Of a stretch of DNA of 64,000 nucleotides, positions 1 to 64,000 are shown piece by piece. This DNA is from Mesorhizobium sp. 113-3-3 (GTDB taxonomy: Bacteria; Pseudomonadota; Alphaproteobacteria; Rhizobiales; Rhizobiaceae). How positions within the stretch are numbered: position 1 is the stretch's first letter; each line of letters begins with the position of its first letter. Both the position numbers and the translations under genes were made by a program. Under the pieces are notes generated by a model. The model saw only the letters and a list, made by a program, of their open reading frames with translations. It was not told the DNA's origin and made no database searches. The stretch lies in NCBI RefSeq assembly GCF_016756495.1, contig NZ_AP023243.1, positions 6,080,501-6,144,500 of the forward strand, written 5' to 3'.

Positions 1-327
1 GACGGCGGCCATCGCCACGACGGGAACGTTCTGCGACCGCGCGACGGCAAGCGTGGGAAGATCGCCGAAACCGAAATCCGCATTCCCATTGCCCACCAGC
101 CGCATGGCGTCCGGCGAGCCGGAGCCCTTGCGGATTTCGGCGACGTCGATGTCGTTCTTGGCGAAGAAGCCCTTTTCCTTGCCGACGAAGAACATGGCGT
201 GGTTGCCACGCACCACCCAGTCGAGCTGGACGTTGACCTTGTCCGCCGCCAGGGCCGCGCCCGAGAAGCCGAGTGTCCCGACACACGCCGCAAGCGCGGC
301 TGCCTTGATGAGTGAGCGTCTGAGCAT
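1..327 (-). CDS. ABC transporter substrate-binding protein, NMT1/SsuA type (N-terminal part, cut by window edge)
   Basis: This is the periplasmic solute receptor of an ABC importer. Only the first 109 codons are present, because the gene runs off the left edge. The N-terminus is a clear Sec signal peptide: MLRR, then an Ala/Leu-rich core, then an ALAA-D cleavage region near residue 28. The mature part begins KVNVQLDWVVRGNHAMFF and continues with VGKEKGFF, a pattern of the NMT1/THI5-like and SsuA-like families that bind pyrimidine, thiamine-precursor or sulfonate ligands. The gene follows the permease and ATPase genes on the same strand and is the distal gene of the vitamin B6 degradation operon. 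A B6 vitamer or breakdown intermediate is therefore a plausible ligand, but that is inferred from position only. Confidence 0.85.
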   Translation of the reverse strand, partial: MLRRSLIKAAALAACVGTLGFSGAALAADKVNVQLDWVVRGNHAMFFVGKEKGFFAKNDIDVAEIRKGSGSPDAMRLVGNGNADFGFGDLPTLAVARSQNVPVVAMAAV

Positions 328-360
328 TTTTGTTCCCTTTTTCATTGGTTGAGAGCGGAC

Positions 361-1188
361 CTAGGACTGGCTGAATTTCGGCGCCCACGGCACCACGATG
401 CGTTCGAGAATTTCGGCCGCGTAGTAGAAGGCGATGCCCAGCACCGAAACGAGGAGCAGGGCCGCGAAGACCAGCGCGGTGTCGAGCTGGGTCGAGGCGA
501 ACTGGATGACGTAGCCGAGCCCGTCCGAGGCACCGGCGAATTCGCCGACGATGGCGCCGATGACGCTGAGCGTCGCGGCGATCTTGGTGCCTGCCATCAG
601 GTTGGGCAGCGAATGCGGAACGCGAATCCTGAACAGGATCTGCGTACGGCTGGCGCCGACCGAATTCATCAGCGACAGCAGCGAGCGGTCGACCGACTGC
701 ATGCCCGCCAGCATCGACAAGGTCACCGGGAAGAAGGCGATGACCAGGATCAGGCCGATCTTGGGCGCGAGCCCGTAGCCGAACCAGAGGATGAAGATCG
801 GCGCCAATGCCACCTTGGGCACGTTCTGGAACAGCACCACCAGCGGATAGAGCGCTCGCCCCAGCCAGTCGAAACGCACGATGACCAGTGCAATGGCAAT
901 GCCGACCACGACGGAGACAAGGAAGCCGAACAGGATCTCGCCCGCCGTCACCAGCGTCGCCTGCATCAGCGTTCCCCATTGCGCGACCAGCGATTGCGCG
1001 ATCTCGGACGGGGCGGGAATGATGAAGGCGGATATGGCGAAAATCCGCACCACGGCTTCCCACACGACGATCGTCACCAACAGAAGGATGACCGCCGGAA
1101 GCCAGCTGCCTGTCGCCGCCCCCCAGGTCGAGGCAAAGCGCGACTCAGGCCGCGACTCGGAGAGATTGGTGAAGGGTTGATCGCTCAT
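361..1188 (-). CDS. ABC transporter permease, SsuC/TauC/ThiX type
   Basis: This is an inner-membrane permease of 275 residues in the BPD_transp_1 superfamily. About six hydrophobic segments are visible, the first at residues 27-47 (WLPAVILLLVTIVVWEAV). The coupling-loop EAA region reads GASRTQILFRIRVPHSLPNL, which is typical of SsuC/TauC-like permeases and is the site that contacts the ATPase. The start codon overlaps the stop of the upstream ATPase gene by 4 nt (ATGA), so the two are translationally coupled. The substrate-binding protein gene follows 33 nt downstream. The substrate is not determinable from sequence; the position at the end of the B6 operon suggests a pyridine compound. Confidence 0.9.
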   Translation of the reverse strand: MSDQPFTNLSESRPESRFASTWGAATGSWLPAVILLLVTIVVWEAVVRIFAISAFIIPAPSEIAQSLVAQWGTLMQATLVTAGEILFGFLVSVVVGIAIALVIVRFDWLGRALYPLVVLFQNVPKVALAPIFILWFGYGLAPKIGLILVIAFFPVTLSMLAGMQSVDRSLLSLMNSVGASRTQILFRIRVPHSLPNLMAGTKIAATLSVIGAIVGEFAGASDGLGYVIQFASTQLDTALVFAALLLVSVLGIAFYYAAEILERIVVPWAPKFSQS

Positions 1189-2018
1189 GACGCGCCTCCC
1201 GGTTGGTGGCTGGCGCGCAGCATGGTGCGCAGTTGAACCACCAGCCTGACGAAATCCGGATCTTCCGTGACCGACAGGTCGCGCGGATAGGGCAGAGCAA
1301 TGTCGAGGCTCTCGGTGATGCGCCCAGGCTTGATCCCCATCACGTGGACATGGCGCGACAGGTGAATGGCCTCGTCTATCGAATGGGTGACGAGGACGAT
1401 GGTCTTGCCGGTGCGCTGCCAGATCTCCAGCAACGACTGGCCCATCGCATCGCGGGTGATGGCGTCGAGCGCGCCGAACGGCTCGTCCATCAAAAGCACC
1501 GCCGGATCGAGCGCCAGGGCCCGCGCGATGGCGACGCGCTGGCGCATGCCGCCTGACAATTCATGGGGGCGCTTGTGGGCGCTGTCGCCCAGCCCCACCA
1601 GTTCCAGCATCTGCTGGCCGCGCGCCCGCAACTCAGCGCGCGAGAGCGACTTGTCGGCAATGCCAAGCAGCATCGAGGCGTTGTCGACGGCGTTCTTCCA
1701 GGGAAGCAAATTGGCGTCCTGGAAGACGAGGCCGATCATGCGCTTGCGCGCCGCCTCGACCGGCGAAAGCCCGGCAATCGAAACGCTGCCGCTCGTCGGA
1801 TTCACAAGTCCGGCCAGGACCTTGAGCAAAGTGCTCTTGCCGCAACCGGACGGACCAATAAGGGAAACAAACGACCCTTTCGGCACCGAAAGATCGATAT
1901 TCTGCAGAACCAGCTGCTTGGCCATCACCACCGAAACGCCCTTGGCGGAAATCAGATCGTCATCGTGGCGGATATGGGCTGGCCGACCGCCTGCTGCTCG
2001 AATGGGTTCCATGCGCAT
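1185..2018 (-). CDS. ABC transporter ATP-binding protein, SsuB/TauB/ThiZ type
   Basis: This cytoplasmic ATPase subunit has 277 residues. It shows Walker A (GPSGCGKST), the Q-loop region (GLVFQDANLLPW), the signature motif LSGGMRQR, Walker B (VLLMDEPFGALD) and the switch His (VTHSID). The DANLLPW segment is characteristic of nitrate/sulfonate/taurine-type importers. I start the gene at the ATG at 2018, two bases before the stop of the dehydrogenase gene; a second in-frame ATG lies at 2012. The open frame continues upstream through the neighbouring gene, but that part is a shadow. It belongs to the same transcription unit as the pyridine-degrading enzymes. Confidence 0.9.
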   Translation of the reverse strand: MRMEPIRAAGGRPAHIRHDDDLISAKGVSVVMAKQLVLQNIDLSVPKGSFVSLIGPSGCGKSTLLKVLAGLVNPTSGSVSIAGLSPVEAARKRMIGLVFQDANLLPWKNAVDNASMLLGIADKSLSRAELRARGQQMLELVGLGDSAHKRPHELSGGMRQRVAIARALALDPAVLLMDEPFGALDAITRDAMGQSLLEIWQRTGKTIVLVTHSIDEAIHLSRHVHVMGIKPGRITESLDIALPYPRDLSVTEDPDFVRLVVQLRTMLRASHQPGGAS

Positions 2019-2020
2019 GG

Positions 2021-2950
2021 CTACTCCCGGCCCTCCAGGATGCGCCGCACCGCGACGAGTTTGCGCGCCCGTTCGCCTTGCAGTGCCTTGGTCTGCTCGG
2101 GCGTGTAGGAGAACATGCCCTCCCCCGACTTGATGCCGAACTTCGACGCGTTGGTCTTTTCCAGCACCATGGGCGCGACGTCGTCGCGATTGGAGAGATC
2201 GGCATTGAGGAAGGAGGAGACGGACTTGTAGATATCCAGCCCCGCCATATCGAGCAGCGCCATCGGCCCGATCACGGCGATCTTGTAGCCGATGCCCCAC
2301 GACACGCAGGTGTCGAGATCTTCCGGATCGATGACGCCGCGCTCGACAAGGTCGACCGCCTCGCGCAGCAGCGCATAAAGCACGCGGTTTTCGACGAAGC
2401 CGGGAACATCCTTCTTCACCACCACCGGCAGCAGGCCGATCGAGCGGATCAGGTCGCGGATAACAGCCACGGTCTGCGGCGCGGTGTTCTCGCCGGCGAT
2501 CACCTCGATCATCGGGATGATGTGCGGCGGGTTCGACCAGTGCATGCCCACCATCCGCTCGGGATGCGAGATATGCGCCTGCAGCTTGGTGATCGGGATA
2601 CCAGACGTGTCGGAGGCGACGATCGTGTCGGAGCCTATAAGGCCATCGATCGTGCGATACACATCGGCCTTGACCGAAATGTTCTCGGGAACGTTCTCGA
2701 TGACGAGGTCGGCCCTGGATACCGCATCGCGGATATCATCGGTGAAGCGGACCGTTCCGGTGCCAGCCGACGGTGGCGCGATACCCAAGGCGTCGAGAAC
2801 GGTCTCGGCCACGCCCAGCATGGATCGCGCGCGCTCGATCGCTGCCGGGGCGACATCGTAGGCGACCACCTGCAGGCCGCCTCTGGCGAGACGCGCGGCC
2901 ATGCCCGGCCCCATCGTACCCATACCGACGATGGCGATATTTCGGATCAT
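2021..2950 (-). CDS. 5-formyl-3-hydroxy-2-methylpyridine-4-carboxylate (FHMPC) 5-dehydrogenase
   Basis: The 309-residue protein belongs to the 3-hydroxyacyl-CoA dehydrogenase family. It has an N-terminal Rossmann motif ([11 protein letters not shown], residues 8-18), the SDTSGIPI strand, the MHWSNPPH catalytic segment and PGFVENRV at the start of the C-terminal helical domain. From memory it closely matches the M. loti enzyme (mlr6793) that oxidises the 5-formyl group of FHMPC with NAD+ to 3-hydroxy-2-methylpyridine-4,5-dicarboxylate. Such enzymes were described as dismutating, NAD-dependent dehydrogenases. It sits directly after the 4-pyridoxate dehydrogenase gene (4-nt overlap) that makes its substrate. 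By sequence alone it would be called a hydroxyacyl-CoA dehydrogenase; the operon settles the role. Confidence 0.88.
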
Positions 2951-4590
2951 GACACTGCCCCGCTTTGTTTTGAGCTCGCGATGAGGTCGGCGGCTTTCTC
3001 GGCAATCATGATCACTGCCGCGTTGATGTTGCCGCAGACCAGGTCGGGCATGACGGACGCATCCACCACCCTGAGGCCGTCGACGCCGCGAACCCGCAGT
3101 TGCGGGTCAACGACCGAGGCCGCATCGGCCCCCATCCGGCAGGTCCCGGCCGGATGATGCACGGTGATGGAGGTCTTGCGGATATGCTCGTCGATCTCGT
3201 CGTCGCTCTGGCACTTCGGACCGGGAAAGAATTCCGCCTCGATGAACGGCTGCATGGAGGGCTGCGCGGCCAGATCCCTTGCCACCCGGAAACCGGCCCG
3301 CAACGACTCCCAATCCTTCGGCGACGCGAGGAAATTCTGGTGGATCAGCGGCGCCGCCGAGGGATCAGCCGACGCCAGTTTCACCGCTCCCCGGCTCTCA
3401 GGCTGCGTCGCCACGATGCGCGTCGCGAAACCGTCCGCGAACGGCGCCTTGAACGGCTTGAAATAGGGCCATGCGGCGAGCGGCGCCGCCGTGAAGAGCA
3501 ATTGCACGTCCGGCAACGGCCGCGCCGGACCGCTCTTCAGGAAGGCGACAACACCGCCGGGCACATCGCCGGAAAAACCGCGTCCCGTGAGGTAGGTCTT
3601 GACGAAATCGAAGCCGATGCGATCGGCGCGCATGTTGCGCAGGAAAGGGCCGCCCGGAGCCCGGCGCCGGTACATGAGGATGACCGAGACGTGATCCTGC
3701 AGGTTCTTGCCGACGGCCGGCAGGTTGACCCGCGTCTGGATCCCGTGCGCGGCAAGCTCATCCTGTGCCCCGATGCCCGACAGCATCATGAGTTGCGGCG
3801 TGTTGATCACGCCGCCGGCAAGCAGCACTTCCTTGCGGGCGAGAACCGTGCGTTCGCCGCCACGATGGTTGATGGTGACGCCGGTGGCACGCGTACCCTC
3901 CAGTACGATCTTCGTCGCGCTCGCTTCCGTCAGGACGGTCAGGTTGGGCCGCTTCAGCACCGGCCGCAGATAGGCTGACGCAGTGGAGGCGCGCCGGCCT
4001 TTTGAAATCGTCATCTGGAGGCGGCCGAAACCTTCCTGCCGCTCGCCATTGTAGTCATTGGTCTGCGCATAGCCTGCCTGCACGCTGGCTTGCGCGAAGG
4101 CGTCGATCAGCGTGTCCTTGTAGCGGCAGTACTGGGTGCTGACCGGGCCGTTGCCGCCACGATACTGGTTCGCGCCGCCTTCCCAGCTTTCCTGCTTGCG
4201 GAAATACGGCAGCACCTTGTCGTACGACCAGTCGCTGAGCCCTGCGGCTGCCCAACGGTCGTAGTCACCGCGATTGCCCCGCACATAGGCCATGGCGTTG
4301 GTCGACGAGGATCCGCCGATGACCTTTCCGCGCGCGCACTCGACCCGACGCCCGCCGACATTGTCTTCCGGCTCGCAGAAATACATCCAGTCATGGCGAC
4401 GCTCGGTCAGGATCTTGCCCCATCCAAGCGGTATATGGATCATCGGATCGCGGTCCCAGCCGCCGGCCTCCAGCAACAGTACCGAACATCCCGGGTCGGC
4501 GCTCAGCCGGTTGGCGAGCACGCAACCGGCCGATCCGGCCCCAACAATGATGTAGTCGTAGCTTTCAGCGTGCGGCATGGTGCGTTTCAT
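2947..4590 (-). CDS. 4-pyridoxate dehydrogenase (GMC-family flavoprotein)
   Basis: This FAD-dependent GMC oxidoreductase has about 547 residues. The N-terminal ADP-binding motif is [20 protein letters not shown] signature 1 is around [18 protein letters not shown]. The C-terminal active-site stretch is [11 protein letters not shown], followed by [18 protein letters not shown]. In M. loti a GMC-type membrane-associated flavoprotein (mlr6792) oxidises 4-pyridoxate to FHMPC, and the gene order here is the same: decarboxylase, this gene, FHMPC dehydrogenase. The start is uncertain: ATG 4590 has a close GAAGG, ATG 4578 (MPHAES) is also possible, and the frame stays open to 4653. It is clearly distinct from the second GMC gene at 9.7 kb (pyridoxine oxidase). 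A choline-dehydrogenase label from generic searches would be misleading. Confidence 0.82.
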
Positions 4591-4692
4591 TGCCTTCGGC
4601 TGACGCCGTGGCGTCAGGGAACTGTTGAAAACCGGGCCTGGAAATCCCGGCACGGGCCGGGACCACCTAGGTATTCCACAAGGCGACCGGCT

Positions 4693-5415
4693 CTAGATCA
4701 GGCCAGCCTCTCTCAGACGCTGCGACCAGTGGTTCCACCCCCGGTCGATCTGAGCGCCGACGAGCTTTCCCGCCGTCTTGACCTCGCCTGGCGACAGATA
4801 CTTGATCTTGCCGATCTGCAGGCCGGCCGTAAGCGCCTTCGCTTCCTGCTCGAGATAGAAGGCTCGGAAGACGACCTCGCGCACGGAGTTGCCGACATTG
4901 ACGACGCCATGACGGGCCATGAGGACCACGGTGCTGTCGCCGAGGCTTTCGGCGATATCCGCGCAGACATCATGGCCACCGCCGAAGAGATCCGTCTCGT
5001 CGCCGTGCTTGTCGCGGATCTCATAGACTGGAACCGACTCGCCCATGAAAGCTCCCATATGGGTGACCGGCCGAAGCGGCGTGTCGACGAAGCAATAGGG
5101 CAGCACGGCAGGGGAATGGGTGTGGAGCACGCACTGGACGTCGGGCCGCGCCCTGTAGATCTCGCTGTGGATATAGCGCTCCAGATAGGACGGCCGGTTG
5201 TCCGACGTTTCGCCGTCGAGGTTGAAACGCTGCATGTCACCGGCCGTTATCAGGCTTGGAGCAAGCTTCTGCGCCAGGAAGAAGCTTGCGGGATCCTCGG
5301 GATCACGGGCACTGATGTGCCCGAACGTATCCAGGATGCCTTCGTTCAGAAGTATCTTCGTCGCTGTAACCAGCTCCTCGAAAACCTTCTGGTGTAACGG
5401 GCTGTTGTCTGTCAT
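4693..5415 (-). CDS. 3-hydroxy-2-methylpyridine-4,5-dicarboxylate 4-decarboxylase (class II aldolase fold)
   Basis: This 240-residue protein has the class II aldolase/adducin fold, with a divalent metal site formed by HTHS (His98 and His100), MARHG (His169) and an acidic partner near YLERYIHSE. It matches the M. loti decarboxylase (mlr6791, EC 4.1.1.51), which removes the 4-carboxylate to give 3-hydroxy-2-methylpyridine-5-carboxylate (MHPC), the substrate of the oxygenase encoded upstream. I chose ATG 5415 because GGGAGA lies about 8 nt upstream; the TTG at 5421 is too close to that site. It sits between the PEBP gene and 4-pyridoxate dehydrogenase on the same strand. An ordinary aldolase function is unlikely in this operon. 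Confidence 0.87.
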
Positions 5416-5485
5416 TTCCAAATTCTCCCATTGCGGCGATGGCGACCATTCTTGTTGTTGTTATCGGTCGCCAGGGCCGCGGATT

Positions 5486-5944
5486 TCACTTGTTTTCGTA
5501 GATGCCGACGATCCGATTCTGCTCGATGATGTTGCCGGCATATTTCTGCAGGAACTCCTCCCGGGTGGGCGTCCCTTCGACCTTCGTGTCCAGGGCATAG
5601 ACCCAGAAATAGTAGTGATGTTCTCCATGGCCAGCGGGCGGCTGGGGTCCGTAATATTGCTTGCCGCCGGCGCCGTTGGGGCCGACGCGGAACTTTTCCT
5701 GCGCGTCCGAAAGATCCGTCGTCGAGGGATCGATGCCGTAGACCACCCAATGGGTGAAGCCGTTGGCGAGCGGCGCGTCCGGATCGTGGCAGATGATCGC
5801 GAGTTCCTTCGTCCCTGCCGGGACGCCGCTGACGGTAAGCCTGGGCAATACGTTGCCCTTGTCGCCGGCATGTTCGTCGCGCAGTTTCCCGAGCGGCTTG
5901 AAATCCGCCGACGTGATCTTGAGGTCCTTGATGTTCAAAGGCAT
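5486..5944 (-). CDS. YbhB/YbcL-family (PEBP, Raf-kinase-inhibitor-like) protein
   Basis: The 152-residue protein shows the PEBP fold hallmarks: the ICHDPDAP ligand-pocket segment, the THWVVYGI strand, the GPNGAGGKQYYGPQPPAGHGEHHYYFWVYALD block and a C-terminal helix. It is cytoplasmic, with no signal peptide. PEBP proteins bind small anionic ligands and bacterial members have no settled enzymatic role. The gene is embedded in the B6 operon between the decarboxylase and the AA_synth gene, with short gaps, which implies a role with a pyridine or acyl intermediate. That role is inference only. The family assignment is solid; the function is unknown. Confidence 0.85.
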   Translation of the reverse strand: MPLNIKDLKITSADFKPLGKLRDEHAGDKGNVLPRLTVSGVPAGTKELAIICHDPDAPLANGFTHWVVYGIDPSTTDLSDAQEKFRVGPNGAGGKQYYGPQPPAGHGEHHYYFWVYALDTKVEGTPTREEFLQKYAGNIIEQNRIVGIYENK

Positions 5945-5976
5945 GAAATTTTCGTCCTTTCAGCAATTCGATCGAG

Positions 5977-6567
5977 CTAGACGCCGGCCTTGAGGTCGGC
6001 GACGGATTTGCCGCCGACGCGCTGGTGCACGCGCGGACCCGATGCGACGGCGACGCAGATTAGAAGCTCGTCCGGGCGCGGGGCATCCGGCACGGAAAAG
6101 GTGACGGCGTCATAGTGGGAACGGATGTAGAGCTCGTCCTTGTGGGCAAGCGGGATGTCGATGGTCGTGCCGGCGACAGCGACCTTGCTGACCGACGAAA
6201 TCCAGGCCTTGCCACCGCCCACCTGCTGGCGCAGCGGATCGCCGAACACAGTGGTTATGCAGGCGACGACATGCTCCTGTTCGCCTGACGTACCCGCGAT
6301 ACCGCCCTTGCCGTAGCTTTCGACCGGCCTGTTGCCGAGCAGCGCCACGGCTCTCTCGCCGAGCGCATGACCGATCGCTGCGCTCGGATTGGTCAGATCA
6401 GACAGTTCGGCGACGAACTTTCCGGCGAAGGGATTGCGTATGACAACGCCAGTCGCGACTTTGACAAGGGTTTCGCCAGGCGTGCCGCCGTCATGCCGGC
6501 TTTCCTGGACGCAGGCGTACCATCCCCTGACATCATAGTCTCTTTCGACTTCACTGGAATAATTCAT
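5977..6567 (-). CDS. AA_synth/DUF1185-family protein of unknown function in the B6 operon
   Basis: The 196-residue protein matches the family usually labelled 'amino acid synthesis family protein' (AA_synth, formerly DUF1185). Typical blocks are VVIRNPFAGKFVAEL, VESYGKGGIAG, EQEHVVACI, PLRQQVGGGKAWI, DIPLAHKDELYIRSHYDAV and PDAPRPDELL. The family name is historical and the reaction is not established. The start is ATG 6567, chosen for the AGGAGA site 5-6 nt upstream; the frame is open further but lacks a better site. It lies between MHPC oxygenase and the PEBP gene. The conserved GGGK and HKD blocks suggest a ligand or metal site, but I cannot name a substrate. Confidence 0.82.
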   Translation of the reverse strand: MNYSSEVERDYDVRGWYACVQESRHDGGTPGETLVKVATGVVIRNPFAGKFVAELSDLTNPSAAIGHALGERAVALLGNRPVESYGKGGIAGTSGEQEHVVACITTVFGDPLRQQVGGGKAWISSVSKVAVAGTTIDIPLAHKDELYIRSHYDAVTFSVPDAPRPDELLICVAVASGPRVHQRVGGKSVADLKAGV

Positions 6568-6636
6568 CTTTATCTCCTGAAAGGCGCGCGCTGTTTCCGC
6601 ACGCACCGATTAATTCGTTGGCCGGTTTGCCCGACG

Positions 6637-7776
6637 CTACTGCGGCCATGAGAACACACGGCGCAGCGGGTCGTAGCGGGCGGCTTCCAGTGCTGCCGGC
6701 GTGAACATGTTTCCCTTCGAGAGCGAGCGGTTTGCCGCGTAGTCGCCGGACAGGGCCTGGCAGCGATCGGTGATCGGGCGGATGCGCGTCTCCCACGCGA
6801 CGAGCGCATCCTCGACCGAAGAACCCTCTTCCAGGTCCTGCGACAGGCTGAAGGCGTTGACCATCGCACAACCGGCACCCTGGGCAAGAGCCGGGCACAT
6901 GGCATGCGCGGCGTCTCCAACGAGGGCGACCTTGCCTCTTGTCCAGCTATCGAGCTTGGTTGTTTCGTACTTGTCGTACCGGGCGGTTTTCAGCTTGGCC
7001 GCCTCGATCAGGCATGGCTCCAGGAAAGGAAACATCTCGACCCAGACTTCGAGATCGATCGGCACGCTCGATCCGCGCGGATCGGCGGCCGGAGCCATCA
7101 GGCCGAGATAGAGCTCGTTCTCATTGCAGGGCGAATAGAGAATGCGCTGGACGCGCGGCCAGAAGTTCCACATGTCGATGGTGTTGTCCCACTCGCCATG
7201 ACCAAGCTCTTTCTTCATGCGCGGGACGATCAGCCGGATAAGACCATCTTTCGAAACCCAGCGATCCTGTTTGAAGCCGATGGAATCCCTGACCTTGGAG
7301 CCGACGCCATCGGCGCCGACGATCAGGTCGGCTTCGAGAACCTCTCCGGTCTGAAGCGTCAGGCGCCCTTCCGGATCGGCGGCGACGGCCTCGGAATTGA
7401 CGCTTATGTCGACGCCAAGCGCACGGGCACGGTTGACCAGGGCATCGTGCAGGTGGCTGCGGGTCATGATGCGCCAGGGGAGACCGTTGAACGTCTCCTT
7501 GGAAACCGACTTGTTGTGCATCCAGGTCTCATAGGTCGGAGGCGTGTGCGAACCCTGGAGAACATCGTCCAGGGCGCCCAGCCCTTCGAGCACGCGAAGG
7601 CCATTGTGCCAGAGATAGATGCCCGCGCCGAACGCCCGCAGTTCCGAGCTCTTTTCGTGCAGCCTGACATCCCAGCCATTCTGCTTGAGAGCGATGGCGG
7701 CGGTCAGGCCGGCAAAGCCGCCGCCGGCAACCTCGGCACGTCGCGTCTTGCCCGGAGTCTTGTTTACATTGGCCAT
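6637..7776 (-). CDS. 2-methyl-3-hydroxypyridine-5-carboxylate oxygenase (MHPCO)
   Basis: This 379-residue flavoprotein monooxygenase is essentially the M. loti MHPCO sequence (mlr6788; EC 1.14.13.242) as I recall it. It shows the N-terminal FAD motif (VAGGGFAGLTAA, residues 16-27), the NAD(P)H/FAD DG motif (VGADGVGSKVR, about residue 155) and the GD motif (VGDAAHAMCP, about residue 290). The enzyme uses NAD(P)H and O2 to hydroxylate and open the pyridine ring of MHPC, giving (E)-2-(acetamidomethylene)succinate. The next gene in transcription order is the AA_synth gene. The gene for the hydrolase that consumes its product lies immediately upstream. Its family-level label would be salicylate hydroxylase-like. 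Confidence 0.95.
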   Translation of the reverse strand: MANVNKTPGKTRRAEVAGGGFAGLTAAIALKQNGWDVRLHEKSSELRAFGAGIYLWHNGLRVLEGLGALDDVLQGSHTPPTYETWMHNKSVSKETFNGLPWRIMTRSHLHDALVNRARALGVDISVNSEAVAADPEGRLTLQTGEVLEADLIVGADGVGSKVRDSIGFKQDRWVSKDGLIRLIVPRMKKELGHGEWDNTIDMWNFWPRVQRILYSPCNENELYLGLMAPAADPRGSSVPIDLEVWVEMFPFLEPCLIEAAKLKTARYDKYETTKLDSWTRGKVALVGDAAHAMCPALAQGAGCAMVNAFSLSQDLEEGSSVEDALVAWETRIRPITDRCQALSGDYAANRSLSKGNMFTPAALEAARYDPLRRVFSWPQ

Positions 7777-7820
7777 TTTCTATCCTGATGCTGCGTACAA
7801 GAAGACGGCGCGTCTGGCCG

Positions 7821-8657
7821 TCAGGCGTCTATAAAGTTGGTGATGGCTTTCAGCGTGATCTCGGGAGAGACCTCGTTGACGTAGTGGTCGGCGCCCGGGA
7901 TGACGACGACAGGCAGATCGGGCCGCAGCTGGCTTGTCTTGGCCAGCGCCGCCGCCGAAACCAATTTGCTCGACTCGCCGCGAACGATGAGGACGGGCTT
8001 CGTCACGTCGCGGTAGGCCGGCACCAGGTCCGCTCGCAGGCCCCTGGCGGTCTGCGCCATCGCCGCGGGCGAGGCCAATGGACGCAATCCGCCGTCGACC
8101 GGCTGATAGCCGCTTTCAGCTCTGATCCTGATGGCGTCGGCGGGAATGTTCGGATAGCGGCCGGCGAGGTATGCCTCGACAGCCCCGACATCCTCGAAAA
8201 GCTGGCTCCCCGCGTTCACGCGCGCTTCCAGCGCGTCCAACGCTTCGGTCTCGATATAAGGCGTAAAGTCGATTGCGACGACCGAGCGCACCAGATCCGG
8301 GTATTTCGCTGCGGCCGTGACGGAATTTCGAGCACCAAGCGAATGCCCGACGAGGATGGCACGGCCTCGATCGAGCGTGCGTATCAGGCCGGCGATGTCG
8401 TCGGCATAGTCATTCGCCTCGTAGCCGGTTTCCGGCTTGTCGCTGAGGCCATGCCCCCTCTGGTCAACCGCTATCGTCGTGAACCGGTCCGAGAGCCGAG
8501 CCATCAACGGCTCGAAGACGGCGGAGTTGGAGGTGATGCCGTGGAAGAACAGCATCAACGGGCCGCTGCCCCTCTGGCGCACGTTCAAGGCGATGCGGCC
8601 GATGTCGACGCGTCGCGAGATGAAGTGGTCGGAAGCACCCTCTGCCGCCATGTCCAT
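7821..8657 (-). CDS. (E)-2-(acetamidomethylene)succinate hydrolase
   Basis: This 278-residue alpha/beta hydrolase is the last enzyme of the pathway (EC 3.5.1.29; M. loti mlr6787). It splits the ring-opened product into succinate semialdehyde, acetate, ammonia and CO2. The nucleophile elbow GHSLGA places Ser at 106. The acid is Asp130 (VVAIDFTP) and the base His258 (GADHYV). These positions agree with the catalytic triad reported for the M. loti enzyme, which also supports the ATG at 8657. A strong GGAGGAGAGG ribosome site precedes it. It is the first gene of the long minus-strand operon and is divergent from the GntR regulator gene. Confidence 0.94.
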   Translation of the reverse strand: MDMAAEGASDHFISRRVDIGRIALNVRQRGSGPLMLFFHGITSNSAVFEPLMARLSDRFTTIAVDQRGHGLSDKPETGYEANDYADDIAGLIRTLDRGRAILVGHSLGARNSVTAAAKYPDLVRSVVAIDFTPYIETEALDALEARVNAGSQLFEDVGAVEAYLAGRYPNIPADAIRIRAESGYQPVDGGLRPLASPAAMAQTARGLRADLVPAYRDVTKPVLIVRGESSKLVSAAALAKTSQLRPDLPVVVIPGADHYVNEVSPEITLKAITNFIDA

Positions 8658-8718
8658 GATCCTCTCCTCCGCTGCCCGTCTCCAGCAAAAGGATCATACA
8701 GACCGTGGCCTCGTCAAG

Positions 8719-8761
8719 CAGATTGTCTGACATTCTTGCAATCTTCGGATTTGACAATCTG
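8719..8761. promoter_or_regulatory. Inverted repeat in divergent promoter region, candidate GntR operator
   Basis: A perfect 9-bp inverted repeat, CAGATTGTC at 8719-8727 and GACAATCTG at 8753-8761, lies in the 182-bp gap between the divergently transcribed hydrolase and GntR genes. A nested palindrome TGTCTGACA occupies 8724-8732. TTGTC and GACAA half-sites with short spacers resemble operators of FadR-type GntR regulators. Binding by the neighbouring regulator is inferred. Confidence 0.5.
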
Positions 8762-8839
8762 TCTATCCTGCTGTCAAATTTCCATGGCGTGGCGTATGCT
8801 GCTTCAGTTTTGCGACTCAAAGGCCATGAGACGTTACCT

Positions 8840-9511
8840 ATGCCCCCAGATTTGAATTTGCGAATTTCGCCACGGACCGTGCAACGGGAGACCGTCGACA
8901 AGTTACGGCTGGCGATCTTCTCCGGTTTGTTTCAGCCGGGAAGCCGCCTCATCGAAAGTCAACTGTGCACACAACTCGGCATCAGCCGCCCCTCGCTGCG
9001 GGAGGCTTTGCGCAGTCTTGAGGCCGAGCGCCTGATCGAGATCGTGCCCAACCGCGGGCCGTCGATACCGGCGCTTTCCTGGGAGGTGGCAACCGCCATC
9101 TACGAGGTTCGAGAGCTGTTGGAAGTCGAGGCGGCGGGACGATGCGCGCTGAGGATTTCGCCGGAACAGTTGCGTGAACTCGAGAAATCCCTTTCGGCGT
9201 TCGAAGAGGCCGCATCGAGCAATGACAGCCTGGCGCAGGTCATGACCGCCGCGGACTTCTATTCGATCATACTGGCGAACTGCGGCAATCCGATCCTGGA
9301 GGAAGTCCATCGCGGTCTGGTGGCCAGGATCAGCTTCTTTCGAGGACGGTCGATGTCCCTGGAGGGTAGAGCGCAAAGCAGCCTGGCGGAGATGAGGGAG
9401 ATCTTCGAATCCATCGCCGCCGGCGACGAGAAGGCCGCCCGCAAAGCCTCGAAGCATCACGTCCTGAGGGCGAAAGCGGCCGCGAAGATATCCATGGACC
9501 ACGGGATTTGA
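8840..9511 (+). CDS. GntR-family (FCD domain) transcriptional regulator of the B6 locus
   Basis: The 223-residue regulator has an N-terminal winged HTH (LCTQLGISRPSLREALRSLEAERLIEI, about residues 40-66) and a C-terminal all-helical FCD ligand domain (YEVRELLEVEAAGR through LAEMREIFESIAAGDEKAA). FCD regulators sense small organic acids, often with a metal ion. The gene is divergent from the degradative operon and 149 bp upstream of pyridoxine 4-oxidase on the same strand, so it most likely controls both. A pathway intermediate such as 4-pyridoxate is a reasonable effector, by inference. I chose ATG 8840, which gives the usual FCD-GntR length; the open frame extends to 8705 but would cross the putative operator. 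Confidence 0.85.
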   Translation: MPPDLNLRISPRTVQRETVDKLRLAIFSGLFQPGSRLIESQLCTQLGISRPSLREALRSLEAERLIEIVPNRGPSIPALSWEVATAIYEVRELLEVEAAGRCALRISPEQLRELEKSLSAFEEAASSNDSLAQVMTAADFYSIILANCGNPILEEVHRGLVARISFFRGRSMSLEGRAQSSLAEMREIFESIAAGDEKAARKASKHHVLRAKAAAKISMDHGI

Positions 9512-9660
9512 GTTCTTCGATCGACTGTTGTTCCGTCTGAAGACTCGACGTCCTTCATGACGTTTTCGGATCGGCCGAACGCAGATCGGTGCGCGGCTTT
9601 CTTCATGTCGGTGTCAGACATGCCGGCCATCGAAGCCGGCAAATGGCAGATGGAGTGATG

Positions 9661-11205
9661 ATGACCAGGGCCGATGTCGAGCGTAGACCGAATTGCGATA
9701 TCGTCATCGTCGGCGGCGGGTCAGCCGGATCGTTGCTTGCCGCGCGACTGAGTGAAGATCCGGACAGTCGCGTTCTGCTGATCGAGGCAGGCGAAGAGGC
9801 GACGGATCCCGACATCTGGAACCCCGCCGAATGGCCGGCGCTTCAGGGCCGCAGCTACGATTGGGACTATCGCACGGAGCCGCAGGCCGGCACCGCAGGC
9901 CGGGTGCATCATTGGGCGCGCGGGCGGTTGATCGGCGGCTCGAGCTGCCTGCACGCGATGGGTTATATGCGCGGGCATCCTGCCGACTTCCAGGCCTGGG
10001 TCGATGCGACCGGGGATCGCCGATGGAGCTGGGATGAACTGCTGCCGGTTTTCCAGTCTATCGAAGACCACCCGCTTGGTGGCGACGGCATTCATGGCAA
10101 AGGCGGGCCGCTGCCTGTCCATTTACCGGTGGACGAAGTCAGTCCGCTTGCCCGTGCCTTCATCGAGGCCGGCGCATCGTTGGGCCTGCCTCGCCTTGAG
10201 GGCCACAACAGCGGAGAGATGATCGGCGTCACCCCGAACTCCTTGAATATTCGCGACGGGCGGCGGGTCACAGTGGCGGACGCCTGGCTCACAGAGGCGG
10301 TTCGCGGCCGCAAGAACCTGACCATCCTTACGGGCTCCCGGGTGTGGCGGCTCAAGCTGGAGGGCAATCAGGTCCGCAGCCTCGAGGTCGTCGGGCGACA
10401 GGGATCGGTCGAGATCTTGGCGGATCGAGTCGTCCTTTGCGCCGGAGCGCTGGAAAGTCCGGCCTTGCTGATGCGTTCGGGCATCGGTCCGCGCGATGTG
10501 CTCGATGCGGCAGGCGTCGGCTGCCTGATCGATATGCCTGATATCGGTCGGAACCTGCAGGACCACCTGCTTGGCGCCGGCAACCTCTACGCGGCCCGCA
10601 AGCCGGTGCCGCCATCGCGCCTCCAGCATTCGGAATCGATGGCCTATATGCGGGCTGACAGCTTCACCGCTGCCGGGCAGCCTGAAATAGTCGTTGGCTG
10701 CGGTGTCGCGCCGATCGTGTCGGAATGCTTTCGGGCGCCCGCCGCCGGCACGGCATACTCGCTGCTGTTCGGCATCACCCATCCGACGAGCCGCGGCAGC
10801 GTGCGCATAAGCGGGCCTGAGCTCGGCGATCGATTGATCATCGATCCGGGATACCTGCAAACCGGCCGCGACCGCGAGTTGTTTCGCCAAGCGCTTGAGG
10901 CGGCACGGACAATCGGGCATGGAGAGGAACTCGCAGGCTGGCGCGAGCGCGAACTCCTGCCAGGCAGCCTGAACAGTGCGGCCGAGATCGACGACTTCAT
11001 CGCGCGGTCGGTCATCACGCACCATCATCCCTGCGGTACATGCAGGATGGGCAAGGACCCGGACGCCGTCGTCGATGCAAATCTACGGCTGAAGGCGCTC
11101 GACAATGTCTTTGTCGTGGACGCGTCGATCATGCCCAGGCTCACCGCGGGACCGATTCACGCCGCGGTCCTCGCGATCGCCGAGACTTTCGCCCGACGGC
11201 ACTAA
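9661..11205 (+). CDS. pno: Pyridoxine 4-oxidase (GMC-family flavoprotein)
   Basis: This 514-residue FAD-dependent GMC oxidoreductase matches the structurally characterised M. loti pyridoxine 4-oxidase (mll6785; EC 1.1.3.12). It oxidises pyridoxine with O2 to pyridoxal and H2O2, the first step of degradation. The FAD motif is IVIVGGGSAGSLLAARL. The GMC signature is RGRLIGGSSCLHAMGYMRG. The active-site His segment is VITHHHPCGTCRMG, followed by VVDASIMPRLTAGPIHAA. I chose ATG 9661 (TRADVERR after Met) because it agrees with the known mature N-terminus and has GGAG 5 nt upstream; an adjacent ATG lies at 9658. The 3' end overlaps the convergent BASS transporter gene by 4 bp. Confidence 0.95.
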   Translation: MTRADVERRPNCDIVIVGGGSAGSLLAARLSEDPDSRVLLIEAGEEATDPDIWNPAEWPALQGRSYDWDYRTEPQAGTAGRVHHWARGRLIGGSSCLHAMGYMRGHPADFQAWVDATGDRRWSWDELLPVFQSIEDHPLGGDGIHGKGGPLPVHLPVDEVSPLARAFIEAGASLGLPRLEGHNSGEMIGVTPNSLNIRDGRRVTVADAWLTEAVRGRKNLTILTGSRVWRLKLEGNQVRSLEVVGRQGSVEILADRVVLCAGALESPALLMRSGIGPRDVLDAAGVGCLIDMPDIGRNLQDHLLGAGNLYAARKPVPPSRLQHSESMAYMRADSFTAAGQPEIVVGCGVAPIVSECFRAPAAGTAYSLLFGITHPTSRGSVRISGPELGDRLIIDPGYLQTGRDRELFRQALEAARTIGHGEELAGWRERELLPGSLNSAAEIDDFIARSVITHHHPCGTCRMGKDPDAVVDANLRLKALDNVFVVDASIMPRLTAGPIHAAVLAIAETFARRH

Positions 11206-12203
11206 ACCACCGAAGCCGCCGGCTCGGCTTGCGGTACGGAAGACCGGCGCGCCGCACTGGCATATTTCTGGGCGATCATGGCGCAGACCATGAGCTGTAT
11301 CTGGTGGAAGAGCATCAGCGGCAGAACGATCGCGCCGACGCCCTGGCCGGCGAAGATGACGTTGGCCATCGGCACGCCGCTTGCCAGGCTCTTCTTCGAA
11401 CCGCAGAAGGTGATCGTGATCTGGTCGGCCCTGTCGAAGCCGAGAAGCCGGCTGCCATAGGTCGTCAACAGAAGCACCAGGCCGAGGAGCACCATGTCGG
11501 CGACGACGACCACGGCAATGTCGCGCAGCGAGAACATTTGCCAAAGCCCCTCGGCGACCGCCGTGCTGAAGGCCAGATAGACGACCATCAGGATCGAGCC
11601 GCGATCGACAGGCATCAGCAGTGTCTTGCGGGCGCGTATCCAGTTGCCGATCCGCGGTTCCAGCAACTGTCCGAGCGCAAAGGGCAGGAGCAGCTGCACC
11701 AGGATCTGGCTCACCGCATCCCACGAAAATCCGCCGTGACCACCGATGGAGAAGAGCAGGCCGACGAGCAGGGGCGTCAGGAACATGCCGAAGATGTTGG
11801 AGGCGGAAGCCGAGCAGATGGCCGCGGGGACATTTCCGCCGGCGATCGAGGTGAACGCGATCGAGGACTGCACCGTCGACGGCAGGACACAGAGAAACAG
11901 AATGCCGAGATAGAGCGGCTTGGGCAGGATCGAAGCAGGCAGATAGCCAAGCGCAAAACCCAGCAGCGGGAACAGGCCAAAGGTCGTCAAAAGGATCACC
12001 AGGTGCAGGCGCCAATGCATCAGGCCGGCGACGACGACATCGCGCGAGAGCCTCGCGCCATGCAGGAAGAACAGCAGCGCCACGGCAAGATTGGTCGCGA
12101 TCGCGAACCATCCCGCGAATGTCCCAGTCGCGGGCGCCACCGACGCAAGCGCGACTGTGCACAACAGGAGGATCAGAAAGGTGTCCGGCAGAAAGCGGCG
12201 CAT
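11202..12203 (-). CDS. Bile acid:sodium symporter (BASS/SBF-like, YfeH-type) family transporter
   Basis: The 333-residue integral membrane protein has about ten hydrophobic segments. It shows the BASS-family block FFLHGARLSRD after the second helix, the CVLPSTVQSSIAFTSIAGGN crossover segment and TFCGSKKSLASGVPMANVIF near the C-terminus. The last two are diagnostic of the SBF-like (YfeH) subgroup, predicted Na+-coupled organic anion carriers. ATG 12203 is preferred because GGAG lies 9 nt upstream and homologues start near MRRFLPD; an earlier ATG is at 12245. It is divergent from a LysR gene, which probably regulates it. It converges on the pyridoxine oxidase gene, so a link to B6 transport is possible but unproven. 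Confidence 0.86.
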   Translation of the reverse strand: MRRFLPDTFLILLLCTVALASVAPATGTFAGWFAIATNLAVALLFFLHGARLSRDVVVAGLMHWRLHLVILLTTFGLFPLLGFALGYLPASILPKPLYLGILFLCVLPSTVQSSIAFTSIAGGNVPAAICSASASNIFGMFLTPLLVGLLFSIGGHGGFSWDAVSQILVQLLLPFALGQLLEPRIGNWIRARKTLLMPVDRGSILMVVYLAFSTAVAEGLWQMFSLRDIAVVVVADMVLLGLVLLLTTYGSRLLGFDRADQITITFCGSKKSLASGVPMANVIFAGQGVGAIVLPLMLFHQIQLMVCAMIAQKYASAARRSSVPQAEPAASVV

Positions 12204-12273
12204 GACATGTTTGCTCCAGAACGGCGGCGCCGTCTTCTCGCGCATTGCGAAACAGGATACAAGGAATAACAGT

Positions 12274-12290
12274 TATCGGTATCTGAGATA
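12274..12290. promoter_or_regulatory. LysR-box-like inverted repeat before the LysR gene
   Basis: TATC at 12274-12277 and GATA at 12287-12290 form a short T-N11-A-type dyad (TATC-N9-GATA) just upstream of the LysR start, in the 90-bp gap to the divergent transporter gene. The arms are only 4 bp, so this is weak support. Confidence 0.25.
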
Positions 12291-12293
12291 TCA

Positions 12294-13142
12294 ATGCTCG
12301 ACCTGGTCCAACTGCGCAGCTTCGTCACCGTCCAGCAGATGGGAAGCTTTACCTTCGCGGCCGAGAGGCTGGGGCTCGGGCAATCCACCGTCAGCCAGCA
12401 CATCAGCAAGCTTGAGGCCGCGCTTGGCAGGCAGTTGCTTGCCCGTGATACGCACAAGGTGATGCTGACGCCGGACGGCGAAGCCCTGCTCGGCCATGCC
12501 CGGACCCTGTTGTCCATAGAGGGGCAAGTGCAGGCGTTGTTCACCGCGCAGCGGCTGCGGGGCACCTTGAGGCTCGGCGTATCCGAGGACCTGGTGACGA
12601 GCCGGCTCCCGCTGGTGCTGGAGGATTTCGTCCGGTCTCACCCATCCGTCGATCTTGAACTGACCGTCGCGTTGAGCGGCGTGCTCTACCAGATGCAGGA
12701 CAATGGCGAGCTCGATCTCGTTCTGGCAAAGCGCCGGCTGGGCGACAGCTGTGGCCGGTTCGTCTATCGCGAGCCGCTTGTCTGGCTCGCCCGCGATCCG
12801 GAACACGTCCTGTCGCTCGCGGCCTTGCCGTTGATTGCCTTCCCGGCGCCCAGCGTCACGCGCAGCATTGCGCTGGAAGTGCTCGAACGGCACCGCATGC
12901 CGTGGCGCATTGTCTGCACATGCGGCAGCCTGAGCGGGCTGACAGCCGCCGCCCGCGCCGGCATGGGGGTTCTGGTGCAACCGCAAAGCATGTCGCCCTC
13001 GGGTTTGAAAGAGATCCCATCGGGGCGCCTGCCGCCGTTGGAGGATGTGGAATTCGTCCTGATCCCCAGCAAGGGCGCCGACAAGGCACTCGTCTCGGCG
13101 CTGACGGAAGATATCCTGACCAAGGTGAGAGGCTTGCGCTGA
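12294..13142 (+). CDS. LysR-family transcriptional regulator
   Basis: The 282-residue protein has the LTTR N-terminal HTH at residues 1-60 (LRSFVTVQQMGSFTFAAERL, then STVSQHISKLEAALG) and a C-terminal periplasmic-binding-like effector domain (LRLGVSEDLVTSRLP onward). The N-terminus MLDLVQLRSFVTV supports the ATG at 12294. LysR regulators usually act on the divergent neighbour, here the BASS transporter. The effector is probably the transported compound, unknown. The next gene, a GntR regulator, starts 51 nt downstream on the same strand and may be co-transcribed. Confidence 0.88.
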   Translation: MLDLVQLRSFVTVQQMGSFTFAAERLGLGQSTVSQHISKLEAALGRQLLARDTHKVMLTPDGEALLGHARTLLSIEGQVQALFTAQRLRGTLRLGVSEDLVTSRLPLVLEDFVRSHPSVDLELTVALSGVLYQMQDNGELDLVLAKRRLGDSCGRFVYREPLVWLARDPEHVLSLAALPLIAFPAPSVTRSIALEVLERHRMPWRIVCTCGSLSGLTAAARAGMGVLVQPQSMSPSGLKEIPSGRLPPLEDVEFVLIPSKGADKALVSALTEDILTKVRGLR

Positions 13143-13193
13143 CCTTGCTAATATAATTTGGTGATCTCAGGCGAACGAAGATATGGATTTGAC

Positions 13194-13868
13194 ATGGACC
13201 TGGATCCTTCGACGCTAAATCGGGCGCTGCCGCTGCGCGATCAGATCTATCACAAGATCCGCAATCTGATCGTCGTCGGACAGATGAAGCCGGGTGAAGT
13301 CATCAACGAAGTGGCCATCGCCGAAGCGCTCGGAGTCTCGCGCACGCCGGTGCGAGAAGCGGTCAAGCGCATCAGCGATGAAGGCCTGGTGAAAATCCTG
13401 GCTCAGACCGGCACCTATGTCGCGCCGATCAGCCGCGCCGACCTGGAAGAAGCCTATGTCATCCGCAGGGCGCTGGAGATGGAAAGCGCCAGGCGCGCCG
13501 CCGCCAAGTTGACCCCGGCGTCCGCCGAACTGCTGGAGGACAATATGGCGGCGCACAAGCTCGCCATAGCGCGCGGAAGGTTTGCCACCGCGATCCAGCT
13601 CGACGACGTCTTCCATCGCACCATTGCCGAGATCTGCGGCCTGCCGATGATCTGGCGGGCGGTCGACATCTCCAAGGCGCAGATGGACCGCGGCCGCTAT
13701 CTCGCCATTCCCAAGCCCGGCTATGGCGAACAGACGATCGAGCAGCACCAGGCCATTCTCGACGCGCTGAAGCTCCACGATGCCGAGGCCGCCGCGCGGG
13801 CGATGGAGAATCATCTCGAGACGTCACTTCGAAACACGCTCGAAGTCGCCGCCGAGCTTCTCGGCTGA
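13194..13868 (+). CDS. GntR-family (FCD domain) transcriptional regulator
   Basis: This 224-residue FCD-type GntR regulator has an N-terminal wHTH (LRDQIYHKIRNLIVVGQMKP; GVSRTPVREAVKRISDEGLV) and a C-terminal FCD domain with the metal-site-like stretch FHRTIAEICG and a final EQHQAILDALKLHDAEAA helix pair. I chose ATG 13194 (MDLDPSTLNR); the open frame begins at a TTG at 13158 without a convincing ribosome site. Its target is not obvious: it follows the LysR gene and precedes, in the opposite direction, the Lrp-type gene. It is a second, divergent member of the family relative to the one at 8.8 kb. Confidence 0.86.
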   Translation: MDLDPSTLNRALPLRDQIYHKIRNLIVVGQMKPGEVINEVAIAEALGVSRTPVREAVKRISDEGLVKILAQTGTYVAPISRADLEEAYVIRRALEMESARRAAAKLTPASAELLEDNMAAHKLAIARGRFATAIQLDDVFHRTIAEICGLPMIWRAVDISKAQMDRGRYLAIPKPGYGEQTIEQHQAILDALKLHDAEAAARAMENHLETSLRNTLEVAAELLG

Positions 13869-13972
13869 CGCTCGCCATTGATCTCAGAAGTCGCGTCGTC
13901 CCTCGTTCATCGCGTCGACGCGCGCTCAAGCACTCCTGCGCGTCCTCGGCATCCGAACGTCATTGAACGTGC

Positions 13973-14425
13973 CTACGTCAGTCGTGCTCGCGTCGTGCGC
14001 GGCGTGGCGAGGAGCAGGCTCGTTTCGCTGCCCGTGATTCCGGCGATCAATCGGATGCGCCGCAGCACGGCATCGAAATCGGTCAACGAGGCCGTCCCGA
14101 GTTCGACCACCAGATCCCACCGGCCATTGGTGGTATGGATGGTCGAGACTTCCGGGAAGCCGCCCAGTGCCCGGACCACGCGGTCGGCGGCGTGGCCCTC
14201 GATCTCGATGAGCATGATGCCGCGGATGCGCTGATCGACGGCGTCGGCGCGCAGGACCACCGTGTAGCCGATGATGTCGCCCGAACGTTCCAGCCGCTCC
14301 ATGCGTGCCCGCACCGTGGCGCGCGAGACGCCGAGATCGACGGCGAGGTCGGATACGCTGCGCCGGGCGTCATGCCGCAGCAAGGTGACGAGCCGTTCGT
14401 CCAATGCATCCATCGGGATTACCAT
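13973..14425 (-). CDS. Lrp/AsnC-family transcriptional regulator
   Basis: The protein of about 150 residues has an N-terminal AsnC-type HTH (LDERLVTLLRHDARRSVSDL; GVSRATVRARMERLERSG) and a C-terminal RAM/ligand domain (IMLIEIEGHAADRVVRALGG, then HTTNGRWDLVVELG). Lrp-type proteins respond to amino acids. The gene is divergent from arginase and ornithine cyclodeaminase, so arginine or ornithine is the likely effector, by inference. The start is uncertain: ATG 14425 has GGAAG 11 nt upstream, ATG 14446 gives seven more residues, and ATG 14413 is also possible. The frame remains open to 14722, but that part overlaps the arginase gene. Confidence 0.85.
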   Translation of the reverse strand: MVIPMDALDERLVTLLRHDARRSVSDLAVDLGVSRATVRARMERLERSGDIIGYTVVLRADAVDQRIRGIMLIEIEGHAADRVVRALGGFPEVSTIHTTNGRWDLVVELGTASLTDFDAVLRRIRLIAGITGSETSLLLATPRTTRARLT

Positions 14426-14548
14426 TTTGATAAATTCTTCCGCCATTATGATAGATGATGCTTCGCGGATTGCCAATTCTACCTGTTCATATTGCCGGCT
14501 CGCCATGGTCTGCTGTCGCCCATTCGAACTTTGGCCGCGGGAAAGACA

Positions 14549-15481
14549 ATGCGTTGCAAGATCGTCGGGGCGCCGGTGCAGGACGGCGCTGGCAGAATGG
14601 GCTGCGAAATGGGGCCGAGTGCGCTGAGGACGGCAGGGCTTGCCGAGGTGCTGTCCGGCCTCGGCCATGTCGTCGAGGATATGGGCGCCGTCCAGGCCAT
14701 GCCGGTGAAACGCGTCGTGCATGGCAACCTCGCCCTGAAGGCCTTGCCCGAAATATCGGCCTGGACATCAGCCATCGCAGCGGCCGCCTATGCGGCGAGC
14801 GAGGACGCCATGCCGATCTTTCTCGGCGGCGACCATTCGATCTCGGCCGGTACCGTGTCGGGTCTCGCCCGCCGCGCCGCTGAGGCCGGGCGTCCACTGT
14901 TCGTGCTGTGGCTCGACGCGCATCCGGACTTCCACACGCTGGACACCACCGCCAGCGGCAATCTGCACGGCGTTCCGCTCGCCTATGCCAGCGGCCAGCC
15001 CGGTTTCCATGGCTACTTTCCGGACCTGCCGGCGGCGGTCGACCCCAAGCGTATCTGCACCATGGGTCTGCGCAGCGTCGACCCGGCCGAGCGCAGCGCG
15101 CTCAACCAGGCGGGCGTGACCGTGCACGACATGCGCGCCATCGACGAGCATGGCATCGCGCCGCTGCTGCGCGCCTTCCTGGCGCGCGTGTCTGATGAGA
15201 ATGGGCTGCTGCATGTCAGTCTCGACGTCGACTTTCTCGACCCGTCGATTGCACCGGCTGTCGGCACCACGGTTCCCGGCGGTGCGACGTTCCGCGAGGC
15301 GCATCTGGTGATGGAGATGCTGTCCGACAGCGGCCTCGTCTCCAGCCTCGACCTGGTCGAGCTGAATCCTTTTCTCGACGAGCGTGGCCGGACCGCGACG
15401 CTTATGGTCGACCTGACGGCGAGCCTGATGGGCCGCCGCATCATGGACCGCCCGACCCGCAGCCATTCCGGGAGCTTTTGA
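14549..15481 (+). CDS. rocF: Arginase
   Basis: This 310-residue ureohydrolase hydrolyses L-arginine to ornithine and urea. Mn-binding residues are visible in FLGGDHS (His96), WLDAHPDFHT (Asp123, His125, Asp127) and LDVDFLDP (Asp226, Asp228). The GNLHGVPLAY loop is typical of arginase rather than agmatinase. ATG 14549 starts the conserved KIVGAPVQDGAGRMGCEMGPS region and follows a GGGAAAG site; the frame opens earlier, at 14492, without a family match. Ornithine cyclodeaminase follows after 2 nt, forming an arginine-to-proline catabolic pair likely controlled by the divergent Lrp-type regulator. Confidence 0.93.
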   Translation: MRCKIVGAPVQDGAGRMGCEMGPSALRTAGLAEVLSGLGHVVEDMGAVQAMPVKRVVHGNLALKALPEISAWTSAIAAAAYAASEDAMPIFLGGDHSISAGTVSGLARRAAEAGRPLFVLWLDAHPDFHTLDTTASGNLHGVPLAYASGQPGFHGYFPDLPAAVDPKRICTMGLRSVDPAERSALNQAGVTVHDMRAIDEHGIAPLLRAFLARVSDENGLLHVSLDVDFLDPSIAPAVGTTVPGGATFREAHLVMEMLSDSGLVSSLDLVELNPFLDERGRTATLMVDLTASLMGRRIMDRPTRSHSGSF

Positions 15482-15483
15482 CC

Positions 15484-16539
15484 ATGACCACGGCAAAACT
15501 GAACATCGTCCCCTTCGTCAGCGTCGACCGCATGATGAAGCTGGTCATCACCATCGGCGTCGAGCGCTTCCTGACGGAGCTCGCCGGCTACATCGAGGAA
15601 GATTTCCAGCGCTGGGAGCTTTTCGACAAGACGCCTCGCATCGCCTCGCACAGCCATGACGGCGTCATCGAGCTGATGCCGACGAGCGACGGGCGGCTCT
15701 ACGGCTTCAAATATGTCAACGGCCATCCCAAGAACATGCGCCAGGGTCTGCAGACGGTCACCGCCTTCGGCGTGCTTGCCGATGTCGGCAGCGGCTATCC
15801 GATGCTGCTCACCGAAATGACGATCCTGACCGCGCTGCGCACCGCCGCCACATCGGCCGTCGCGGCCAAGTACCTGGCGCCGCGCGGAGCGCGCACCATG
15901 GCCATTATCGGCAACGGCGCGCAGTCGGAATTCCAGGCGATCGCGTTCAAAGCACTGACCGGCGTCGACCGGCTCAGACTCTATGATATCGATCGGTCTG
16001 CTTCGCAAAAATGCGCCAAGAACCTGGCCGGCATGGGATTCGACATCACCATCTGCGAAACCGGGCAGGAAGCGGTCGAAGGGGCCGGGATCATCACGAC
16101 CGTCACCGCAGACAAGCAATGCGCCACCATTCTCACCGACAACATGGTCGGCGCCGGCGTCCACATCAACGCCGTCGGCGGCGATTGCCCCGGCAAGACC
16201 GAACTGCACAGGGACATCCTGCTGCGCTCCGACATTTTCGTCGAGTTCCCTCCCCAGACACGCATCGAGGGCGAGATCCAGCAATTGGATGCCGACCATC
16301 CGGTGACCGAGCTTTGGCAAGTGATTGCCGGCAAGACGCCAGGCCGCCGGGACGCCAAACAGATCACGCTGTTCGATTCCGTCGGCTTCGCCATCGAGGA
16401 CTTTTCGGCGCTGCGTTATGTGCGCGATCAGCTGCAGGCTACGGGCCTCTACGAGGAGCTCGATCTGCTGGCCGATCCGGACGAGCCGCGCGACCTCTAT
16501 GGCATGCTGCTGAGAGCGGCCATGCAGACCGCGGCATAA
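15484..16539 (+). CDS. ocd: Ornithine cyclodeaminase
   Basis: This 351-residue enzyme of the OCD/mu-crystallin family converts L-ornithine to L-proline and ammonia using bound NAD. The Rossmann segment is MAIIGNGAQSEFQ (about residue 140). The substrate-binding part includes GYPMLLTEMTILTALRTAATSAVAA and the late catalytic region HINAVGGDCPGKTELH. Its start ATG lies 2 nt past the arginase stop, so the two genes are co-translated and consume arginine together. Length agrees with the long alphaproteobacterial/plasmid-type Ocd. Nothing unusual is seen. Confidence 0.93.
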   Translation: MTTAKLNIVPFVSVDRMMKLVITIGVERFLTELAGYIEEDFQRWELFDKTPRIASHSHDGVIELMPTSDGRLYGFKYVNGHPKNMRQGLQTVTAFGVLADVGSGYPMLLTEMTILTALRTAATSAVAAKYLAPRGARTMAIIGNGAQSEFQAIAFKALTGVDRLRLYDIDRSASQKCAKNLAGMGFDITICETGQEAVEGAGIITTVTADKQCATILTDNMVGAGVHINAVGGDCPGKTELHRDILLRSDIFVEFPPQTRIEGEIQQLDADHPVTELWQVIAGKTPGRRDAKQITLFDSVGFAIEDFSALRYVRDQLQATGLYEELDLLADPDEPRDLYGMLLRAAMQTAA

Positions 16540-17152
16540 TAACAACCGGTGAGCTGCCGCAGGCGATCCCGCAGGCGTTGATAAGTGACTGCGCTCTTGT
16601 CGATCGTCCCTTCGACGAGATGAAAGACCATCGGCGTTGCCGTCATTCGTCGTGCTTGCGAAGTGATCCTGGAGAGCGTGCGTCCGGCGCTGGCGAGTCT
16701 GCGTCGTTAGCCGCGTGAAGCCCCCGACGAACAGTTCGTTCGAATGATGCGCTTGCGTCGGCCCGGGCGCATGTTGAGGCAGCCGGCAAACCAAAACACA
16801 CCCAACAGCCGGTTAGGCCCGGCCGCCTGATGCCCCCCTACAAGAGGCTGTCGGGCCGCTTGATCTGTCTGAGGCTTGCACGCGAAAGCGCTCCTGACTG
16901 CCTCGCGTGCCGACAAGCGAGCGGCGCTGGGGTCCACGCAGCAAAAGACGTCAATATGAACACGAGAGGGACCATCCAACGCAAAAGCCATCCTCGGTGA
17001 CCGGCGACCGCCAAACAGACGACTTGCTACCGCTTAAGCACTGAATTGCCATCAACTGGCATCGTTTGATTGCACGAAGACGCGGATCCGATCTCTCGAT
17101 ACAGAAGGAAGCTCAGTCCGCGCCTTTCTGGGTCCAGGCATGCGGAAAGGGG
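16540..17152. other. Intergenic region, no gene seen
   Basis: About 610 bp separate ornithine cyclodeaminase from the coiled-coil gene. Short frames here (for example 16707-16991, minus) have no family features. I see no strong terminator hairpin or tRNA. The right end presumably carries the promoter of the coiled-coil gene and marks the boundary between the catabolic block and the polysaccharide locus. Confidence 0.4.
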
Positions 17153-18616
17153 ATGCAGGGCATGAAGTTCCGGGATCTGATCAGACGTGCCGACAACAAT
17201 GTGGAGAGGTCATTCGAGGATCTCGAAGCTGACTTGGCTAATGCCGTCGACGAGTGCCTTGGTCTGGAGGACCTGTCAGCGCTGGCAATGGACGATGTCG
17301 CGGACGAGCCGCCAATCCCAGACGACAACAGCGAACAGGACCACGGTGCGCAAGCCGAGGACGATGCGGGCACCGACGACGCCCGCACTCCCGAACCCGT
17401 GCGACGGCTGACCTCTCATACGCAGAGCCGCATGGCTGCCTTGAGTTCCTTTGACGGGCTGTTTCGCGATGCGAAGCCCCATTTCGAGGAGATCAGCGCG
17501 AAGCTGTCCGAGATCGCGAGCACACATCAGCTGACCTTTGAATTCTTTCACATCCTTCATGCCGACATTCTCCGCGCCAACGAACTGGAGCTGGCGAATC
17601 TAAACCTGACGGCGGAGCAAAAGAGCCTGTCGGACAAGCTCAATGATCTGAGCCGGAAGCAGTATGAGCGTGAAAGCATGGTGGAGGCCTTGCAGCAGCG
17701 CGAGGCAAGCCTGGTTCAGGACGGCGAGGCGCTTCGTAGCGCCTTGGCCGCGGCAAGGCTGGAACTCGTGGAGGCTGCGAACACCAACGCAAAAAACGAA
17801 GCGGAATTCGGAGACCTCACAAACACGCTTGCCGCCGCAACCGTCGAGGCCGACAGGCGCGCGCGCGAGAACAGGCAGCTGCGTGAAAAGAATGTCAGCC
17901 TGTCGATCGACCTGGAAAAGGCGCTGAAACGGGAGGACGAGGCGCGGCACAGACTGGACGCCTTCTCCACGCTCCATGCCAACGAAGCCGCGCGAAATTC
18001 CGAAATGCTTGGTGCGCTCGGCAAGAGCGAAAAGGAAGCGACACGGCTCCACACCGCGCTCGAGGCCACCCAGGCGAAACTGTCGGAATTGACGGAAACC
18101 GCCAGGATCATGGAGGCGGACAAAGCCGCCGAGCTCGAACGCAGCCGTGCCGAGATACGAGGATTGCGTTCCGAAATTCAGAACCTCAATTCGCGACTGG
18201 AGCACGCATCGAACGCAAACAGCGAGGCCTCGGCCGAGATCGCCAGGCTCAAGCTTCAATGGAGCGACGCCGTGGCTGAAAAACAGGTGGCGGACGAAAG
18301 GTTGGCGGCACTCACCAAGGAGGCCGAAACCGACAAGCTGAACCTTTCGAAGATAACCGCCAATTTCTCACAGCTTTCGCTGCAGCGGGCCTCCGATCAG
18401 ATACAGCTCGATATCCGCCGGCAGGAATGCGAAGATCTGCGGGCCGAAATTGCGTCAGTCAACGCCCGGATCCGGGAATTGCTGCCCTACGAGAGGCTCC
18501 ATGGCGCCACGAACGCCTTGCCGCATAAGAATGATGTGGCCAAGCTACAGGTGACGGCGGAGCGAACCGCGCGTACGGCTCGCCGCGTTCGTCGGAGGGC
18601 GCTCACCGCGTCGTAG
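17153..18616 (+). CDS. Long coiled-coil protein of unknown function
   Basis: I do not recognise this protein of about 487 residues. Residues 1-100 are acidic and rich in Asp/Glu/Pro (DDVADEPPIPDD and following), so probably disordered. From about residue 140 to 460 it is a nearly continuous heptad-rich helix full of Glu, Ala, Lys, Leu and Arg (for example AAELERSRAEIRGLRSEIQN), typical of a long parallel coiled coil. The C-terminus is basic (RTARRVRRRALTAS). There is no signal peptide or membrane segment. ATG 17153 and 17162 are both plausible starts after a GGAAAGGGG stretch. It lies convergent with and next to the type I exporter genes at the left edge of the polysaccharide locus, so a scaffold role there is conceivable but unproven. 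Confidence 0.7.
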   Translation: MQGMKFRDLIRRADNNVERSFEDLEADLANAVDECLGLEDLSALAMDDVADEPPIPDDNSEQDHGAQAEDDAGTDDARTPEPVRRLTSHTQSRMAALSSFDGLFRDAKPHFEEISAKLSEIASTHQLTFEFFHILHADILRANELELANLNLTAEQKSLSDKLNDLSRKQYERESMVEALQQREASLVQDGEALRSALAAARLELVEAANTNAKNEAEFGDLTNTLAAATVEADRRARENRQLREKNVSLSIDLEKALKREDEARHRLDAFSTLHANEAARNSEMLGALGKSEKEATRLHTALEATQAKLSELTETARIMEADKAAELERSRAEIRGLRSEIQNLNSRLEHASNANSEASAEIARLKLQWSDAVAEKQVADERLAALTKEAETDKLNLSKITANFSQLSLQRASDQIQLDIRRQECEDLRAEIASVNARIRELLPYERLHGATNALPHKNDVAKLQVTAERTARTARRVRRRALTAS

Positions 18617-18668
18617 GAGGACGAGCCAGCCGGTCGTATTTGCGGCTTGCTTCCAACCGTTCGTCACG

Positions 18669-20021
18669 TCATTGGCGGAAAGCCCTGGACATCTGATCCG
18701 TGAGAGGCTTCAGCAGATAAGACCAGACGCTGCGTTCGTCCGTGCTTATGTGAACCTCCGCCGGCATGCCGGGTTTGAGCACCTTGGCATCGGTCAGGCA
18801 GGCCGCCTTGTTCTCGACGTTGATGCGCGCCGAGAAATACGAAAGCTGTTTTTGCTGGTCCTTGATCAGATCCGCCGAGATGCGCTTGACCGACCCCTGG
18901 CAAGCAGGCGTGGTGCCGGCATCGAAAGCCGGAAACCGGATCGAGACGCGCTGACCTGGACGAACGTCATCTATGCGCGACGGAGGGATCAGCGCGTCGA
19001 CGACGAGGTTGTCGGTGTCGGGGACAATCATCATGATCACCTCTCCCGGAGCGATTACACCGCCGATTGTATGGATAGCCGATTCCTGCACCGTTCCGGA
19101 TTGCGGAGCGCGGATGTTGGTTTTGGTCAGTTCGTCTTGAGCCACGACCTTGCGCTCGCTGAGTTCGGTCTGCTTGGCTTCCGTTTCACGAAGTTCGCTC
19201 GTGACTTCGCTGCGCCTTTGCTCATCCAGCTGAAGAATTTGCAGTTCGGTCTCGCTGACCCGGGCCTGTGCCTCAGCGACCGCCGCCGCGAGGCGTCCTG
19301 ATTCTCCGTGCGCTCTGGTGGCATCCAGTCTGATGTTACTCAGTCGCTCCTTGGACACCAACTTCTTTGTATAAAGCGCCTGGACATCGCCAAGATCTCC
19401 ATCCAGCAGGACCACGGACTGGTCTTCCGCGGCCTGCTGCGCCTTGAGGCCATCGATCTGGCGTTCGAGCTGCTTCGAGCGGCTTTGCAACTGCGCCTTC
19501 TGCCCCGTCAACGCCGTTGCGCGGCTTTCGAAGAGGGTGCGCTCTCCCCTCACCAGTGCAGCCAGTTCCGGGTCGCCCATCCGTGCTTGAAGGTCGGACG
19601 GAAGCTGCATTTCCGGCAGGCCTTGCCGCTCGGCCTCCAGCCGCGCAAGCCGGACGGTCGCACGATCAAGATCCTCACTGACTATTTGCAGGTTGGCCCG
19701 CGTCAGCGTGTCGTCCAGCCTGGCCACCACATCGCCAGCCCGCACGTGGTCCCCATCTTGCGCGAAGATGCCGCCGATCGTGCCGCCGGTCAGATGCTGG
19801 ACCTTCTTTATGTTGCTTTCGACCACCACGGTGGCAGGCGCTATCACCGCGCCGGCGATCCTGGTCAAACCCAGCCAAAGCCCGCCGCCGACAACCAACA
19901 TGGCCGTGACCGCCGCGCCCAGGATCAGGTTGGACCTGATATCATCCCGCGCCTCGGCCGCCTCGGCCCTTCGGCTCCCGTTGTCGATCGGAGCATATGA
20001 AACCATTGTGACGTCAGACAC
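18669..20021 (-). CDS. Type I secretion periplasmic adaptor (HlyD/PrsE family)
   Basis: This 450-residue membrane fusion protein couples an ABC exporter to an outer-membrane channel. After a short cytoplasmic tail, one transmembrane helix spans about residues 32-54 (LILGAAVTAMLVVGGGLWLGL). Next come a lipoyl-like half (NIKKVQHLTGGTIGGIFAQDG, then VRAGDVVARLDD), a long coiled-coil hairpin (about 110-290) and the second beta domain (TNIRAPQSGTVQ; IAPGEVIMMIVP). The start is GTG 20021 after AAGGTG. It follows the exporter ATPase by 11 nt in the same operon. It resembles rhizobial PrsE. The RTX protein at 47 kb is a likely cargo. Confidence 0.9.
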   Translation of the reverse strand: MSDVTMVSYAPIDNGSRRAEAAEARDDIRSNLILGAAVTAMLVVGGGLWLGLTRIAGAVIAPATVVVESNIKKVQHLTGGTIGGIFAQDGDHVRAGDVVARLDDTLTRANLQIVSEDLDRATVRLARLEAERQGLPEMQLPSDLQARMGDPELAALVRGERTLFESRATALTGQKAQLQSRSKQLERQIDGLKAQQAAEDQSVVLLDGDLGDVQALYTKKLVSKERLSNIRLDATRAHGESGRLAAAVAEAQARVSETELQILQLDEQRRSEVTSELRETEAKQTELSERKVVAQDELTKTNIRAPQSGTVQESAIHTIGGVIAPGEVIMMIVPDTDNLVVDALIPPSRIDDVRPGQRVSIRFPAFDAGTTPACQGSVKRISADLIKDQQKQLSYFSARINVENKAACLTDAKVLKPGMPAEVHISTDERSVWSYLLKPLTDQMSRAFRQ

Positions 20022-20032
20022 GATTCAACACC

Positions 20033-21787
20033 TTACGCATGGCCACTCACCCCTTTCTGCATCGGAACAACCGACGCCGGCCGTTCGGCAGGCGAAGGGA
20101 AGGGCCGGATCACATTGGCCAGGACCTCCTCGCGCGAGCCGAAGGAGTGAAGCATCCCGTTCGACATGACGAGCACCTTGTCGATATTGGTGAGGGCAGA
20201 AGGACGGTGCGCAACAATGATGACGATGCCTCCACGTCGGCGCACCCCCAGGATCGCGCCGGCCAGGGCGGCGTCGCCGTCGACGTCCAGGTTTGAATTC
20301 GGCTCGTCGAGGACGACCAGGAACGGGTCGCCATAAAGTGCCCTGGCAAGCCCGACGAGTTGCCTCTGTCCGGCCGACAGGGCTGCTCCTCCCTCGCCTA
20401 CGCGTGTTTGAAACCCGTTCGGCAGCCGCATGATCATCTTGTCGACGCCGGCGGCCCTGGCAGCCGCCAGCACACCCTTGGCGTCGTCCTTGCCGCCAAA
20501 TCGCGAAATGTTGTCGGCAACCGTCCCGTCAAACAGTTCGACGTCCTGCGGCAGGTAGCCGATATGGGCGCCAAGCTCTTCCGGGTTCCATTGGTCGAGC
20601 GAGGCTTCGTCCAGCCGAACCCTTCCGCGAGCTGGCTGCCACACTCCCACCAGCGCGCGCACAAGTGTCGTTTTCCCAGAACCGCTCGGGCCGACAATGG
20701 CCATTCCCGTGCCCCCGGACAGGCTAAAGCTGACATTGGCCACTGTCGGTTTTTGCTGGCCCGGCGGCGCTATTGCCAAGTCCTCGACCGCAAGCATCGC
20801 CTGCGGGCGCGGCAGTTCCATAGGTTCCTCATTTCCCCCGACGGCAGCCAGCGCCGTTGCCAGTTGGGAATAGCTTTGCCGGAAGGCCGCGAAGCCCCGC
20901 CAGTTTGCGAGCGCGGCGTCAACCGGAGCCAACGAGCGGCCCAGCAGTATCGAGGATGCTATGATGACGCCCGGAGACGCTTCCCCGCCGATCACAAGAT
21001 AGGCGCCCAGTCCCAGAACAGAGGACTGCAAGGCCATGCGCAGCGCCCTCGAGAGCGCGCCGGTGGCACCGACAATGTCGGAAAGCCGTTCCTGGTGCGT
21101 GAGATAGGCGTGATTGATGTCGCTCCAGCGGCGGGCAAGCCGCCCGGAAAGGCCCATGGCGCGCACAACCTCCGCGTTGCGGCGCCCGGAATCGGCAAGA
21201 TTGCGTTGCGACACCAGTGTCTCGGACGCGCGCGCAGCGGATGCGCGGCCAAGGACTTCCGCGATCACCGTGAGCAGCACGACAACAATCGCACCGCTTG
21301 TTGCCAGCAGGCCGAGCGCGGGATGCAGAAGATAGATGATCAGCAGATAAAACGGTATCCACGGCGCGTCGAAGATGACGGTCGGCCCCAACCCTGAAAG
21401 GAAGCCGCGGATCTGATCCAGATCACGCAGCGGCTGTATCCGGTTCGCATCCTGCCCGCCGATAAGCGGCAAGGACAGCGAGAGGCCAAACACCCTTTGC
21501 TGCAGATTCTTATGGAGACGATTGCCTATTCGAACCAGGAGGCGGAGGCGCACGAAATCCAGCAATCCGTAGACCGCGTAAAGGCCCAGCATTCCGATCG
21601 TAAATCCGACAAGTGTCGGAACGCTCTGCGAAGGCAAAACGCGGTCGTAGACCTGCAGCATATAGACGGAACCGGTCAGGGCGAGAAGGTTTATGACCGC
21701 CGAGAAGACGCCGACACCTACGAGCCCGGGTACCGCGCCCAGCATGGCGCCACGCAGATCGGGCGAACGTATCCCTCTGGAGCTCAT
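20033..21787 (-). CDS. Type I secretion ABC permease/ATPase (PrsD family)
   Basis: This 584-residue half-transporter drives one-step export of C-terminal-signal proteins. The N-terminal half (about 1-320) is a six-helix transmembrane domain (for example GVFSAVINLLALTGSVYMLQVY). The C-terminal nucleotide-binding domain has Walker A GPSGSGKTT, a signature in the variant form LSAGQRQ, Walker B FLVVLDEPNSNLD and switch His VAHRPS. No C39 peptidase or C39-like domain precedes it, so it is a plain RTX-type exporter. ATG 21787 follows GGAGG. It forms an operon with the HlyD-like gene. The outer-membrane TolC partner is not in the window. Confidence 0.92.
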   Translation of the reverse strand: MSSRGIRSPDLRGAMLGAVPGLVGVGVFSAVINLLALTGSVYMLQVYDRVLPSQSVPTLVGFTIGMLGLYAVYGLLDFVRLRLLVRIGNRLHKNLQQRVFGLSLSLPLIGGQDANRIQPLRDLDQIRGFLSGLGPTVIFDAPWIPFYLLIIYLLHPALGLLATSGAIVVVLLTVIAEVLGRASAARASETLVSQRNLADSGRRNAEVVRAMGLSGRLARRWSDINHAYLTHQERLSDIVGATGALSRALRMALQSSVLGLGAYLVIGGEASPGVIIASSILLGRSLAPVDAALANWRGFAAFRQSYSQLATALAAVGGNEEPMELPRPQAMLAVEDLAIAPPGQQKPTVANVSFSLSGGTGMAIVGPSGSGKTTLVRALVGVWQPARGRVRLDEASLDQWNPEELGAHIGYLPQDVELFDGTVADNISRFGGKDDAKGVLAAARAAGVDKMIMRLPNGFQTRVGEGGAALSAGQRQLVGLARALYGDPFLVVLDEPNSNLDVDGDAALAGAILGVRRRGGIVIIVAHRPSALTNIDKVLVMSNGMLHSFGSREEVLANVIRPFPSPAERPASVVPMQKGVSGHA

Positions 21788-22138
21788 GGCTTGCGACCTC
21801 CGGTGAGAAATCGTTGCGCAAGCTCGCTGGCCCCGTTGGCCACGGACAATTTTTGGGTTTTCAGGAGCGTATCCCTCTTTACCTTCTAATATTACGCCCC
21901 ACTAACGTACTTGGCCTTCGTTCAAAATGTAGCGAAATCGTGACGCCAGCCCGGGAAACACGAATCTGACGCATTAATTCAGGGGAAAACCGCCGTTTCA
22001 GGGGATAACAAGAAGGTTCTGGCGGTCACGCTCCAGGCCGTGAGAGCGACGCCATGGCGTCGCTTTGGGGGTGAGTCGCGCCTTGCGCAAACGCCTCCGC
22101 GGCCGTTTTCACGGAGCCATTCGAGTGAGCGATCCCCT
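21788..22138. other. Intergenic region upstream of the type I exporter operon
   Basis: This 351-bp gap lies between the methyltransferase stop and the exporter start, both on the minus strand. It is less GC-rich around 21860-21990 and should hold the exporter promoter. It also contains the perfect palindrome described separately. No coding sequence is supported. Confidence 0.4.
22045..22064. promoter_or_regulatory. Perfect 20-bp palindrome
   Basis: AGCGACGCCATGGCGTCGCT reads identically on both strands. It can form an 8-bp stem with a CATG loop. It lies about 75 nt downstream of the methyltransferase stop and about 260 nt upstream of the exporter start. There is no good T-tract on the minus strand, so it is either a weak terminator or a protein-binding site or small dispersed element. 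Confidence 0.45.
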
Positions 22139-23104
22139 CTAGCGCTTCTTCGCGACAACCAGGAAATGTTGAGCCAGTTGTCCAGGAATGCGAAGGGTCC
22201 TGGACACCTTCTCGAAGGGTTCCATCAACGCTTCACAGACCCCTGGCAACAGGTTTCCCGGCCGAGGCAGATAGCCGTAAGGTATCATCTCCTCGACGAG
22301 AAACCCCGACGCGGTCAGGAGTTCGCTGAACCTCGCTACGCTTAGCGTGTGGCGAATTGTGCGTCTAAACGACCGATTGAGCAGCCGGCAAACCAGGCCG
22401 ATGGGCGAAGTCGCATTCATGTGAACGTTGCACACGAGTCGCCCGCCATCCTTCAGATGCTCATTGATTGCCTTGAGCGCATCCCGCTTCAGCTGATCCT
22501 CTGCGTTCAGGAAGAAGCGAAACGCGGTTGTGACGTCGAAGGTCTCGCCGAGGGGCTGTGTTGTCATATCGATGTGAACCAGTCTCACATTGGGCGGAAC
22601 CTGCGCGCAGTCGAGCATGGATTTGGAAACGTCGGCGCCGACCACCTCGCCGAAGAGCACGGCTGCAACGTTGGCGATGCGGCCTGTTCCGCATGCGAAA
22701 TCGAGGCAGGTTCGGCCGGCCCCGCCCATTGGGCGAAGAACGTCCATGATCAGAGGCTTTTCGATTTTCTCCCAAAGCGCGCCATAATAGCCGGACTCAT
22801 GCGTTTTGTTGTAATGCGCGCCGTAGCCCGGGGCGCAATGGCTGGCCCTGTAGTCGTCCGACACCCGGTCGCCCTGCGTGTGGATCTGCTGGTTGGACGT
22901 CAGTTCCCGCCAAATTCCAGGCTCACCGTTCCGCGGCTTGGCTTGCGAAAATCGCGCTGCCAAAGGCGTGTCGAAAGCGGACTGAGCCATTTGAGCCGCG
23001 TTCGTCGGCGGCACCGGCTTCATCCCTTGCCTGGAATTGAGCCTCACCTGTATCTCCCGTGCGGTTCTGTTCGACTGCCCGGTCGAACAGTAAGCACCCC
23101 CCAT
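22139..23104 (-). CDS. Class I SAM-dependent methyltransferase
   Basis: The protein has up to 321 residues. The methyltransferase core starts around YGAHYNKTHESGYYGALWEKI. It has SAM motif I CLDFACGTGRIANVAA, motif II VVGADVSKSMLD and a later DVTTAFRFFLNAED strand. The C-terminal part (RRTIRHTLSVARFSELLTASGF) resembles methyltransferases of polysaccharide loci that modify sugars or terminal phosphates, but the acceptor is unknown. The N-terminus is uncertain: ATG 23104, 23023 or 22990 are all possible and the first 80 residues look low in conservation. It follows the Wza-like gene by 28 nt on the same strand. Confidence 0.8.
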   Translation of the reverse strand: MGGAYCSTGQSNRTAREIQVRLNSRQGMKPVPPTNAAQMAQSAFDTPLAARFSQAKPRNGEPGIWRELTSNQQIHTQGDRVSDDYRASHCAPGYGAHYNKTHESGYYGALWEKIEKPLIMDVLRPMGGAGRTCLDFACGTGRIANVAAVLFGEVVGADVSKSMLDCAQVPPNVRLVHIDMTTQPLGETFDVTTAFRFFLNAEDQLKRDALKAINEHLKDGGRLVCNVHMNATSPIGLVCRLLNRSFRRTIRHTLSVARFSELLTASGFLVEEMIPYGYLPRPGNLLPGVCEALMEPFEKVSRTLRIPGQLAQHFLVVAKKR

Positions 23105-23132
23105 TCATTTTTTCGGACTGCGACTGAGCGGC

Positions 23133-24392
23133 CTATTCGATCGCCGCGCTTTGCAGATCGCTGCTGAACCTGGCTTCGACGGTGTCCCCAGGCATCACGA
23201 CCGTATCTTCGTCAGCCGACAGCTTGCGCCATTCATCGCCGACCTTGCGGACGATCGTGACCTGAGCCCGGATTGTTTCGCCGGCAATCGGCAATGGCTG
23301 GGTGGATGCCCCGGTCGGTTGCAGCTTCTCGCTGGCGGCGTGGAGCCTGGCGGTGACATCGGCCAGCCGCGCGTTGGTTTCCTTCAGATCCGTAAGCAAG
23401 GCAATCTTCTTTTGATTGTCATTGCGTTCGTGCTGCCTGACATAGTCCTCCTGCTGGCGCCGCGCTCTCATGAGCTCGACCGTGGTTTGCAGTGCACCGC
23501 TCGACGACAGAAGCAAGGCGCGCCTGACATCGGCGAGCCGGGTGTTGGTCAGATTGCCTGCGTCAAACGCCTTGGTTACCTTCGCCAAATCTTCCTGATC
23601 CGCCTTCACGCTCTCGGCCTCGACCTGTTCGCGCTTCTGCAAAATCTCGATTTGATCAGCCGCATCTTTCTCGCCCTTCTCGAGAAAGGCCTGCTCCTGC
23701 TGGAAATCGCTCAGCGCAATCTTCAGCCCGTCAGCTTCAGCCTGGGCGATCGAGGCTCCGACGCTGGGCGACAGGGGCGACCCCTGCGGCGTCTGCTTGT
23801 CGAAATCCGCCTGCCCCTGAAGTTCGGCGCGGACACGGGCAGCGTGAAAATAGTCTTTGGTGTAATCCCCCCAAAGTGTCTCGTAATCGCGCCTGAGATC
23901 GACCGGATCGGGTCCGGTCTGGCCTGCGCGTGACCGCAAGAGGCTGAAGCCGCCGGAGACGGCAAGCGCCTGCCGTACCGTCATGAGCGGACGGTAGGCC
24001 TGTTGTCCCGGGGTGAGCACGTCGCCCGTGACGTAGATCGGGCGGTAGTCCACGATGATGGCGGTCACGTCGTCTGGCTTGACGACGACCATCTGCCCCC
24101 GCCCATCGGCCAGGCGCGCGTGAAAAATCTTGGTCGGCAAAAGCGCTTGCATGCGCGTCTGCAGTTGAGACGCCGTCAGGCCTGCGACCATGACCATCCC
24201 GACTTCGGGAAGAGCGATATTGCCGTCCATCTGGACCACGGCACGCTGGGTCCGATCCGGGATTGGCGCTATCCCTATCTCGACGGTATCGCCCGGTGAC
24301 AGTTGATAGGGCTCGGCTTCGCCGGCGGCGGCCATCGATGTCATGGACATCGCGGCGATCGCAGCGAGAACGGTTCGTTTAGCGAAGGCCAT
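23133..24392 (-). CDS. Polysaccharide biosynthesis/export protein (Wza/ExoF-like, with coiled-coil domain)
   Basis: This 419-residue exported protein has a signal peptide at residues 1-22 (MAFAKRTVLAAIAAMSMTSM, AAA-G). The Poly_export domain follows (YQLSPGDTVEIGIAPI; VQMDGNIALPEVGMVMVAG), then a SLBB-like segment (PIYVTGDVLTPGQQAYRPL, then MTVRQALAVSGG). From about residue 200 to 350 there is a long coiled coil, as in rhizobial ExoF-type proteins. No lipobox Cys is visible, unlike Wza of E. coli. ATG 24392 follows AGAAGGAGA and overlaps the upstream gene's end by 14 nt. It probably forms the periplasmic/outer-membrane part of the polysaccharide exit path with the Wzc-like protein at 37-39 kb. 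Confidence 0.9.
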   Translation of the reverse strand: MAFAKRTVLAAIAAMSMTSMAAAGEAEPYQLSPGDTVEIGIAPIPDRTQRAVVQMDGNIALPEVGMVMVAGLTASQLQTRMQALLPTKIFHARLADGRGQMVVVKPDDVTAIIVDYRPIYVTGDVLTPGQQAYRPLMTVRQALAVSGGFSLLRSRAGQTGPDPVDLRRDYETLWGDYTKDYFHAARVRAELQGQADFDKQTPQGSPLSPSVGASIAQAEADGLKIALSDFQQEQAFLEKGEKDAADQIEILQKREQVEAESVKADQEDLAKVTKAFDAGNLTNTRLADVRRALLLSSSGALQTTVELMRARRQQEDYVRQHERNDNQKKIALLTDLKETNARLADVTARLHAASEKLQPTGASTQPLPIAGETIRAQVTIVRKVGDEWRKLSADEDTVVMPGDTVEARFSSDLQSAAIE

Positions 24393-25656
24393 TTGCGACA
24401 ATCTCCTTCTGGTTCTGCACCGGCTCCAAAGGCCATCCGACACGGGTAACGAAATCGTATACCGGGCCACCGGGCACACCCCAATTGCTCGACCAGACCA
24501 CCTGTGAGCCGTCTGGCGACGGCGAGCCATGCGTCTCGCTCCAGTAGTCGAAGTGGGCGTTCTGCGTGTCCACGATACGGCGGACCTCTCCGCTGCCGTC
24601 CAGACGCAGCGCAATGACCTGCTGCGCGTAAGGCGCCCAATCCGGGTGCTGCGATACTTCGGCTGGCGTGCCGCCATAGCTCAGAAACACCCAGCCGGGC
24701 CTGTCCAGGGACCTGAGCGACGCATGCATGGCCTCGCCATATTTCATCAGCGCGGTGACCTTGCCATCGGCCAGTCGGCGCTTGATCACCTGATATTTGT
24801 CGGGATCCGATTTGCTGATCCCGACAGAGATTTCGCTGCCGTCGGCATCGACCGTCATGTCGCCGTGACCGGGCCGGTGGTGCTCCATCCACTTCTGGCG
24901 CAAGACGCCGTCGATGGAGAAGATGAAGGTCGGCTCATGGTCGTCCGACAGAGCCTGTGTGCACACAATGTTGAGCCCGAGCGGGGAGATCGAGCAAGAG
25001 CCGGTGGTTCCTGGAAGCTGGGTAAGATCGATGTCCGGGAATTTCCGCCGCTCCTTGAGGTCGTAGCCAAACACCACCGCTTTGCCGTCATTGCGCGTTG
25101 CGCGCACCGCAATGCGGTTGCCGTCGCGGCTCGGATTGCCTTTGTTGGGCCCGAACTGAAGCTTGCTGTAGGCTGCCGAGGTGAACACGACGTCTTCGTG
25201 ATCGGTGCGTGGCGCCCAGGTCGAGATCTGCCGGCCAGCAACGCAGATCATCAGCTCGGGATCTTTGGGATGCCATTCGCATTCGGTCGAGCGGTCGCGG
25301 TGGAACAATGGAACGTAGGTGCGCCCGTCGAGAAAGCACATGCCACCGCAACCATTGACGATCAGGAGAAGGCTCTGGTCGGCATTCCAGGCCTGTGCGC
25401 TCGAGTAACGGTGGGTGCAGTATTTCTTCCCGCAGACACCCGCGAGGCCGAGAATTCCGGGCTCGGTGATCCGTACGAGAACCATACCGGACCACGGATC
25501 CGTCGTTTCGCTCAGATAACCCGGCAGGTTTTTTGCCACCAGTGTGGCCGACGGTTGCGATGCGCTGCTTTCGCGACCGCCGGCCATATAGATACTGGGG
25601 AACATGGCACCGGCTATCAACAACAGTGCCAACATGTGTCGGCGGTGCAGGGTCAT
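24379..25656 (-). CDS. Exported beta-propeller-like protein of unknown function
   Basis: The 425-residue protein has an N-terminal signal anchor (HMLALLLIAGAMFPSIYMAGG). The body is beta-rich with repeated blade-like segments such as GPNKGNPSRDGNRIAVRATR, TVDADGSEISVGISK and SPSPDGSQVVWSSNWG, recalling TolB/WD40-like propellers and the fold of oligogalacturonate lyase-like proteins. Cysteines cluster early (GVCGKKYCTH, CGGMCFLDG, TECEWH), suggesting disulfides in the periplasm. Its ATG overlaps the LegB-like gene stop by 4 nt and its end overlaps the Wza-like gene, so it is firmly in the polysaccharide operon. It may bind, trim or lyse the polysaccharide. I cannot assign an enzyme. Confidence 0.7.
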   Translation of the reverse strand: MTLHRRHMLALLLIAGAMFPSIYMAGGRESSASQPSATLVAKNLPGYLSETTDPWSGMVLVRITEPGILGLAGVCGKKYCTHRYSSAQAWNADQSLLLIVNGCGGMCFLDGRTYVPLFHRDRSTECEWHPKDPELMICVAGRQISTWAPRTDHEDVVFTSAAYSKLQFGPNKGNPSRDGNRIAVRATRNDGKAVVFGYDLKERRKFPDIDLTQLPGTTGSCSISPLGLNIVCTQALSDDHEPTFIFSIDGVLRQKWMEHHRPGHGDMTVDADGSEISVGISKSDPDKYQVIKRRLADGKVTALMKYGEAMHASLRSLDRPGWVFLSYGGTPAEVSQHPDWAPYAQQVIALRLDGSGEVRRIVDTQNAHFDYWSETHGSPSPDGSQVVWSSNWGVPGGPVYDFVTRVGWPLEPVQNQKEIVANGLR

Positions 25657-26657
25657 GTCATGTAGCCCATTTCGCGCCGCACCCGGCCTTCGCTAAGGCG
25701 CGCGCGCCACCACGCGATCGTTCGCTCCAGGCCATCGCGAAGGCTGGTCTGCGCCCGCCATCCGGTCTCGCCTTCAAAGCGCGAGGAATCGGCGAGCAAG
25801 GCGCGAACCTCCGAATTTTGCGGCCGCAGACGCCTTTCGTCACGATGGACCGGTTTCTTGGAACCGCTCAATTCCAGGACAAGGTCCAACACGTCGGAGA
25901 TGGTCGCGGCGCGTTGGCTGCCGGCATTGTAGGCCTGGCCGAATTCGAGCCTGGCCAGGCCCGCGGTCAGGAACGCTGCCGCAGTGTCTTCGACAAAGGT
26001 CAGGTCGCGGATCGGGCTTGTATCGCCGACCATGATCGCCGGGCAATTCGCATCGAGGGCCTGCCGGATGATGGTCGGCACGATCGCGCGCTCACTCTGG
26101 CGCGGGCCATAAGTGTTGAAGGGCCGCATGATGACCACGGGAACATCGAACGACCTGGCGTAAGACTCGGCCATCATGTCTGCGCCGATCTTGGATGCCG
26201 AATAGGGTGACTGTCCCTGTAACGGATGCGCTTCACGGATGGGCATTGTCTGGGCGGTTCCATAGACCTCGCTCGTGGAGGTATGCACCACCCGCTCCGT
26301 CTCCCATTGACGCGCGGCTTCAAGAACGTTCACCGTGCCCAGGATGTTGGTTTCGACATAGGACTGGGCAGCCGCATAGGAATATGGAATCGCAATGAGC
26401 GCGGCCAGGTGAAACACGACGGCCTGGCCACGCACGATCCGGTTCAGGAACGCGCAGTCGCGCACGTCACCGCGGACAAGCTTCAGCTGGCTGCGGATCT
26501 TGTCCGGCAAATCGTCCAGCCATCCATGGCTGTCGAAGGAATTGTAGAGCGCCAGAGCCGTGACATCCGCGCCGTTGCGGACGAGCGCTTCAGTGAGATG
26601 CGAACCGATAAATCCATCCGCGCCCGTCACCAGAACTTTCTTGCCGTTGTAGCTCAT
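25653..26657 (-). CDS. NAD-dependent nucleotide-sugar 4,6-dehydratase (LegB-like SDR)
   Basis: This 334-residue extended SDR has the N-terminal NAD motif VTGADGFIGSH, catalytic Tyr/Lys in SPYSASKIGADMM, and Thr/Glu in HTSTSEVYG. The stretches VFHLAALIAIPYSYAA and VVIMRPFNTYGPRQSERA strongly resemble LegB-type UDP-GlcNAc 4,6-dehydratases, which make a UDP-4-keto-6-deoxy sugar. A DegT-type aminotransferase two genes upstream could then give a UDP-4-amino-4,6-dideoxy sugar, as in bacillosamine or legionaminate routes. It lies between the phosphoglycosyltransferase and the propeller-like gene. An epimerase activity cannot be excluded. Confidence 0.85.
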   Translation of the reverse strand: MSYNGKKVLVTGADGFIGSHLTEALVRNGADVTALALYNSFDSHGWLDDLPDKIRSQLKLVRGDVRDCAFLNRIVRGQAVVFHLAALIAIPYSYAAAQSYVETNILGTVNVLEAARQWETERVVHTSTSEVYGTAQTMPIREAHPLQGQSPYSASKIGADMMAESYARSFDVPVVIMRPFNTYGPRQSERAIVPTIIRQALDANCPAIMVGDTSPIRDLTFVEDTAAAFLTAGLARLEFGQAYNAGSQRAATISDVLDLVLELSGSKKPVHRDERRLRPQNSEVRALLADSSRFEGETGWRAQTSLRDGLERTIAWWRARLSEGRVRREMGYMT

Positions 26658-26702
26658 GACTGCGCATTCCCTTGGCTGACTGGAGCGCTTTCCTTTTGGG
26701 GT

Positions 26703-27377
26703 TCATACGTCGATCGGCTGCGATGGAACCCAGCCGACAACCGCCAGCACGCCGCGCGCCATCCACACGATGTCGGAGACGATGGTACGCTGCGGATAGT
26801 AGGAGAGGTCGAGCCTGGCTTTGGCGGGGAACATAACCTCCCGATAGAACAGGATCGGATCCGTGGATCGGGGAAAGAAATGCGCCTCGTGCCGGAAGAG
26901 CACCTGGGTTGGCCCCAGCAGGCCAGGCTTGAATTGCAGGACGGCCTCGAGGCCGCCCCGGAAACAATCGGCGAAAGCCATGCTCTCGGGTCGCGGCCCG
27001 ACGATCGCCATCTCGCCTTTGAGGACGTTCCACAGCTGCGGCAACTCGTCGAACTTCGTTGCCGCGAGGAACCGGCCCACCGTCGTCATGCGGCTGTCGC
27101 CCACGACGGTCAGTGCGAGGCCTTGGGGATCGCAGTTCACACCGAACTTGCGAAATTTGTACATGCGGAAGGGTCGGCCGCCAGCGCCCATGCGGGTCTG
27201 TGCGAACAAGATCGAGCCACCGCCTTCGAGCAGAAGCGCTCCGGCGATCAAAAGCATCAGCGGTGCAAATATGATGGTCGCGGCGCCCGCGACCGCGAGA
27301 TCGATCGAGCGTCTTACAAAGCCGTGAGCGGGGCTTGAGACGAAGCTCCGCTGAAGGGAAACATCGAACGCGTTCAT
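26703..27377 (-). CDS. Initiating sugar-phosphate transferase (bacterial sugar transferase family, PglC/ExoY-like)
   Basis: The 224-residue protein has one N-terminal membrane helix/re-entrant segment (RRSIDLAVAGAATIIFAPLM) and the phosphoglycosyltransferase catalytic block. The block includes FAQTRMGAGGRPFRMYKFRK, a KFDELPQLWNVLKGEM motif and IVGPRPE. The usual catalytic Asp-Glu pair appears as DE in KFDELPQ. It should transfer a sugar-1-phosphate to undecaprenyl phosphate, starting the repeat unit. ATG 27377 overlaps the aminotransferase stop by 4 nt; the longer open frame is an overlap shadow. It is of the short, monotopic type rather than the long polytopic WbaP type. The sugar is probably the amino sugar made by the adjacent genes, an inference from context. 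Confidence 0.88.
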   Translation of the reverse strand: MNAFDVSLQRSFVSSPAHGFVRRSIDLAVAGAATIIFAPLMLLIAGALLLEGGGSILFAQTRMGAGGRPFRMYKFRKFGVNCDPQGLALTVVGDSRMTTVGRFLAATKFDELPQLWNVLKGEMAIVGPRPESMAFADCFRGGLEAVLQFKPGLLGPTQVLFRHEAHFFPRSTDPILFYREVMFPAKARLDLSYYPQRTIVSDIVWMARGVLAVVGWVPSQPIDV

Positions 27378-28510
27378 GCGGCAGTTCCTGTTTGGGCGCC
27401 GCCTTTGAGTGCGCTTGCGAGTGCAGCCACAACCGCTTCGGCGACCGGCGACGTGATCTGGGGATGCAGAGGAATTGTCAGCTCTCGCTGAGCAAAGTCC
27501 TCTGTGCGCGGCAAGGCAACGCCGGGGAAACGCTCGCGATAGTACGTCATTTGGTGCACCGGCGGATAATGAATCGTGGTCTGTATCCCCTGCTCCCGCA
27601 GTTCGTCGATAACCTCCTGCCGCCTCGCGTAGCGCGGCAGGAGAACCGGCATTATGTGGTGAGCCGACGTGCGGGGTTCGCTGAAGGGAATGGTCACGGC
27701 CGGGCAGTGTTCGGCGATGAGGCGCCGGTACAGGACGGCCAGGATACGCCTGATTTCGTTCCACTCCTGCAGGTTTTGCAGCTGGACCAGGCCAATCGCC
27801 GCCCGCATCTCGTCCATGCGGTAGTTGAACCCGAGCATCGTGACATCATATTGCGGGGTACGACTGTTCAGCCGCTGATGCGTCCCACTGGTCATCCCGT
27901 GGCCGCGGGCCTGGCGGATCTTGTCGAGCAGATCGGGATCACGGGCGATCACCGCGCCCCCTTCCGCCGTTGTCATGTTCTTGTTGCCGTAGAAGCTGAA
28001 GGCAGCCGCGGCGCCGAACGTTCCCACCTCCCTCAGGCCGGGCGCATGCGCGGCGTCCTCGATGATATGGAGCCCTCGAAGCCGGGCGAACCGCTGCCAG
28101 TGTTCCCGATTGGCGAGATAGCCCGCGAAGTGAACGAGAATGACCGCCTTTGTGCGTGGTGTGCACCGCGCTTCGGCTTCCGCGAGCGACATCAACGGTA
28201 CGTCGACTGACTCGATATCGACAAAGACGGGGGTAGCCCCAACATAGAGCACCGCATTCGCGGTCGCCACGAAGGTCAGCGACGGGACCAGTACTTCGTC
28301 GCCCGGTCCTATCCCCAGTGCATGCAGGATAAGATGAAGTGCGGCGGTGCAGGAACCAACTGCCACGCAATCTCGCGCGCCATGCATGTCGGCAAAGGCC
28401 AGTTCGAATGCCCGCACCTGTTCCCCCATGGTAAGCCAGCCGCTGTCAATCACCTTTGACAGGGCTGCCTTCTCGGGTACGCCTAGGATCGGGGCGCTCA
28501 CCAAGAGCAT
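27374..28510 (-). CDS. DegT/DnrJ/EryC1/StrS-family sugar aminotransferase
   Basis: This 378-residue PLP enzyme aminates a keto nucleotide sugar. Family blocks are visible: VAVGSCTAALHLILHALGI (phosphate/PLP site), DEVLVPSLTFVATANAV, IIEDAAHAPG (Asp pairing with the pyridine N) and AFSFYGNKNMTTAEGGAVI with the Schiff-base Lys after GN. The substrate is probably the 4-keto-6-deoxy sugar from the LegB-like dehydratase. ATG 28510 follows AGGAGG at 5 nt. Genes for the nucleotidyltransferase (upstream) and the phosphoglycosyltransferase (4-nt overlap) are on the same strand. No sugar N-acetyltransferase is seen nearby, so the amino group might be acylated by another activity. Confidence 0.9.
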   Translation of the reverse strand: MLLVSAPILGVPEKAALSKVIDSGWLTMGEQVRAFELAFADMHGARDCVAVGSCTAALHLILHALGIGPGDEVLVPSLTFVATANAVLYVGATPVFVDIESVDVPLMSLAEAEARCTPRTKAVILVHFAGYLANREHWQRFARLRGLHIIEDAAHAPGLREVGTFGAAAAFSFYGNKNMTTAEGGAVIARDPDLLDKIRQARGHGMTSGTHQRLNSRTPQYDVTMLGFNYRMDEMRAAIGLVQLQNLQEWNEIRRILAVLYRRLIAEHCPAVTIPFSEPRTSAHHIMPVLLPRYARRQEVIDELREQGIQTTIHYPPVHQMTYYRERFPGVALPRTEDFAQRELTIPLHPQITSPVAEAVVAALASALKGGAQTGTAA

Positions 28511-28561
28511 CTTGACCTCCTAAAAATCCTTACGGTGGGTTCGGCCTCTACATCCGGATTT

Positions 28562-29284
28562 TCATGCGGCCGCAGCCGCGACCTCGATCGAGGTCGACTG
28601 CTCTTCCCAGGCAATCGCCTGCGCATTCTGGAAGTCATCGACGCGACCGATGTCGAGCCAGAGACCGTCATGCTTGTACACGTGCACGGTCGTGCCGCCC
28701 TGCATCATCTGCAGCATCAGGTCATCGAATCCGAATGGGATGCCGGAAGGAATGAAGCGCAGGACATCCGGGTTCATGCAGTAAATTCCCATGCTGACGA
28801 GATGGGAAAGCGTCGGCTTTTCCCGGAAGAGCTGAACGGCATTGTCGATCTCGTCGATGACGCCGAAGTCCATCTTGATGAGACGGCAGGCCGTGGCGAT
28901 CGTAACCGGGTCCTTGTGCATGCGGTGCGCGGCCACGAACCGGCTGAGGCTCAGGTCGGTGAGAACATCGCCGTTGAGCACGACAAATGTGTCGTTCAGT
29001 TCATCCCTGATCAGAGAGAGAGGCCCGATGGTCCCCAATGGCTCCATTTCCTGCGTGTACCTGATCTTCAGATTCCATTGCGATCCGTCGCCGCAGACGC
29101 TGCGGATCAGATGCCCGAGATAACCGGTCGTGATATAGACCTCTTCGATGCCGTTGCGCCGCAGCCACTTCAGAAGCAGCTCAAGAACAGGCCTGGCCCC
29201 TATCGGCATCAAGGGTTTCGGCAGGACCGACGTGAAGGGCCGAAGGCGTGTACCCATCCCGCCACATTGAATCACCGCTTTCAT
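28562..29284 (-). CDS. Sugar-1-phosphate nucleotidyltransferase
   Basis: The 240-residue protein has the nucleotidyltransferase signature MKAVIQCGGMGTRLRPFTSVLPKPLMPI, with Lys in the PKPL motif, the FVVLNGDVLTDL metal-binding Asp and the DIGRVDDFQNA C-terminal block. It resembles GlmU/RfbA-like and mannose-1-phosphate guanylyltransferase-like pyrophosphorylases lacking the acyltransferase domain. It would activate a sugar phosphate for the polysaccharide repeat. The exact nucleotide and sugar are not decidable by eye. ATG 29284 follows GGAGG at 5 nt. It is the first gene of the minus-strand polysaccharide operon ending near 23 kb. Confidence 0.87.
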   Translation of the reverse strand: MKAVIQCGGMGTRLRPFTSVLPKPLMPIGARPVLELLLKWLRRNGIEEVYITTGYLGHLIRSVCGDGSQWNLKIRYTQEMEPLGTIGPLSLIRDELNDTFVVLNGDVLTDLSLSRFVAAHRMHKDPVTIATACRLIKMDFGVIDEIDNAVQLFREKPTLSHLVSMGIYCMNPDVLRFIPSGIPFGFDDLMLQMMQGGTTVHVYKHDGLWLDIGRVDDFQNAQAIAWEEQSTSIEVAAAAA

Positions 29285-29854
29285 CCGATCCTCCCTGATT
29301 TGCAGTTGGCTGTGTCCGGGCATTTCGTGTTCGAGCTCATCTGGACCTGGCATCCGTCCAATCCGGCTCGACCCTCGGCGGCAATCCGAACATCATATTT
29401 GAAGCGTATGTGACAGCCGGGGCGGCTGTCGTCGTGCATTCGAATGGTACCGATCCAAAGCGTTTCCGGTATTAGATAACCGCTTGATCAAGGACCGACC
29501 CAAGCATCCGGACCTGGCCATGAGACCAATGAAGCCGAACGAATCTTGCGATCAAAAAACAGTGATCCGCCACGTGCCGGAACAGGCCTGCGCACCCGAC
29601 GGGCACTCGATGTCGCTCGGCAGGCAGGCACGGGACGCCAGCGTTAAAAAAAATAACGACGCGTTTTCGAAAATTAGTATTATATTAGTCATTCGTGATG
29701 TGCGTGGGTTGGGACGCTGCGAACATCACGGTGATGCGATGACCAGCGGTAGGCCACGACTTCAGGGATCACCGCGGTTCCGACCATCACAAAGGAATGG
29801 GAGGTTCCAGCGGATATTCCCGTCGGGAACCGGGTAACGCGTTGGGGTAGTTCA
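29285..29854. other. Divergent intergenic region with AT-rich stretch
   Basis: This gap of 570 bp lies between the minus-strand polysaccharide operon and the plus-strand LuxR response regulator gene. Around 29640-29700 it is strikingly AT-rich compared with the rest of the window, with ATTAGTAT and ATTAGTCATT repeats. It probably carries the promoters of both units. No coding sequence is supported. Confidence 0.45.
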
Positions 29855-30532
29855 ATGTATCGGATCGTCATCGCCGACGATCACGGCTTGTATCGGCGCG
29901 GCCTCCGGCTGGCACTTATGGCTGGAATTCCAAGCGCCGAAATATTCGAGGCCGCGTGTTTCGATGCTGTGGTCAATCTTCTGGAGGAGCAGGCATCGAT
30001 CGATCTCGCGATCCTCGACCTGAACATGCCTGGCCTGTTTAACCAGGAGGTGCTCAGCGACGTTCTCTCTGCGTATCCCGACACACGTTTTGCCATCGTT
30101 TCCGGGGACGATTCCCGCTCGGAAATCCTGACCGCTCTTTCGATCGGGCTTCACGGCTACATCGTCAAATCGCAGAAAGACGAAGAAGTCGTGCTGGCGG
30201 TGAATGAGATCCTTGCGGGGCGGATCTATGTACCATCACTCTTGTCTCGCACGTCTGCCGACCAGAGATCGTATGCCGCCCTGCCCTCGGCGAAAAATCC
30301 AATCCGTCAGCGCGTGGGCTCAAGCGATCTTGGCAGACTGACATCGAGGCAAAAGGACGTCCTCAAGCTGATGGCGGAAGGGTACTCGAACAAGGAGATC
30401 GCCCGCAATCTGGACATTGCCGAAGCGACAACGAAAATCCACGCCGCCGCCATTCTGCGCGAGCTCGGGGTGCGAAACCGGACTGAAGCAGCCGTTTTGC
30501 TGCAAAGCTGGCTGTCGAGAAATGTGAGTTGA
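29855..30532 (+). CDS. LuxR/NarL-family response regulator
   Basis: The 225-residue protein has an N-terminal receiver domain with acidic pair DD (residues 8-9), phosphoacceptor Asp in AILDLNMPG (about 54) and Lys in YIVKSQKD (about 109). The C-terminal LuxR HTH reads LTSRQKDVLKLMAEGYSNKEIARNLDIAEATTKIHAAAILRELGV. It is a DNA-binding response regulator, presumably controlling the flanking polysaccharide operon, from which it is divergent. The only histidine kinase in the window is encoded convergently just downstream and may be its partner, though HWE kinases often pair with other regulator types. Confidence 0.9.
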   Translation: MYRIVIADDHGLYRRGLRLALMAGIPSAEIFEAACFDAVVNLLEEQASIDLAILDLNMPGLFNQEVLSDVLSAYPDTRFAIVSGDDSRSEILTALSIGLHGYIVKSQKDEEVVLAVNEILAGRIYVPSLLSRTSADQRSYAALPSAKNPIRQRVGSSDLGRLTSRQKDVLKLMAEGYSNKEIARNLDIAEATTKIHAAAILRELGVRNRTEAAVLLQSWLSRNVS

Positions 30533-30570
30533 TGTTGCCGCCGAAGCAGGGTCGTTCGGGGCAGCATGCG

Positions 30571-32313
30571 CTACAATTCAATTTCCTTCCGCGATATCCG
30601 CAACGAATATCGCAGCCCATATTCCGATATTTCCAATTTCGGGGAATGCCCGACAAGCGGCGTGCCGTCCACGCCGATTATCATGGACCCGAACCCGTGG
30701 CGCACGACGTTTGCGTTCTTCCGACGTCCAGATTCCACCCAATCGAACATGAGATCGTCGCCTGCGCCGTCGGATGCGAATTGCCACTTGACCTCGACCT
30801 TGCCTTGAGAGTCACGCAACGCGCCGTGTTTCACCGAGTTTGTCGTCAGTTCGTGAAGGATCATCGCAAAGCTCTCGGCAACGCCACTTGGAACCGTGAG
30901 TGAGGGGCCGCTGATCGATATGTCCCGTGTCTCCTTGAAGGGCTGCAATTCCTGAGCCACGAGATCGTGGAGCATCCCCGACAGGCTGGTATGACGAGAC
31001 AGGATGAGATGCGTCGCTTCCAGCGTTCTGATCCGATCGATCAGCATCTCCTTGTATTTGGCAACGTCGTTCTCGGGAACATTGATCATCCTTACCAGGG
31101 CCGTGATCACCGGGAACAAATTGCTGAACCGATGGCGGTCTTCGAGCATGATGCGCTCGCGCTTCTTTACGGCGGCGCGAAGAAGCGTGGTCTGCCGACG
31201 TTCGGTCAGGTCGGCCGCCACCCCGATGCGCACTGCGCGGTCGCCATGTTCTTCCTGCCGTCCGCGCAGAGCAACCCAGCGTACGTGCCCATCCGTCCGC
31301 CTGACACGAATCTCGACGTCGTAGTTCACCGCCGATGAGGGTTTTGCCGGGGCAGCCAATTTCGGCCAGTCGGCCGGATGGATCACGGCCGAGAGTTCCT
31401 CCAGAGGGCGGACGGGCTTGGAGGGCAGGCCAAGAATGTCCCAGAACTTGCCGGAGCCCGCGACTGTCCCCTCCTTGATATCTATTCGCCACGTGCCCAG
31501 GCGTCCGGCCGACAGAGCGAGATCGAGCCATTCCTTCTGAGCCCGAAGAGCCTCGCGCGCGGCTCGCCGCTCGGAAATATCGTCGACCACCACGAACACG
31601 CTCTCGGTGGATGCCTCGTCAGGCCGCGACGAGGACAGCGACATACGGGCCCAGAATGCCTTGCCGTCCTTGCGCAACACGCGAATATCGGCCGCGGACG
31701 ACGCGGCGCCATTGTCCAGATCTTTCAACAAGGCCCGCACGGCATCTCGATCCTCGGGAAGAACGAGCCCTTCCAGCTTCAGCCGGGCAAGTTCCTTTTC
31801 TCCGTAGCCGGTCATCTCAAAAAGACGCCTGTTCGATTGCAACAGTTCGCCGCGTCGATTGGCATTTGCAAAACCCAAGGCCGCGCGCTCGAACGCCCAA
31901 CGATAGCGGCTCTCGGCTGCGTCGATGGCGGCGAGCCTCGTTTCTGCAACCTCGAGCGCGCCTTGCAAATCCTGTCGCAAGCGGTGGAACACGGACGCGA
32001 CCAGGCCGCCCGAGACCAAAAGGAAGATGGCGCCGGTCCAGTCTTCCGCGGAGAGTTGGCCATTCAGGACGCGTCGCATCCACAGACCGGCGGCGGCCAT
32101 GAGAAGCGTTGCGGCGATGGCAACCAAACGTCCCTCAAGATAAACTATAACAATAATTATGGGAATTAGCGCAATAAATGTTACGCCCTGGCCAAAATAT
32201 ATTGTATTTATTGCCTCAAATACTACCGCCGCCGCAAGCACCAGTAGAGAAGCTACATGAGCCAACGGGGTGTTTGACATGTTCGATTTGAGCCAGCGCA
32301 GGTAGGAGCCCAT
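30571..32313 (-). CDS. Membrane PAS-PAS HWE-family sensor histidine kinase
   Basis: This 580-residue kinase has an N-terminal membrane region of about four helices (residues 18-112, for example FIALIPIIIVIVYLEGRLVAI). PAS domain 1 lies at about 130-250 (RYRWAFERAALGFANANRRG) and PAS domain 2 at about 262-380. The phosphoacceptor His is in LEDRHRFSNLF (about 395). The ATPase domain has the N-box LHELTTNSVKHGAL and a W-x-E motif in FDWVESG, the His/Trp-x-Glu pattern that names the HWE family. HWE kinases are frequent in rhizobia and often respond to light, oxygen or stress. No flavin-binding LOV Cys motif is evident. It is convergent with the LuxR response regulator gene. Confidence 0.9.
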   Translation of the reverse strand: MGSYLRWLKSNMSNTPLAHVASLLVLAAAVVFEAINTIYFGQGVTFIALIPIIIVIVYLEGRLVAIAATLLMAAAGLWMRRVLNGQLSAEDWTGAIFLLVSGGLVASVFHRLRQDLQGALEVAETRLAAIDAAESRYRWAFERAALGFANANRRGELLQSNRRLFEMTGYGEKELARLKLEGLVLPEDRDAVRALLKDLDNGAASSAADIRVLRKDGKAFWARMSLSSSRPDEASTESVFVVVDDISERRAAREALRAQKEWLDLALSAGRLGTWRIDIKEGTVAGSGKFWDILGLPSKPVRPLEELSAVIHPADWPKLAAPAKPSSAVNYDVEIRVRRTDGHVRWVALRGRQEEHGDRAVRIGVAADLTERRQTTLLRAAVKKRERIMLEDRHRFSNLFPVITALVRMINVPENDVAKYKEMLIDRIRTLEATHLILSRHTSLSGMLHDLVAQELQPFKETRDISISGPSLTVPSGVAESFAMILHELTTNSVKHGALRDSQGKVEVKWQFASDGAGDDLMFDWVESGRRKNANVVRHGFGSMIIGVDGTPLVGHSPKLEISEYGLRYSLRISRKEIEL

Positions 32314-32545
32314 ACGCCAGACTACAACCTTCTATCTAGTTCGTCGAGACTAGGCCTCGCCGGGACAGCCTAATACCACTGCCGGATTGCCACGCCTTTG
32401 CCGGCGAGTAGAATCACGGTCGGCAGGGCTCTTCAGGAAGGCATATTCAACTAACGCTGCGGAACAGCCTTCCGCAGATCTCTCCAGTTGTGTCGAAATT
32501 TCAAACTAAGGGAGCGCGTTCCTCGTCGATATGTAGGGTTTAAAT

Positions 32546-32571
32546 CAAGTAAATTACGCACAATTTACTTG
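32546..32571. promoter_or_regulatory. Perfect 10-bp inverted repeat upstream of the PAS-LuxR gene
   Basis: CAAGTAAATT (32546-32555) and AATTTACTTG (32562-32571) form a perfect inverted repeat with a 6-bp spacer. The centre is about 45 bp before the ATG at 32604, inside an AT-rich upstream region. Size and position suit a dimeric regulator's operator, possibly autoregulation by the LuxR-type protein. No T-tract follows, so a terminator is unlikely. Confidence 0.5.
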
Positions 32572-32603
32572 GGTCGGTAGCAACTAGGGTTGGGGTAGAA
32601 GCG

Positions 32604-33281
32604 ATGACACTGATCGAGAGGCGCAACGAGACCGTTGCGGCCAGCCAATACATTGTACTCAAAGATGTTCGTCACACACGTCCGATAAACCTGTCGGATC
32701 GACCGGACGCCAAACCTGGCGGACCACAGCGACGCAGTTTGGAATCCATAACCGGCATGCTTGACCGCATCGGCTGCGGCTATCTCGTGCTGGACCGCGA
32801 CCGGAAAGTCATCGAATGGAACGCAGCCGCGCAGGACACGCTTGAGCGCCAGGGCGAAGCGGCCGACACGGCCGTCGAGCTGTCCGCGGGGCTAAGGCGG
32901 CTGGTCGCGAATGTTCCGGTCCATTTCCAGCCGGGCTCCCTCTCATGGGTGGTGATCCGCAGCAGAGGCGACAGGCCCGTGATCCTGAATGAGACGGGCG
33001 TCGTCACACCCGACGGCACGAGCATCGTCGCATTGCTGGACCGGGAGAACACATCGGCGGCCAACCCTCAGACCTTGCAAAGGATGTTCGGTCTGACCAG
33101 CGCGGAAACGCAGCTGGCGTTGCGCCTGGCGCAAGGCGATGCGCCCCTGGAGATCGCCCGCAGCTGGCATCTCAGCCGCACCACGATCCGCTCCCAGCTT
33201 GCCTCGCTGTTCGCCAAGACCGAGACAAGGCGTCAGGCTGAACTGGTGGCTCTTCTGGGGCGCATTTCGGTCCTGCCATGA
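32604..33281 (+). CDS. PAS-LuxR transcriptional regulator
   Basis: The 225-residue protein has a central PAS-like segment (ITGMLDRIGCGYLVLDRDRKVIEWNAAAQDTLER, residues 48-80) and a C-terminal LuxR-type HTH (FGLTSAETQLALRLAQGDAPLEIARSWHLSRTTIRSQLASLFAKT). There is no receiver domain and no obvious autoinducer-binding domain, so it is likely a sensor-type LuxR protein. Similar PAS-LuxR proteins sit in rhizobial polysaccharide loci. A GGTAGAAG region precedes the ATG. The perfect inverted repeat at 32546-32571 is a candidate binding site. The flanking epimerase and kinase genes suggest control of polysaccharide genes, by inference. Confidence 0.85.
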   Translation: MTLIERRNETVAASQYIVLKDVRHTRPINLSDRPDAKPGGPQRRSLESITGMLDRIGCGYLVLDRDRKVIEWNAAAQDTLERQGEAADTAVELSAGLRRLVANVPVHFQPGSLSWVVIRSRGDRPVILNETGVVTPDGTSIVALLDRENTSAANPQTLQRMFGLTSAETQLALRLAQGDAPLEIARSWHLSRTTIRSQLASLFAKTETRRQAELVALLGRISVLP

Positions 33282-33470
33282 AATAGCGATTTCGGCGGGC
33301 ATCAGGACCCGCCAGAATTCATCAAACCGAGACATATGCCATGGCATCGCGGCTGCACATTCTGCGGCCGCGGTCGCGCTGATGGCAAAACTCGCGGTGC
33401 CATCTCCAGCCCTTCGACGCACCATCGAACTCAGGCGGAGCGCGGACTTTCGCAATTGGAGTAACTTGCC

Positions 33471-34601
33471 ATGGGCGAAACAAATTCGGCGGTCCACGGG
33501 TTGGCGGATGCCGCGCGTACGCGGTCGGATGGAGCTGTCTTGAAACTTGCGCGCGCGGGGCCGATCATCGTCACAGGTGCCGCCGGATTCATCGGGTTTC
33601 ATGTCGCGTCGCGGCTTTTGCGGCGCGGCCTTGTCGTCATCGGCGTCGACAATTTCACGCCCTACTACGACGTCGGGCTAAAGGAGGCGCGATTTGCGCA
33701 ACTCTGTGCCGAGCCGAGGTTTACCCCCATGCGGATGGACCTGGCGGACCAGGCGCTGGTGAAAGCCCTGTTTTCAGACTTCAAGCCATCGCACTTCGTG
33801 CACCTCGCCGCCCAGGCCGGGGTGCGTTATTCGCTCGCCGACCCGCATGCCTATGTGCAGTCGAACATAGTCGCGTTTCTCAATGTGCTGGAGGGCTGCC
33901 GGCACGCCGGCGTCAGCCATCTCGTCTATGCCTCGTCGAGCTCCGTCTACGGCGCCAATCGAAACATACCGTTTTCCGAGCACCATGGCGCCAGCCATCC
34001 GGTCAGCTTCTATGCCGCGACCAAAAGCGCAAACGAATGCATGGCGCATTCCTACAGCCACCTGTTCGGCTTGCCGGTGACCGGATTGCGCTTCTTCACC
34101 GTCTATGGTCCCTGGGGCAGGCCTGACATGGCGGTCTATACGTTCACCCATGCCATCGCCGAGGGGCGGACGATCGAGATTGCCAATGCCGGCCGCGTAT
34201 GGCGGGATTTCACCTATATCGACGACATCGTGGAGGGCGTGGTTCGCGTGCTCGCCGCGCCACCTCGTCCGGATCCGGACTGGGACAGCCGCGCGGCTGA
34301 TCCGGCCACCAGTTCGGCGCCATATCGGATCTACAATATCGGCAATGACCGGCCCGAAGAAATCAACCGTCTGATCGCGATCATCGAGACCGCCCTCGGC
34401 CGCCGCGCCCTTCGCGTCAACGTACCTTTGCCTCCAGGTGACGTCCTGAAAACCCGCGCCGACGTCAGCGATCTCCGCCGTGCCGTCGGCTTCGCACCGG
34501 CGACGGCACTCGAGGACGGCGTGCAACGTTTCGTGGAATGGTATCGGGATTTCCATGCAAGCCCCCTCGACCGGGAACGACAAGCGTTCGTTCGGGCATA
34601 G
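33471..34601 (+). CDS. NAD-dependent epimerase, UDP-glucuronate 4-epimerase (LspL) type
   Basis: This 376-residue extended SDR has the NAD motif VTGAAGFIGFHVA (about residue 35) and active-site residues in ASSSSVYGANRNIPF and FYAATKSANE. It has the blocks FTPYYDVGLKEAR, HLAAQAGVRYSLADPHAYV and TVYGPWGRPDMA that mark UDP-glucuronate 4-epimerases (LspL/CapI). It would make UDP-galacturonate for the polysaccharide. ATG 33471 has GGAG 9 nt upstream and leaves an unusual 30-residue N-terminal extension before the Rossmann fold. An internal start (around residue 24) is also possible. It is the only biosynthetic gene on the plus strand in this part. Confidence 0.87.
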   Translation: MGETNSAVHGLADAARTRSDGAVLKLARAGPIIVTGAAGFIGFHVASRLLRRGLVVIGVDNFTPYYDVGLKEARFAQLCAEPRFTPMRMDLADQALVKALFSDFKPSHFVHLAAQAGVRYSLADPHAYVQSNIVAFLNVLEGCRHAGVSHLVYASSSSVYGANRNIPFSEHHGASHPVSFYAATKSANECMAHSYSHLFGLPVTGLRFFTVYGPWGRPDMAVYTFTHAIAEGRTIEIANAGRVWRDFTYIDDIVEGVVRVLAAPPRPDPDWDSRAADPATSSAPYRIYNIGNDRPEEINRLIAIIETALGRRALRVNVPLPPGDVLKTRADVSDLRRAVGFAPATALEDGVQRFVEWYRDFHASPLDRERQAFVRA

Positions 34602-34740
34602 GCGATGGCACGACGGCCGGACGACTGGCACAACACCGGTTCATTTGTCCGGGCTTACGGCTGAGGGCATGGGACCAGCGGCCGCGCGCCGATCGATACG
34701 CCGGCGCCGTCACGAAGACATCATCAATGGATCGGCCGCT

Positions 34741-36972
34741 TCATTTGCCGGCCCTCAACAGCCAGTTCCATTGTTGGCCGCCAATCGCGCTCAGCCTGAT
34801 CGAGAGCACGGCAGACACCAGACCAGGCAGGATTTTCAGTCGCTTGCCGATATAGACGGCCATGGCAACGTTCCAGATGGCCAGGGCAAGCGCGACACCG
34901 ACAGCGGCGCCAATTGGGCCGTATATCTCGACGCCCACGGCGCAGGCTATGATGTTGGCCGCCGCACCGGCGATCATGGTCGTTGCCGCGGCCCATTCGT
35001 TTCCGGTCATCGCCAGCAGATTCTGCTGAGGCCCGCACAGCGCAACAAAAACATAGCCCAAAATGAGAACCCGCGCGATCGGCGCTCCGGCAGCGAAGCC
35101 CTCGCCGAAGAAGGCCAGGAACGGCTCGGCAATCAACATCATCGGGATGGCCACCACGATGGCGCCGCCCGCGGACAGCAAAGTTGCCCGCGCGAACAGC
35201 TGCTGCAGGCCTTTTTGATCGCCCCTGGCATGCAGATCGGCTGCCGTAGGCGAAAACATGGTAGCGACAGCGATGCGGGAAAGTCCCACAAGCATCGCCA
35301 CGTTCAACGCCAGGGCGAATATACCGGCCTCGCGAATATGGTTGGTCCAGCCCAACACCAGAACGCCGGCGCGACTGACGAAAACATCGAGACCGGTAAT
35401 GAGCATGAGCGGCGGGACGGCAAGCCACCATCCCCTCGGTTCGTAAGCGGGCTGAGCCTGCCGCAGGCCAGGTGGCTCGAGCTTCCTGGCGGTGATGAAC
35501 ACCAGCCCGACCGTAATGGCGGAACTTGCCAGCACCGCCAGCATCACCTCCGGCGCGTGCACCGCCCACAATCCGGACTTGGCCATGATCGCCACCAGTA
35601 TGAGCAGCAGCCCGTCTCGCACGATGCGCTCCGGCAACAGCGCCGAGACGACGCCGCCGAAGGCACGCACCAGCGTGGCGCCAATGGCATAGGCGGTAAT
35701 CAAGGGCACGGCCGCCATGCCAAGCAAGATGCTTAGCTCAAGTCCTCTTTGCGTATGATCCGGTTGCGCCTGCTCTGAAAAGAAGAGGACAAGGCCAGCA
35801 CCCGCCATCCCGAACAGCGTCGCCGCTAGAAGTGATCTCTGCAGGGCGAATTTTATCACCCCTCGCGCCAGATCAAGCCTGCCATTGGCTCTATAGGCGG
35901 GCACGAAACGCAACAATGACACATTGAAACCAAGCGTCGCCAGATAGGCGAGCACGGAGGTCCAGGCCAGAACGTAGGCATAGATGCCGTAGTCGCGAGG
36001 TCCGATGAGGCGAGCAATGGCCAGCTGTGCAAGGCTGGTCAGCCCGGCACCTCCGATATAGATCAAGAGGGCGAAGACGCTCGCCCTCGCGAGCCGCGAG
36101 CCGACGTCCTTGTTTCTCCGAGGTGTGGCCGTTGGAACACCACCGGCGGGATGGCCCGGAGACTTCCGAGACACGCGACTATCGATAAATCCGGCATGCG
36201 CAACGGGTGCGCTTTCCTGGTCTCGATTTGCGCATGCCTTATCCATCCGTGAAAGCGCGGAAATGACTTGCTTCTCGACCTTACAAATACTTTTGAGGCC
36301 TGATTGACTGTCGGCGTTCTCGGCGGAAAAGACTTTTCGGCCAGAAATCGCGAGGAGATCGTTTATGGATTCGAACACGCCGAAGGAGCTCATGTTGACG
36401 TTCAAGTCGGCCTCGAAAATCCGTTCCGCCGGCGGCTCGTTCTCCATCCGCTGCCGCAGGCGGCTCTCCACGACCGCGGACGGCACCACCAGCCTGACGG
36501 TTAGGTCGGCCGGCGGCGCGAGGCTGAGCGCCTTTTCGAGCGCTTCGCGGTCGGTGCCTCCATTGAACATCGCCAGCGATCCAATCGCCTGAACGTATCC
36601 TTGATCGAATATGACAATTTCCGGTGATTTCTTCGCGGCATTCCAGCGACGCGAGAGGTGCAGGATATATCGCCAGATTCGGGCGCGCCATATTCGCTTC
36701 TTTGGCGGTATCAGCCTCACCATCGACAACGAACCGGAAATATCGTCCAGTCGCCCGATTGACGAAAGCAATATTCCCGCGGTCGAAAATAGCGCCGATA
36801 CTATTCTTGAGACGAACAGAAAGATGCCAAGATCGAAGCTCCCGGCCCTGGTGCTGGGCTTGTAGCTGAGAGCGACCTTGGCGTTATAGCCTTTCCCACG
36901 CAGCTGCTCGGCGAGCGTATGCGCAAATGTTGTTTTGCCGGACCCTGGCGGTCCGAAAAATTCAATGATCAT
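34741..36972 (-). CDS. Fusion: P-loop nucleoside/thymidylate-kinase-like domain + Wzx-type polysaccharide flippase
   Basis: This 743-residue two-part protein begins with a P-loop domain (residues 1 to about 250): MIIEFFGPPGSGKTTFAHTL (Walker A), FDQGYVQAIGSLAMF (a DxG switch-like motif) and LTVRLVVPSAVVESRLRQR, as in thymidylate-kinase-like enzymes. After a Pro/Arg-rich linker (about 255-305), the rest has about 12-14 membrane helices with the flippase start LLIYIGGAGLTSLAQLAIARLIGPRDYGIYAYVLAWTSV, typical of Wzx/MATE-like lipid-linked oligosaccharide flippases. A standalone relative of the P-loop part is encoded at 49041-49766. Fusion of a kinase-like domain to a flippase is unusual. It may phosphorylate a lipid or sugar, or regulate export; the role is unknown. 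Confidence 0.85.
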   Translation of the reverse strand: MIIEFFGPPGSGKTTFAHTLAEQLRGKGYNAKVALSYKPSTRAGSFDLGIFLFVSRIVSALFSTAGILLSSIGRLDDISGSLSMVRLIPPKKRIWRARIWRYILHLSRRWNAAKKSPEIVIFDQGYVQAIGSLAMFNGGTDREALEKALSLAPPADLTVRLVVPSAVVESRLRQRMENEPPAERIFEADLNVNMSSFGVFESINDLLAISGRKVFSAENADSQSGLKSICKVEKQVISALSRMDKACANRDQESAPVAHAGFIDSRVSRKSPGHPAGGVPTATPRRNKDVGSRLARASVFALLIYIGGAGLTSLAQLAIARLIGPRDYGIYAYVLAWTSVLAYLATLGFNVSLLRFVPAYRANGRLDLARGVIKFALQRSLLAATLFGMAGAGLVLFFSEQAQPDHTQRGLELSILLGMAAVPLITAYAIGATLVRAFGGVVSALLPERIVRDGLLLILVAIMAKSGLWAVHAPEVMLAVLASSAITVGLVFITARKLEPPGLRQAQPAYEPRGWWLAVPPLMLITGLDVFVSRAGVLVLGWTNHIREAGIFALALNVAMLVGLSRIAVATMFSPTAADLHARGDQKGLQQLFARATLLSAGGAIVVAIPMMLIAEPFLAFFGEGFAAGAPIARVLILGYVFVALCGPQQNLLAMTGNEWAAATTMIAGAAANIIACAVGVEIYGPIGAAVGVALALAIWNVAMAVYIGKRLKILPGLVSAVLSIRLSAIGGQQWNWLLRAGK

Positions 36973-37048
36973 TCTGAGACAGGCCGGGTTGCGGGAACGC
37001 AGTGGTTCCCTGTGGCATTTCTTTGAAGAGCGGAGACGACGGTCCTCA

Positions 37049-39253
37049 TCAAACCCTCTCCAACAGAAGGTCTGCGTTGTCCTCGAACCTGGAACCGGCG
37101 TACCTCTTCAGGTTCACTTGGGTAAGGACACTCCCGACTGGAACGGTGACGGATCCACCGGCCCGGAGCGACTCCAGAACACCACGGGCGATGCTGCGCC
37201 TCGTCTTGGCCCAGCGAACGGCAAAAAGCACCGCATCGGCCCAGCGCTTCAGGAGCCTGGTCTCGGGGCCTCCAAGTCCCAGCGGCCCGTTGATGATGAC
37301 GACGTCGTAGACCGAGAGCAGTTCTTCGGTGAACTGGGATTTGTCGACCGTGGACAGAAGCGTCAGCAGATCATCCGAAGGTGCTGGGGCAGCCATGAGA
37401 TCGATGCCGATTTCCGGCATTCTCGTGATTGCGTCCTGGAGCACGCAGCGTTCACTCACATAGTCGCCAAAGGAGTTGTGAGCCTTGATGGTGCCGAATT
37501 CGCCACGAAACTCGTTCGTAAGGCGCGTGTCCTTGCGGTCGAGGTCGAGGAAAAGCACCCTTCCTCCCAGTCGCGTTGCCGCCAGCGCCAGGCTCCACGC
37601 CAACTCTGTCTTGCCGTCGTCAAGGATGCTGGACGTCACGAGGATCATATGCGGCGGCTGCCCCCTTCCCTGAGTTGGCGCCGCGGTGACCAGAAGGGAT
37701 GTCGCGGCACGACTGAACGGCGAGTTCTGCTGGCCCAGAACCAGATGCCGCAGCTGTCTGGCATGGAGTCCCGAAACCTTGGGAAGCAGTCCTACGCACG
37801 GGATTCCAAGTTCGGCTTCGGCTTCGGCTTCGCCGCGCAAGGTCTGGTTGAACATGTTGCGGACCAGGACGAAGACCGCCGCCATCAGGCCAAACACGAT
37901 CATGCCGGGTGGAACCAGGAAAATTCTCGACAGGGTCTTGGAATTTGACGGCGGCCATGCCGTCGACAGGACCGCTACACCTGGCGAGGGAGCGGCGATG
38001 CGCCGTATCAGATCCTGCTGCCGTGCAAGGAGTTCATTGTAGTGCTGCGTGACGATGGCCACCTGCGGCTCAAGGGCACGCAGGCCGGAAAGTTGATTCG
38101 CGGTGTCGGCGACGGCCGAATCTTGCACCCTCTTGCGGTCCTCGAGGGCCGCAACCTGGGCGCGGTAGACGTTTGCCTCGGCGGCGATGCGCGCGATGCC
38201 CTGTTCTATTTCAAGGGAGATCGCCTTGCCCAGAGCGTCGTCCGCAGTCGTGCCCGACTGGCGCGCCACGAGATCGGCCAACACGGGCGACCCGATTTCC
38301 TCGGCGATGGCCGAGACGGGCGCGCCCGCCTTTCGCAGATCCTCGATATGGCGAAGACGCGATTCCGATGCGGAAAGATTTGCCTTCGACAAGAAGATCT
38401 GTCGGCCTAGCTCCGCTGTCTCATTGGCTGCGTTGTTGGCCGCACTTTGATCGACAGCGCCATGCGTCAGCCGGTACGTCTCCAGCCGATCCGTCGCGTC
38501 GACCAGATCCCTTTGTACTTGCGGCAGGCTGGCGACCAGCGATTCCAGTTCGCGCTGATCCGATGCACGCCGTTTCTGTACGAGATCTTCGATGTAAACC
38601 TGAGCAAATATGTTCGCGACAAGCGCGGCACGCGCCGGACTGGCATCGGTGAAGCCAATGGTGATGACGCGTGAGCGCAGCTCTTGTCCGACCCTCATAC
38701 CGCTCCACAGCGTCTTCAACGCGGCGGCATCCGCGGCTTCCGGACTTTCCGCCGCGGGCTTGCCCCGCGACCAGATCCGGTTCAGCAGATTGCCCACGAA
38801 CGAGCTTCCGGTGGGTGGAACGGCACTGATGCCGCTTTTTGCGGCGATGTCGGCTGCCTGCGGTTGACGCAATGCCGCGAGAACCCGACGCAGATGGGCT
38901 TGCGACGAGAGCATCGTCAGGTGGTCATCGATGCTCGAATCCAGCGAGTCCTGAGCGGTCGCCGTGGCGTTCGAAGTGCCGGTGCTTGGGGCGTCGATGA
39001 TGATCTGGGTCGTCGCCTCGAACAGCACCGGGCGAGCAAAGCCCGCGAGGCCGGCCAGTATGCCGCCCAGCAGGGCGACGGCAAGCAGGAGCCATTTTCT
39101 CGTCGCCAGGGTGACGACGAGTTGATGGAAGGGAGACGGCGGCTGCACGGGCTCGCGTGGCGGTCGCCTCATCCGCGGATTGGTGTCGAGCGTGGCGACG
39201 GCCATTTGCGTTGCACGCGGAAGCCTGGCGCGGCTGGCTATGGAACCTTCCAT
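37049..39253 (-). CDS. Wzc/ExoP-like polysaccharide copolymerase with degenerate BY-kinase domain
   Basis: This 734-residue inner-membrane protein has two membrane helices (about 55-75 and 445-470) flanking a long periplasmic coiled-coil region. Wzz-type FEATTQIIIDAP is near the start, and GNVR-like LEPQVAIVTQHYNELLARQQDL lies before helix 2. The C-terminal cytoplasmic part resembles a BY-kinase. However, its Walker A is SSILDDGKTELAWSL, not the usual GEGKST form, its A' motif is LFLDLDRKD, and there is no C-terminal tyrosine cluster (it ends FEDNADLLLERV). It may therefore control chain length with little kinase activity. It starts 1 nt after the asparagine synthase stop in the same operon. 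Confidence 0.9.
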   Translation of the reverse strand: MEGSIASRARLPRATQMAVATLDTNPRMRRPPREPVQPPSPFHQLVVTLATRKWLLLAVALLGGILAGLAGFARPVLFEATTQIIIDAPSTGTSNATATAQDSLDSSIDDHLTMLSSQAHLRRVLAALRQPQAADIAAKSGISAVPPTGSSFVGNLLNRIWSRGKPAAESPEAADAAALKTLWSGMRVGQELRSRVITIGFTDASPARAALVANIFAQVYIEDLVQKRRASDQRELESLVASLPQVQRDLVDATDRLETYRLTHGAVDQSAANNAANETAELGRQIFLSKANLSASESRLRHIEDLRKAGAPVSAIAEEIGSPVLADLVARQSGTTADDALGKAISLEIEQGIARIAAEANVYRAQVAALEDRKRVQDSAVADTANQLSGLRALEPQVAIVTQHYNELLARQQDLIRRIAAPSPGVAVLSTAWPPSNSKTLSRIFLVPPGMIVFGLMAAVFVLVRNMFNQTLRGEAEAEAELGIPCVGLLPKVSGLHARQLRHLVLGQQNSPFSRAATSLLVTAAPTQGRGQPPHMILVTSSILDDGKTELAWSLALAATRLGGRVLFLDLDRKDTRLTNEFRGEFGTIKAHNSFGDYVSERCVLQDAITRMPEIGIDLMAAPAPSDDLLTLLSTVDKSQFTEELLSVYDVVIINGPLGLGGPETRLLKRWADAVLFAVRWAKTRRSIARGVLESLRAGGSVTVPVGSVLTQVNLKRYAGSRFEDNADLLLERV

Positions 39254-39254
39254 C

Positions 39255-41252
39255 TCAATCCCCTGTCAGTTCGATATCGTAAGAAGGACGGGTTGCCGGC
39301 ACCGATGGCCGCATGGCTTCGTTGCGCCATGCTTGGAACATCAGCAGCGGCCACAAGTCGCGGAAATGATCCTGGTTTCCTTGCAGATGATCGCGCCAAC
39401 ATGCGTCGACCTTCGCAGAGTCGATGACCCCGTCTCCGGAGCGGCGTGTCGTGGCAATGATATCCGATGCCCAGTCGCGCAGGGGGCCTCTCAGCCAGGC
39501 TCCGACCGGAACGTCGAAACCCTGCTTGGGCCGATCCACCAATCGGCGCGGTACATAACGATCGAGGAGCTGGCGAAGTATCCATTTGCCCTTGCCGCTT
39601 CGGACCTTGGCATTGGTTGGCAGGCGCCAGGCGAATTCGACGACGCGATGGTCCAGAATCGGGCATCGCCCCTCGAGGCTGTTGGCCATGGTGGCGCGAT
39701 CGAGCTTCACCAGGATGTCGCCGGGGAGATAGCCGGTCATGTCGTCAAACAGGAGGCGTGACAGCAGGTCGTCGAGTTGTGCCGCGCTGGCATTGGATGC
39801 CGCTGGCTTGTGATGAAGAAGCTTGTTGGTCGAAGATTCCGTCAGCCGCTGAAGCAGTTGGTCCTCGTTTGCCGCCTCGAACAGGCGGGCGAGGCGGTTC
39901 AACCGGTCGCCGCGCAATCCGTGCCGCATGGTCGCCGAAAGCGGCAAGCTGCCGAAGATGTCTTTCTGGGAGGCCTGGGCCAGCAATCCAGCCCCGGCCG
40001 CCAACATCCGGCGAAACGACGACGGCAACTCATGCTGCCTTCTGAGGCGGGTTGCGAGGAAATGGCGGGAATAGCCCGCGAAGCACTCGTCGCCACCATC
40101 GCCCGACAGAGCCACGGTTACATGTCGCCGGGCGAGGCGCGACACCAGCAGCGTCGGTATCTGCGACTCATCGGCGAACGGCTCGTCCCAAATTCGCGGC
40201 AGCTCCGGAATGACCTCAAGCGCCGCGGCCGGTGAAAGATGCAGTTCCGTATGATCGGTGCCCAGGTGCCGCGCGACCGCGGCCGCATGGGGAGCCTCAT
40301 CGAACCCGCTCTCGCCGAACGCTATGGTGAACGTGCGAACGGGCGTCCGGGACTGTGCCTGCATCAGGGCTACGACCGCCGAGCTGTCAATCCCCCCCGA
40401 CAGAAAGGCGCCGAGCGGTACATCGGCAATCATGCGTTCCTTGACGGCAAGGCGAAGCAGCCTGTCGAGCTCGGTCGTAAGGTCCTCGTCGCTGCCGGTG
40501 ATCGGATCCCGCTGCGCCTTGCCGGCGACATCGGCCAGCGACCACCAGCGGCGAATGCGATGCGCGAGCGTTCCGGCACCGCGGCCATTGGCGAAATCCG
40601 CCGCCGTCACCGACAGGACCGAACCGGGCGGCAGCTTGAACACGCCCTCCCAGATGCAACGGTCATCCGGCACCCACCCTTTCGAAAGCATCATCGCAGC
40701 CGCATCGACATCGAGTTCAGGGCTGAAGCCCGGAAAACAAGTGATCGCCTTCAGCTCCGAGGCGAAGACGAGCGCTTCACGTGTCGAGGCGACATAGAGC
40801 GGCTTTTTGCCCATGCGGTCGCGGGCGAGGTGAAGAATCCGGTCCTTCAGATCCCACAATCCGAAAGCGAACATGCCGGCGAAGCGCTGGAGTGCCGCAT
40901 CGAGGCCCCAGCTCTCGATCGCGCAGAGCATGACTTCCGTGTCGCTGGTGCCGCGGAATTGGTGGCCCGCCCCTTCCAGTTCGCGGCGCAGATCGCGAAA
41001 ATTATATATTTCGCCATTGAACGTAATGACATACCGGCCGCTCGCGGAGTGCATCGGCTGGCGACCCGCCTCCGACAGGTCGACAATGGCCAGACGCCGG
41101 TGGCCGAAGGCGATCCCGGCTTCGCGGCTCGTCCAGAATGCCTCGCCGTCAGGCCCGCGATGACGAAGGGCCATCGTCATCGGCCCGATCGACCTGAGCG
41201 CGTTCGTATCGGCGGCATCGGGCGCCAAGAGAATTCCGGCGATCCCACACAT
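39255..41252 (-). CDS. asnB: Asparagine synthase-like glutamine amidotransferase (AsnB family), polysaccharide-locus paralogue
   Basis: The 665-residue protein has an N-terminal class II glutaminase domain starting at catalytic Cys2 (MCGIAGILL; residues 1 to about 210) and a C-terminal ATP-pyrophosphatase synthetase domain. The synthetase PP-motif is FLSGGIDSSAVVAL and ALSGDGGDECFAGY is also visible. All catalytic elements look intact. AsnB paralogues in polysaccharide loci probably amidate an acidic sugar or another carboxylate instead of making free asparagine. The start is ATG 41252, because the Cys must follow Met; the frame extends to 41309. It lies between the Wzy-like and Wzc-like genes. 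A second AsnB paralogue is at 53.8 kb. Confidence 0.88.
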   Translation of the reverse strand: MCGIAGILLAPDAADTNALRSIGPMTMALRHRGPDGEAFWTSREAGIAFGHRRLAIVDLSEAGRQPMHSASGRYVITFNGEIYNFRDLRRELEGAGHQFRGTSDTEVMLCAIESWGLDAALQRFAGMFAFGLWDLKDRILHLARDRMGKKPLYVASTREALVFASELKAITCFPGFSPELDVDAAAMMLSKGWVPDDRCIWEGVFKLPPGSVLSVTAADFANGRGAGTLAHRIRRWWSLADVAGKAQRDPITGSDEDLTTELDRLLRLAVKERMIADVPLGAFLSGGIDSSAVVALMQAQSRTPVRTFTIAFGESGFDEAPHAAAVARHLGTDHTELHLSPAAALEVIPELPRIWDEPFADESQIPTLLVSRLARRHVTVALSGDGGDECFAGYSRHFLATRLRRQHELPSSFRRMLAAGAGLLAQASQKDIFGSLPLSATMRHGLRGDRLNRLARLFEAANEDQLLQRLTESSTNKLLHHKPAASNASAAQLDDLLSRLLFDDMTGYLPGDILVKLDRATMANSLEGRCPILDHRVVEFAWRLPTNAKVRSGKGKWILRQLLDRYVPRRLVDRPKQGFDVPVGAWLRGPLRDWASDIIATTRRSGDGVIDSAKVDACWRDHLQGNQDHFRDLWPLLMFQAWRNEAMRPSVPATRPSYDIELTGD

Positions 41253-41253
41253 T

Positions 41254-42510
41254 CTAATATCTCCTCCGGCGAACGATCGCGGGGATCGCCTGCGGCTTTC
41301 CAGCGACAAGGGAGAGGGTCAGACAGAACCACAGGATCGGATGACGGATGATCAGGTGCGGTGCACTGAAGACAGCGATCGATGCCACGAGCGCCACGAG
41401 GGCGTCCTGTCTCGCACGCCAGGCGGACCAGCCGGCCGAGCCGAGGATCCACAGCAGGGCCAGGACCGAAATCAGGCCGCCCTGAGTGTAGAGATCGAGG
41501 ATCGTGCTATGGGCCTCGAAAGGCCGCGGCAGAAACTGCTGGTTGACGATGGGGGGACGATCAAGGTGCGGGCCTGGTCCGAGACCCAGCGACCCGGATC
41601 TTGCTCCCTTGTTCAATGCCTCGTCCCAAAGGTAGAGGCGAAGTGCGGCGGTTTCCGCGGTCGCTTCCCCGCCCTTGTCCTTGGTGAGGCTCTTGGCGAA
41701 GTCTTCGGCGCTGGCGGCCTCGCTGAGGGCGTAAGGCGCGATGGAGATTGCCAGCGGAACGAACGCAATCGTGAACAGGAGGGCAAGTTGCCGTGAAAGG
41801 CTGACCTTGCCGTCGCTTGTCAGCCATGCCCGAACCCGCAGTCCCAGAAGGATCAGGCAAGCCAGGACCGTCGTATAGAGATAGGTATCGCTCTTTGTCA
41901 GCCGACCGACATAGAAGGTGAGGATCAGGCTGCACAGCGCAAGGCATCTTCCCCAGTTATTGCTGGTGGTTGTGGCAAGATGCAGGGCCAAAGGACCGAG
42001 GAGCGCGCAGTAGAGCGCAAGCTGGTTCGGATTTTCAGACCAACCGGAGAAGCGGTCCCAGTACCAGGGGTGGACGCCAGACTGATGGATCCAGCCGAAA
42101 CCAACCCCGACCTGAATGACAAAGCCAGCATTCGCGACAGCGATCATCCACCAGGCGATACGGCGCAAACGGACAGCCGCGTTGGGCTCCGCGGCAGCCA
42201 GGCAGGTGACGCAGGCCAGCAGCACGTAGGCCATCGTGTCATGCAACAACGGATCGAGGAACAGTGTGGTCGTCAGAAAGCCGACGATGGAGCCCACGCC
42301 CAGGGCAAGCGTCAGGATCACCCAGAAAAGGGCAAGTTTGGTGAGGGCCGGCGTAACCTCCAGTCGGCCGCCGGCAAGAACCCGCGTGATCGACAGCAAT
42401 ATCCAGAGCGAGAGGAACAGTTCGCTGTAGCCGAACGGCAGCCCCGGGATGCCGAGTTGCACCGCGTAGGACATCACGATGCCGATGGCCAGGATCGCGT
42501 CACGGATCAT
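41254..42510 (-). CDS. O-antigen polymerase/ligase-type membrane protein (Wzy-like)
   Basis: The 418-residue integral membrane protein has about 10-11 helices (for example AILAIGIVMSYAVQLGIPGLPFGYSELFLSLWILL) and a large periplasmic loop. The loop holds an O-antigen ligase/polymerase-type stretch (RLYLWDEALNKGARSGSLGLGPG, then EAHSTILDLYTQGGLISVLALL). Proteins of this pattern polymerise or ligate lipid-linked repeats. Given the flippase and Wzc-like protein, polymerase is the likelier role. Its start overlaps the glycosyltransferase stop by 4 nt and its stop lies just before the asparagine synthase start, so all belong to one operon. Confidence 0.85.
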   Translation of the reverse strand: MIRDAILAIGIVMSYAVQLGIPGLPFGYSELFLSLWILLSITRVLAGGRLEVTPALTKLALFWVILTLALGVGSIVGFLTTTLFLDPLLHDTMAYVLLACVTCLAAAEPNAAVRLRRIAWWMIAVANAGFVIQVGVGFGWIHQSGVHPWYWDRFSGWSENPNQLALYCALLGPLALHLATTTSNNWGRCLALCSLILTFYVGRLTKSDTYLYTTVLACLILLGLRVRAWLTSDGKVSLSRQLALLFTIAFVPLAISIAPYALSEAASAEDFAKSLTKDKGGEATAETAALRLYLWDEALNKGARSGSLGLGPGPHLDRPPIVNQQFLPRPFEAHSTILDLYTQGGLISVLALLWILGSAGWSAWRARQDALVALVASIAVFSAPHLIIRHPILWFCLTLSLVAGKPQAIPAIVRRRRY

Positions 42511-43730
42511 TGCCGCGCCTCACCCAGTCGAGGGGCCCGCGCACCCTCTTCCCTCACGATCGCGGGTGCGGGCCGAGCAAGACTGCCGCGGTATTTGCCA
42601 CCGAGGACGGTCTTGTACAGATCGCAGTACTGGTCGACGACCCACGACAGCGAAAAGCGTTCCCGCACGAGGCCGACCGAACGGCTGCCCATGATCTTGC
42701 CGCGGGCGCGGTCGGACAGAAGATCGATTATTCTGGATGCCAGGCCATCGGCATCGCGCGGCGCGACGAGATAGCCATTCCAGCCATCTTCAACGACGTC
42801 ATTGCAGCCGGGCATCCTCGAGGCGACGATTGGCAATCCCGACAATCCCGCCTCCAGCAGGACGCGCGGAACACCCTCGCGATACTGTGTTGGAAACGCG
42901 AACAGATCGGCCATGCCAAGGAGAGCTGGAACATCCCGCCTTGGTCCCAAGGCGACGACGTAAGGGGCATATTGCTCGATATCGGACCTGCTGACTGCGA
43001 ACGGACCTTCGGAGTCCTGCGGACCGACAAGCACGAAACGTGCATTAGGCCTCTCGGAGAGGACGCGGGGAACCGCCTTGATCAGGGTCGGAATCCCCTT
43101 CTGGCGAGTCAGCCGACCGACAAAGATGATGACTTCGGCCGACTGAAGCCCAAGCGCCTCGCGCATCATGGCGGCCGAAGGGCCACGATACCTTGCTGTC
43201 GAGAATGCGCTCGGGTCGATGCCGGAGCTCCGGATCAGTCGCCCCTTGCCGCGGCCCAGCAGCCGATAGCGCTCGAAGAAGGCCTGGTCGTCGCGATTCT
43301 GGAAGACCGTCACGGCTGTCCAAAGCGACGCCAGTCCCTGCAGGCCACAAAAGACCGGGCGCAGCGCCAACGCCCGCGGTTGCCGTGACGAGAACGTCCA
43401 ACCAAGCCCATTGATGGTGCGGATGACCGGAACCTGCCCGCGTACGGCCAAAGGGGTCAGGAGGTTGGGCTTGGTGTCGAAACTTTGAACAATGTCCGGA
43501 CGCAATTCGGACATCAATTTACGGATCGCGCCGACAGCGCCCCATTCTCCACCGCCAGTGGCAAAGCGGTCGAACCCAAACCGCCGATGCGGAATGCCGT
43601 AAGGTGAAAAGGCGTCTCCGGCGTCGCTCGAGACGGCAGTGACCCGAAAGCCCCTTTCACGCAGTGCCAGAAGGAACGGAATTCTAAGCCGGTGATCCTC
43701 GCCTCCAATGCAAACCAGATGCGGACTCAT
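42507..43730 (-). CDS. GT4-family glycosyltransferase
   Basis: The 407-residue GT-B enzyme has the C-terminal GT4 motifs IFVGRLTRQKGIPTLIKAVP (nucleotide-sugar binding), VLLEAGLSGLPIVASRMPGCNDVV and a conserved PTQYREGVPRVLLEA box with the E-x7-E pattern. It transfers a sugar to the lipid-linked intermediate in the cytoplasm; donor and acceptor are unknown. It is the only ordinary glycosyltransferase recognised in this window apart from the initiating enzyme, so other transferases must lie elsewhere or the repeat is very short. ATG 43730 follows AGGAGGGACAGG. It is the first gene of the minus-strand operon ending at 34.7 kb. Confidence 0.9.
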   Translation of the reverse strand: MSPHLVCIGGEDHRLRIPFLLALRERGFRVTAVSSDAGDAFSPYGIPHRRFGFDRFATGGGEWGAVGAIRKLMSELRPDIVQSFDTKPNLLTPLAVRGQVPVIRTINGLGWTFSSRQPRALALRPVFCGLQGLASLWTAVTVFQNRDDQAFFERYRLLGRGKGRLIRSSGIDPSAFSTARYRGPSAAMMREALGLQSAEVIIFVGRLTRQKGIPTLIKAVPRVLSERPNARFVLVGPQDSEGPFAVSRSDIEQYAPYVVALGPRRDVPALLGMADLFAFPTQYREGVPRVLLEAGLSGLPIVASRMPGCNDVVEDGWNGYLVAPRDADGLASRIIDLLSDRARGKIMGSRSVGLVRERFSLSWVVDQYCDLYKTVLGGKYRGSLARPAPAIVREEGARAPRLGEARQ

Positions 43731-44119
43731 CCTGTCCCTCCTGGATGCCGGCAGAATCCCAACCGCGCTAAACCGCTGGCCCTATGACCTGTTTTCATGG
43801 CCCGGTTTCATCGCCCCAGTACGCACAACACCCAGGTTTCACGCTAGGAGCAGGCTCACGCGTTGTCCTCGTCTGTTTAAATGAAGCAAGGGGTTGGGCG
43901 ATGCGGCGATGTAGCGGCAACGGCCGCCGGATCGATGAGTTGAACTGGAACTCATTCGTTCTAACGATGCCACGGTCAACGGGGTCGCGTACGACACGGC
44001 AAATCCAGTCAGCAAACAAGGGGGCTGTGTTGGAAACGTCGGGGCACCCGCGTTTAGAGAGCCGTTTTCCACGCGCCTTGCCATCCGTTGGGGGACCGAC
44101 AACGGATCAAGATGTTGTG
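43731..44119. other. Divergent promoter region between GT4 and A-PCP-TE genes
   Basis: About 390 bp with no supported gene. The A-PCP-TE frame stays open leftwards to 43784, but that part has no family match and the paralogue's N-terminus aligns from about 44120. It should carry promoters for both the GT4-led operon (minus) and the A-PCP-TE gene (plus). Confidence 0.4.
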
Positions 44120-46792
44120 ATGGCCCGCAACATCAGCCCTCCAGACGGCTTCACATGGAAACGGGCCTCCACCCGCCCTCTGGACATGGACGGACCAACC
44201 AGCCGTCCCTTCCCGCGGATGGGCGACGACTTCTCCGAAAAGTCGGCGTTCTCGCACCTCGAGCGGACCGTCGAAAAATACCCGGACAAGATCGCGATCA
44301 GCGACGGCTCCACATCCCTCAGCTTTTCGGAACTGCTCAACGCAGTCCAAAACCTGGCAAGTGCGATTGCAGGTTCGGCCCCACCGGGCAAGGCGGTCGG
44401 TATCCTCATCGGAAATACACTTTGGTATCCGGTGGCCATGCTCGCCGCCATGCGTGCCGGCAGGCCCGCCGTGCCGTTGAACCCCCGGGATCCATTTCAG
44501 CGCCTCGCCGCGATTGCCACCAGCGCGCGGCTGGCTGCGATCATCAAGCCAGGGCCGGGCAAACCGGCAGACTGGCCGGATGCCCCCTCGCTTGAATGGA
44601 TCGATGCGGCAAGTTGCATGGCCGCAACGCCGGATGGCAGCCTGTCGGCGTTGCCGTCCGACGTGTCGGTCGATGCTCCTGCAATCGTTCTGTACACCTC
44701 AGGCAGCACCGGGGCGCCGAAAGGCGTCGTGAACAGCCAGCGGGCGATCCTCCAACGCGTTCAGCAATATGTGGATGCCTGCCACTTCGGCCCCGACGAC
44801 GTATTCATGCCACTGACTGGGCCTGCAACGATCGCCGGATGCCGCGAGATGATGACGCCGATGCTGTGCGGCGCCACATTGTACCTCTCGGATATCGAGA
44901 GCGCCGGTATTCGCGCCGCCCGCGACAATTTTCAGAAATGGCGGGTAACGGTCGTCTATCTCGTGCCAGCGCTGCTGCGTGTGTTGATGAATGGTTCCGC
45001 GCCCGACACATTCTCTTCCTTGCGGATCGTGCGGGTCGGCGGAGAAAAGATCCTATGGTCCGACATCGATCGGCTTCGCGGCAGCGTTCCCGAGTCCTGC
45101 CTCGTCCAGATCAGCTATTCGTCCACGGAAACGACCGGCACGCAATGGTTCCTGCCGAGGGGCTACCAAGAGCGCGGCGCAACGGTGCCCGTCGGCTTCG
45201 TGCTGCCCGGCATCGAATACACCATCGTGGATGAGGACGCATGCGAGGTCGCCCCGGGCGATGAAGGAGAGTTGCTGATCAGAGGCAACTACACCACGCT
45301 CGGCTACTGGGCGGATGGAGAAAACGTCCCTCTTCAGGCGAACTCCGGCAACCCCTGGCTTCGAACCTTCGCAACGGGTGATCTGGTCAAGATCGACGAC
45401 ACCGGAATGATGTGGATCGTCGGACGAAAGGGACGCCAGATCAAGATAAACGGGAGGCGGGTCGAACCTGCCGAACTGGAACTCGTCCTGCGCCGGGCGC
45501 CTCGGGTGGATGATGCTGTTGCGGTGGTGACGGACGCGAACGAACTGGTGGCCTTTGTCGTCCCCGCGAGACCGGCCGGAAGCGAGTTCATTGCCGGACT
45601 GCGCGACCTGATCAGGGCGGGCCTGCCGCCGGCTGTTCACCCGACGCGACTGCACAGTGTTGCCGAGATACCGCGGCTCAAAGGCGGCAAGGTCGACGGT
45701 GTCACGCTGCGGGAACTGGATCGCGCGCTGAGCGCGCAAGAGAACACGCCTATCGCCCGGCAAGCGGCCAACCCGCTCGATGTCGAGGGCACCGCGGCGG
45801 CCGTATGGGAGAGGATACTCCCGGGCAAAAGGGCGGCTGGCAGCCGCTGGGACGATGCCGGTGGCGATTCACTGAAGCTGCTGCAATTCGTCATGGAACT
45901 TGAGACGGCGCTGGGGCGGGAACTCAACCTGGACGCCTTCACCGTCGGGATGAGCTTCGCCGATGTCGTCCGGGCAGCGTCTCCAGGGCAAGACACAAGC
46001 AACTCGCTTGTCGAGGTTTCCGACCCGAGACCTGTTCTGTTCATCGTGCCCGGATCGATCGGCTATGGTCCGAGCCTGGCGGCCTTCGGTGCCGAGATGG
46101 GCGATGTCGCCAGGGTTGTTGCCGTGCGCTATGGGGATTTGAACGATCTGCTGAAGGGACATGGCACGATACCGCGGATGGTGGATGCGGTTGTCGACCA
46201 GATCAGCCAGGTCCAGCCCGATGGCAATGTGAAACTGATCGGTTATTCGCTTGGCGGCGGCGTCGCCTTCGAGGTTGCCGCCAAACTTGTTGCCGCCGGT
46301 CGGTCGGTCACGTTCCTGGGAATCCTCGACACCAATATCGGGCCTGGACAGCACAACTATCGTGAAAGACTCGCACGCACCGCCCAGCGCATCCGCACGC
46401 ATCGAGTGACGGTGGATCGCATGATTTTGCGGGCTCTGGCAAAATTGTTCGCCCAATTTGGTGCCGAGGCTGTGCTTGCGAGGGGCATCGACTGGCTGAA
46501 ATGGAGGAGCTTCGCCAGAATAAGATTCATCTTGCGCCTTGAGCTGGAAGAAATCCTGCGGATGCGTGCATTTGGTCAGTGGCTGGCGCAGCCGAAGCCC
46601 GCATTGCCGATTACCGCCACCCTGTTTCGGTGCAGGCGCACAGGCGTTCCGTCAGACCTTGGCTGGAGTGCTTTCGTCACCGGCCTGAACATAATTCCGA
46701 TCGTCGGCGGGCACCTGGACATGCTGGTTGAACCCTATCTCAGCCACAACCGTCCGCTGATAGAAAGAGCGTTTGTGGTGAGCGGCGCATAG
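44120..46792 (+). CDS. A-PCP-TE tri-domain NRPS-like protein, paralogue 1
   Basis: This protein of about 890 residues has three domains. The adenylation domain (about 30-530) carries A3 LYTSGSTGAPKG (about 190), an A5-like SYSSTETTG, A7 FATGDLV, A8 GRKGRQIKINGRRVEPAELE (about 434) and A10 Lys in LKGGKVDG. The carrier domain has the 4'-phosphopantetheine Ser in WDDAGGDSLKLL (about 577). The C-terminal thioesterase has GYSLGGG (about 708), Asp in LGILDTN and His in VGGHLDM (about 863). There is no condensation domain, so it activates one carboxylic or amino acid, loads it and releases or transfers it. A close paralogue is at 50083. ATG 44120 is chosen by alignment with the paralogue; earlier in-frame starts exist to 43784. 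Confidence 0.85.
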   Translation: MARNISPPDGFTWKRASTRPLDMDGPTSRPFPRMGDDFSEKSAFSHLERTVEKYPDKIAISDGSTSLSFSELLNAVQNLASAIAGSAPPGKAVGILIGNTLWYPVAMLAAMRAGRPAVPLNPRDPFQRLAAIATSARLAAIIKPGPGKPADWPDAPSLEWIDAASCMAATPDGSLSALPSDVSVDAPAIVLYTSGSTGAPKGVVNSQRAILQRVQQYVDACHFGPDDVFMPLTGPATIAGCREMMTPMLCGATLYLSDIESAGIRAARDNFQKWRVTVVYLVPALLRVLMNGSAPDTFSSLRIVRVGGEKILWSDIDRLRGSVPESCLVQISYSSTETTGTQWFLPRGYQERGATVPVGFVLPGIEYTIVDEDACEVAPGDEGELLIRGNYTTLGYWADGENVPLQANSGNPWLRTFATGDLVKIDDTGMMWIVGRKGRQIKINGRRVEPAELELVLRRAPRVDDAVAVVTDANELVAFVVPARPAGSEFIAGLRDLIRAGLPPAVHPTRLHSVAEIPRLKGGKVDGVTLRELDRALSAQENTPIARQAANPLDVEGTAAAVWERILPGKRAAGSRWDDAGGDSLKLLQFVMELETALGRELNLDAFTVGMSFADVVRAASPGQDTSNSLVEVSDPRPVLFIVPGSIGYGPSLAAFGAEMGDVARVVAVRYGDLNDLLKGHGTIPRMVDAVVDQISQVQPDGNVKLIGYSLGGGVAFEVAAKLVAAGRSVTFLGILDTNIGPGQHNYRERLARTAQRIRTHRVTVDRMILRALAKLFAQFGAEAVLARGIDWLKWRSFARIRFILRLELEEILRMRAFGQWLAQPKPALPITATLFRCRRTGVPSDLGWSAFVTGLNIIPIVGGHLDMLVEPYLSHNRPLIERAFVVSGA

Positions 46793-47092
46793 CCGATGAT
46801 TCGCGCTCTCGGAGCTGAAATGGACAGGATGCTCGTGCATCCTCCTGACGGATCCACAACAAATCCGGCAGCGATACCGCCATGGCGACAACAGCCTGAT
46901 CCTGCGTCGCCGTGCTGAAATATCCCTAAACAATCAACAAGTAACAGGACCAGGGCAGCCTTCCCGTCGCGTAGGCTCTCCTTGCCATGATCAAGGATTC
47001 TATCAAGGGGCACCGGTATTTGATTTGGCCCTAATATACCCTTTCCAATAGGCAGGCACGGGGCACCACCGAATTGGACGAAGGATATTTGC
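46793..47092. other. Intergenic region upstream of the RTX protein gene
   Basis: This 300-bp gap with no supported gene must carry the promoter of the RTX protein; GAAGGA lies 7 nt before its ATG. CCCTAATATACCC around 47030 is a possible -10 region, weakly supported. Confidence 0.35.
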
Positions 47093-48601
47093 ATGACAAC
47101 CCTCCACTATGCCTCGGGTGGGTCGGCCTCCGAGGTCGCAACCGCCGGATTCAATCTTGTCGATGTTTCATCCGTGGACGAACTCAACGCTTTGCCGGAT
47201 GGCACGAAAGGTCTGGTCTGGCTCGATGAAGCCAATGGCGCAACTTCGTCTTTCATTCAGAAAGTCACGCCCTTCATCGGCAATCCGAAGGTGTTCGGCT
47301 TCTTCCTCGTCGACGAGCCCGATCCCACGGGCAAATGGGGAACCTATGCCACGGCCGACAACCTGAAGGCGGAATCCGACTGGATCCACAACAACCTGCC
47401 CGGCGCCAAGACCTTCATCACCATGATGAACATGGGATCTTCGGAAAATCCAGATTTTTCAAACACTTATAATCCCGCCAACACGCATATCGACTATTAC
47501 GGCCTGGATCCCTACCCAGTGCGCACCGGCACAAGCACCGTCGACTACAACATGATCGACAGGACCGTAGCCGCGGCGGTCGCCTCGGGCATCCCGCTCA
47601 GCCAGGTCGTTCCGGTCTACCAGACGTTCGGCGGCGGCAATTACACCACCGACACGGGCGGCCAATATGTCCTTCCCAGCGTCGCCCAGGAGCAGACCAT
47701 GCTGGATCACTGGGCCAAGGTGGCGCCATCGCCCGCCTTCGACTATGCCTATGCGTGGGGCTCTCAACAGGGCGACACCGCGCTTGGCAACTCGCCGGAG
47801 CTGCAGGCCCTCTTCCTTCAGCACAACCAGAGCACCACCAGCGCGCCTTCGACCGGCGAAGTGACCCCGCCCACCAGCACCGTGCCTCCGCCCACCAGCA
47901 CCGTGCCCCCGCCCAGCACGGTGCCCCCGACCAGCGACCACACTTTCTATGGCACGGGCGGCGCGGATGTGCTTCACGGCACCACCGGCGCCGACACGAT
48001 GATCGGCGGTGGCTACAACGACACCTATTATGTCAACAACGCCGGCGACAAGGTGGTGGAACTGCCGGGCGGCGGCAACGATACCGTGCTGGCATCTGTC
48101 AGTTATGTATTGTCGGCCGGCTCGGAGATCGAACATCTCGCCACCACGAGCAAGTCCGGCACCCTCCCCCTCAATCTCAAAGGAAACGAGTTCTCCCAAA
48201 CCATAGATGGCAATGCCGGCAACAACTTCATCAACGGCGGTGGCGGGAAAGACGTTCTCACGGGAAATGGGGGCACGGACGTCTTTGTCTTCAATTCCGC
48301 CCTCAAGAACAGCAATATCGACAAGATCACTGACTTCAATGTAGCCCAGGACAAGATCCTGCTCGACCACAATGTGTTTACCGGCCTTCAACCGGGCGCC
48401 CTTCCCACCTACAGCGCCCTTCCCACCTCGGCATTCCACGTCGGCAAGGGTGCGCATGACAGCAGCGACCACATTATCTACAACAGTTCGACCGGCGCCC
48501 TCTCTTTCGACGCGGATGGCGCGGGCGGCGCACCCCAGATCCAGTTTGCCACTGTTTCTCCGCACCTTGCGCTGACGGCGTCCTCGTTCATCGTAATGTG
48601 A
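47093..48601 (+). CDS. Secreted RTX protein with glycoside-hydrolase-like domain, Pro/Thr linker and C-terminal calcium-binding repeats
   Basis: The 502-residue protein has no Sec signal. Residues 1 to about 248 look like a TIM-barrel glycosidase (FGFFLVDEPDPTGKW with Glu75 as candidate acid/base; IDYYGLDPYPV; PVYQTFGGG). Then comes a Pro/Thr/Ser linker (about 258-282) and an RTX part. The RTX part contains GTGGADVLHGTTGADTMIGG, VELPGGGNDTVLASVSYVLS and NGGGGKDVLTGNGGTDVF, ending with an M10-peptidase-type segment (DKITDFNVAQDKILLD). This layout is typical of type I secreted polysaccharide-modifying enzymes such as rhizobial PlyA-like proteins. The PrsD/E-like exporter at 18.7-21.8 kb is the likely machinery. 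Substrate unknown; the local polysaccharide is a natural candidate. Confidence 0.88.
   Translation: MTTLHYASGGSASEVATAGFNLVDVSSVDELNALPDGTKGLVWLDEANGATSSFIQKVTPFIGNPKVFGFFLVDEPDPTGKWGTYATADNLKAESDWIHNNLPGAKTFITMMNMGSSENPDFSNTYNPANTHIDYYGLDPYPVRTGTSTVDYNMIDRTVAAAVASGIPLSQVVPVYQTFGGGNYTTDTGGQYVLPSVAQEQTMLDHWAKVAPSPAFDYAYAWGSQQGDTALGNSPELQALFLQHNQSTTSAPSTGEVTPPTSTVPPPTSTVPPPSTVPPTSDHTFYGTGGADVLHGTTGADTMIGGGYNDTYYVNNAGDKVVELPGGGNDTVLASVSYVLSAGSEIEHLATTSKSGTLPLNLKGNEFSQTIDGNAGNNFINGGGGKDVLTGNGGTDVFVFNSALKNSNIDKITDFNVAQDKILLDHNVFTGLQPGALPTYSALPTSAFHVGKGAHDSSDHIIYNSSTGALSFDADGAGGAPQIQFATVSPHLALTASSFIVM
47867..47925 (+). repeat. In-gene tandem repeat encoding the Pro/Thr linker
   Basis: Two copies of a 21-bp unit (CCGCCCACCAGCACCGTGCC plus one base) at 47867 and 47888, then an 18-bp variant at 47909, encode PPTSTVP, PPTSTVP and PPSTVP. 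Such repeats can vary in copy number between strains. Confidence 0.75.
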
Positions 48602-48610
48602 GCCTTGGGG

Positions 48611-48645
48611 AACGTCAGGCCCGATCATGGGGGCCTGACGTTTTC
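48611..48645 (+). terminator. Rho-independent terminator of the RTX gene
   Basis: A perfect 12-bp stem (AACGTCAGGCCC at 48611-48622; GGGCCTGACGTT at 48631-48642) with an 8-nt loop begins 10 nt after the RTX stop. Its right arm runs into a short TTTTCTT tract. Confidence 0.85.
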
Positions 48646-48694
48646 TTGAACACATCCGGCGGAACGAAATCTCTCGAACGCTCGTTAGTCCATC

Positions 48695-48907
48695 ATGAGC
48701 GCTCGGGGCATCGAATTCCTGCAGAAGTGGGTGGAGGACAATGTCCCACCCTATTCCAACTCCGATCCGACCCTGGCGGCGAGACTCGCCGACCAGGTGA
48801 CGGCGGACGCCATCAAGGCGGGAATTCGCCTCGAGGAAATCTCGGAAGAAGTCGGAAGCATGCTGACCACCATGCTTGAAGTGCTCGACCAACGCGATAC
48901 AAAATGA
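48695..48907 (+). CDS. Small DUF768-family protein
   Basis: This 70-residue cytoplasmic protein begins MSARGIEFLQKWVEDNVPP and has a short helical body (ARLADQVTADAIKAGIRLEE, GSMLTTMLEVLDQ). It matches the DUF768 family, which is abundant and multicopy in Mesorhizobium and has no known function. It lies between the RTX terminator and a convergent P-loop gene, so it is probably a monocistronic unit. It supports the genus assignment more than it explains the locus. Confidence 0.75.
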   Translation: MSARGIEFLQKWVEDNVPPYSNSDPTLAARLADQVTADAIKAGIRLEEISEEVGSMLTTMLEVLDQRDTK

Positions 48908-49040
48908 TTGCTCGGCCGGTTGCATTGGCAACGCCGCAGAAGCCCATGGTCGACACACCTGCTGCTCACCGAAGTGCGGTGCCTACCAACTTCATGATTG
49001 CCAGCCAAGCCAGTGGTTTGGCCAGTGGCTTGGCTTTTGG

Positions 49041-49766
49041 TCAAACCGGGACGGTCTCGTGCTGTTCCAAGACCCGCGTGATGACCTTGTCGAGATCGTG
49101 AGGTTCAGCACCGTTGACTTGCATCAAGGGCCATCCATCCTGGCGCAAACACTTGCCGATCTCTCTTGAGATATCGGCCTGCCTCAAGCCTTTGTCCACG
49201 CCGAGTTCGAACAGGAGGACCTCCAGGAGCGGTTGCTGCGCATGCCGATCCATAAGACGGCGGCGCAAGGTTTCCTGCGGCGCATCGAGCTGGATAAGCA
49301 GGTCTGGCCGCGGCAGGAACGCCAGGCAGTCACGAACCACTTCGATGCTTGGAGTTCGCGCCAGCACAACCAGCGCACACAAAGCCTGGATCAAGCCCTC
49401 TTCGAAAATGAAATAACCTTCCGATTGCTGCGCCTGACGCCAGGATTCGCACAGCAGGGCGACGTCGACCTTCATGCGCCATGACCATGTGCGGCTTCGC
49501 AGCGGGATTGACGCCAGCAGCCTGGCCGCGACACCATCCTTCGGCAGGGTCGACAGCAGGACCGGGCCGGAGGTGGCAATCTTTTTGCCAATACGGCCAA
49601 TGCCATGGCGTACTTCCGGACCGTCTTCCTGGGCCGACCCATATTCAATCAGGCGATACCCGTTCACTGTCTTCACGTTGATGCCGTGTTTCGCCATCCC
49701 CTGGCAGAGGCCGCGAAGAAGTGTGGTCTTGCCTGCACAAGGCGGTCCAAACAACTCGATGATCAT
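49041..49766 (-). CDS. P-loop nucleoside/thymidylate-kinase-like protein, standalone relative of the flippase fusion domain
   Basis: The 241-residue protein has Walker A MIIELFGPPCAGKTTLLRGL, a switch-like IFEEGLIQALCAL (paralogous to FDQGYVQAIGSL in the fusion protein) and LLIQLDAPQETLRRRLMDRH with lid-type arginines. These are the same blocks in the same order as residues 1-230 of the 743-residue flippase fusion at 34.7-37 kb. It probably binds ATP and phosphorylates a small molecule or lipid, but the substrate is unknown. ATG 49766 starts at the P-loop strand as in the fusion. It is divergent from the second A-PCP-TE gene. Confidence 0.8.
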   Translation of the reverse strand: MIIELFGPPCAGKTTLLRGLCQGMAKHGINVKTVNGYRLIEYGSAQEDGPEVRHGIGRIGKKIATSGPVLLSTLPKDGVAARLLASIPLRSRTWSWRMKVDVALLCESWRQAQQSEGYFIFEEGLIQALCALVVLARTPSIEVVRDCLAFLPRPDLLIQLDAPQETLRRRLMDRHAQQPLLEVLLFELGVDKGLRQADISREIGKCLRQDGWPLMQVNGAEPHDLDKVITRVLEQHETVPV

Positions 49767-50082
49767 GGCGGTATGCCCAACCGTCTCCCAACAAGCAGTC
49801 ATTCGTCTGCGAATCAAAGCTTAGCCAGATTACAACCCACACCAACGTTCATTTGAATGACCTTTCATATCCGCTGCCGAAGGCACGCGGGATTGGCCCT
49901 TGGTAAGCGTTTCACGGTCGGCATCCCGGGCGAACGGCCGTCACAGCAGGGAAATCAGAGAACTTCCGGGAGGCCAAGGGCGGGAAAGCGCTGCCTGAAC
50001 AAGATCGAGGCATCATCCGAATGATTGATGAAAATATTTCGGTGGCAAGTGATGGTCGACTTTCAGCTTGGTGGGGCCCTGA
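49767..50082. other. Divergent promoter region before the second A-PCP-TE operon
   Basis: About 316 bp between the minus-strand P-loop gene and the plus-strand A-PCP-TE gene. No gene or strong hairpin is seen; promoters for both units are expected here. Confidence 0.35.
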
Positions 50083-52839
50083 ATGTCTTCAGCGTATTTG
50101 CAGTCTGAAGCGGTGGATCAAGATCGACGGTTGGATTGTCGACCGACGACGACCCGCGGATGGTCAGATATTCCCGAATATGCTCTTGACGATGGGGGCC
50201 CCCTCGGGCGCCGGTATCAACAGATGGGCGCCGGTTTTGCGGACATTCCCGTCTTCGATCACCTCAGAAACGTCGCCAGTCAATATCCCGACAAGCTCGC
50301 GATTGGCGACGGTGCCAATCGCCTGACTTATTCCGAGCTTTTCCGGGCTGTCGAGACATTATCGCACCGTATCGCCGCCGTCGTTCCCGAAAGACAGGCG
50401 GTCGGAATCCTTCAGGCCAATTCGACCTGGTACGCTGTGGCGATACTGGCAAGCATGGCGGCCGGGCGGCCTTCGGTTCCGCTGAACATGAGAGATCCGG
50501 GCTCTCGGATCATCGAGATTGCGAACGCCGCGCGGCTCGGCGCCATCATAGGCGCTGGAAACGTTCGCCCCATCGATTTGGCGCCGGAAGTCCTATGGAT
50601 CGATATTGCCGCCGGCGTCGCACCGAACGGTCAGCAGGCATCACAGCAGCCGAAGCTCCCTTCCGTTTCCGTCGATGCGCCCGCGATGGTGCTTTACACA
50701 TCAGGTAGCACGGGACGTCCCAAGGGCATCGTCAACAGCCAACGCAGCCTGCTGTGGCGGGTCCGGCAATATGTCGAGGCGTGCCATATCAACGCGGATG
50801 ACGTTTTCCTGCCTCTGACCGGGCCTGCCACGATTGCCGGCTGCCGGGAGATTCTTACGGCGCTGCTGACAGGCGCCACGTTGCATCTTCTCGAGGTGGA
50901 AGCGGTCGGCCTGCGCGCGGTCCGCGCTCGGGTTCAAGCCGAAGGTGTGACGATCGCCTATCTCGTGCCGGCTCTGCTGCGGGCGCTGTTGACCGAGGCC
51001 CCCGCTGACGCCTTCCAGTCGCTCCGGGTGGCCCGGATCGGTGGCGAGAAGGTGTCCTGGACGGACATCGCGTTGCTGCGCAAGGCCGTTTCGGATCAGT
51101 GCCTGATCCAGATCGGCTACTCGTCAACCGAGACCACCGGCTCGCAATGGTTCCTGCCGCAGGATTGGCCGGAGCAGGACGCATCGATCCCCGTTGGCAG
51201 GCTGCTCCCTGGGATGGCATTCGCCATTGTCGACGAGGCGGGTCGCAATGTTGGGACAGGCGAGAGCGGGGAGCTTCTGATCAGAAGCCCCTATGTCCTG
51301 CTTGGTCATTGGGAGAACGGTGTCGTCGTTCCCGCGCGGCCCGACCCTGACGATCCCGGTGTTCGGGTTTTTGCGACGGGCGACCTCGTTCGGCTGGACG
51401 GTGATGGCCTGTTGCGCATCGTCGGCCGCAAAGGGCGCCAGATCAAGATCAATGGTCGGCGCGTCGAGCCCGCCGAGCTCGAACGGGTCCTGCGCTGCGC
51501 GCCTTCGGTGGCGGATGCCGTGGCAATCGTAACGCCGGCCGAGGAACTCATCGCATTCGCGGCTCCGCAGCACTTTGCCGGAGCCGCTTTTGCGGAGGAG
51601 CTTCGCCAACTCGTCAGAACGACGTTGCCGGCGCCGCTGCGTCCCTTGCGGTTGCACACCATCGCCGAGATCCCCCGCCTGCCGGGAGGCAAGGTCGACC
51701 TGGCAACGCTCACCGAAATGGATCGCTCGGAGAGAGAGACGGCGCCAGTCGCCCAGCCGACCACTGCCCGGCCGCTCCCCGTGGGAGGCGAACTGAATAC
51801 AAGGCAAATCGTGCAGCACGCGTGGATGCAGGTTCTCAACACGGGCGCCGCGGCGGGGAACTGGGATGACGCGGGAGGAGATTCGCTGCAGCTGCTGCAT
51901 TGCGTCATGGCGATCGAAAGCGCCATCGGGCAAGAGCTCGGCCTCGAGGCCTTCACCGTCGGCATGAGCTTCGACGAGATGGTTGAGGCGGTCGTGTCCG
52001 CACAGGCAGGGGAGCAGCGCGCCAAGAAGCTGCATCCTCCGATGCTTTTCCTGTTTCCAGGATCCGTCGGCTATGGTCCGAGCCTGGCTGCGTTCGCAGC
52101 CGCCATGGGCAAAGTCGCCCGGGTGAACCCGATCCGGTATCCTGGCCTCGCCGCGATATTGGACGGACACAACAGTCTCGCCGCCATGGCTGCCGCCGCG
52201 CTCGGGCAGATAGACCGCGCCCAGCCTACCGGCCCCGTGCGGCTTCTCGGCCATTCGCTTGGTGGCGCGGTTGCGTTCGAGGTCGCCGCGCGGCTTCTGG
52301 CAGCCGGCCGATCGGTAAGGTTTTTGGGTATCCTCGACACGAGCCTTCTGGACGAGCCGAGCAACCATTGGGGAACGCTCACCCGCACGTTCCATCGCAT
52401 TCGCACGAACCGCATTTCCGCCCACCGCATGGCTTGCCGAGCCCTCGCGAAGATCACCGTTGCCATGGGCTGCGAGGCGTATCTCGCGAGGATTCTCGAC
52501 CGCTTTGCCAAGGGAGAGTTCAGCCCGACAAGCTTCAGAACCAAGCTGGAACTGCAGGAAGTCATGCGGGCGCGGTCGTTCTTCCAGTGGCTGGAGGCAC
52601 CCAAACCGGCGCTGCCCATCTCCGGCACCTTGTTCCGCTGTCGACGGGAGGGAATGCCCCGGGCCTTGGGCTGGGACAGCGCCCTGGCACATCTGGACGT
52701 GGTGCCGATCATGGGCAATCACATCGACCTTGTCATAGAGCCCAATCTTGCCACCAACCGTCCGCTCATCGAGACGGCCGTCGTGCAGACCTACTCCGCG
52801 GCCGAGTCTCGCAAAAGGGAGGATCTGTCATCGACGTGA
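50083..52839 (+). CDS. A-PCP-TE tri-domain NRPS-like protein, paralogue 2
   Basis: The 918-residue protein shares domain order and most motifs with the protein encoded at 44120. These are A3 LYTSGSTGRPKG (about 203), YSSTETTGSQWFLP, A7 FATGDLV, A8 GRKGRQIKINGRRVEPAELE (about 447), A10 LPGGKVDL, the carrier Ser in WDDAGGDSLQLL (about 596), thioesterase GHSLGGA (about 723), LGILDTS and MGNHIDL (about 879). The two probably arose by duplication. This copy heads a compact operon: the next gene's GTG start overlaps its TGA by 4 nt. It likely activates a single acid for an amide- or ester-forming step; the substrate cannot be predicted by eye because the A5 region is atypical. Confidence 0.87.
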   Translation: MSSAYLQSEAVDQDRRLDCRPTTTRGWSDIPEYALDDGGPLGRRYQQMGAGFADIPVFDHLRNVASQYPDKLAIGDGANRLTYSELFRAVETLSHRIAAVVPERQAVGILQANSTWYAVAILASMAAGRPSVPLNMRDPGSRIIEIANAARLGAIIGAGNVRPIDLAPEVLWIDIAAGVAPNGQQASQQPKLPSVSVDAPAMVLYTSGSTGRPKGIVNSQRSLLWRVRQYVEACHINADDVFLPLTGPATIAGCREILTALLTGATLHLLEVEAVGLRAVRARVQAEGVTIAYLVPALLRALLTEAPADAFQSLRVARIGGEKVSWTDIALLRKAVSDQCLIQIGYSSTETTGSQWFLPQDWPEQDASIPVGRLLPGMAFAIVDEAGRNVGTGESGELLIRSPYVLLGHWENGVVVPARPDPDDPGVRVFATGDLVRLDGDGLLRIVGRKGRQIKINGRRVEPAELERVLRCAPSVADAVAIVTPAEELIAFAAPQHFAGAAFAEELRQLVRTTLPAPLRPLRLHTIAEIPRLPGGKVDLATLTEMDRSERETAPVAQPTTARPLPVGGELNTRQIVQHAWMQVLNTGAAAGNWDDAGGDSLQLLHCVMAIESAIGQELGLEAFTVGMSFDEMVEAVVSAQAGEQRAKKLHPPMLFLFPGSVGYGPSLAAFAAAMGKVARVNPIRYPGLAAILDGHNSLAAMAAAALGQIDRAQPTGPVRLLGHSLGGAVAFEVAARLLAAGRSVRFLGILDTSLLDEPSNHWGTLTRTFHRIRTNRISAHRMACRALAKITVAMGCEAYLARILDRFAKGEFSPTSFRTKLELQEVMRARSFFQWLEAPKPALPISGTLFRCRREGMPRALGWDSALAHLDVVPIMGNHIDLVIEPNLATNRPLIETAVVQTYSAAESRKREDLSST

Positions 52840-53819
52840 TCTCACACTTCAGCAAGGACGCGTTGCTGCTCGATGCCCGTGCGGAGGTCGATCGCATCGT
52901 CGACACCTTGCGCAAGCAGGTTCTTGGCACGCTCCATCGTCGCGGCGTGGTTGTCGGCCTTTCCGGCGGCATCGACAGCTCCGTCGTCGCGACCTTGTGC
53001 ACACGCGCCTTCGGCAAGGACAAAGTCCTGGGGCTGTTCATGCCGGAGCGCGATTCCTCCGGCGACTCGCTCAGACTTGGCCGCCGTGTCTCGGCACAGC
53101 TGGGGATTGAGAACATCCTGGAAGACATAGGCCCGGCAGTAGAGGCCGTCGGCGCCTACCGTCGGCAGCTCGAGGCGATCCGGACCGTCGTTCCCGACTA
53201 TGGGGACGGCTGGAAATGCAAACTGGTGATTGAGCCGGTGCTCGCCAGCAACGGCCTCAACATCACCCGGCTCACCGTCCAGGATCCAGAGGGCAAGGTC
53301 GACACGGTGCGTCTTTCGCCAGCCGCCTATCTGCAGATCGTCGCGGCAACCAACTACAAACAGCGCCTGCGCAAGATGACGGAATATTACCACGCCGACC
53401 GCCTCAAATACGCGGTTGCGGGGACACCAAACCGTTTGGAGTACGACCAGGGGTTTTTCGTCAAGCAGGGCGACGGAACCGCCGACGTGATGCCGATCGT
53501 CCACCTTTACAAAAGCCAGGTCTATCAGCTCGCGGAATATCTTGGCGTGGACGAGGAAATTCGCCAGCGGCCACCAACCACCGACACATTCTCCATGGCG
53601 CAAAGCCAGGAGGAGTTCTACTTCGCGCTGCCCTATCACCTGATGGATCTATGCCTTTACGGCCTGAACCATGGGATCGCCAGAGATGAAGTCGCGGCGG
53701 TTGCCGGTCTCACCGAGCTCCAACTGCAGAAAGTCTTCAAGGACATCGACGCGAAACGGCGGGCCGCCCACTATCTTCACGCGCGGCCTTTGCTGTCCAT
53801 GGAAATTGGCGAGGATTGA
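52836..53819 (+). CDS. nadE: NadE-family (NH3-dependent NAD synthetase-like) amidating enzyme, cluster paralogue
   Basis: This 327-residue ATP-pyrophosphatase has the PP-loop VVGLSGGIDSSVVATL (about residue 35) and NadE-type blocks AGTPNRLEYDQGFFVKQGDG, ADVMPIVHLYKSQVYQLAEYLG and RPPTTDTF. There is no nitrilase-like glutaminase domain, so ammonia must come from elsewhere, perhaps from the AsnB-like protein encoded next. The start is GTG 52836, which overlaps the A-PCP-TE stop (GTGA); the longer open frame is a shadow. Its place between A-PCP-TE and AsnB genes suggests a specialised amidation instead of housekeeping NAD synthesis, though it may still make NAD. Confidence 0.85.
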   Translation: MISHFSKDALLLDARAEVDRIVDTLRKQVLGTLHRRGVVVGLSGGIDSSVVATLCTRAFGKDKVLGLFMPERDSSGDSLRLGRRVSAQLGIENILEDIGPAVEAVGAYRRQLEAIRTVVPDYGDGWKCKLVIEPVLASNGLNITRLTVQDPEGKVDTVRLSPAAYLQIVAATNYKQRLRKMTEYYHADRLKYAVAGTPNRLEYDQGFFVKQGDGTADVMPIVHLYKSQVYQLAEYLGVDEEIRQRPPTTDTFSMAQSQEEFYFALPYHLMDLCLYGLNHGIARDEVAAVAGLTELQLQKVFKDIDAKRRAAHYLHARPLLSMEIGED

Positions 53820-53825
53820 CCGGGG

Positions 53826-55853
53826 ATGTGCGGCATCGCTGGAATTGTGGCGCTGAACGCCGCGGCGGCTTCTCCTTCGCGTGAGGCGCTGATACGGATG
53901 GTGGGCGCGCTGGCGCATCGCGGCCCGGACGAGCGCGGCCTTTACCGGGACAAGCGCGCGGGGCTGGCGCATGCCCGCCTGTCCGTCGTCGATCTCTCCA
54001 GCGGCCAGCAGCCGCTCGCGGACACAGGCGATACGACCTGGATCGTCTTCAACGGCGAGATATTCAACTATGTCGAGCTGCGCGAAAAGCTGATTGCGCT
54101 CGGTCACCGCTTCCGAACCCGCAGCGACACGGAGGTCGCGCTGCACGCGTATCGCGCGTGGGGCGAAGCGGCCTTCGAGCGGATGAACGGCCAATGGGCA
54201 ATAGCAATCTGGGACTCAATGGCGGGTCGTCTCGTCTTGTCGCGCGACCGGTTCGGCATTTGCCCCCTGCATTTTTGCGAGCATGCGGGCCGGCTTTATT
54301 TCGCCAGTGAAGTGAAGGCTATTTTCGCCGCCGATCCGACCATCCCTCGCGCTCTTGATCCCGCCGGCCTCGATCAGACCTTCACGCTCTGGACGGTCGT
54401 TCCCCCGCAAGGGGTATTTCAGGGCATCCATGAACTCGTGCCAGGGCATGTCCGCACTTACCAGGACGGCACCGTTCGTGACCACGCCTTCTGGCAACCT
54501 TCCTATCCTGAAAATTTCGGATCGCCGCAGGGCGAGTTCACCGGATCGTGCGATGAGGCCGTGGACCGCGTGCGCAGCGCGCTCGAGGCCGCGACGGCGC
54601 TACGAATGGTGCGCGCCGACGTGCCCGTCGGCTGTTACCTTTCCGGCGGGCTGGACAGTTCGCTTGTGGCGACACTGGGAAGGCGCTTCGCCGGCCGGCG
54701 CTTCCAGACCTTCTCCTTGCGTTTTGCCGACGCCGAATACGACGAGACCCGCTTCCAGCGCCTGGTTGCCGAAGCAACCGGCAGTGAGCACCATGAGGTG
54801 GTGGTTTCGCGCAGCGATATCGCCACGATCTTTCCAGAGGTGATCTACCACACCGAACGCCCGATACTGAGGACCGCCCCGGCGCCGCTGTTCCTGCTTT
54901 CGAAGCTGGTGCGTGAGCGTGGCATCAAGGTCGTGCTGACCGGCGAAGGCGCCGATGAAATGTTCGCCGGCTACGACCTGTTTCGCGAAGCCAAGGTCCG
55001 CCGGTTCTGGGGGCACCAGCCGGCATCGACACGACGCTCGCGGCTGCTGGAGCGCCTTTATCCCTATCTCACCCGCTCGCCGGTGCAACAGCAGGCGATG
55101 GCGCGCAAGTTCTTCGGGCGCGGCATCGAGAGCCATGACGCCCCCGGCTTCGCCCACGACACGCGCTGGCGCGGCACCAGCGCCATCAAGCGCCTGTTTT
55201 GCGCGGAGCTGCGCGCCGAAACCCAGCGTCATGACACCGTTTCCGAATTGCTCGCCGGCCTGCCCGAGGCGTTCTCGCGCTGGAGCCCGCTTGCGCAGGA
55301 CCAGTATCTCGAGGTCCAGACCTTGATGTCGGGATATCTGCTTTCCTCGCAGGGCGACAGGATGCTGATGGCCCACTCCGTCGAGGGGCGCTTCCCCTTC
55401 CTGGACGATGAGCTCGTGAGCCTCGCGAATTCGCTTCCGCCTTCCTACAAGCTGCGTGTCCTCGATGAGAAGCACGTGCTGAAACGCGTGGCGGAGCCGA
55501 TCGTGCCCGCCGAGATCGTGACCCGCAAGAAGCAGCCATTCCGGGCGCCCAACGCGCTTTGCTTCGCCGACGAAACCGCACCGGAATATATTCGCGAAGC
55601 GCTTTCGGAGACGGCGATACGCAAGGCGAATGTTTTCGATCCGATTTCGGTCACGCGCCTGCTCGGCAAGTGCCAGGCCAGGACCGGCGACGGTGACCTT
55701 TCCAATGCCGACAACATGGCGCTCGTCGGCGTGCTGTCGACCCAACTCCTTCACCAGCAGTTTGTCGCAAGCTGTCCCAGTGCAGCGCGCGTGCATGGGC
55801 TGAGCGTCGATGTCGACCACGAACATCGGGAGGAGCGCTTGCATGTTGCATGA
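53826..55853 (+). CDS. asnB: Asparagine synthase-like amidotransferase (AsnB family), operon paralogue 2
   Basis: The 675-residue protein has catalytic Cys2 in MCGIAGIVAL, the glutaminase domain blocks RGPDERGLYR and IVFNGEIFNYVELR, then the synthetase domain with YLSGGLDSSLVATLG and LTGEGADEMFAGYDLF. The EGRFPFLDDELV region near residue 520 is the usual C-terminal marker. The active sites look complete. It starts 6 nt after the NadE-like stop and its end overlaps the acyl-AMP ligase start by 11 nt. In this operon it may amidate a carrier-bound or sugar carboxylate. It is distinct from the AsnB-like protein at 39-41 kb. Confidence 0.88.
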   Translation: MCGIAGIVALNAAAASPSREALIRMVGALAHRGPDERGLYRDKRAGLAHARLSVVDLSSGQQPLADTGDTTWIVFNGEIFNYVELREKLIALGHRFRTRSDTEVALHAYRAWGEAAFERMNGQWAIAIWDSMAGRLVLSRDRFGICPLHFCEHAGRLYFASEVKAIFAADPTIPRALDPAGLDQTFTLWTVVPPQGVFQGIHELVPGHVRTYQDGTVRDHAFWQPSYPENFGSPQGEFTGSCDEAVDRVRSALEAATALRMVRADVPVGCYLSGGLDSSLVATLGRRFAGRRFQTFSLRFADAEYDETRFQRLVAEATGSEHHEVVVSRSDIATIFPEVIYHTERPILRTAPAPLFLLSKLVRERGIKVVLTGEGADEMFAGYDLFREAKVRRFWGHQPASTRRSRLLERLYPYLTRSPVQQQAMARKFFGRGIESHDAPGFAHDTRWRGTSAIKRLFCAELRAETQRHDTVSELLAGLPEAFSRWSPLAQDQYLEVQTLMSGYLLSSQGDRMLMAHSVEGRFPFLDDELVSLANSLPPSYKLRVLDEKHVLKRVAEPIVPAEIVTRKKQPFRAPNALCFADETAPEYIREALSETAIRKANVFDPISVTRLLGKCQARTGDGDLSNADNMALVGVLSTQLLHQQFVASCPSAARVHGLSVDVDHEHREERLHVA

Positions 55854-57396
55854 TGCCGTACCCCTGCTGCATGACTATCTCGCGCACTCCGCCGGCCGGC
55901 TCGGCGACAAGGTGGCGCTGGTGTGCGGCAAGCAACGTGTCACCTATGGCGAGCTCGAGGCGCGCGCCAATGCGATCGCCGGGGATCTGGCCGCATCAGG
56001 GGTGGCACGCGGCGATCGCGTGATGATCTTCGCCGACAACACCGTCGAGACGGTGGTGAGCTTCTGGGCGGTGCTCAAGGCGAATGCTGTGGTGTGCATC
56101 GTCAACCCGCTGACCAAGAGCGACAAGCTTGATTATCTGCTCAACGACTGCCGACCGGCGGCGCTGATCACGGATGCGCATCTGCACTCCATCTTCCGCG
56201 AGCCGGCGCGCAATTGTCCGTCACTTCTGCGGACGATCGTTTCCGGATCGATCGACGACACCGAACTCTCCCGATTGCCGCAAGCCGTGCGCTGGGAAGC
56301 CGCGGTCGCCGCCGGCGACGCACCGCCGTCGCGGCGCTGCATCGATATCGATCTTGCCGCCATCATCTACACCTCCGGCTCGACTGGCGAACCCAAGGGT
56401 GTGATGCTGACGCACAGGAACATGATGACCGCGTGCACGTCGATCGCGTCCTACCTCGAGCTTGCCGAGGACGAGGTGATCCTCAATGTCCTGCCCCTCG
56501 CCTTCGACTACGGTCTGTACCAGATGATCATGGCGTTTCGCACCGGCGCCCGGCTGGTGCTCGAACGCTCATTCGCCTTCCCGGCGCAGGTGCTTGCGCT
56601 GATCAGGCAAGAGAGGGTTACGGGGTTTCCCGGCGTGCCGACCATCTTTGCGGCGCTCTCCGAACTCAAGTCCCTCAGGGACCAGGATTTCTCAAACATT
56701 CGCTACGTGACAAACACCGCGGCCGCGCTGCCCCTCAAGCATATTCTCATGCTTCAGGAGCTGTTTTCGAGCGCACGCATCTATTCGATGTACGGCCTCA
56801 CCGAATGCAAGCGTTGCACCTATCTGCCGCCGGAGGATCTCAAGCGAAAGCCATTGAGTGTCGGGATCGCGATCCCGAATACGGAAATGTGGATCGTCGA
56901 CGAACATGACAGGCGGGTCGGCCCCGGCGTCGTCGGCCAGCTCGTCATTCGCGGCGCAACGGTGATGAAGGGATATTGGGGCAAGCCCGAGCCTACGGCC
57001 AGGAAGCTCAAACCCGGCCCGCTGCCCGGCGAGCAGGTCCTGTACACCGGCGACTACTGCCGGATGGACACGGAGGGCTACCTCTACTTCGTCGGCCGTG
57101 GTGATGAGATCATAAAATCGCGCGGCGAGAAGGTGGCGCCGAAGGAAGTGGAGAACGTGCTGATGGATATTCCGGGGGTCCGGGAAGCCGCGGTCATCGG
57201 TGTTCCCGACGAACTCCTTGGGCAGGCGGTGAAGGCGTTTGTCGTGATGGAGAACGGAAGAACCATCGGCGAAAAGCAGTTGCAGATGGAATGCCAGAAA
57301 CGACTGGAGAACTTCATGGTTCCGAAGTCCATCGTCGTCGTGGCCAGCCTGCCGATGACGGACACGGGCAAACTCAAGAAAACGGCCCTGTCATGA
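55843..57396 (+). CDS. Acyl-CoA/acyl-ACP synthetase (AMP-forming ligase)
   Basis: This 517-residue ANL-superfamily ligase has the P-loop motif IIYTSGSTGEPKGVMLTH (about residue 175), the A5-like SMYGLTECKRCTYL, A7 YTGDYCRMD, A8 GRGDEIIKSRGEKVAPKEVE and A10 Lys in MTDTGKLKKT. The C-terminal subdomain is complete. The adjacent ACP gene (44 nt downstream) makes it likely that the activated acid is passed to that carrier. Similar ligase-ACP pairs occur in exosortase-linked and polysaccharide loci. ATG 55843 has GGGAGGAG upstream and overlaps the AsnB gene by 11 nt. The acyl substrate is unknown. Confidence 0.88.
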   Translation: MLHDAVPLLHDYLAHSAGRLGDKVALVCGKQRVTYGELEARANAIAGDLAASGVARGDRVMIFADNTVETVVSFWAVLKANAVVCIVNPLTKSDKLDYLLNDCRPAALITDAHLHSIFREPARNCPSLLRTIVSGSIDDTELSRLPQAVRWEAAVAAGDAPPSRRCIDIDLAAIIYTSGSTGEPKGVMLTHRNMMTACTSIASYLELAEDEVILNVLPLAFDYGLYQMIMAFRTGARLVLERSFAFPAQVLALIRQERVTGFPGVPTIFAALSELKSLRDQDFSNIRYVTNTAAALPLKHILMLQELFSSARIYSMYGLTECKRCTYLPPEDLKRKPLSVGIAIPNTEMWIVDEHDRRVGPGVVGQLVIRGATVMKGYWGKPEPTARKLKPGPLPGEQVLYTGDYCRMDTEGYLYFVGRGDEIIKSRGEKVAPKEVENVLMDIPGVREAAVIGVPDELLGQAVKAFVVMENGRTIGEKQLQMECQKRLENFMVPKSIVVVASLPMTDTGKLKKTALS

Positions 57397-57440
57397 GGCG
57401 GGGTCGCTAAATCGGTGGTGTCGCCACGGAGGGTGAATTC

Positions 57441-57701
57441 ATGTTGACTGTCAAGGACCGAACCTACAGCGAGCAGATCCGCAGTTTCCTGGTTTCGAAT
57501 TTCTACGTGAGCGACGTGAAGGCGTTGGTAGACGACACGTCCTTGCTCGATCAAGGCATCGTCGACTCGACGGGAGTGCTTGAGATTATCGGCTTTATCG
57601 AGGAGACCTTTGGCATCACCGTCGAAGACAGCGAGCTCTTGCCTGAAAACCTCGATTCCATTCAAGGGATCGAGCAGTACATCATCCGCAAGATGAACTG
57701 A
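57441..57701 (+). CDS. Acyl carrier protein
   Basis: This 86-residue acidic helical carrier has the phosphopantetheine Ser in LLDQGIVDSTGVLEII (about residue 38) and the helix III block FGITVEDSELLPENLDSIQG. It differs from fatty-acid AcpP (which has DSLDTVE), indicating a dedicated carrier. It ends the plus-strand operon starting with the second A-PCP-TE gene and probably receives the acid activated by the upstream ligase. A GAGGGTGA site precedes the ATG. Confidence 0.88.
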   Translation: MLTVKDRTYSEQIRSFLVSNFYVSDVKALVDDTSLLDQGIVDSTGVLEIIGFIEETFGITVEDSELLPENLDSIQGIEQYIIRKMN

Positions 57702-57753
57702 TCGCCGGCGTAAAACCCGGAGCGGTCCCGCAATTGCTCAGCTGTCCGCACGC

Positions 57754-58524
57754 TCACGCCTGCGCCTTGGCTTGCCCCAGAACCACCCGGCCCTCGCCCG
57801 CTTCGTTCGATACAATGCGGATGTTCTCGTATGCCTTGCTGCGTTCCAGCAGCCCGATCACCTGCCGGTCCTGGCCTAGGCCGACCTCGAAGAGCAGGAT
57901 GCCGCCAGGCCGCAAGTATCGCGGCGCGTCTTTCACCACCCGCATATGGATGCTCAGGCCGTAAGGGCCGGCCGCGAACGCTTCACGCGGCTCGAGTTCG
58001 ACCAGATGCGCGCGGTCGCCCTCGAGCCGCTTTTCCGAAATGTAGGGCGGATTGCAGACGATCACGTCGATCGTCGCGTCAAGCTCGAGGCCCGAGAGCG
58101 CGTCGAACAAGTCGCCCTGAAGCACCGAAACACGGTCAGCCATGCCGTGATGGGCGGCGTTACGGCGTGCCACGTCGACGCATCCGTCGGTGAGGTCGCT
58201 CGCCCAGACACGCGCGGTGGGACTGCGGTGGGCGATGGCACACGCCAGATTGCCAGTGCCGCAACACATGTCGACGATGCGCGGCGCCGGCAGATTCATT
58301 TGATGCAAGACACCGAGGGCCGTCGTGCCCAGCAATTCCGTCTCTGGCCGGGGGACGAGCGCGCCGGGCGCGACGAGCAGCTCAAGTCCCATGAAGACGG
58401 CGCGGCCCGAGCCATAGGCGTCGGCGACACTGAACTCTTTGCTCATCGCGAACCCCTGACCTTCCCAGTATAGGCGTTCGGCATTCGCACGCCAGTCAAA
58501 CCTGTCATTGGAGAACCCCGGCAA
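57754..58524 (-). CDS. PrmC/HemK-like SAM-dependent methyltransferase
   Basis: The protein of about 256 residues has the HemK/PrmC fold marks: FMGLELLVAPGALVPRPETELL, SAM motif IVDMCCGTGNLACAIA and the amide/amine-methylation motif VCNPPYI. It is shorter at the N-terminus than true PrmC, so it probably methylates another N-containing substrate, perhaps the cluster's product. The start is unclear: TTG 58524 keeps a plausible N-terminus, while ATG 58446 has an AGGGG site. It is convergent with the ACP gene and 12 nt downstream of the aldo/keto reductase gene on the same strand. Confidence 0.78.
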   Translation of the reverse strand: MPGFSNDRFDWRANAERLYWEGQGFAMSKEFSVADAYGSGRAVFMGLELLVAPGALVPRPETELLGTTALGVLHQMNLPAPRIVDMCCGTGNLACAIAHRSPTARVWASDLTDGCVDVARRNAAHHGMADRVSVLQGDLFDALSGLELDATIDVIVCNPPYISEKRLEGDRAHLVELEPREAFAAGPYGLSIHMRVVKDAPRYLRPGGILLFEVGLGQDRQVIGLLERSKAYENIRIVSNEAGEGRVVLGQAKAQA

Positions 58525-58536
58525 GCCGCCAGCCGA

Positions 58537-59496
58537 TCAGTCTCTTACATCCATGTCGAGCGCGGCAATGACGGCATTCAGGCGCTCGGCTGTTGGATCG
58601 TTCTTCAATCGCCGCAGATTGAAATCGAGGTGTTCCTTCTTGAACATGGAGACCAACGTGATGCCCGCCGAATTCGATGCAAATGCGTAGTCGGCGAGAA
58701 ACGAGACAGCAATTTCACGGGGACTGCCGCGGTATCCGAGATCGCCAAGAGCGACCAGTATCTCCTTTTGCGCGTTGAACTTCGCGACGATCCGTTCGAG
58801 GGCCGAGAATGTCCCGTGCGTTACAAACGTTCTGTGGCGGTGAGCACGCGCCTTCAACTTCCCGAGGTTTGGCTCCAGCGGGGTATTGGCAATCTGCACG
58901 AACCGATAAGGCAGCGATTCCTTGAAAGCCGTCATTCCAGCCTCGAGGTCTCCTGCGACCGAAATGGCCCGAGCCTTCCCGTCCTGAACCACGCGCTCCA
59001 CAGCCCGGATGATATCCTCGCGAACAAGTTCCTCCGCGGTTGGACGGTGCAGCGCGAGGACATCGACATAGTCCGTGCGAAGGCGCCCCAGGCTCTCCTC
59101 GACACTTGATCTTATCAACTCCGCGGACAGCGGCACCTTGAAGGGCGTGGGGCGCACTTTTGAGGCATAGCGCTTGAGCGCCGGAGCCGCCGCAACAGCG
59201 ATCCGCGACAACGGCTTCATCAGTCGCATGGTGGCGGAGGTCTTCGGCGGACGCATGCCAACCTTGGTGCAGACGCAGACGCGATCGCGCTTGCCTGATG
59301 CAAATTCGCCCCAGATAGATTCAGCCATCCCGTCGCCATAAGAAGGCGCTACGTCGTACCATGTTACCCCCGCTTCGTAGGCGCGTTCGAGCGTCTCGAT
59401 CCCCTTGCGAACTCCGATGCGAGAACCAAGCGAAGCACAGCCAAAACCGATACTTGATACGTTGCTGCCGATGGCTTCGACAAAGACCCGCTTCAT
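58537..59496 (-). CDS. Aldo/keto reductase
   Basis: The 319-residue (beta/alpha)8 oxidoreductase shows the family N-terminus (IGFGCASLGSR), the catalytic Asp/Tyr pair in VTWYDVAPSYGDG, Lys in VCTKVGMR and VDVLALHRPT (His site). The C-terminal NADP-binding part (GITLVSMFKKEHLDFNL) is less typical. It reduces an aldehyde or ketone of unknown identity with NAD(P)H. It is transcribed with the PrmC-like methyltransferase and may tailor the product of the neighbouring A-PCP-TE/ACP operon, an inference from position. Confidence 0.85.
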   Translation of the reverse strand: MKRVFVEAIGSNVSSIGFGCASLGSRIGVRKGIETLERAYEAGVTWYDVAPSYGDGMAESIWGEFASGKRDRVCVCTKVGMRPPKTSATMRLMKPLSRIAVAAAPALKRYASKVRPTPFKVPLSAELIRSSVEESLGRLRTDYVDVLALHRPTAEELVREDIIRAVERVVQDGKARAISVAGDLEAGMTAFKESLPYRFVQIANTPLEPNLGKLKARAHRHRTFVTHGTFSALERIVAKFNAQKEILVALGDLGYRGSPREIAVSFLADYAFASNSAGITLVSMFKKEHLDFNLRRLKNDPTAERLNAVIAALDMDVRD

Positions 59497-60058
59497 GGCT
59501 AAGACCCGTTTTCATTCCGGCATTAAGCCAGCTGGAATCTCAATGATCTTTTGTCTTTCTGTCAAAGACAGGCATGAAGCGCATCATTCATTTGCTGCTA
59601 TTGCTGCTGGCGGTCTATCCAGCGCAAAGGCAGCATGGACAGGACTTTGATGATTGGCCCAAGGCCCTTTTGGTGTGCGACTAGGGCGCGCTTGTCACGA
59701 CCGGCGAGCGGTCCTTCTGCGTCACCGGTGAATGGAACGACATGGACAGCCTCGCGGTGGCGAGAACCCGGTCTATTCAGATCTACAACTCCCTGATGCG
59801 AATATCCGTCGCCTCGAAGACGGCGTTGGCAATGGCCGCGGTCACGTTCAGAGCGCGCCGGTTGGCACCGCGCCTGCCGAAATGTCATCGCCGTCCCGGA
59901 GCCGTGCGAGTTGACCTGGACCTGTCAGCCGAAGTGCGCGGGAGCGAAGTTCTCGATATCGCCATTCACACGGGAAATGCGCCATGCGGGGGGTCGGAAA
60001 TCTTGATGATATCGTCGACAGGCAGACCAGTGTGTGCCGCCTGGCGATCAAGCCGCAG
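59497..60058. other. Intergenic region with gene remnant
   Basis: This 560-bp gap has no intact gene. Short frames are disrupted. The only recognisable item is a C-terminal xanthine-dehydrogenase-like tail on the minus strand, listed separately. The gap marks the right boundary of the polysaccharide/biosynthetic locus. Confidence 0.4.
59782..59848 (-). pseudogene. Remnant of a xanthine dehydrogenase/aldehyde oxidase large-subunit C-terminus
   Basis: In one minus-strand frame the bases read NVTAAIANAVFEATDIRIREL and then stop. This closely resembles the conserved end of molybdopterin-binding xanthine dehydrogenase-type subunits (AIANAVFxATGxRIRxLP). Upstream the frame is disrupted and no other domain is present, so it looks like a relic of a deleted gene. 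The match is short, hence modest confidence. Confidence 0.45.
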
Positions 60059-62296
60059 TTATTTCCCAAGTGTCAGGTAGAGTTTAGGTAGCATCTCCGT
60101 CAATCGCTCGACCGTGGCAATGTTGATGGCATTCCTCTGCCCGAAGATGCGTTCCAAGGAGCCCTCCGGGGTGGAATCCAGGCCGACGCAGAACGTGTTT
60201 ACGCCAAGGCGGCTCAATCCCTGAACAGCCCTGCGCGCGTCCTCGACGAGGTAGCGGCGGTCCTCGGTATCGATATCTGACGGCTCGCCGTCGCTGACGA
60301 CGAGCAGCAGCCGTCTGTAGCTGCGCTGTTTGGCGAGGTCGGCGCCGGCGTGCCGGACCGCTGCGCCGAGACGAGTCGAAAAGCCGCTTTGCAACCCCGC
60401 CAGCCTTGCTTCCACGAGACCGTCATAAGGCTGAGCGAAATCCTTGATCCGGAAATAACGCACATCCTCGCGCCGGTCGGAACAGAATGCGGCAATGGCG
60501 AAAGGATCGTCGAGACCGGACATGGCCTGCGACAAGAGAGCCGCGGCCTGTCGCTCGACGTCGAGCACGGTGTGGCGCCGGTTTCCGACGAGATCGCTGG
60601 TGGATTGCGAGACGTCGAGCAGCAAAAGCACAGAGAGGTCACGGCTGCGGCGTTCGTAACGGCCATGGATGCGTGGGCTGGGCGGTTCGCCTATGCGCCG
60701 CGCGATCGCGGCGTCGATGCATGCGTCAATGTCGAGGAACTCGCCCTCGGACTGCCGGCGCAGGCGCTCGGCGCGACTCACCTTCGCGGAACGGATCAGC
60801 GCGGTGACCCTGTTGGCCAGATCTGTTCTATCGTCGCGCAGCCTTGCAACCTGCGCGGCTGAAGCGGCCTGCGCCGGATACTCCTTGACCGAAACCCAGT
60901 CCGGCTGTTCGCGACCGGTGACATAATCGAACTCGCCATAGCGCGCCACCGGCACGCCTTCCATGAGCGCCGGCTGGAGCTCGACACGCCCCGCCTCGCC
61001 GTCAGGCTTGTTCTCCTGCTCGGTGCGACCGGGATGTTCGTCGTTCTCCTCTCGCCGGATGCGCGCCGATGACAAGACCTGCTCGGCATCCTGCGCCTGG
61101 CTGTCGTCGTCGCCGAAATCCCAAAGGGCGAGATTGTCGTCGCGATAGGGCGGCTGCACGACATAGTTTTTGGGATCGAACTGGACGCGCATCTGGCCGA
61201 GGTCATTGCCCAACAGATTTCCGATGCGCCGACTGAGCTGCTGGTCATGAAGCTCTTCCCCGGCAAAGGCTTTGCGCGCTTTGGCGATCCACGGGTTTGG
61301 ATCTGCATAGGATGGATCGGCCAGTGCTCGCGACAGCCGGGCGAAAAGCGCCGGTGCGGTGACGGCGCTGGACGGTTGCGCGCTGTGGAGGGGCAGGAAC
61401 AGCCGCGCCAGTCCCGGCAGCTCGAGCATCGCAAGTTGCTCGACGCGAGCATCCTCGATCAGCGACACCAGAGCAACCTGCGCCGGCCTCAATCCACCGA
61501 CCGGAAAACGGTCACGCGTGAAACGCAAATGCGCGGCTATGTGAGCCGCGGCTGCCCGGTACAGGTGTTCCGCATCGCGGGCTTGGAAGCCTGGGAAAGA
61601 CGACGGCAGACGCACGATGCCGCCATCAAAGCCTGCCCGCCGACGTGCCTGCTCGGGGGCGTTGGCCGGCGTTTCGCGCAATGGCGGGCTGTCTCCCCAC
61701 AAGGCAGTGAGGAACGGCCGCAGCCTGGACTCCATATCGGTGAAGCCGGTCTGTCCGCTCGCCCGCTGCAGCCACCGGACGGCGGAGGGGTCCTCCAGCC
61801 GGAAGAAGCGAAGGCGCCGCTGCTTATCTCCCTCGGCCATCCTTATGCCGATGCGCGTCCATGTTTGCAGACCTTCCAGGCCTATCTGGGTGAGAAGCTG
61901 CGGCGTCTGTTCAAGCAAATGCGCCAGCGACTCGGAGGCTTTTAAACCGACGTCCTCGACAAGTCGCAGCCATCGCAGAAACCCGTCTTCTCCGAGCATT
62001 ACCGCGACCGAGACCGCTTGCTGCGGGAGCAGCTCAGCCGCGACCCTTCCGGCGCGGATGGCAACTCCCGAAACAGTGCCGGCAAGATCGACAGCCGCCT
62101 GCGGCGACACGAGCAGCGCAAGTCGCGGTGACGAGCGGACATAGGCTTTGGCCACCGCCTCGCCATAGCCGGCGCCGGCCAGCCGGCGACAGGCACGAAT
62201 CCAGGCTGGGTGCAGGTCGCCGGGAAAAGCGTTCCGCGCTTCCTGGCTTAAAGCGTCCTGATGGGCCATGTCGCGTCTGTGCGCATGCTCGACCAT
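60059..62296 (-). CDS. NorD/CbbO-type VWA-domain protein
   Basis: This 745-residue protein has a long helical N-terminal part (about 1-530) with an acidic, low-complexity stretch (DFGDDDSQAQDAEQVLSSAR to EQENKPDGEAG, about 395-435). The C-terminal von Willebrand A domain has the MIDAS motif LLLLDVSQSTSD (about 560), an LGAAVRHAG threonine-loop equivalent and VVSDGEPSD. NorD/CbbO proteins work with a CbbQ/NorQ MoxR ATPase to insert metal or remodel an active site in a partner enzyme. The ATPase gene lies immediately upstream, 1 nt apart. No nitric oxide reductase or RuBisCO genes are present; an amidase is the nearest enzyme. ATG 62269 is an alternative start. Confidence 0.88.
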   Translation of the reverse strand: MVEHAHRRDMAHQDALSQEARNAFPGDLHPAWIRACRRLAGAGYGEAVAKAYVRSSPRLALLVSPQAAVDLAGTVSGVAIRAGRVAAELLPQQAVSVAVMLGEDGFLRWLRLVEDVGLKASESLAHLLEQTPQLLTQIGLEGLQTWTRIGIRMAEGDKQRRLRFFRLEDPSAVRWLQRASGQTGFTDMESRLRPFLTALWGDSPPLRETPANAPEQARRRAGFDGGIVRLPSSFPGFQARDAEHLYRAAAAHIAAHLRFTRDRFPVGGLRPAQVALVSLIEDARVEQLAMLELPGLARLFLPLHSAQPSSAVTAPALFARLSRALADPSYADPNPWIAKARKAFAGEELHDQQLSRRIGNLLGNDLGQMRVQFDPKNYVVQPPYRDDNLALWDFGDDDSQAQDAEQVLSSARIRREENDEHPGRTEQENKPDGEAGRVELQPALMEGVPVARYGEFDYVTGREQPDWVSVKEYPAQAASAAQVARLRDDRTDLANRVTALIRSAKVSRAERLRRQSEGEFLDIDACIDAAIARRIGEPPSPRIHGRYERRSRDLSVLLLLDVSQSTSDLVGNRRHTVLDVERQAAALLSQAMSGLDDPFAIAAFCSDRREDVRYFRIKDFAQPYDGLVEARLAGLQSGFSTRLGAAVRHAGADLAKQRSYRRLLLVVSDGEPSDIDTEDRRYLVEDARRAVQGLSRLGVNTFCVGLDSTPEGSLERIFGQRNAINIATVERLTEMLPKLYLTLGK

Positions 62297-62297
62297 C

Positions 62298-63125
62298 CTA
62301 GATGCAGGCCGCGACCGCGGCCTTGAGCGCGTCGCGCATGTCCGGATCGTCGGTTATGGGCAGCACCAAGGCGACTTCGCACGCTTCGGCCAAACCAATG
62401 CCGTGTCGGGCGAGCAGTCCGGCATTGATCAGCATGCGCGTCGATGCGCCCTCCTCCAGACCATGCCCTTTGAGATTGCGGGCCCGGTGCGCGATGCGCA
62501 CAAGCGTCTGCGCGACGGCGCGATCGACGCCGGACTCGGTTGCGACGATCTCAGCCTCGATCGCTTCCTGCGGATAGGAGAAAGCGATGGCGGCGAAACG
62601 TTGCTTGGTCGATTCCTTGAGATCCTTCAGCACGCTCTGGTAGCCGGGATTGTAGGAGATCACGAGCTGGAAATCCGGATGCGCCTTCAGCACCTCGTTC
62701 CTCTTCTCCAGCGGCAGGATGCGGCGGTCATCGGTCAGCGAATGGATGACGACGGTGGTGTCCTGGCGGGCCTCGACGATCTCGTCGAGATAACAGATGG
62801 CGCCGGTGCGCACAGCAAGCGTCAGCGGCCCGTCATGCCACACCGTGCCGTCCGCATCGAGCAGATAGCGGCCGACGAGATCGGAAGCAGTCATATCCTC
62901 ATGGCAGGACACGGTGATCAGCGGTCGCCCGAGCCGCCAGGCCATGTGCTCGACGAAGCGCGTCTTGCCGCATCCGGTCGGACCTTTCAGCATGACCGGC
63001 ATGCGCGATGCGAACGCCGCCTCGAACAGCGCCACTTCGTTGCCTACCGGTCGGAAATAAGGCTCGGAAGCGATGCGAAAATCCTTCAGCGCATCGTCCT
63101 CGCGCGTTGCCGTCCCCCGATTCAT
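62298..63125 (-). CDS. CbbQ/NorQ-type MoxR-family AAA+ ATPase
   Basis: This 275-residue AAA+ ATPase has Walker A KGPTGCGKTRFVEH (residues 47-60), Walker B AICYLDEIVEAR (about 110), a sensor-1 region LVISYNPGYQ (about 155) and the C-terminal CbbQ_C-like domain (GASTRMLINAGLLARHG). It is the activating partner of the VWA protein encoded next. Together such pairs act as chaperone/activase machines. ATG 63125 is chosen because GGAGA lies 7 nt upstream; an earlier in-frame ATG at 63143 is possible. The amidase gene lies upstream on the same strand, 80 bp away, suggesting one operon. Confidence 0.9.
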   Translation of the reverse strand: MNRGTATREDDALKDFRIASEPYFRPVGNEVALFEAAFASRMPVMLKGPTGCGKTRFVEHMAWRLGRPLITVSCHEDMTASDLVGRYLLDADGTVWHDGPLTLAVRTGAICYLDEIVEARQDTTVVIHSLTDDRRILPLEKRNEVLKAHPDFQLVISYNPGYQSVLKDLKESTKQRFAAIAFSYPQEAIEAEIVATESGVDRAVAQTLVRIAHRARNLKGHGLEEGASTRMLINAGLLARHGIGLAEACEVALVLPITDDPDMRDALKAAVAACI

Positions 63126-63205
63126 GTCAGTCTCCAGATGCACGTCGCAAAGCCGGGCGCGCCGCGCCCCTCGTCAGGCCGCGGCACTTGGGATGAGCCA
63201 TCGCC

Positions 63206-64000
63206 TCAGCGGTGGGCCGCCACTTTGTTGGGGATGCCTTCGATGGGGCTCTCCGGCGTGCCGACAGTCTGGCGGGTCATTGCCTCGACGCGCTCGCGCG
63301 TGCCTTCCGGATCCGTGATCCACTGCTTGTAGAAATTGTACGGACATACGGCGTGCCCGCGGGTGTCGTCGCCGGAGTTGATGAGGCCGGTGTAGCCACG
63401 ATGCAGCAGCTTGAAGAGATGGTTCTGCGACTGCATGTTGCGACGTGCGTCGCGCAGCAGCGAGGTCGAAAGCTGCGCATACTGGATGCCGTTTTCCTCG
63501 GTGCCGCATTCGCCCAGCGTGCGTCCGTCGAAGCCGATGATCGCCGAATGGCCAAAATAGGAATAGACGCCGTCGAAGCCGGCCGCGTTGGCGACGGCGA
63601 CATAGACGTTGTTGGCCCAGGCCATCGACTTCGAAATCAGGATCTGCTGCTCCTTGGCCGGGTACATGTAACCCTGGCAGCGGATGATCAATTCGGCTCC
63701 GCGCATGGCGCAGTCGCGCCATATTTCCGGGTAGTTGCCGTCGTCGCAGATGATCAGGCTGATCTTCATTCCTTTCGGGCCTTCCGAGACATAGGTGCAG
63801 TCGCCGGGATACCAGCCCTCGATCGGCACCCAGGGCATGATCTTGCGATACCTCTGCACGATCTCGCCCTTATCGTTCATCAAGATCAAAGTATTGTAGG
63901 GCGCCTTGTTAGGGTGTTCCTCATGCCGCTCCCCGGTCAGCGAAAAGACGCCCCAGACCCGGGCCTTCTTGCAGGCTTCGGCGAAAATCTGGGTCTCTTC
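63206..64000 (-). CDS. amiE: Aliphatic amidase/formamidase (C-terminal part, cut by window edge)
   Basis: The visible 264 codons belong to a nitrilase-superfamily amidase. The catalytic Lys lies in [15 protein letters not shown] and the catalytic Cys in [20 protein letters not shown]. The C-terminal block [26 protein letters not shown] is diagnostic of AmiE/AmiF. The upstream part reads [20 protein letters not shown] and runs off the right edge; the catalytic Glu would be outside. It hydrolyses short-chain amides (or formamide) to acid and ammonia. AmiE versus AmiF cannot be settled by eye; the length and ending favour AmiE. It is the first visible gene of a minus-strand unit with the CbbQ and NorD-like genes. 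Confidence 0.9.

What the first reader, a model, noticed from the sequence alone, without database searches (positions are those of the whole stretch)
50083..57701. Compact operon joining A-PCP-TE, NadE-like, AsnB-like, acyl-AMP ligase and ACP: candidate undescribed amide/acyl pathway
Five genes are packed with overlaps or tiny gaps (GTGA overlap at 52836-52839, 6-nt gap, 11-nt overlap, 44-nt gap). They encode two separate carboxylate-activating systems (A-PCP-TE; ligase plus ACP) and two ammonia-using or amidating enzymes (NadE-like, AsnB-like). There is no condensation or ketosynthase domain, so this is not a standard NRPS or PKS. The A-PCP-TE could load an amino acid, the AsnB/NadE pair could amidate, and the ACP could carry an acyl donor for a sugar or small molecule. 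The whole set abuts a polysaccharide locus. Motifs are seen directly; the pathway is inference.
Basis: partly seen in the sequence, partly recalled or inferred. Interest (0 to 1): 0.8.

Follow-up and report, generated by a model that had tools for sequence, protein, structure and literature searches.

The report
NadE-like/AsnB/ligase/ACP amide module
A four-gene set that would load an acid onto a carrier protein and make amide groups is kept together in bacteria as different as root-nodule rhizobia and myxobacteria, often beside genes for surface sugars, so its gene labelled 'NAD synthase' probably does a different job.

Summary
In detail: five co-directional genes with the stated overlaps and gaps. 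The conserved unit is four of them: NadE-like, AsnB-like, acyl-AMP ligase, ACP. In a draw of 249 genomes of the order, 16 carry the NadE-like protein and all 16 have the other three beside it. Of 43 non-redundant loci with enough flank, 38 have all three; none of 20 canonical nadE loci has any. Of 27 other carrier genomes, 24 hold a separate full-length NAD synthetase and 3 a weaker long match, so the NadE-like protein is hardly the housekeeping enzyme. The A-PCP-TE is less conserved: only its thioesterase part remains in Bradyrhizobium. A PrmC-like methyltransferase outside the given coordinates accompanies 12 of 23 type A loci. In 7 of 8 genomes titled Bradyrhizobium, sugar nucleotidyltransferase, 4-amino-sugar transaminase and priming-transferase genes follow the ACP. 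Best reading: an amidated, ACP-bound acyl group goes onto a surface glycan, probably an amino sugar (0.4). The four genes also lie on S. meliloti 1021 pSymB, where I recall that they were partly studied in 2009; the product is unknown.

The parts
50083..52839 (+). A-PCP-TE protein (918 aa); only the TE part (about residues 650-918) is retained in Bradyrhizobium and Phreatobacter
   Evidence: Pfam AMP-binding and Thioesterase; PCP Ser and TE Ser present; TE-only relatives
52836..53819 (+). NadE-like N-type ATP pyrophosphatase (327 aa, GTG start); core
   Evidence: NCBIfam PRK00876 (NF002048) 513.6 bits against cut-off 313; AF2 model pLDDT 91.4, best Foldseek hits NAD synthetases; 58 residues without counterpart in canonical NadE
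53826..55853 (+). AsnB-like glutamine amidotransferase/synthetase (675 aa); core
   Evidence: TIGR01536 578.9 bits; Cys2, SGGxDS and GEGADE invariant in 96 of 96 rows
55843..57396 (+). acyl-AMP ligase (517 aa from ATG 55843); core
   Evidence: PF00501; best NCBIfam model TIGR03098 at 482 bits, below its cut-off of 592
57441..57701 (+). stand-alone acyl carrier protein (86 aa); core
   Evidence: PF00550; attachment Ser 90 of 90 rows
57754..58446 (-). PrmC/HemK-like class I methyltransferase (230 aa from Met; the TTG ORF reaches 58524), convergent with the ACP gene
   Evidence: TIGR03534 178.7 bits, below cut-off 199.1; NPPY 55 of 55; a higher-scoring HemK-family gene elsewhere; lies between ligase and ACP on the same strand in L079, L084, L096, L098, L099
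58537..59496 (-). aldo/keto reductase, upstream of the methyltransferase; doubtful member (only in closest relatives)
   Evidence: PF00248; seen in 5 of 108 loci, the window included, two of the five being one contig
43784..46792 (+). paralogous A-PCP-TE (1002 aa), about 52-53% identical to the one at 50083
39255..41309 (-). second AsnB-like amidotransferase, EPS type; neighbouring polysaccharide locus
   Evidence: TIGR03108 565.8 bits against cut-off 816.9
27374..28510 (-). DegT-family 4-amino-sugar transaminase (PseC/ArnB-like); candidate maker of the acceptor sugar
   Evidence: PF01041; TIGR03588 307.8 bits, below cut-off 423.5; its homologue lies shortly after the ACP in Bradyrhizobium
28562..29353 (-). 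sugar-1-phosphate nucleotidyltransferase
   Evidence: PF00483
34741..43730 (-). polysaccharide assembly genes: flippase-like, Wzz-like, amidotransferase, membrane protein (Wzy-like by my reading, no Pfam match), GT4

Best explanation
The four core genes make an amide-bearing acyl group on a dedicated carrier protein for a surface glycan. The ligase adenylates a carboxylic acid and passes it to the free-standing ACP. The AsnB-like enzyme hydrolyses glutamine and amidates a carboxylate of that building block. The NadE-like enzyme, a NAD-synthetase relative with a rebuilt acceptor pocket, adenylates a second carboxylate (or an amide) and adds ammonia, possibly ammonia released by its usual neighbour AsnB. 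Where present, the PrmC-like methyltransferase methylates a nitrogen, as PrmC does on glutamine. An acyltransferase that differs by lineage (a double-GNAT protein in about half of type B loci, a hexapeptide-repeat transferase in several beta-proteobacterial and myxobacterial loci, perhaps the thioesterase domain in Rhizobiales) moves the group to an acceptor, most likely the amino group of a 4-amino-deoxy sugar of an exopolysaccharide. Shown: the genes, the intact motifs, the co-conservation, the neighbours. Inferred: substrates, the order of steps, the acceptor, the roles of methyltransferase, acyltransferases and TE.
For: Co-conservation: 16 of 16 carriers in the order draw; 38 of 43 non-redundant loci; 0 of 20 canonical nadE loci. 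The proteins diverge in step with the NadE-like protein: AsnB r 0.91 (52 loci), ligase 0.84 (51), ACP 0.87 (49), methyltransferase 0.81 (20), 0 of 500 permutations reaching each; shared descent of the genomes adds to such values. The NadE-like protein keeps 24 conserved positions of canonical NadE, among them SGGxDS, but 23 positions conserved in both groups differ and 58 residues are extra. Of 27 carrier genomes, 24 have a separate full-length NAD synthetase over cut-off and 3 a weaker long match. In 8 loci from 7 Bradyrhizobium genomes a nucleotidyltransferase, a PseC/ArnB-like transaminase and a Bac_transf priming transferase follow the ACP (gene order on one strand read in L081, L086 and L093). 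Polysaccharide markers: 18 of 42 loci against 0 of 20 controls. The double-GNAT partner has an N-acyltransferase fold. NGR234 has the module beside two GNATs, the methyltransferase, a flippase-like and a chain-length-determinant-like protein; the last two are my reading of the sequences.
Against: No substrate, product or acceptor is known. 24 of 42 loci show none of the polysaccharide markers within 9.5 kb; 3 of the 18 that do show only an epimerase; and with two or more marker kinds the type A non-rhizobial group (1 of 11) and type B (3 of 20) do not differ clearly from controls (p 0.36 and 0.12). In the window the sugar genes lie about 6-27 kb upstream of the operon, mostly on the other strand. 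No acyltransferase was identified in the Rhizobiales type A loci. Bradyrhizobium loci lack the methyltransferase nearby (0 of 8). L076, titled Bradyrhizobium sp. NFR13, has Tardiphaga-like gene content and no such sugar genes near. Some loci lack a core gene (ligase in L108, AsnB in L138 and L143, ACP in L104), two Polyangiaceae are dispersed (L105, L106), and in L082, L104, L105, L133 and L134 the nearby ligase is a distant one (33-38% identity; in L082 and L105 on the other strand). In plasmid pMspAR07a the A-PCP-TE frame looks broken within the TE. The S. meliloti ACP was reported to carry C12:0 or C18:0 when co-expressed with its ligase in E. coli (recalled), which would fit a plain fatty acyl group better.
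Confidence: 0.4

Rival explanations
1. A fatty-acyl-ACP lipidation module: the ligase loads a long-chain fatty acid on the ACP, and an N-acyltransferase (GNAT in type B) puts it on an amidated amino compound, giving a lipo-amino-acid amide or a lipidated glycan.
For: The second-best NCBIfam model for the ligase is a long-chain fatty-acid ligase (397.7 bits); the best ACP model is the ornithine-lipid ACP (47.7 bits, far below its cut-off of 130); the GNAT partner's best Foldseek hits are N-myristoyltransferases (TM-scores about 0.5); recalled report of C12:0/C18:0 on the S. meliloti ACP.
Against: The best PDB matches of the ligase are amino-acid adenylation domains (314 bits) ahead of fatty-acyl ligases such as FadD13 (196 bits). 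Asp at pocket position 235 in 81 of 97 rows and Arg at 330 in 97 of 97 (numbering recalled) suggest a polar or charged substrate. The GNAT partner is absent from 23 of 23 non-redundant type A loci.
Confidence: 0.25
2. A stand-alone pathway to a small amidated metabolite (natural product, osmolyte or signal), released by the TE or by an acyltransferase; nearness to polysaccharide genes is incidental.
For: 24 of 42 loci have no polysaccharide marker in range; the TE is kept in most Rhizobiales type A copies looked at.
Against: 0 of 20 control loci have any polysaccharide marker, against 18 of 42; Bradyrhizobium has the module inside an exopolysaccharide locus.
Confidence: 0.2
3. One reading: A-PCP-TE loads an amino acid, the ligase plus ACP carries a second acyl group, and NadE/AsnB amidate the joint product.
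For: The A, PCP and TE motifs are intact in the window and in most of the aligned long copies (PCP Ser 41 and TE Ser 42 of 45 rows).
Against: A domain lacks Asp235 (Ile in 42 of 45 rows); A and PCP are absent or degenerate in Bradyrhizobium, Phreatobacter, Tardiphaga robiniae-like and L029 copies; the gene was not seen outside Rhizobiales.
Confidence: 0.08
4. The NadE-like enzyme is a second, ammonia-dependent NAD synthetase and its neighbours are unrelated housekeeping genes.
For: It is named NAD(+) synthase by NCBI's model and keeps the ATP-site loop.
Against: Of 27 carriers checked 24 have a full-length NAD synthetase over cut-off and 3 a weaker long match; near-constant partners; changed conserved positions and a 58-residue insertion.
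Confidence: 0.05

Closest known systems
S. meliloti pSymB operon asnB - ACP (SMb20651) - ligase (SMb20650) - nadE1 (Ramos-Vega et al. 2009; paper, names and findings recalled, not held)
   Same: The same four protein families in one cluster; S. meliloti 1021 pSymB 1450585-1455388 carries them (genes read in the 99.7% identical BL225C stretch L165).
   Different: Order is AsnB-ACP-ligase-NadE; NadE-like proteins 60% identical; no A-PCP-TE and no methyltransferase match in the L165 stretch; product unknown in both.
XrtA/PEP-CTERM exopolysaccharide cluster (TIGR03098 ligase, TIGR03108 amidotransferase)
   Same: Ligase best matches TIGR03098; AsnB also matches TIGR03108; polysaccharide setting.
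   Different: Both score below cut-off (482 of 592; 404 of 817); no exosortase match in the genome; that cluster has no NadE-like member that I know of (recalled).
V. cholerae O1 O-antigen: tetronate on the 4-amino group of perosamine
   Same: A small acid is put on a 4-amino-6-deoxy sugar of a surface polysaccharide (passages of PMC3441752).
   Different: No AsnB or NadE-like enzyme is involved there, as far as I recall; the ligase/ACP details of that pathway are recalled too.
Canonical NAD synthetase family (NadE)
   Same: Same fold and ATP-site loop.
   Different: Separate subfamily PRK00876; insertion, altered conserved positions, near-constant partners. A 2012 survey of nadE contexts in the SEED genomes reported no plausible candidate for an alternative glutaminase subunit (passages of PMC3376133); here an AsnB with a glutaminase domain is the usual neighbour.
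N-acetylglutaminylglutamine amide (NAGGN) pathway
   Same: AsnB-type amidotransferase.
   Different: TIGR03104 377 bits against cut-off 570; its synthetase partner (recalled) is not among the operon's families.

Membership tests
NAD synthetase (functional, NaAD to NAD) | N-type ATP pyrophosphatase fold with SGGxDS loop | tested here: met
NAD synthetase (functional, NaAD to NAD) | conserved positions of canonical NadE kept | tested here: not met
   24 kept, 23 conserved-but-different, 58 extra residues, against 19 glutamine-dependent NadE sequences only; some of the 23 also differ in ammonia-type NadE
NAD synthetase (functional, NaAD to NAD) | converts NaAD to NAD | not testable with these tools
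   needs an assay
NCBIfam PRK00876 (NF002048) NadE subfamily | score over curated cut-off | tested here: met
   513.6 of 313 bits
XrtA/PEP-CTERM EPS system | ligase over TIGR03098 cut-off and amidotransferase over TIGR03108 cut-off | tested here: not met
   482.3 of 592.35; 403.9 of 816.9
XrtA/PEP-CTERM EPS system | exosortase in the genome | tested here: not met
   PF09721: 0 matches at E 0.001
XrtA/PEP-CTERM EPS system | PLP-dependent decarboxylase partner (recalled) | not tested
   none
S. meliloti asnB-ACP-ligase-nadE operon | the four families adjacent on one strand | tested here: met
   window; L165 and L167
S. meliloti asnB-ACP-ligase-nadE operon | gene order AsnB-ACP-ligase-NadE | tested here: not met
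   window order NadE-AsnB-ligase-ACP
S. meliloti asnB-ACP-ligase-nadE operon | same product | not testable with these tools
   product unknown in both
PrmC release-factor methyltransferase (57754-58446) | score over TIGR03534 cut-off | tested here: not met
   178.7 of 199.1 bits; another HemK-family gene at C1:1778870 scores higher
Standard NRPS | condensation domain | tested here: not met
   no condensation domain in the 10 proteins scanned
NAGGN pathway | AsnB over TIGR03104 cut-off | tested here: not met
   377.1 of 570.1 bits

The most novel reading that the evidence does not exclude
The PRK00876 'NAD synthases' are a re-dedicated enzyme family that forms an amide (or amidine) on an ACP-bound or ACP-destined building block, fed with ammonia by a partner AsnB glutaminase. 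Together with ligase, ACP and often an N-methyltransferase they make an acyl group not yet known from bacterial surface glycans, in rhizobia and across several phyla.
Probability: 0.3. Interest if true: 0.8.

Novelty: new variant of a known kind. Interest (0 to 1): 0.55.

Why it matters
[quoted passage not shown] Pathway reconstructions that count it as NAD synthetase are then probably wrong there. The module is on the S. meliloti 1021 symbiotic megaplasmid, a standard genetic model, so its product can be sought with gene deletions and polysaccharide or metabolite analysis. If it decorates rhizobial surface glycans it could bear on host recognition.

Tried and rejected
Rejected: XrtA/PEP-CTERM membership (below cut-offs, no exosortase match). 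NAGGN membership. NadE-like as the only NAD synthetase. 'Two activating systems' as the core. Led nowhere: ten paper searches listed no paper that I recognised as being on this operon; I saw listings, plus passages of PMC3376133, PMC7196632, PMC3441752 and PMC12855168; the library holds only open-licence papers. The PDB sequence search with the type B partner C16 gave one match at E 0.63, so I used a fold search. The ORF at 26226-27338 (+) looks like an antisense ORF and is not counted. Not tested: the order of steps; the TIGR03099 decarboxylase in the genome; NaAD-contact residues from structures.

Limits of the counts: the 80 loci were found by patterns taken from the window's own NadE-like protein and lean to close relatives. 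The unbiased numbers are those (16 of 249; 18 of 397; six carriers are in both draws). The 43 loci are the 55 non-redundant ones (NadE-like identity below 90%, from 107 loci with a NadE-like protein over 250 aa) less 12 with under 6 kb of flank on a side. One search scanned 105 of 144 listed flank proteins, 86 of 146. In the ATE2 rows, 3 of 45 carry the ligase pattern and are probably mis-assigned ligases. The polysaccharide marker set was drawn from the window, L093 (Bradyrhizobium) and NGR234 and favours relatives of those; its Fisher tests take loci as independent. One search found 19 canonical NadE sequences in 21 loci tried.

Full report
WHAT IS THERE. The window belongs to a Mesorhizobium genome: its NadE-like protein is 96% identical to those of M. 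huakuii, M. intechi and M. jarvisii; the genome has 7.73 Mb and the window lies at C1:6080501-6144500. Pfam and NCBIfam give A-PCP-TE, NadE (PRK00876 subfamily, 513.6 bits against a cut-off of 313), AsnB (TIGR01536, 578.9 bits), an AMP-forming ligase and an ACP. The PCP of the first gene has no Pfam match; it is recognised by its GGDS motif.

CO-CONSERVATION. In an even draw of 249 genomes of the order, 16 have NF002048. For all 16, tblastn with the window's proteins finds AsnB, ligase and ACP next to the NadE-like gene. In a draw of 397 genomes of the phylum, 18 have it; of the 12 newly fetched loci 9 have all three, one more (L134) has a ligase at 228 bits just under my cut of 230, and two (L138, L143) lack AsnB. 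A further 80 named loci extend it to Bradyrhizobium, Tardiphaga, Devosia, Phreatobacter, Nitrosomonadales, Gallionella, and MAGs labelled Myxococcota, Acidobacteria, Zixibacteria and Fibrobacteres. Among 43 non-redundant loci with at least 6 kb on both sides, AsnB is present in 40, ligase in 41, ACP in 41, all three in 38, and all three on the same strand in 36. Exceptions are L104 (no ACP), L105 (AsnB 7 kb away), L106 (AsnB and ligase 8-10 kb away, no ACP), L134 and L138. In L082, L104, L105, L133 and L134 the ligase counted or seen is a distant one (33-38% identity). As a control, 20 stretches around the canonical NAD synthetase, from genomes that also carry the module, contain none of AsnB, ligase, ACP or methyltransferase at the same thresholds. 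The proteins diverge in step (r 0.81-0.91 with the NadE-like protein; 0 of 500 permutations reach each), to which shared descent of the genomes contributes.

TWO LAYOUTS. Type A (window, most of the Mesorhizobium loci, Bradyrhizobium, Tardiphaga, beta-proteobacteria, Myxococcota): NadE-AsnB-ligase-ACP. Type B (Devosia, Sinorhizobium, some Mesorhizobium and others): AsnB-ACP-ligase-NadE, in 10 of 20 non-redundant loci with a 370-aa partner C16 within 6 kb. A few loci have other orders (L102, L132). C16 has no Pfam or NCBIfam match, but its AF2 model (pLDDT 85.6) matches N-myristoyltransferases and GNAT acetyltransferases in the PDB (TM-scores 0.5-0.6), so it is probably a double-GNAT N-acyltransferase.

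THE A-PCP-TE. It is full-length in the Mesorhizobium copies read and in L075. In Bradyrhizobium (L081, L085, L086, and L140, which is the same contig as L090) and in Phreatobacter L092 and its unnamed relative L028 only the TE part aligns; in the Tardiphaga-like L023 and L076 (L076 is titled Bradyrhizobium sp. NFR13) a degenerate PCP precedes the TE (its Ser is missing in L023, whose protein I read); in L029 the A domain is degenerate. In pMspAR07a the frame looks broken within the TE, and no gene is annotated there, so even the TE is not kept everywhere. Outside Rhizobiales the gene is not seen at the threshold. Its A-domain pocket, by alignment to solved A domains and recalled GrsA numbering, has Ile at 235 and Arg at 239 in 42 of 45 rows, which is unlike an alpha-amino-acid pocket. 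So the TE is the better conserved contribution.

THE NadE-LIKE ENZYME. The genome has a glutamine-dependent-type NadE (open frame 583 aa) at C1:3943649. All 27 other carrier genomes match the full-length glutamine-dependent model, 24 over its cut-off and 3 (G211, G218, G448) below it, at 212-228 bits, with long frames. The AF2 model (pLDDT 91.4) is a NadE fold (2e18, 3fiu, 1xng on top). Compared with 19 canonical sequences, 24 conserved positions agree, 23 are conserved but different, and 58 residues are extra; 68 columns are invariant among 34 diverse NadE-like proteins. The comparison uses glutamine-dependent NadE only; some of the 23 differences are shared by ammonia-type NadE (see 2e18), so the number is an upper bound. 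3fiu, a NadE relative described as an NMN synthetase, is a precedent for a changed substrate.

THE METHYLTRANSFERASE. The gene at 57754-58446 (-) is PrmC-like but below the PrmC cut-off, and another gene in the genome scores higher. A match lies within 6 kb in 12 of 23 non-redundant type A loci and 3 of 20 type B loci; the type B ones may be other HemK-family genes. Within the operon, between ligase and ACP, it is seen in L079, L084, L096, L098 and L099, and it lies beside the NGR234 type B module (54% identity). NPPY is invariant (55 of 55), the motif of amide- and adenine-N methyltransferases (recalled). None is near the module in the 8 Bradyrhizobium loci.

POLYSACCHARIDE LINK. In the window, flippase-like, Wzz-like, EPS-type AsnB, GT4, transaminase and nucleotidyltransferase genes lie at 27-44 kb. 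In 8 loci from 7 Bradyrhizobium genomes a nucleotidyltransferase, a PseC/ArnB-like transaminase and a priming transferase follow the ACP; the eighth genome so titled, L076, has none of them in range. In L093, in order: GT2 (other strand), FkbM methyltransferase, flippase, TE, the module, nucleotidyltransferase, transaminase, priming transferase, epimerase/dehydratase, export protein (the nucleotidyltransferase was scanned in L086). Over all, 18 of 42 non-redundant loci have at least one marker within 9.5 kb, against 0 of 20 control loci (p 0.0002); with two or more kinds, 8 of 42 against 0 of 20 (p 0.035). By group with one or more: rhizobial type A 4 of 11, other type A 4 of 11 (three by an epimerase alone), type B 10 of 20; with two or more: 4 of 11, 1 of 11, 3 of 20. 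So the link is real but not universal. Hexapeptide-repeat transferases are the most frequent family in the flanks of 12 non-rhizobial type A loci (10 of 105 proteins scanned), and two probes of that kind find none in the 20 control stretches.

WHAT IS KNOWN. The plasmid collection has 116 records with the NadE-like protein, 76 of them Sinorhizobium, and S. meliloti 1021 pSymB carries the four genes at 1450585-1455388. I recall that this operon was noted in 2009 (Ramos-Vega et al., Microbiology 155:257): the ACP SMb20651 takes 4'-phosphopantetheine and, with the ligase SMb20650, was found acylated with C12:0 or C18:0 in E. coli. I could not read it. Ten paper searches in the open-licence library listed nothing that I recognised as being on the operon. 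Passages of PMC3376133 say that a survey of nadE contexts found no plausible candidate for an alternative glutaminase subunit; here an AsnB with a glutaminase domain is the usual neighbour.

MECHANISM. Ligase to ACP loading follows from the families. Amidation by AsnB and by the NadE-like enzyme follows from the shared chemistry (adenylate, then ammonia; described for NADS and AsnB in PMC3376133). Which carboxylates are used, whether on or off the ACP, and what the acceptor is, is inference. An amino sugar is my first choice because of the Bradyrhizobium locus and the acyltransferase partners; the recalled fatty-acyl result keeps a lipid rival alive.

VERDICT. A real, widely conserved and probably mis-annotated module, partly noted before in S. 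meliloti (recalled), with an unknown product.

Noticed in passing
window 43784-46792: A second A-PCP-TE gene, about 52-53% identical to the one at 50083, followed by an RTX-repeat protein (47093-48601) with an unassigned, glycanase-like N-terminal part (my reading): a paralogous pair in one locus.
   Followed up: partly
L036, L038, L039, L045: The pair of A-PCP-TE genes with the RTX protein between them recurs in other Mesorhizobium, so the duplication is not unique to this strain.
   Followed up: partly
L023, L029, L076, L086, L092: Apparent loss of the A and PCP domains from the A-PCP-TE gene in several lineages, leaving a thioesterase upstream of the NadE-like gene.
   Followed up: partly
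L164:1-25000 (Mesorhizobium sp. AR07 plasmid pMspAR07a): The type A module lies on a 345-kb plasmid (typed non-mobilizable) with IS481 and IS66 transposases nearby; its A-PCP-TE frame looks broken.
   Followed up: no
G248, G396 (same genus as the window): Some genomes of the window's genus carry the type B rather than the type A layout.
   Followed up: no
control genome Methanosarcina acetivorans: NF002048 rings in this archaeon, the only one of 14 control genomes; its neighbours were not seen.
   Followed up: no
window 60059-63143: A pair of - strand genes: a 745-aa protein without NCBIfam match and a GvpN/CobS-like AAA ATPase, reminiscent of the NorD/NorQ or CbbO/CbbQ type (recalled), beside an aliphatic amidase at 63206 onward.
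   Followed up: no
L084: The contig is titled Bordetella parapertussis (a MAG), yet its NadE-like protein is 71% identical to the window's and its gene order is like that of Nitrosomonadales L079; the label looks doubtful.
   Followed up: no
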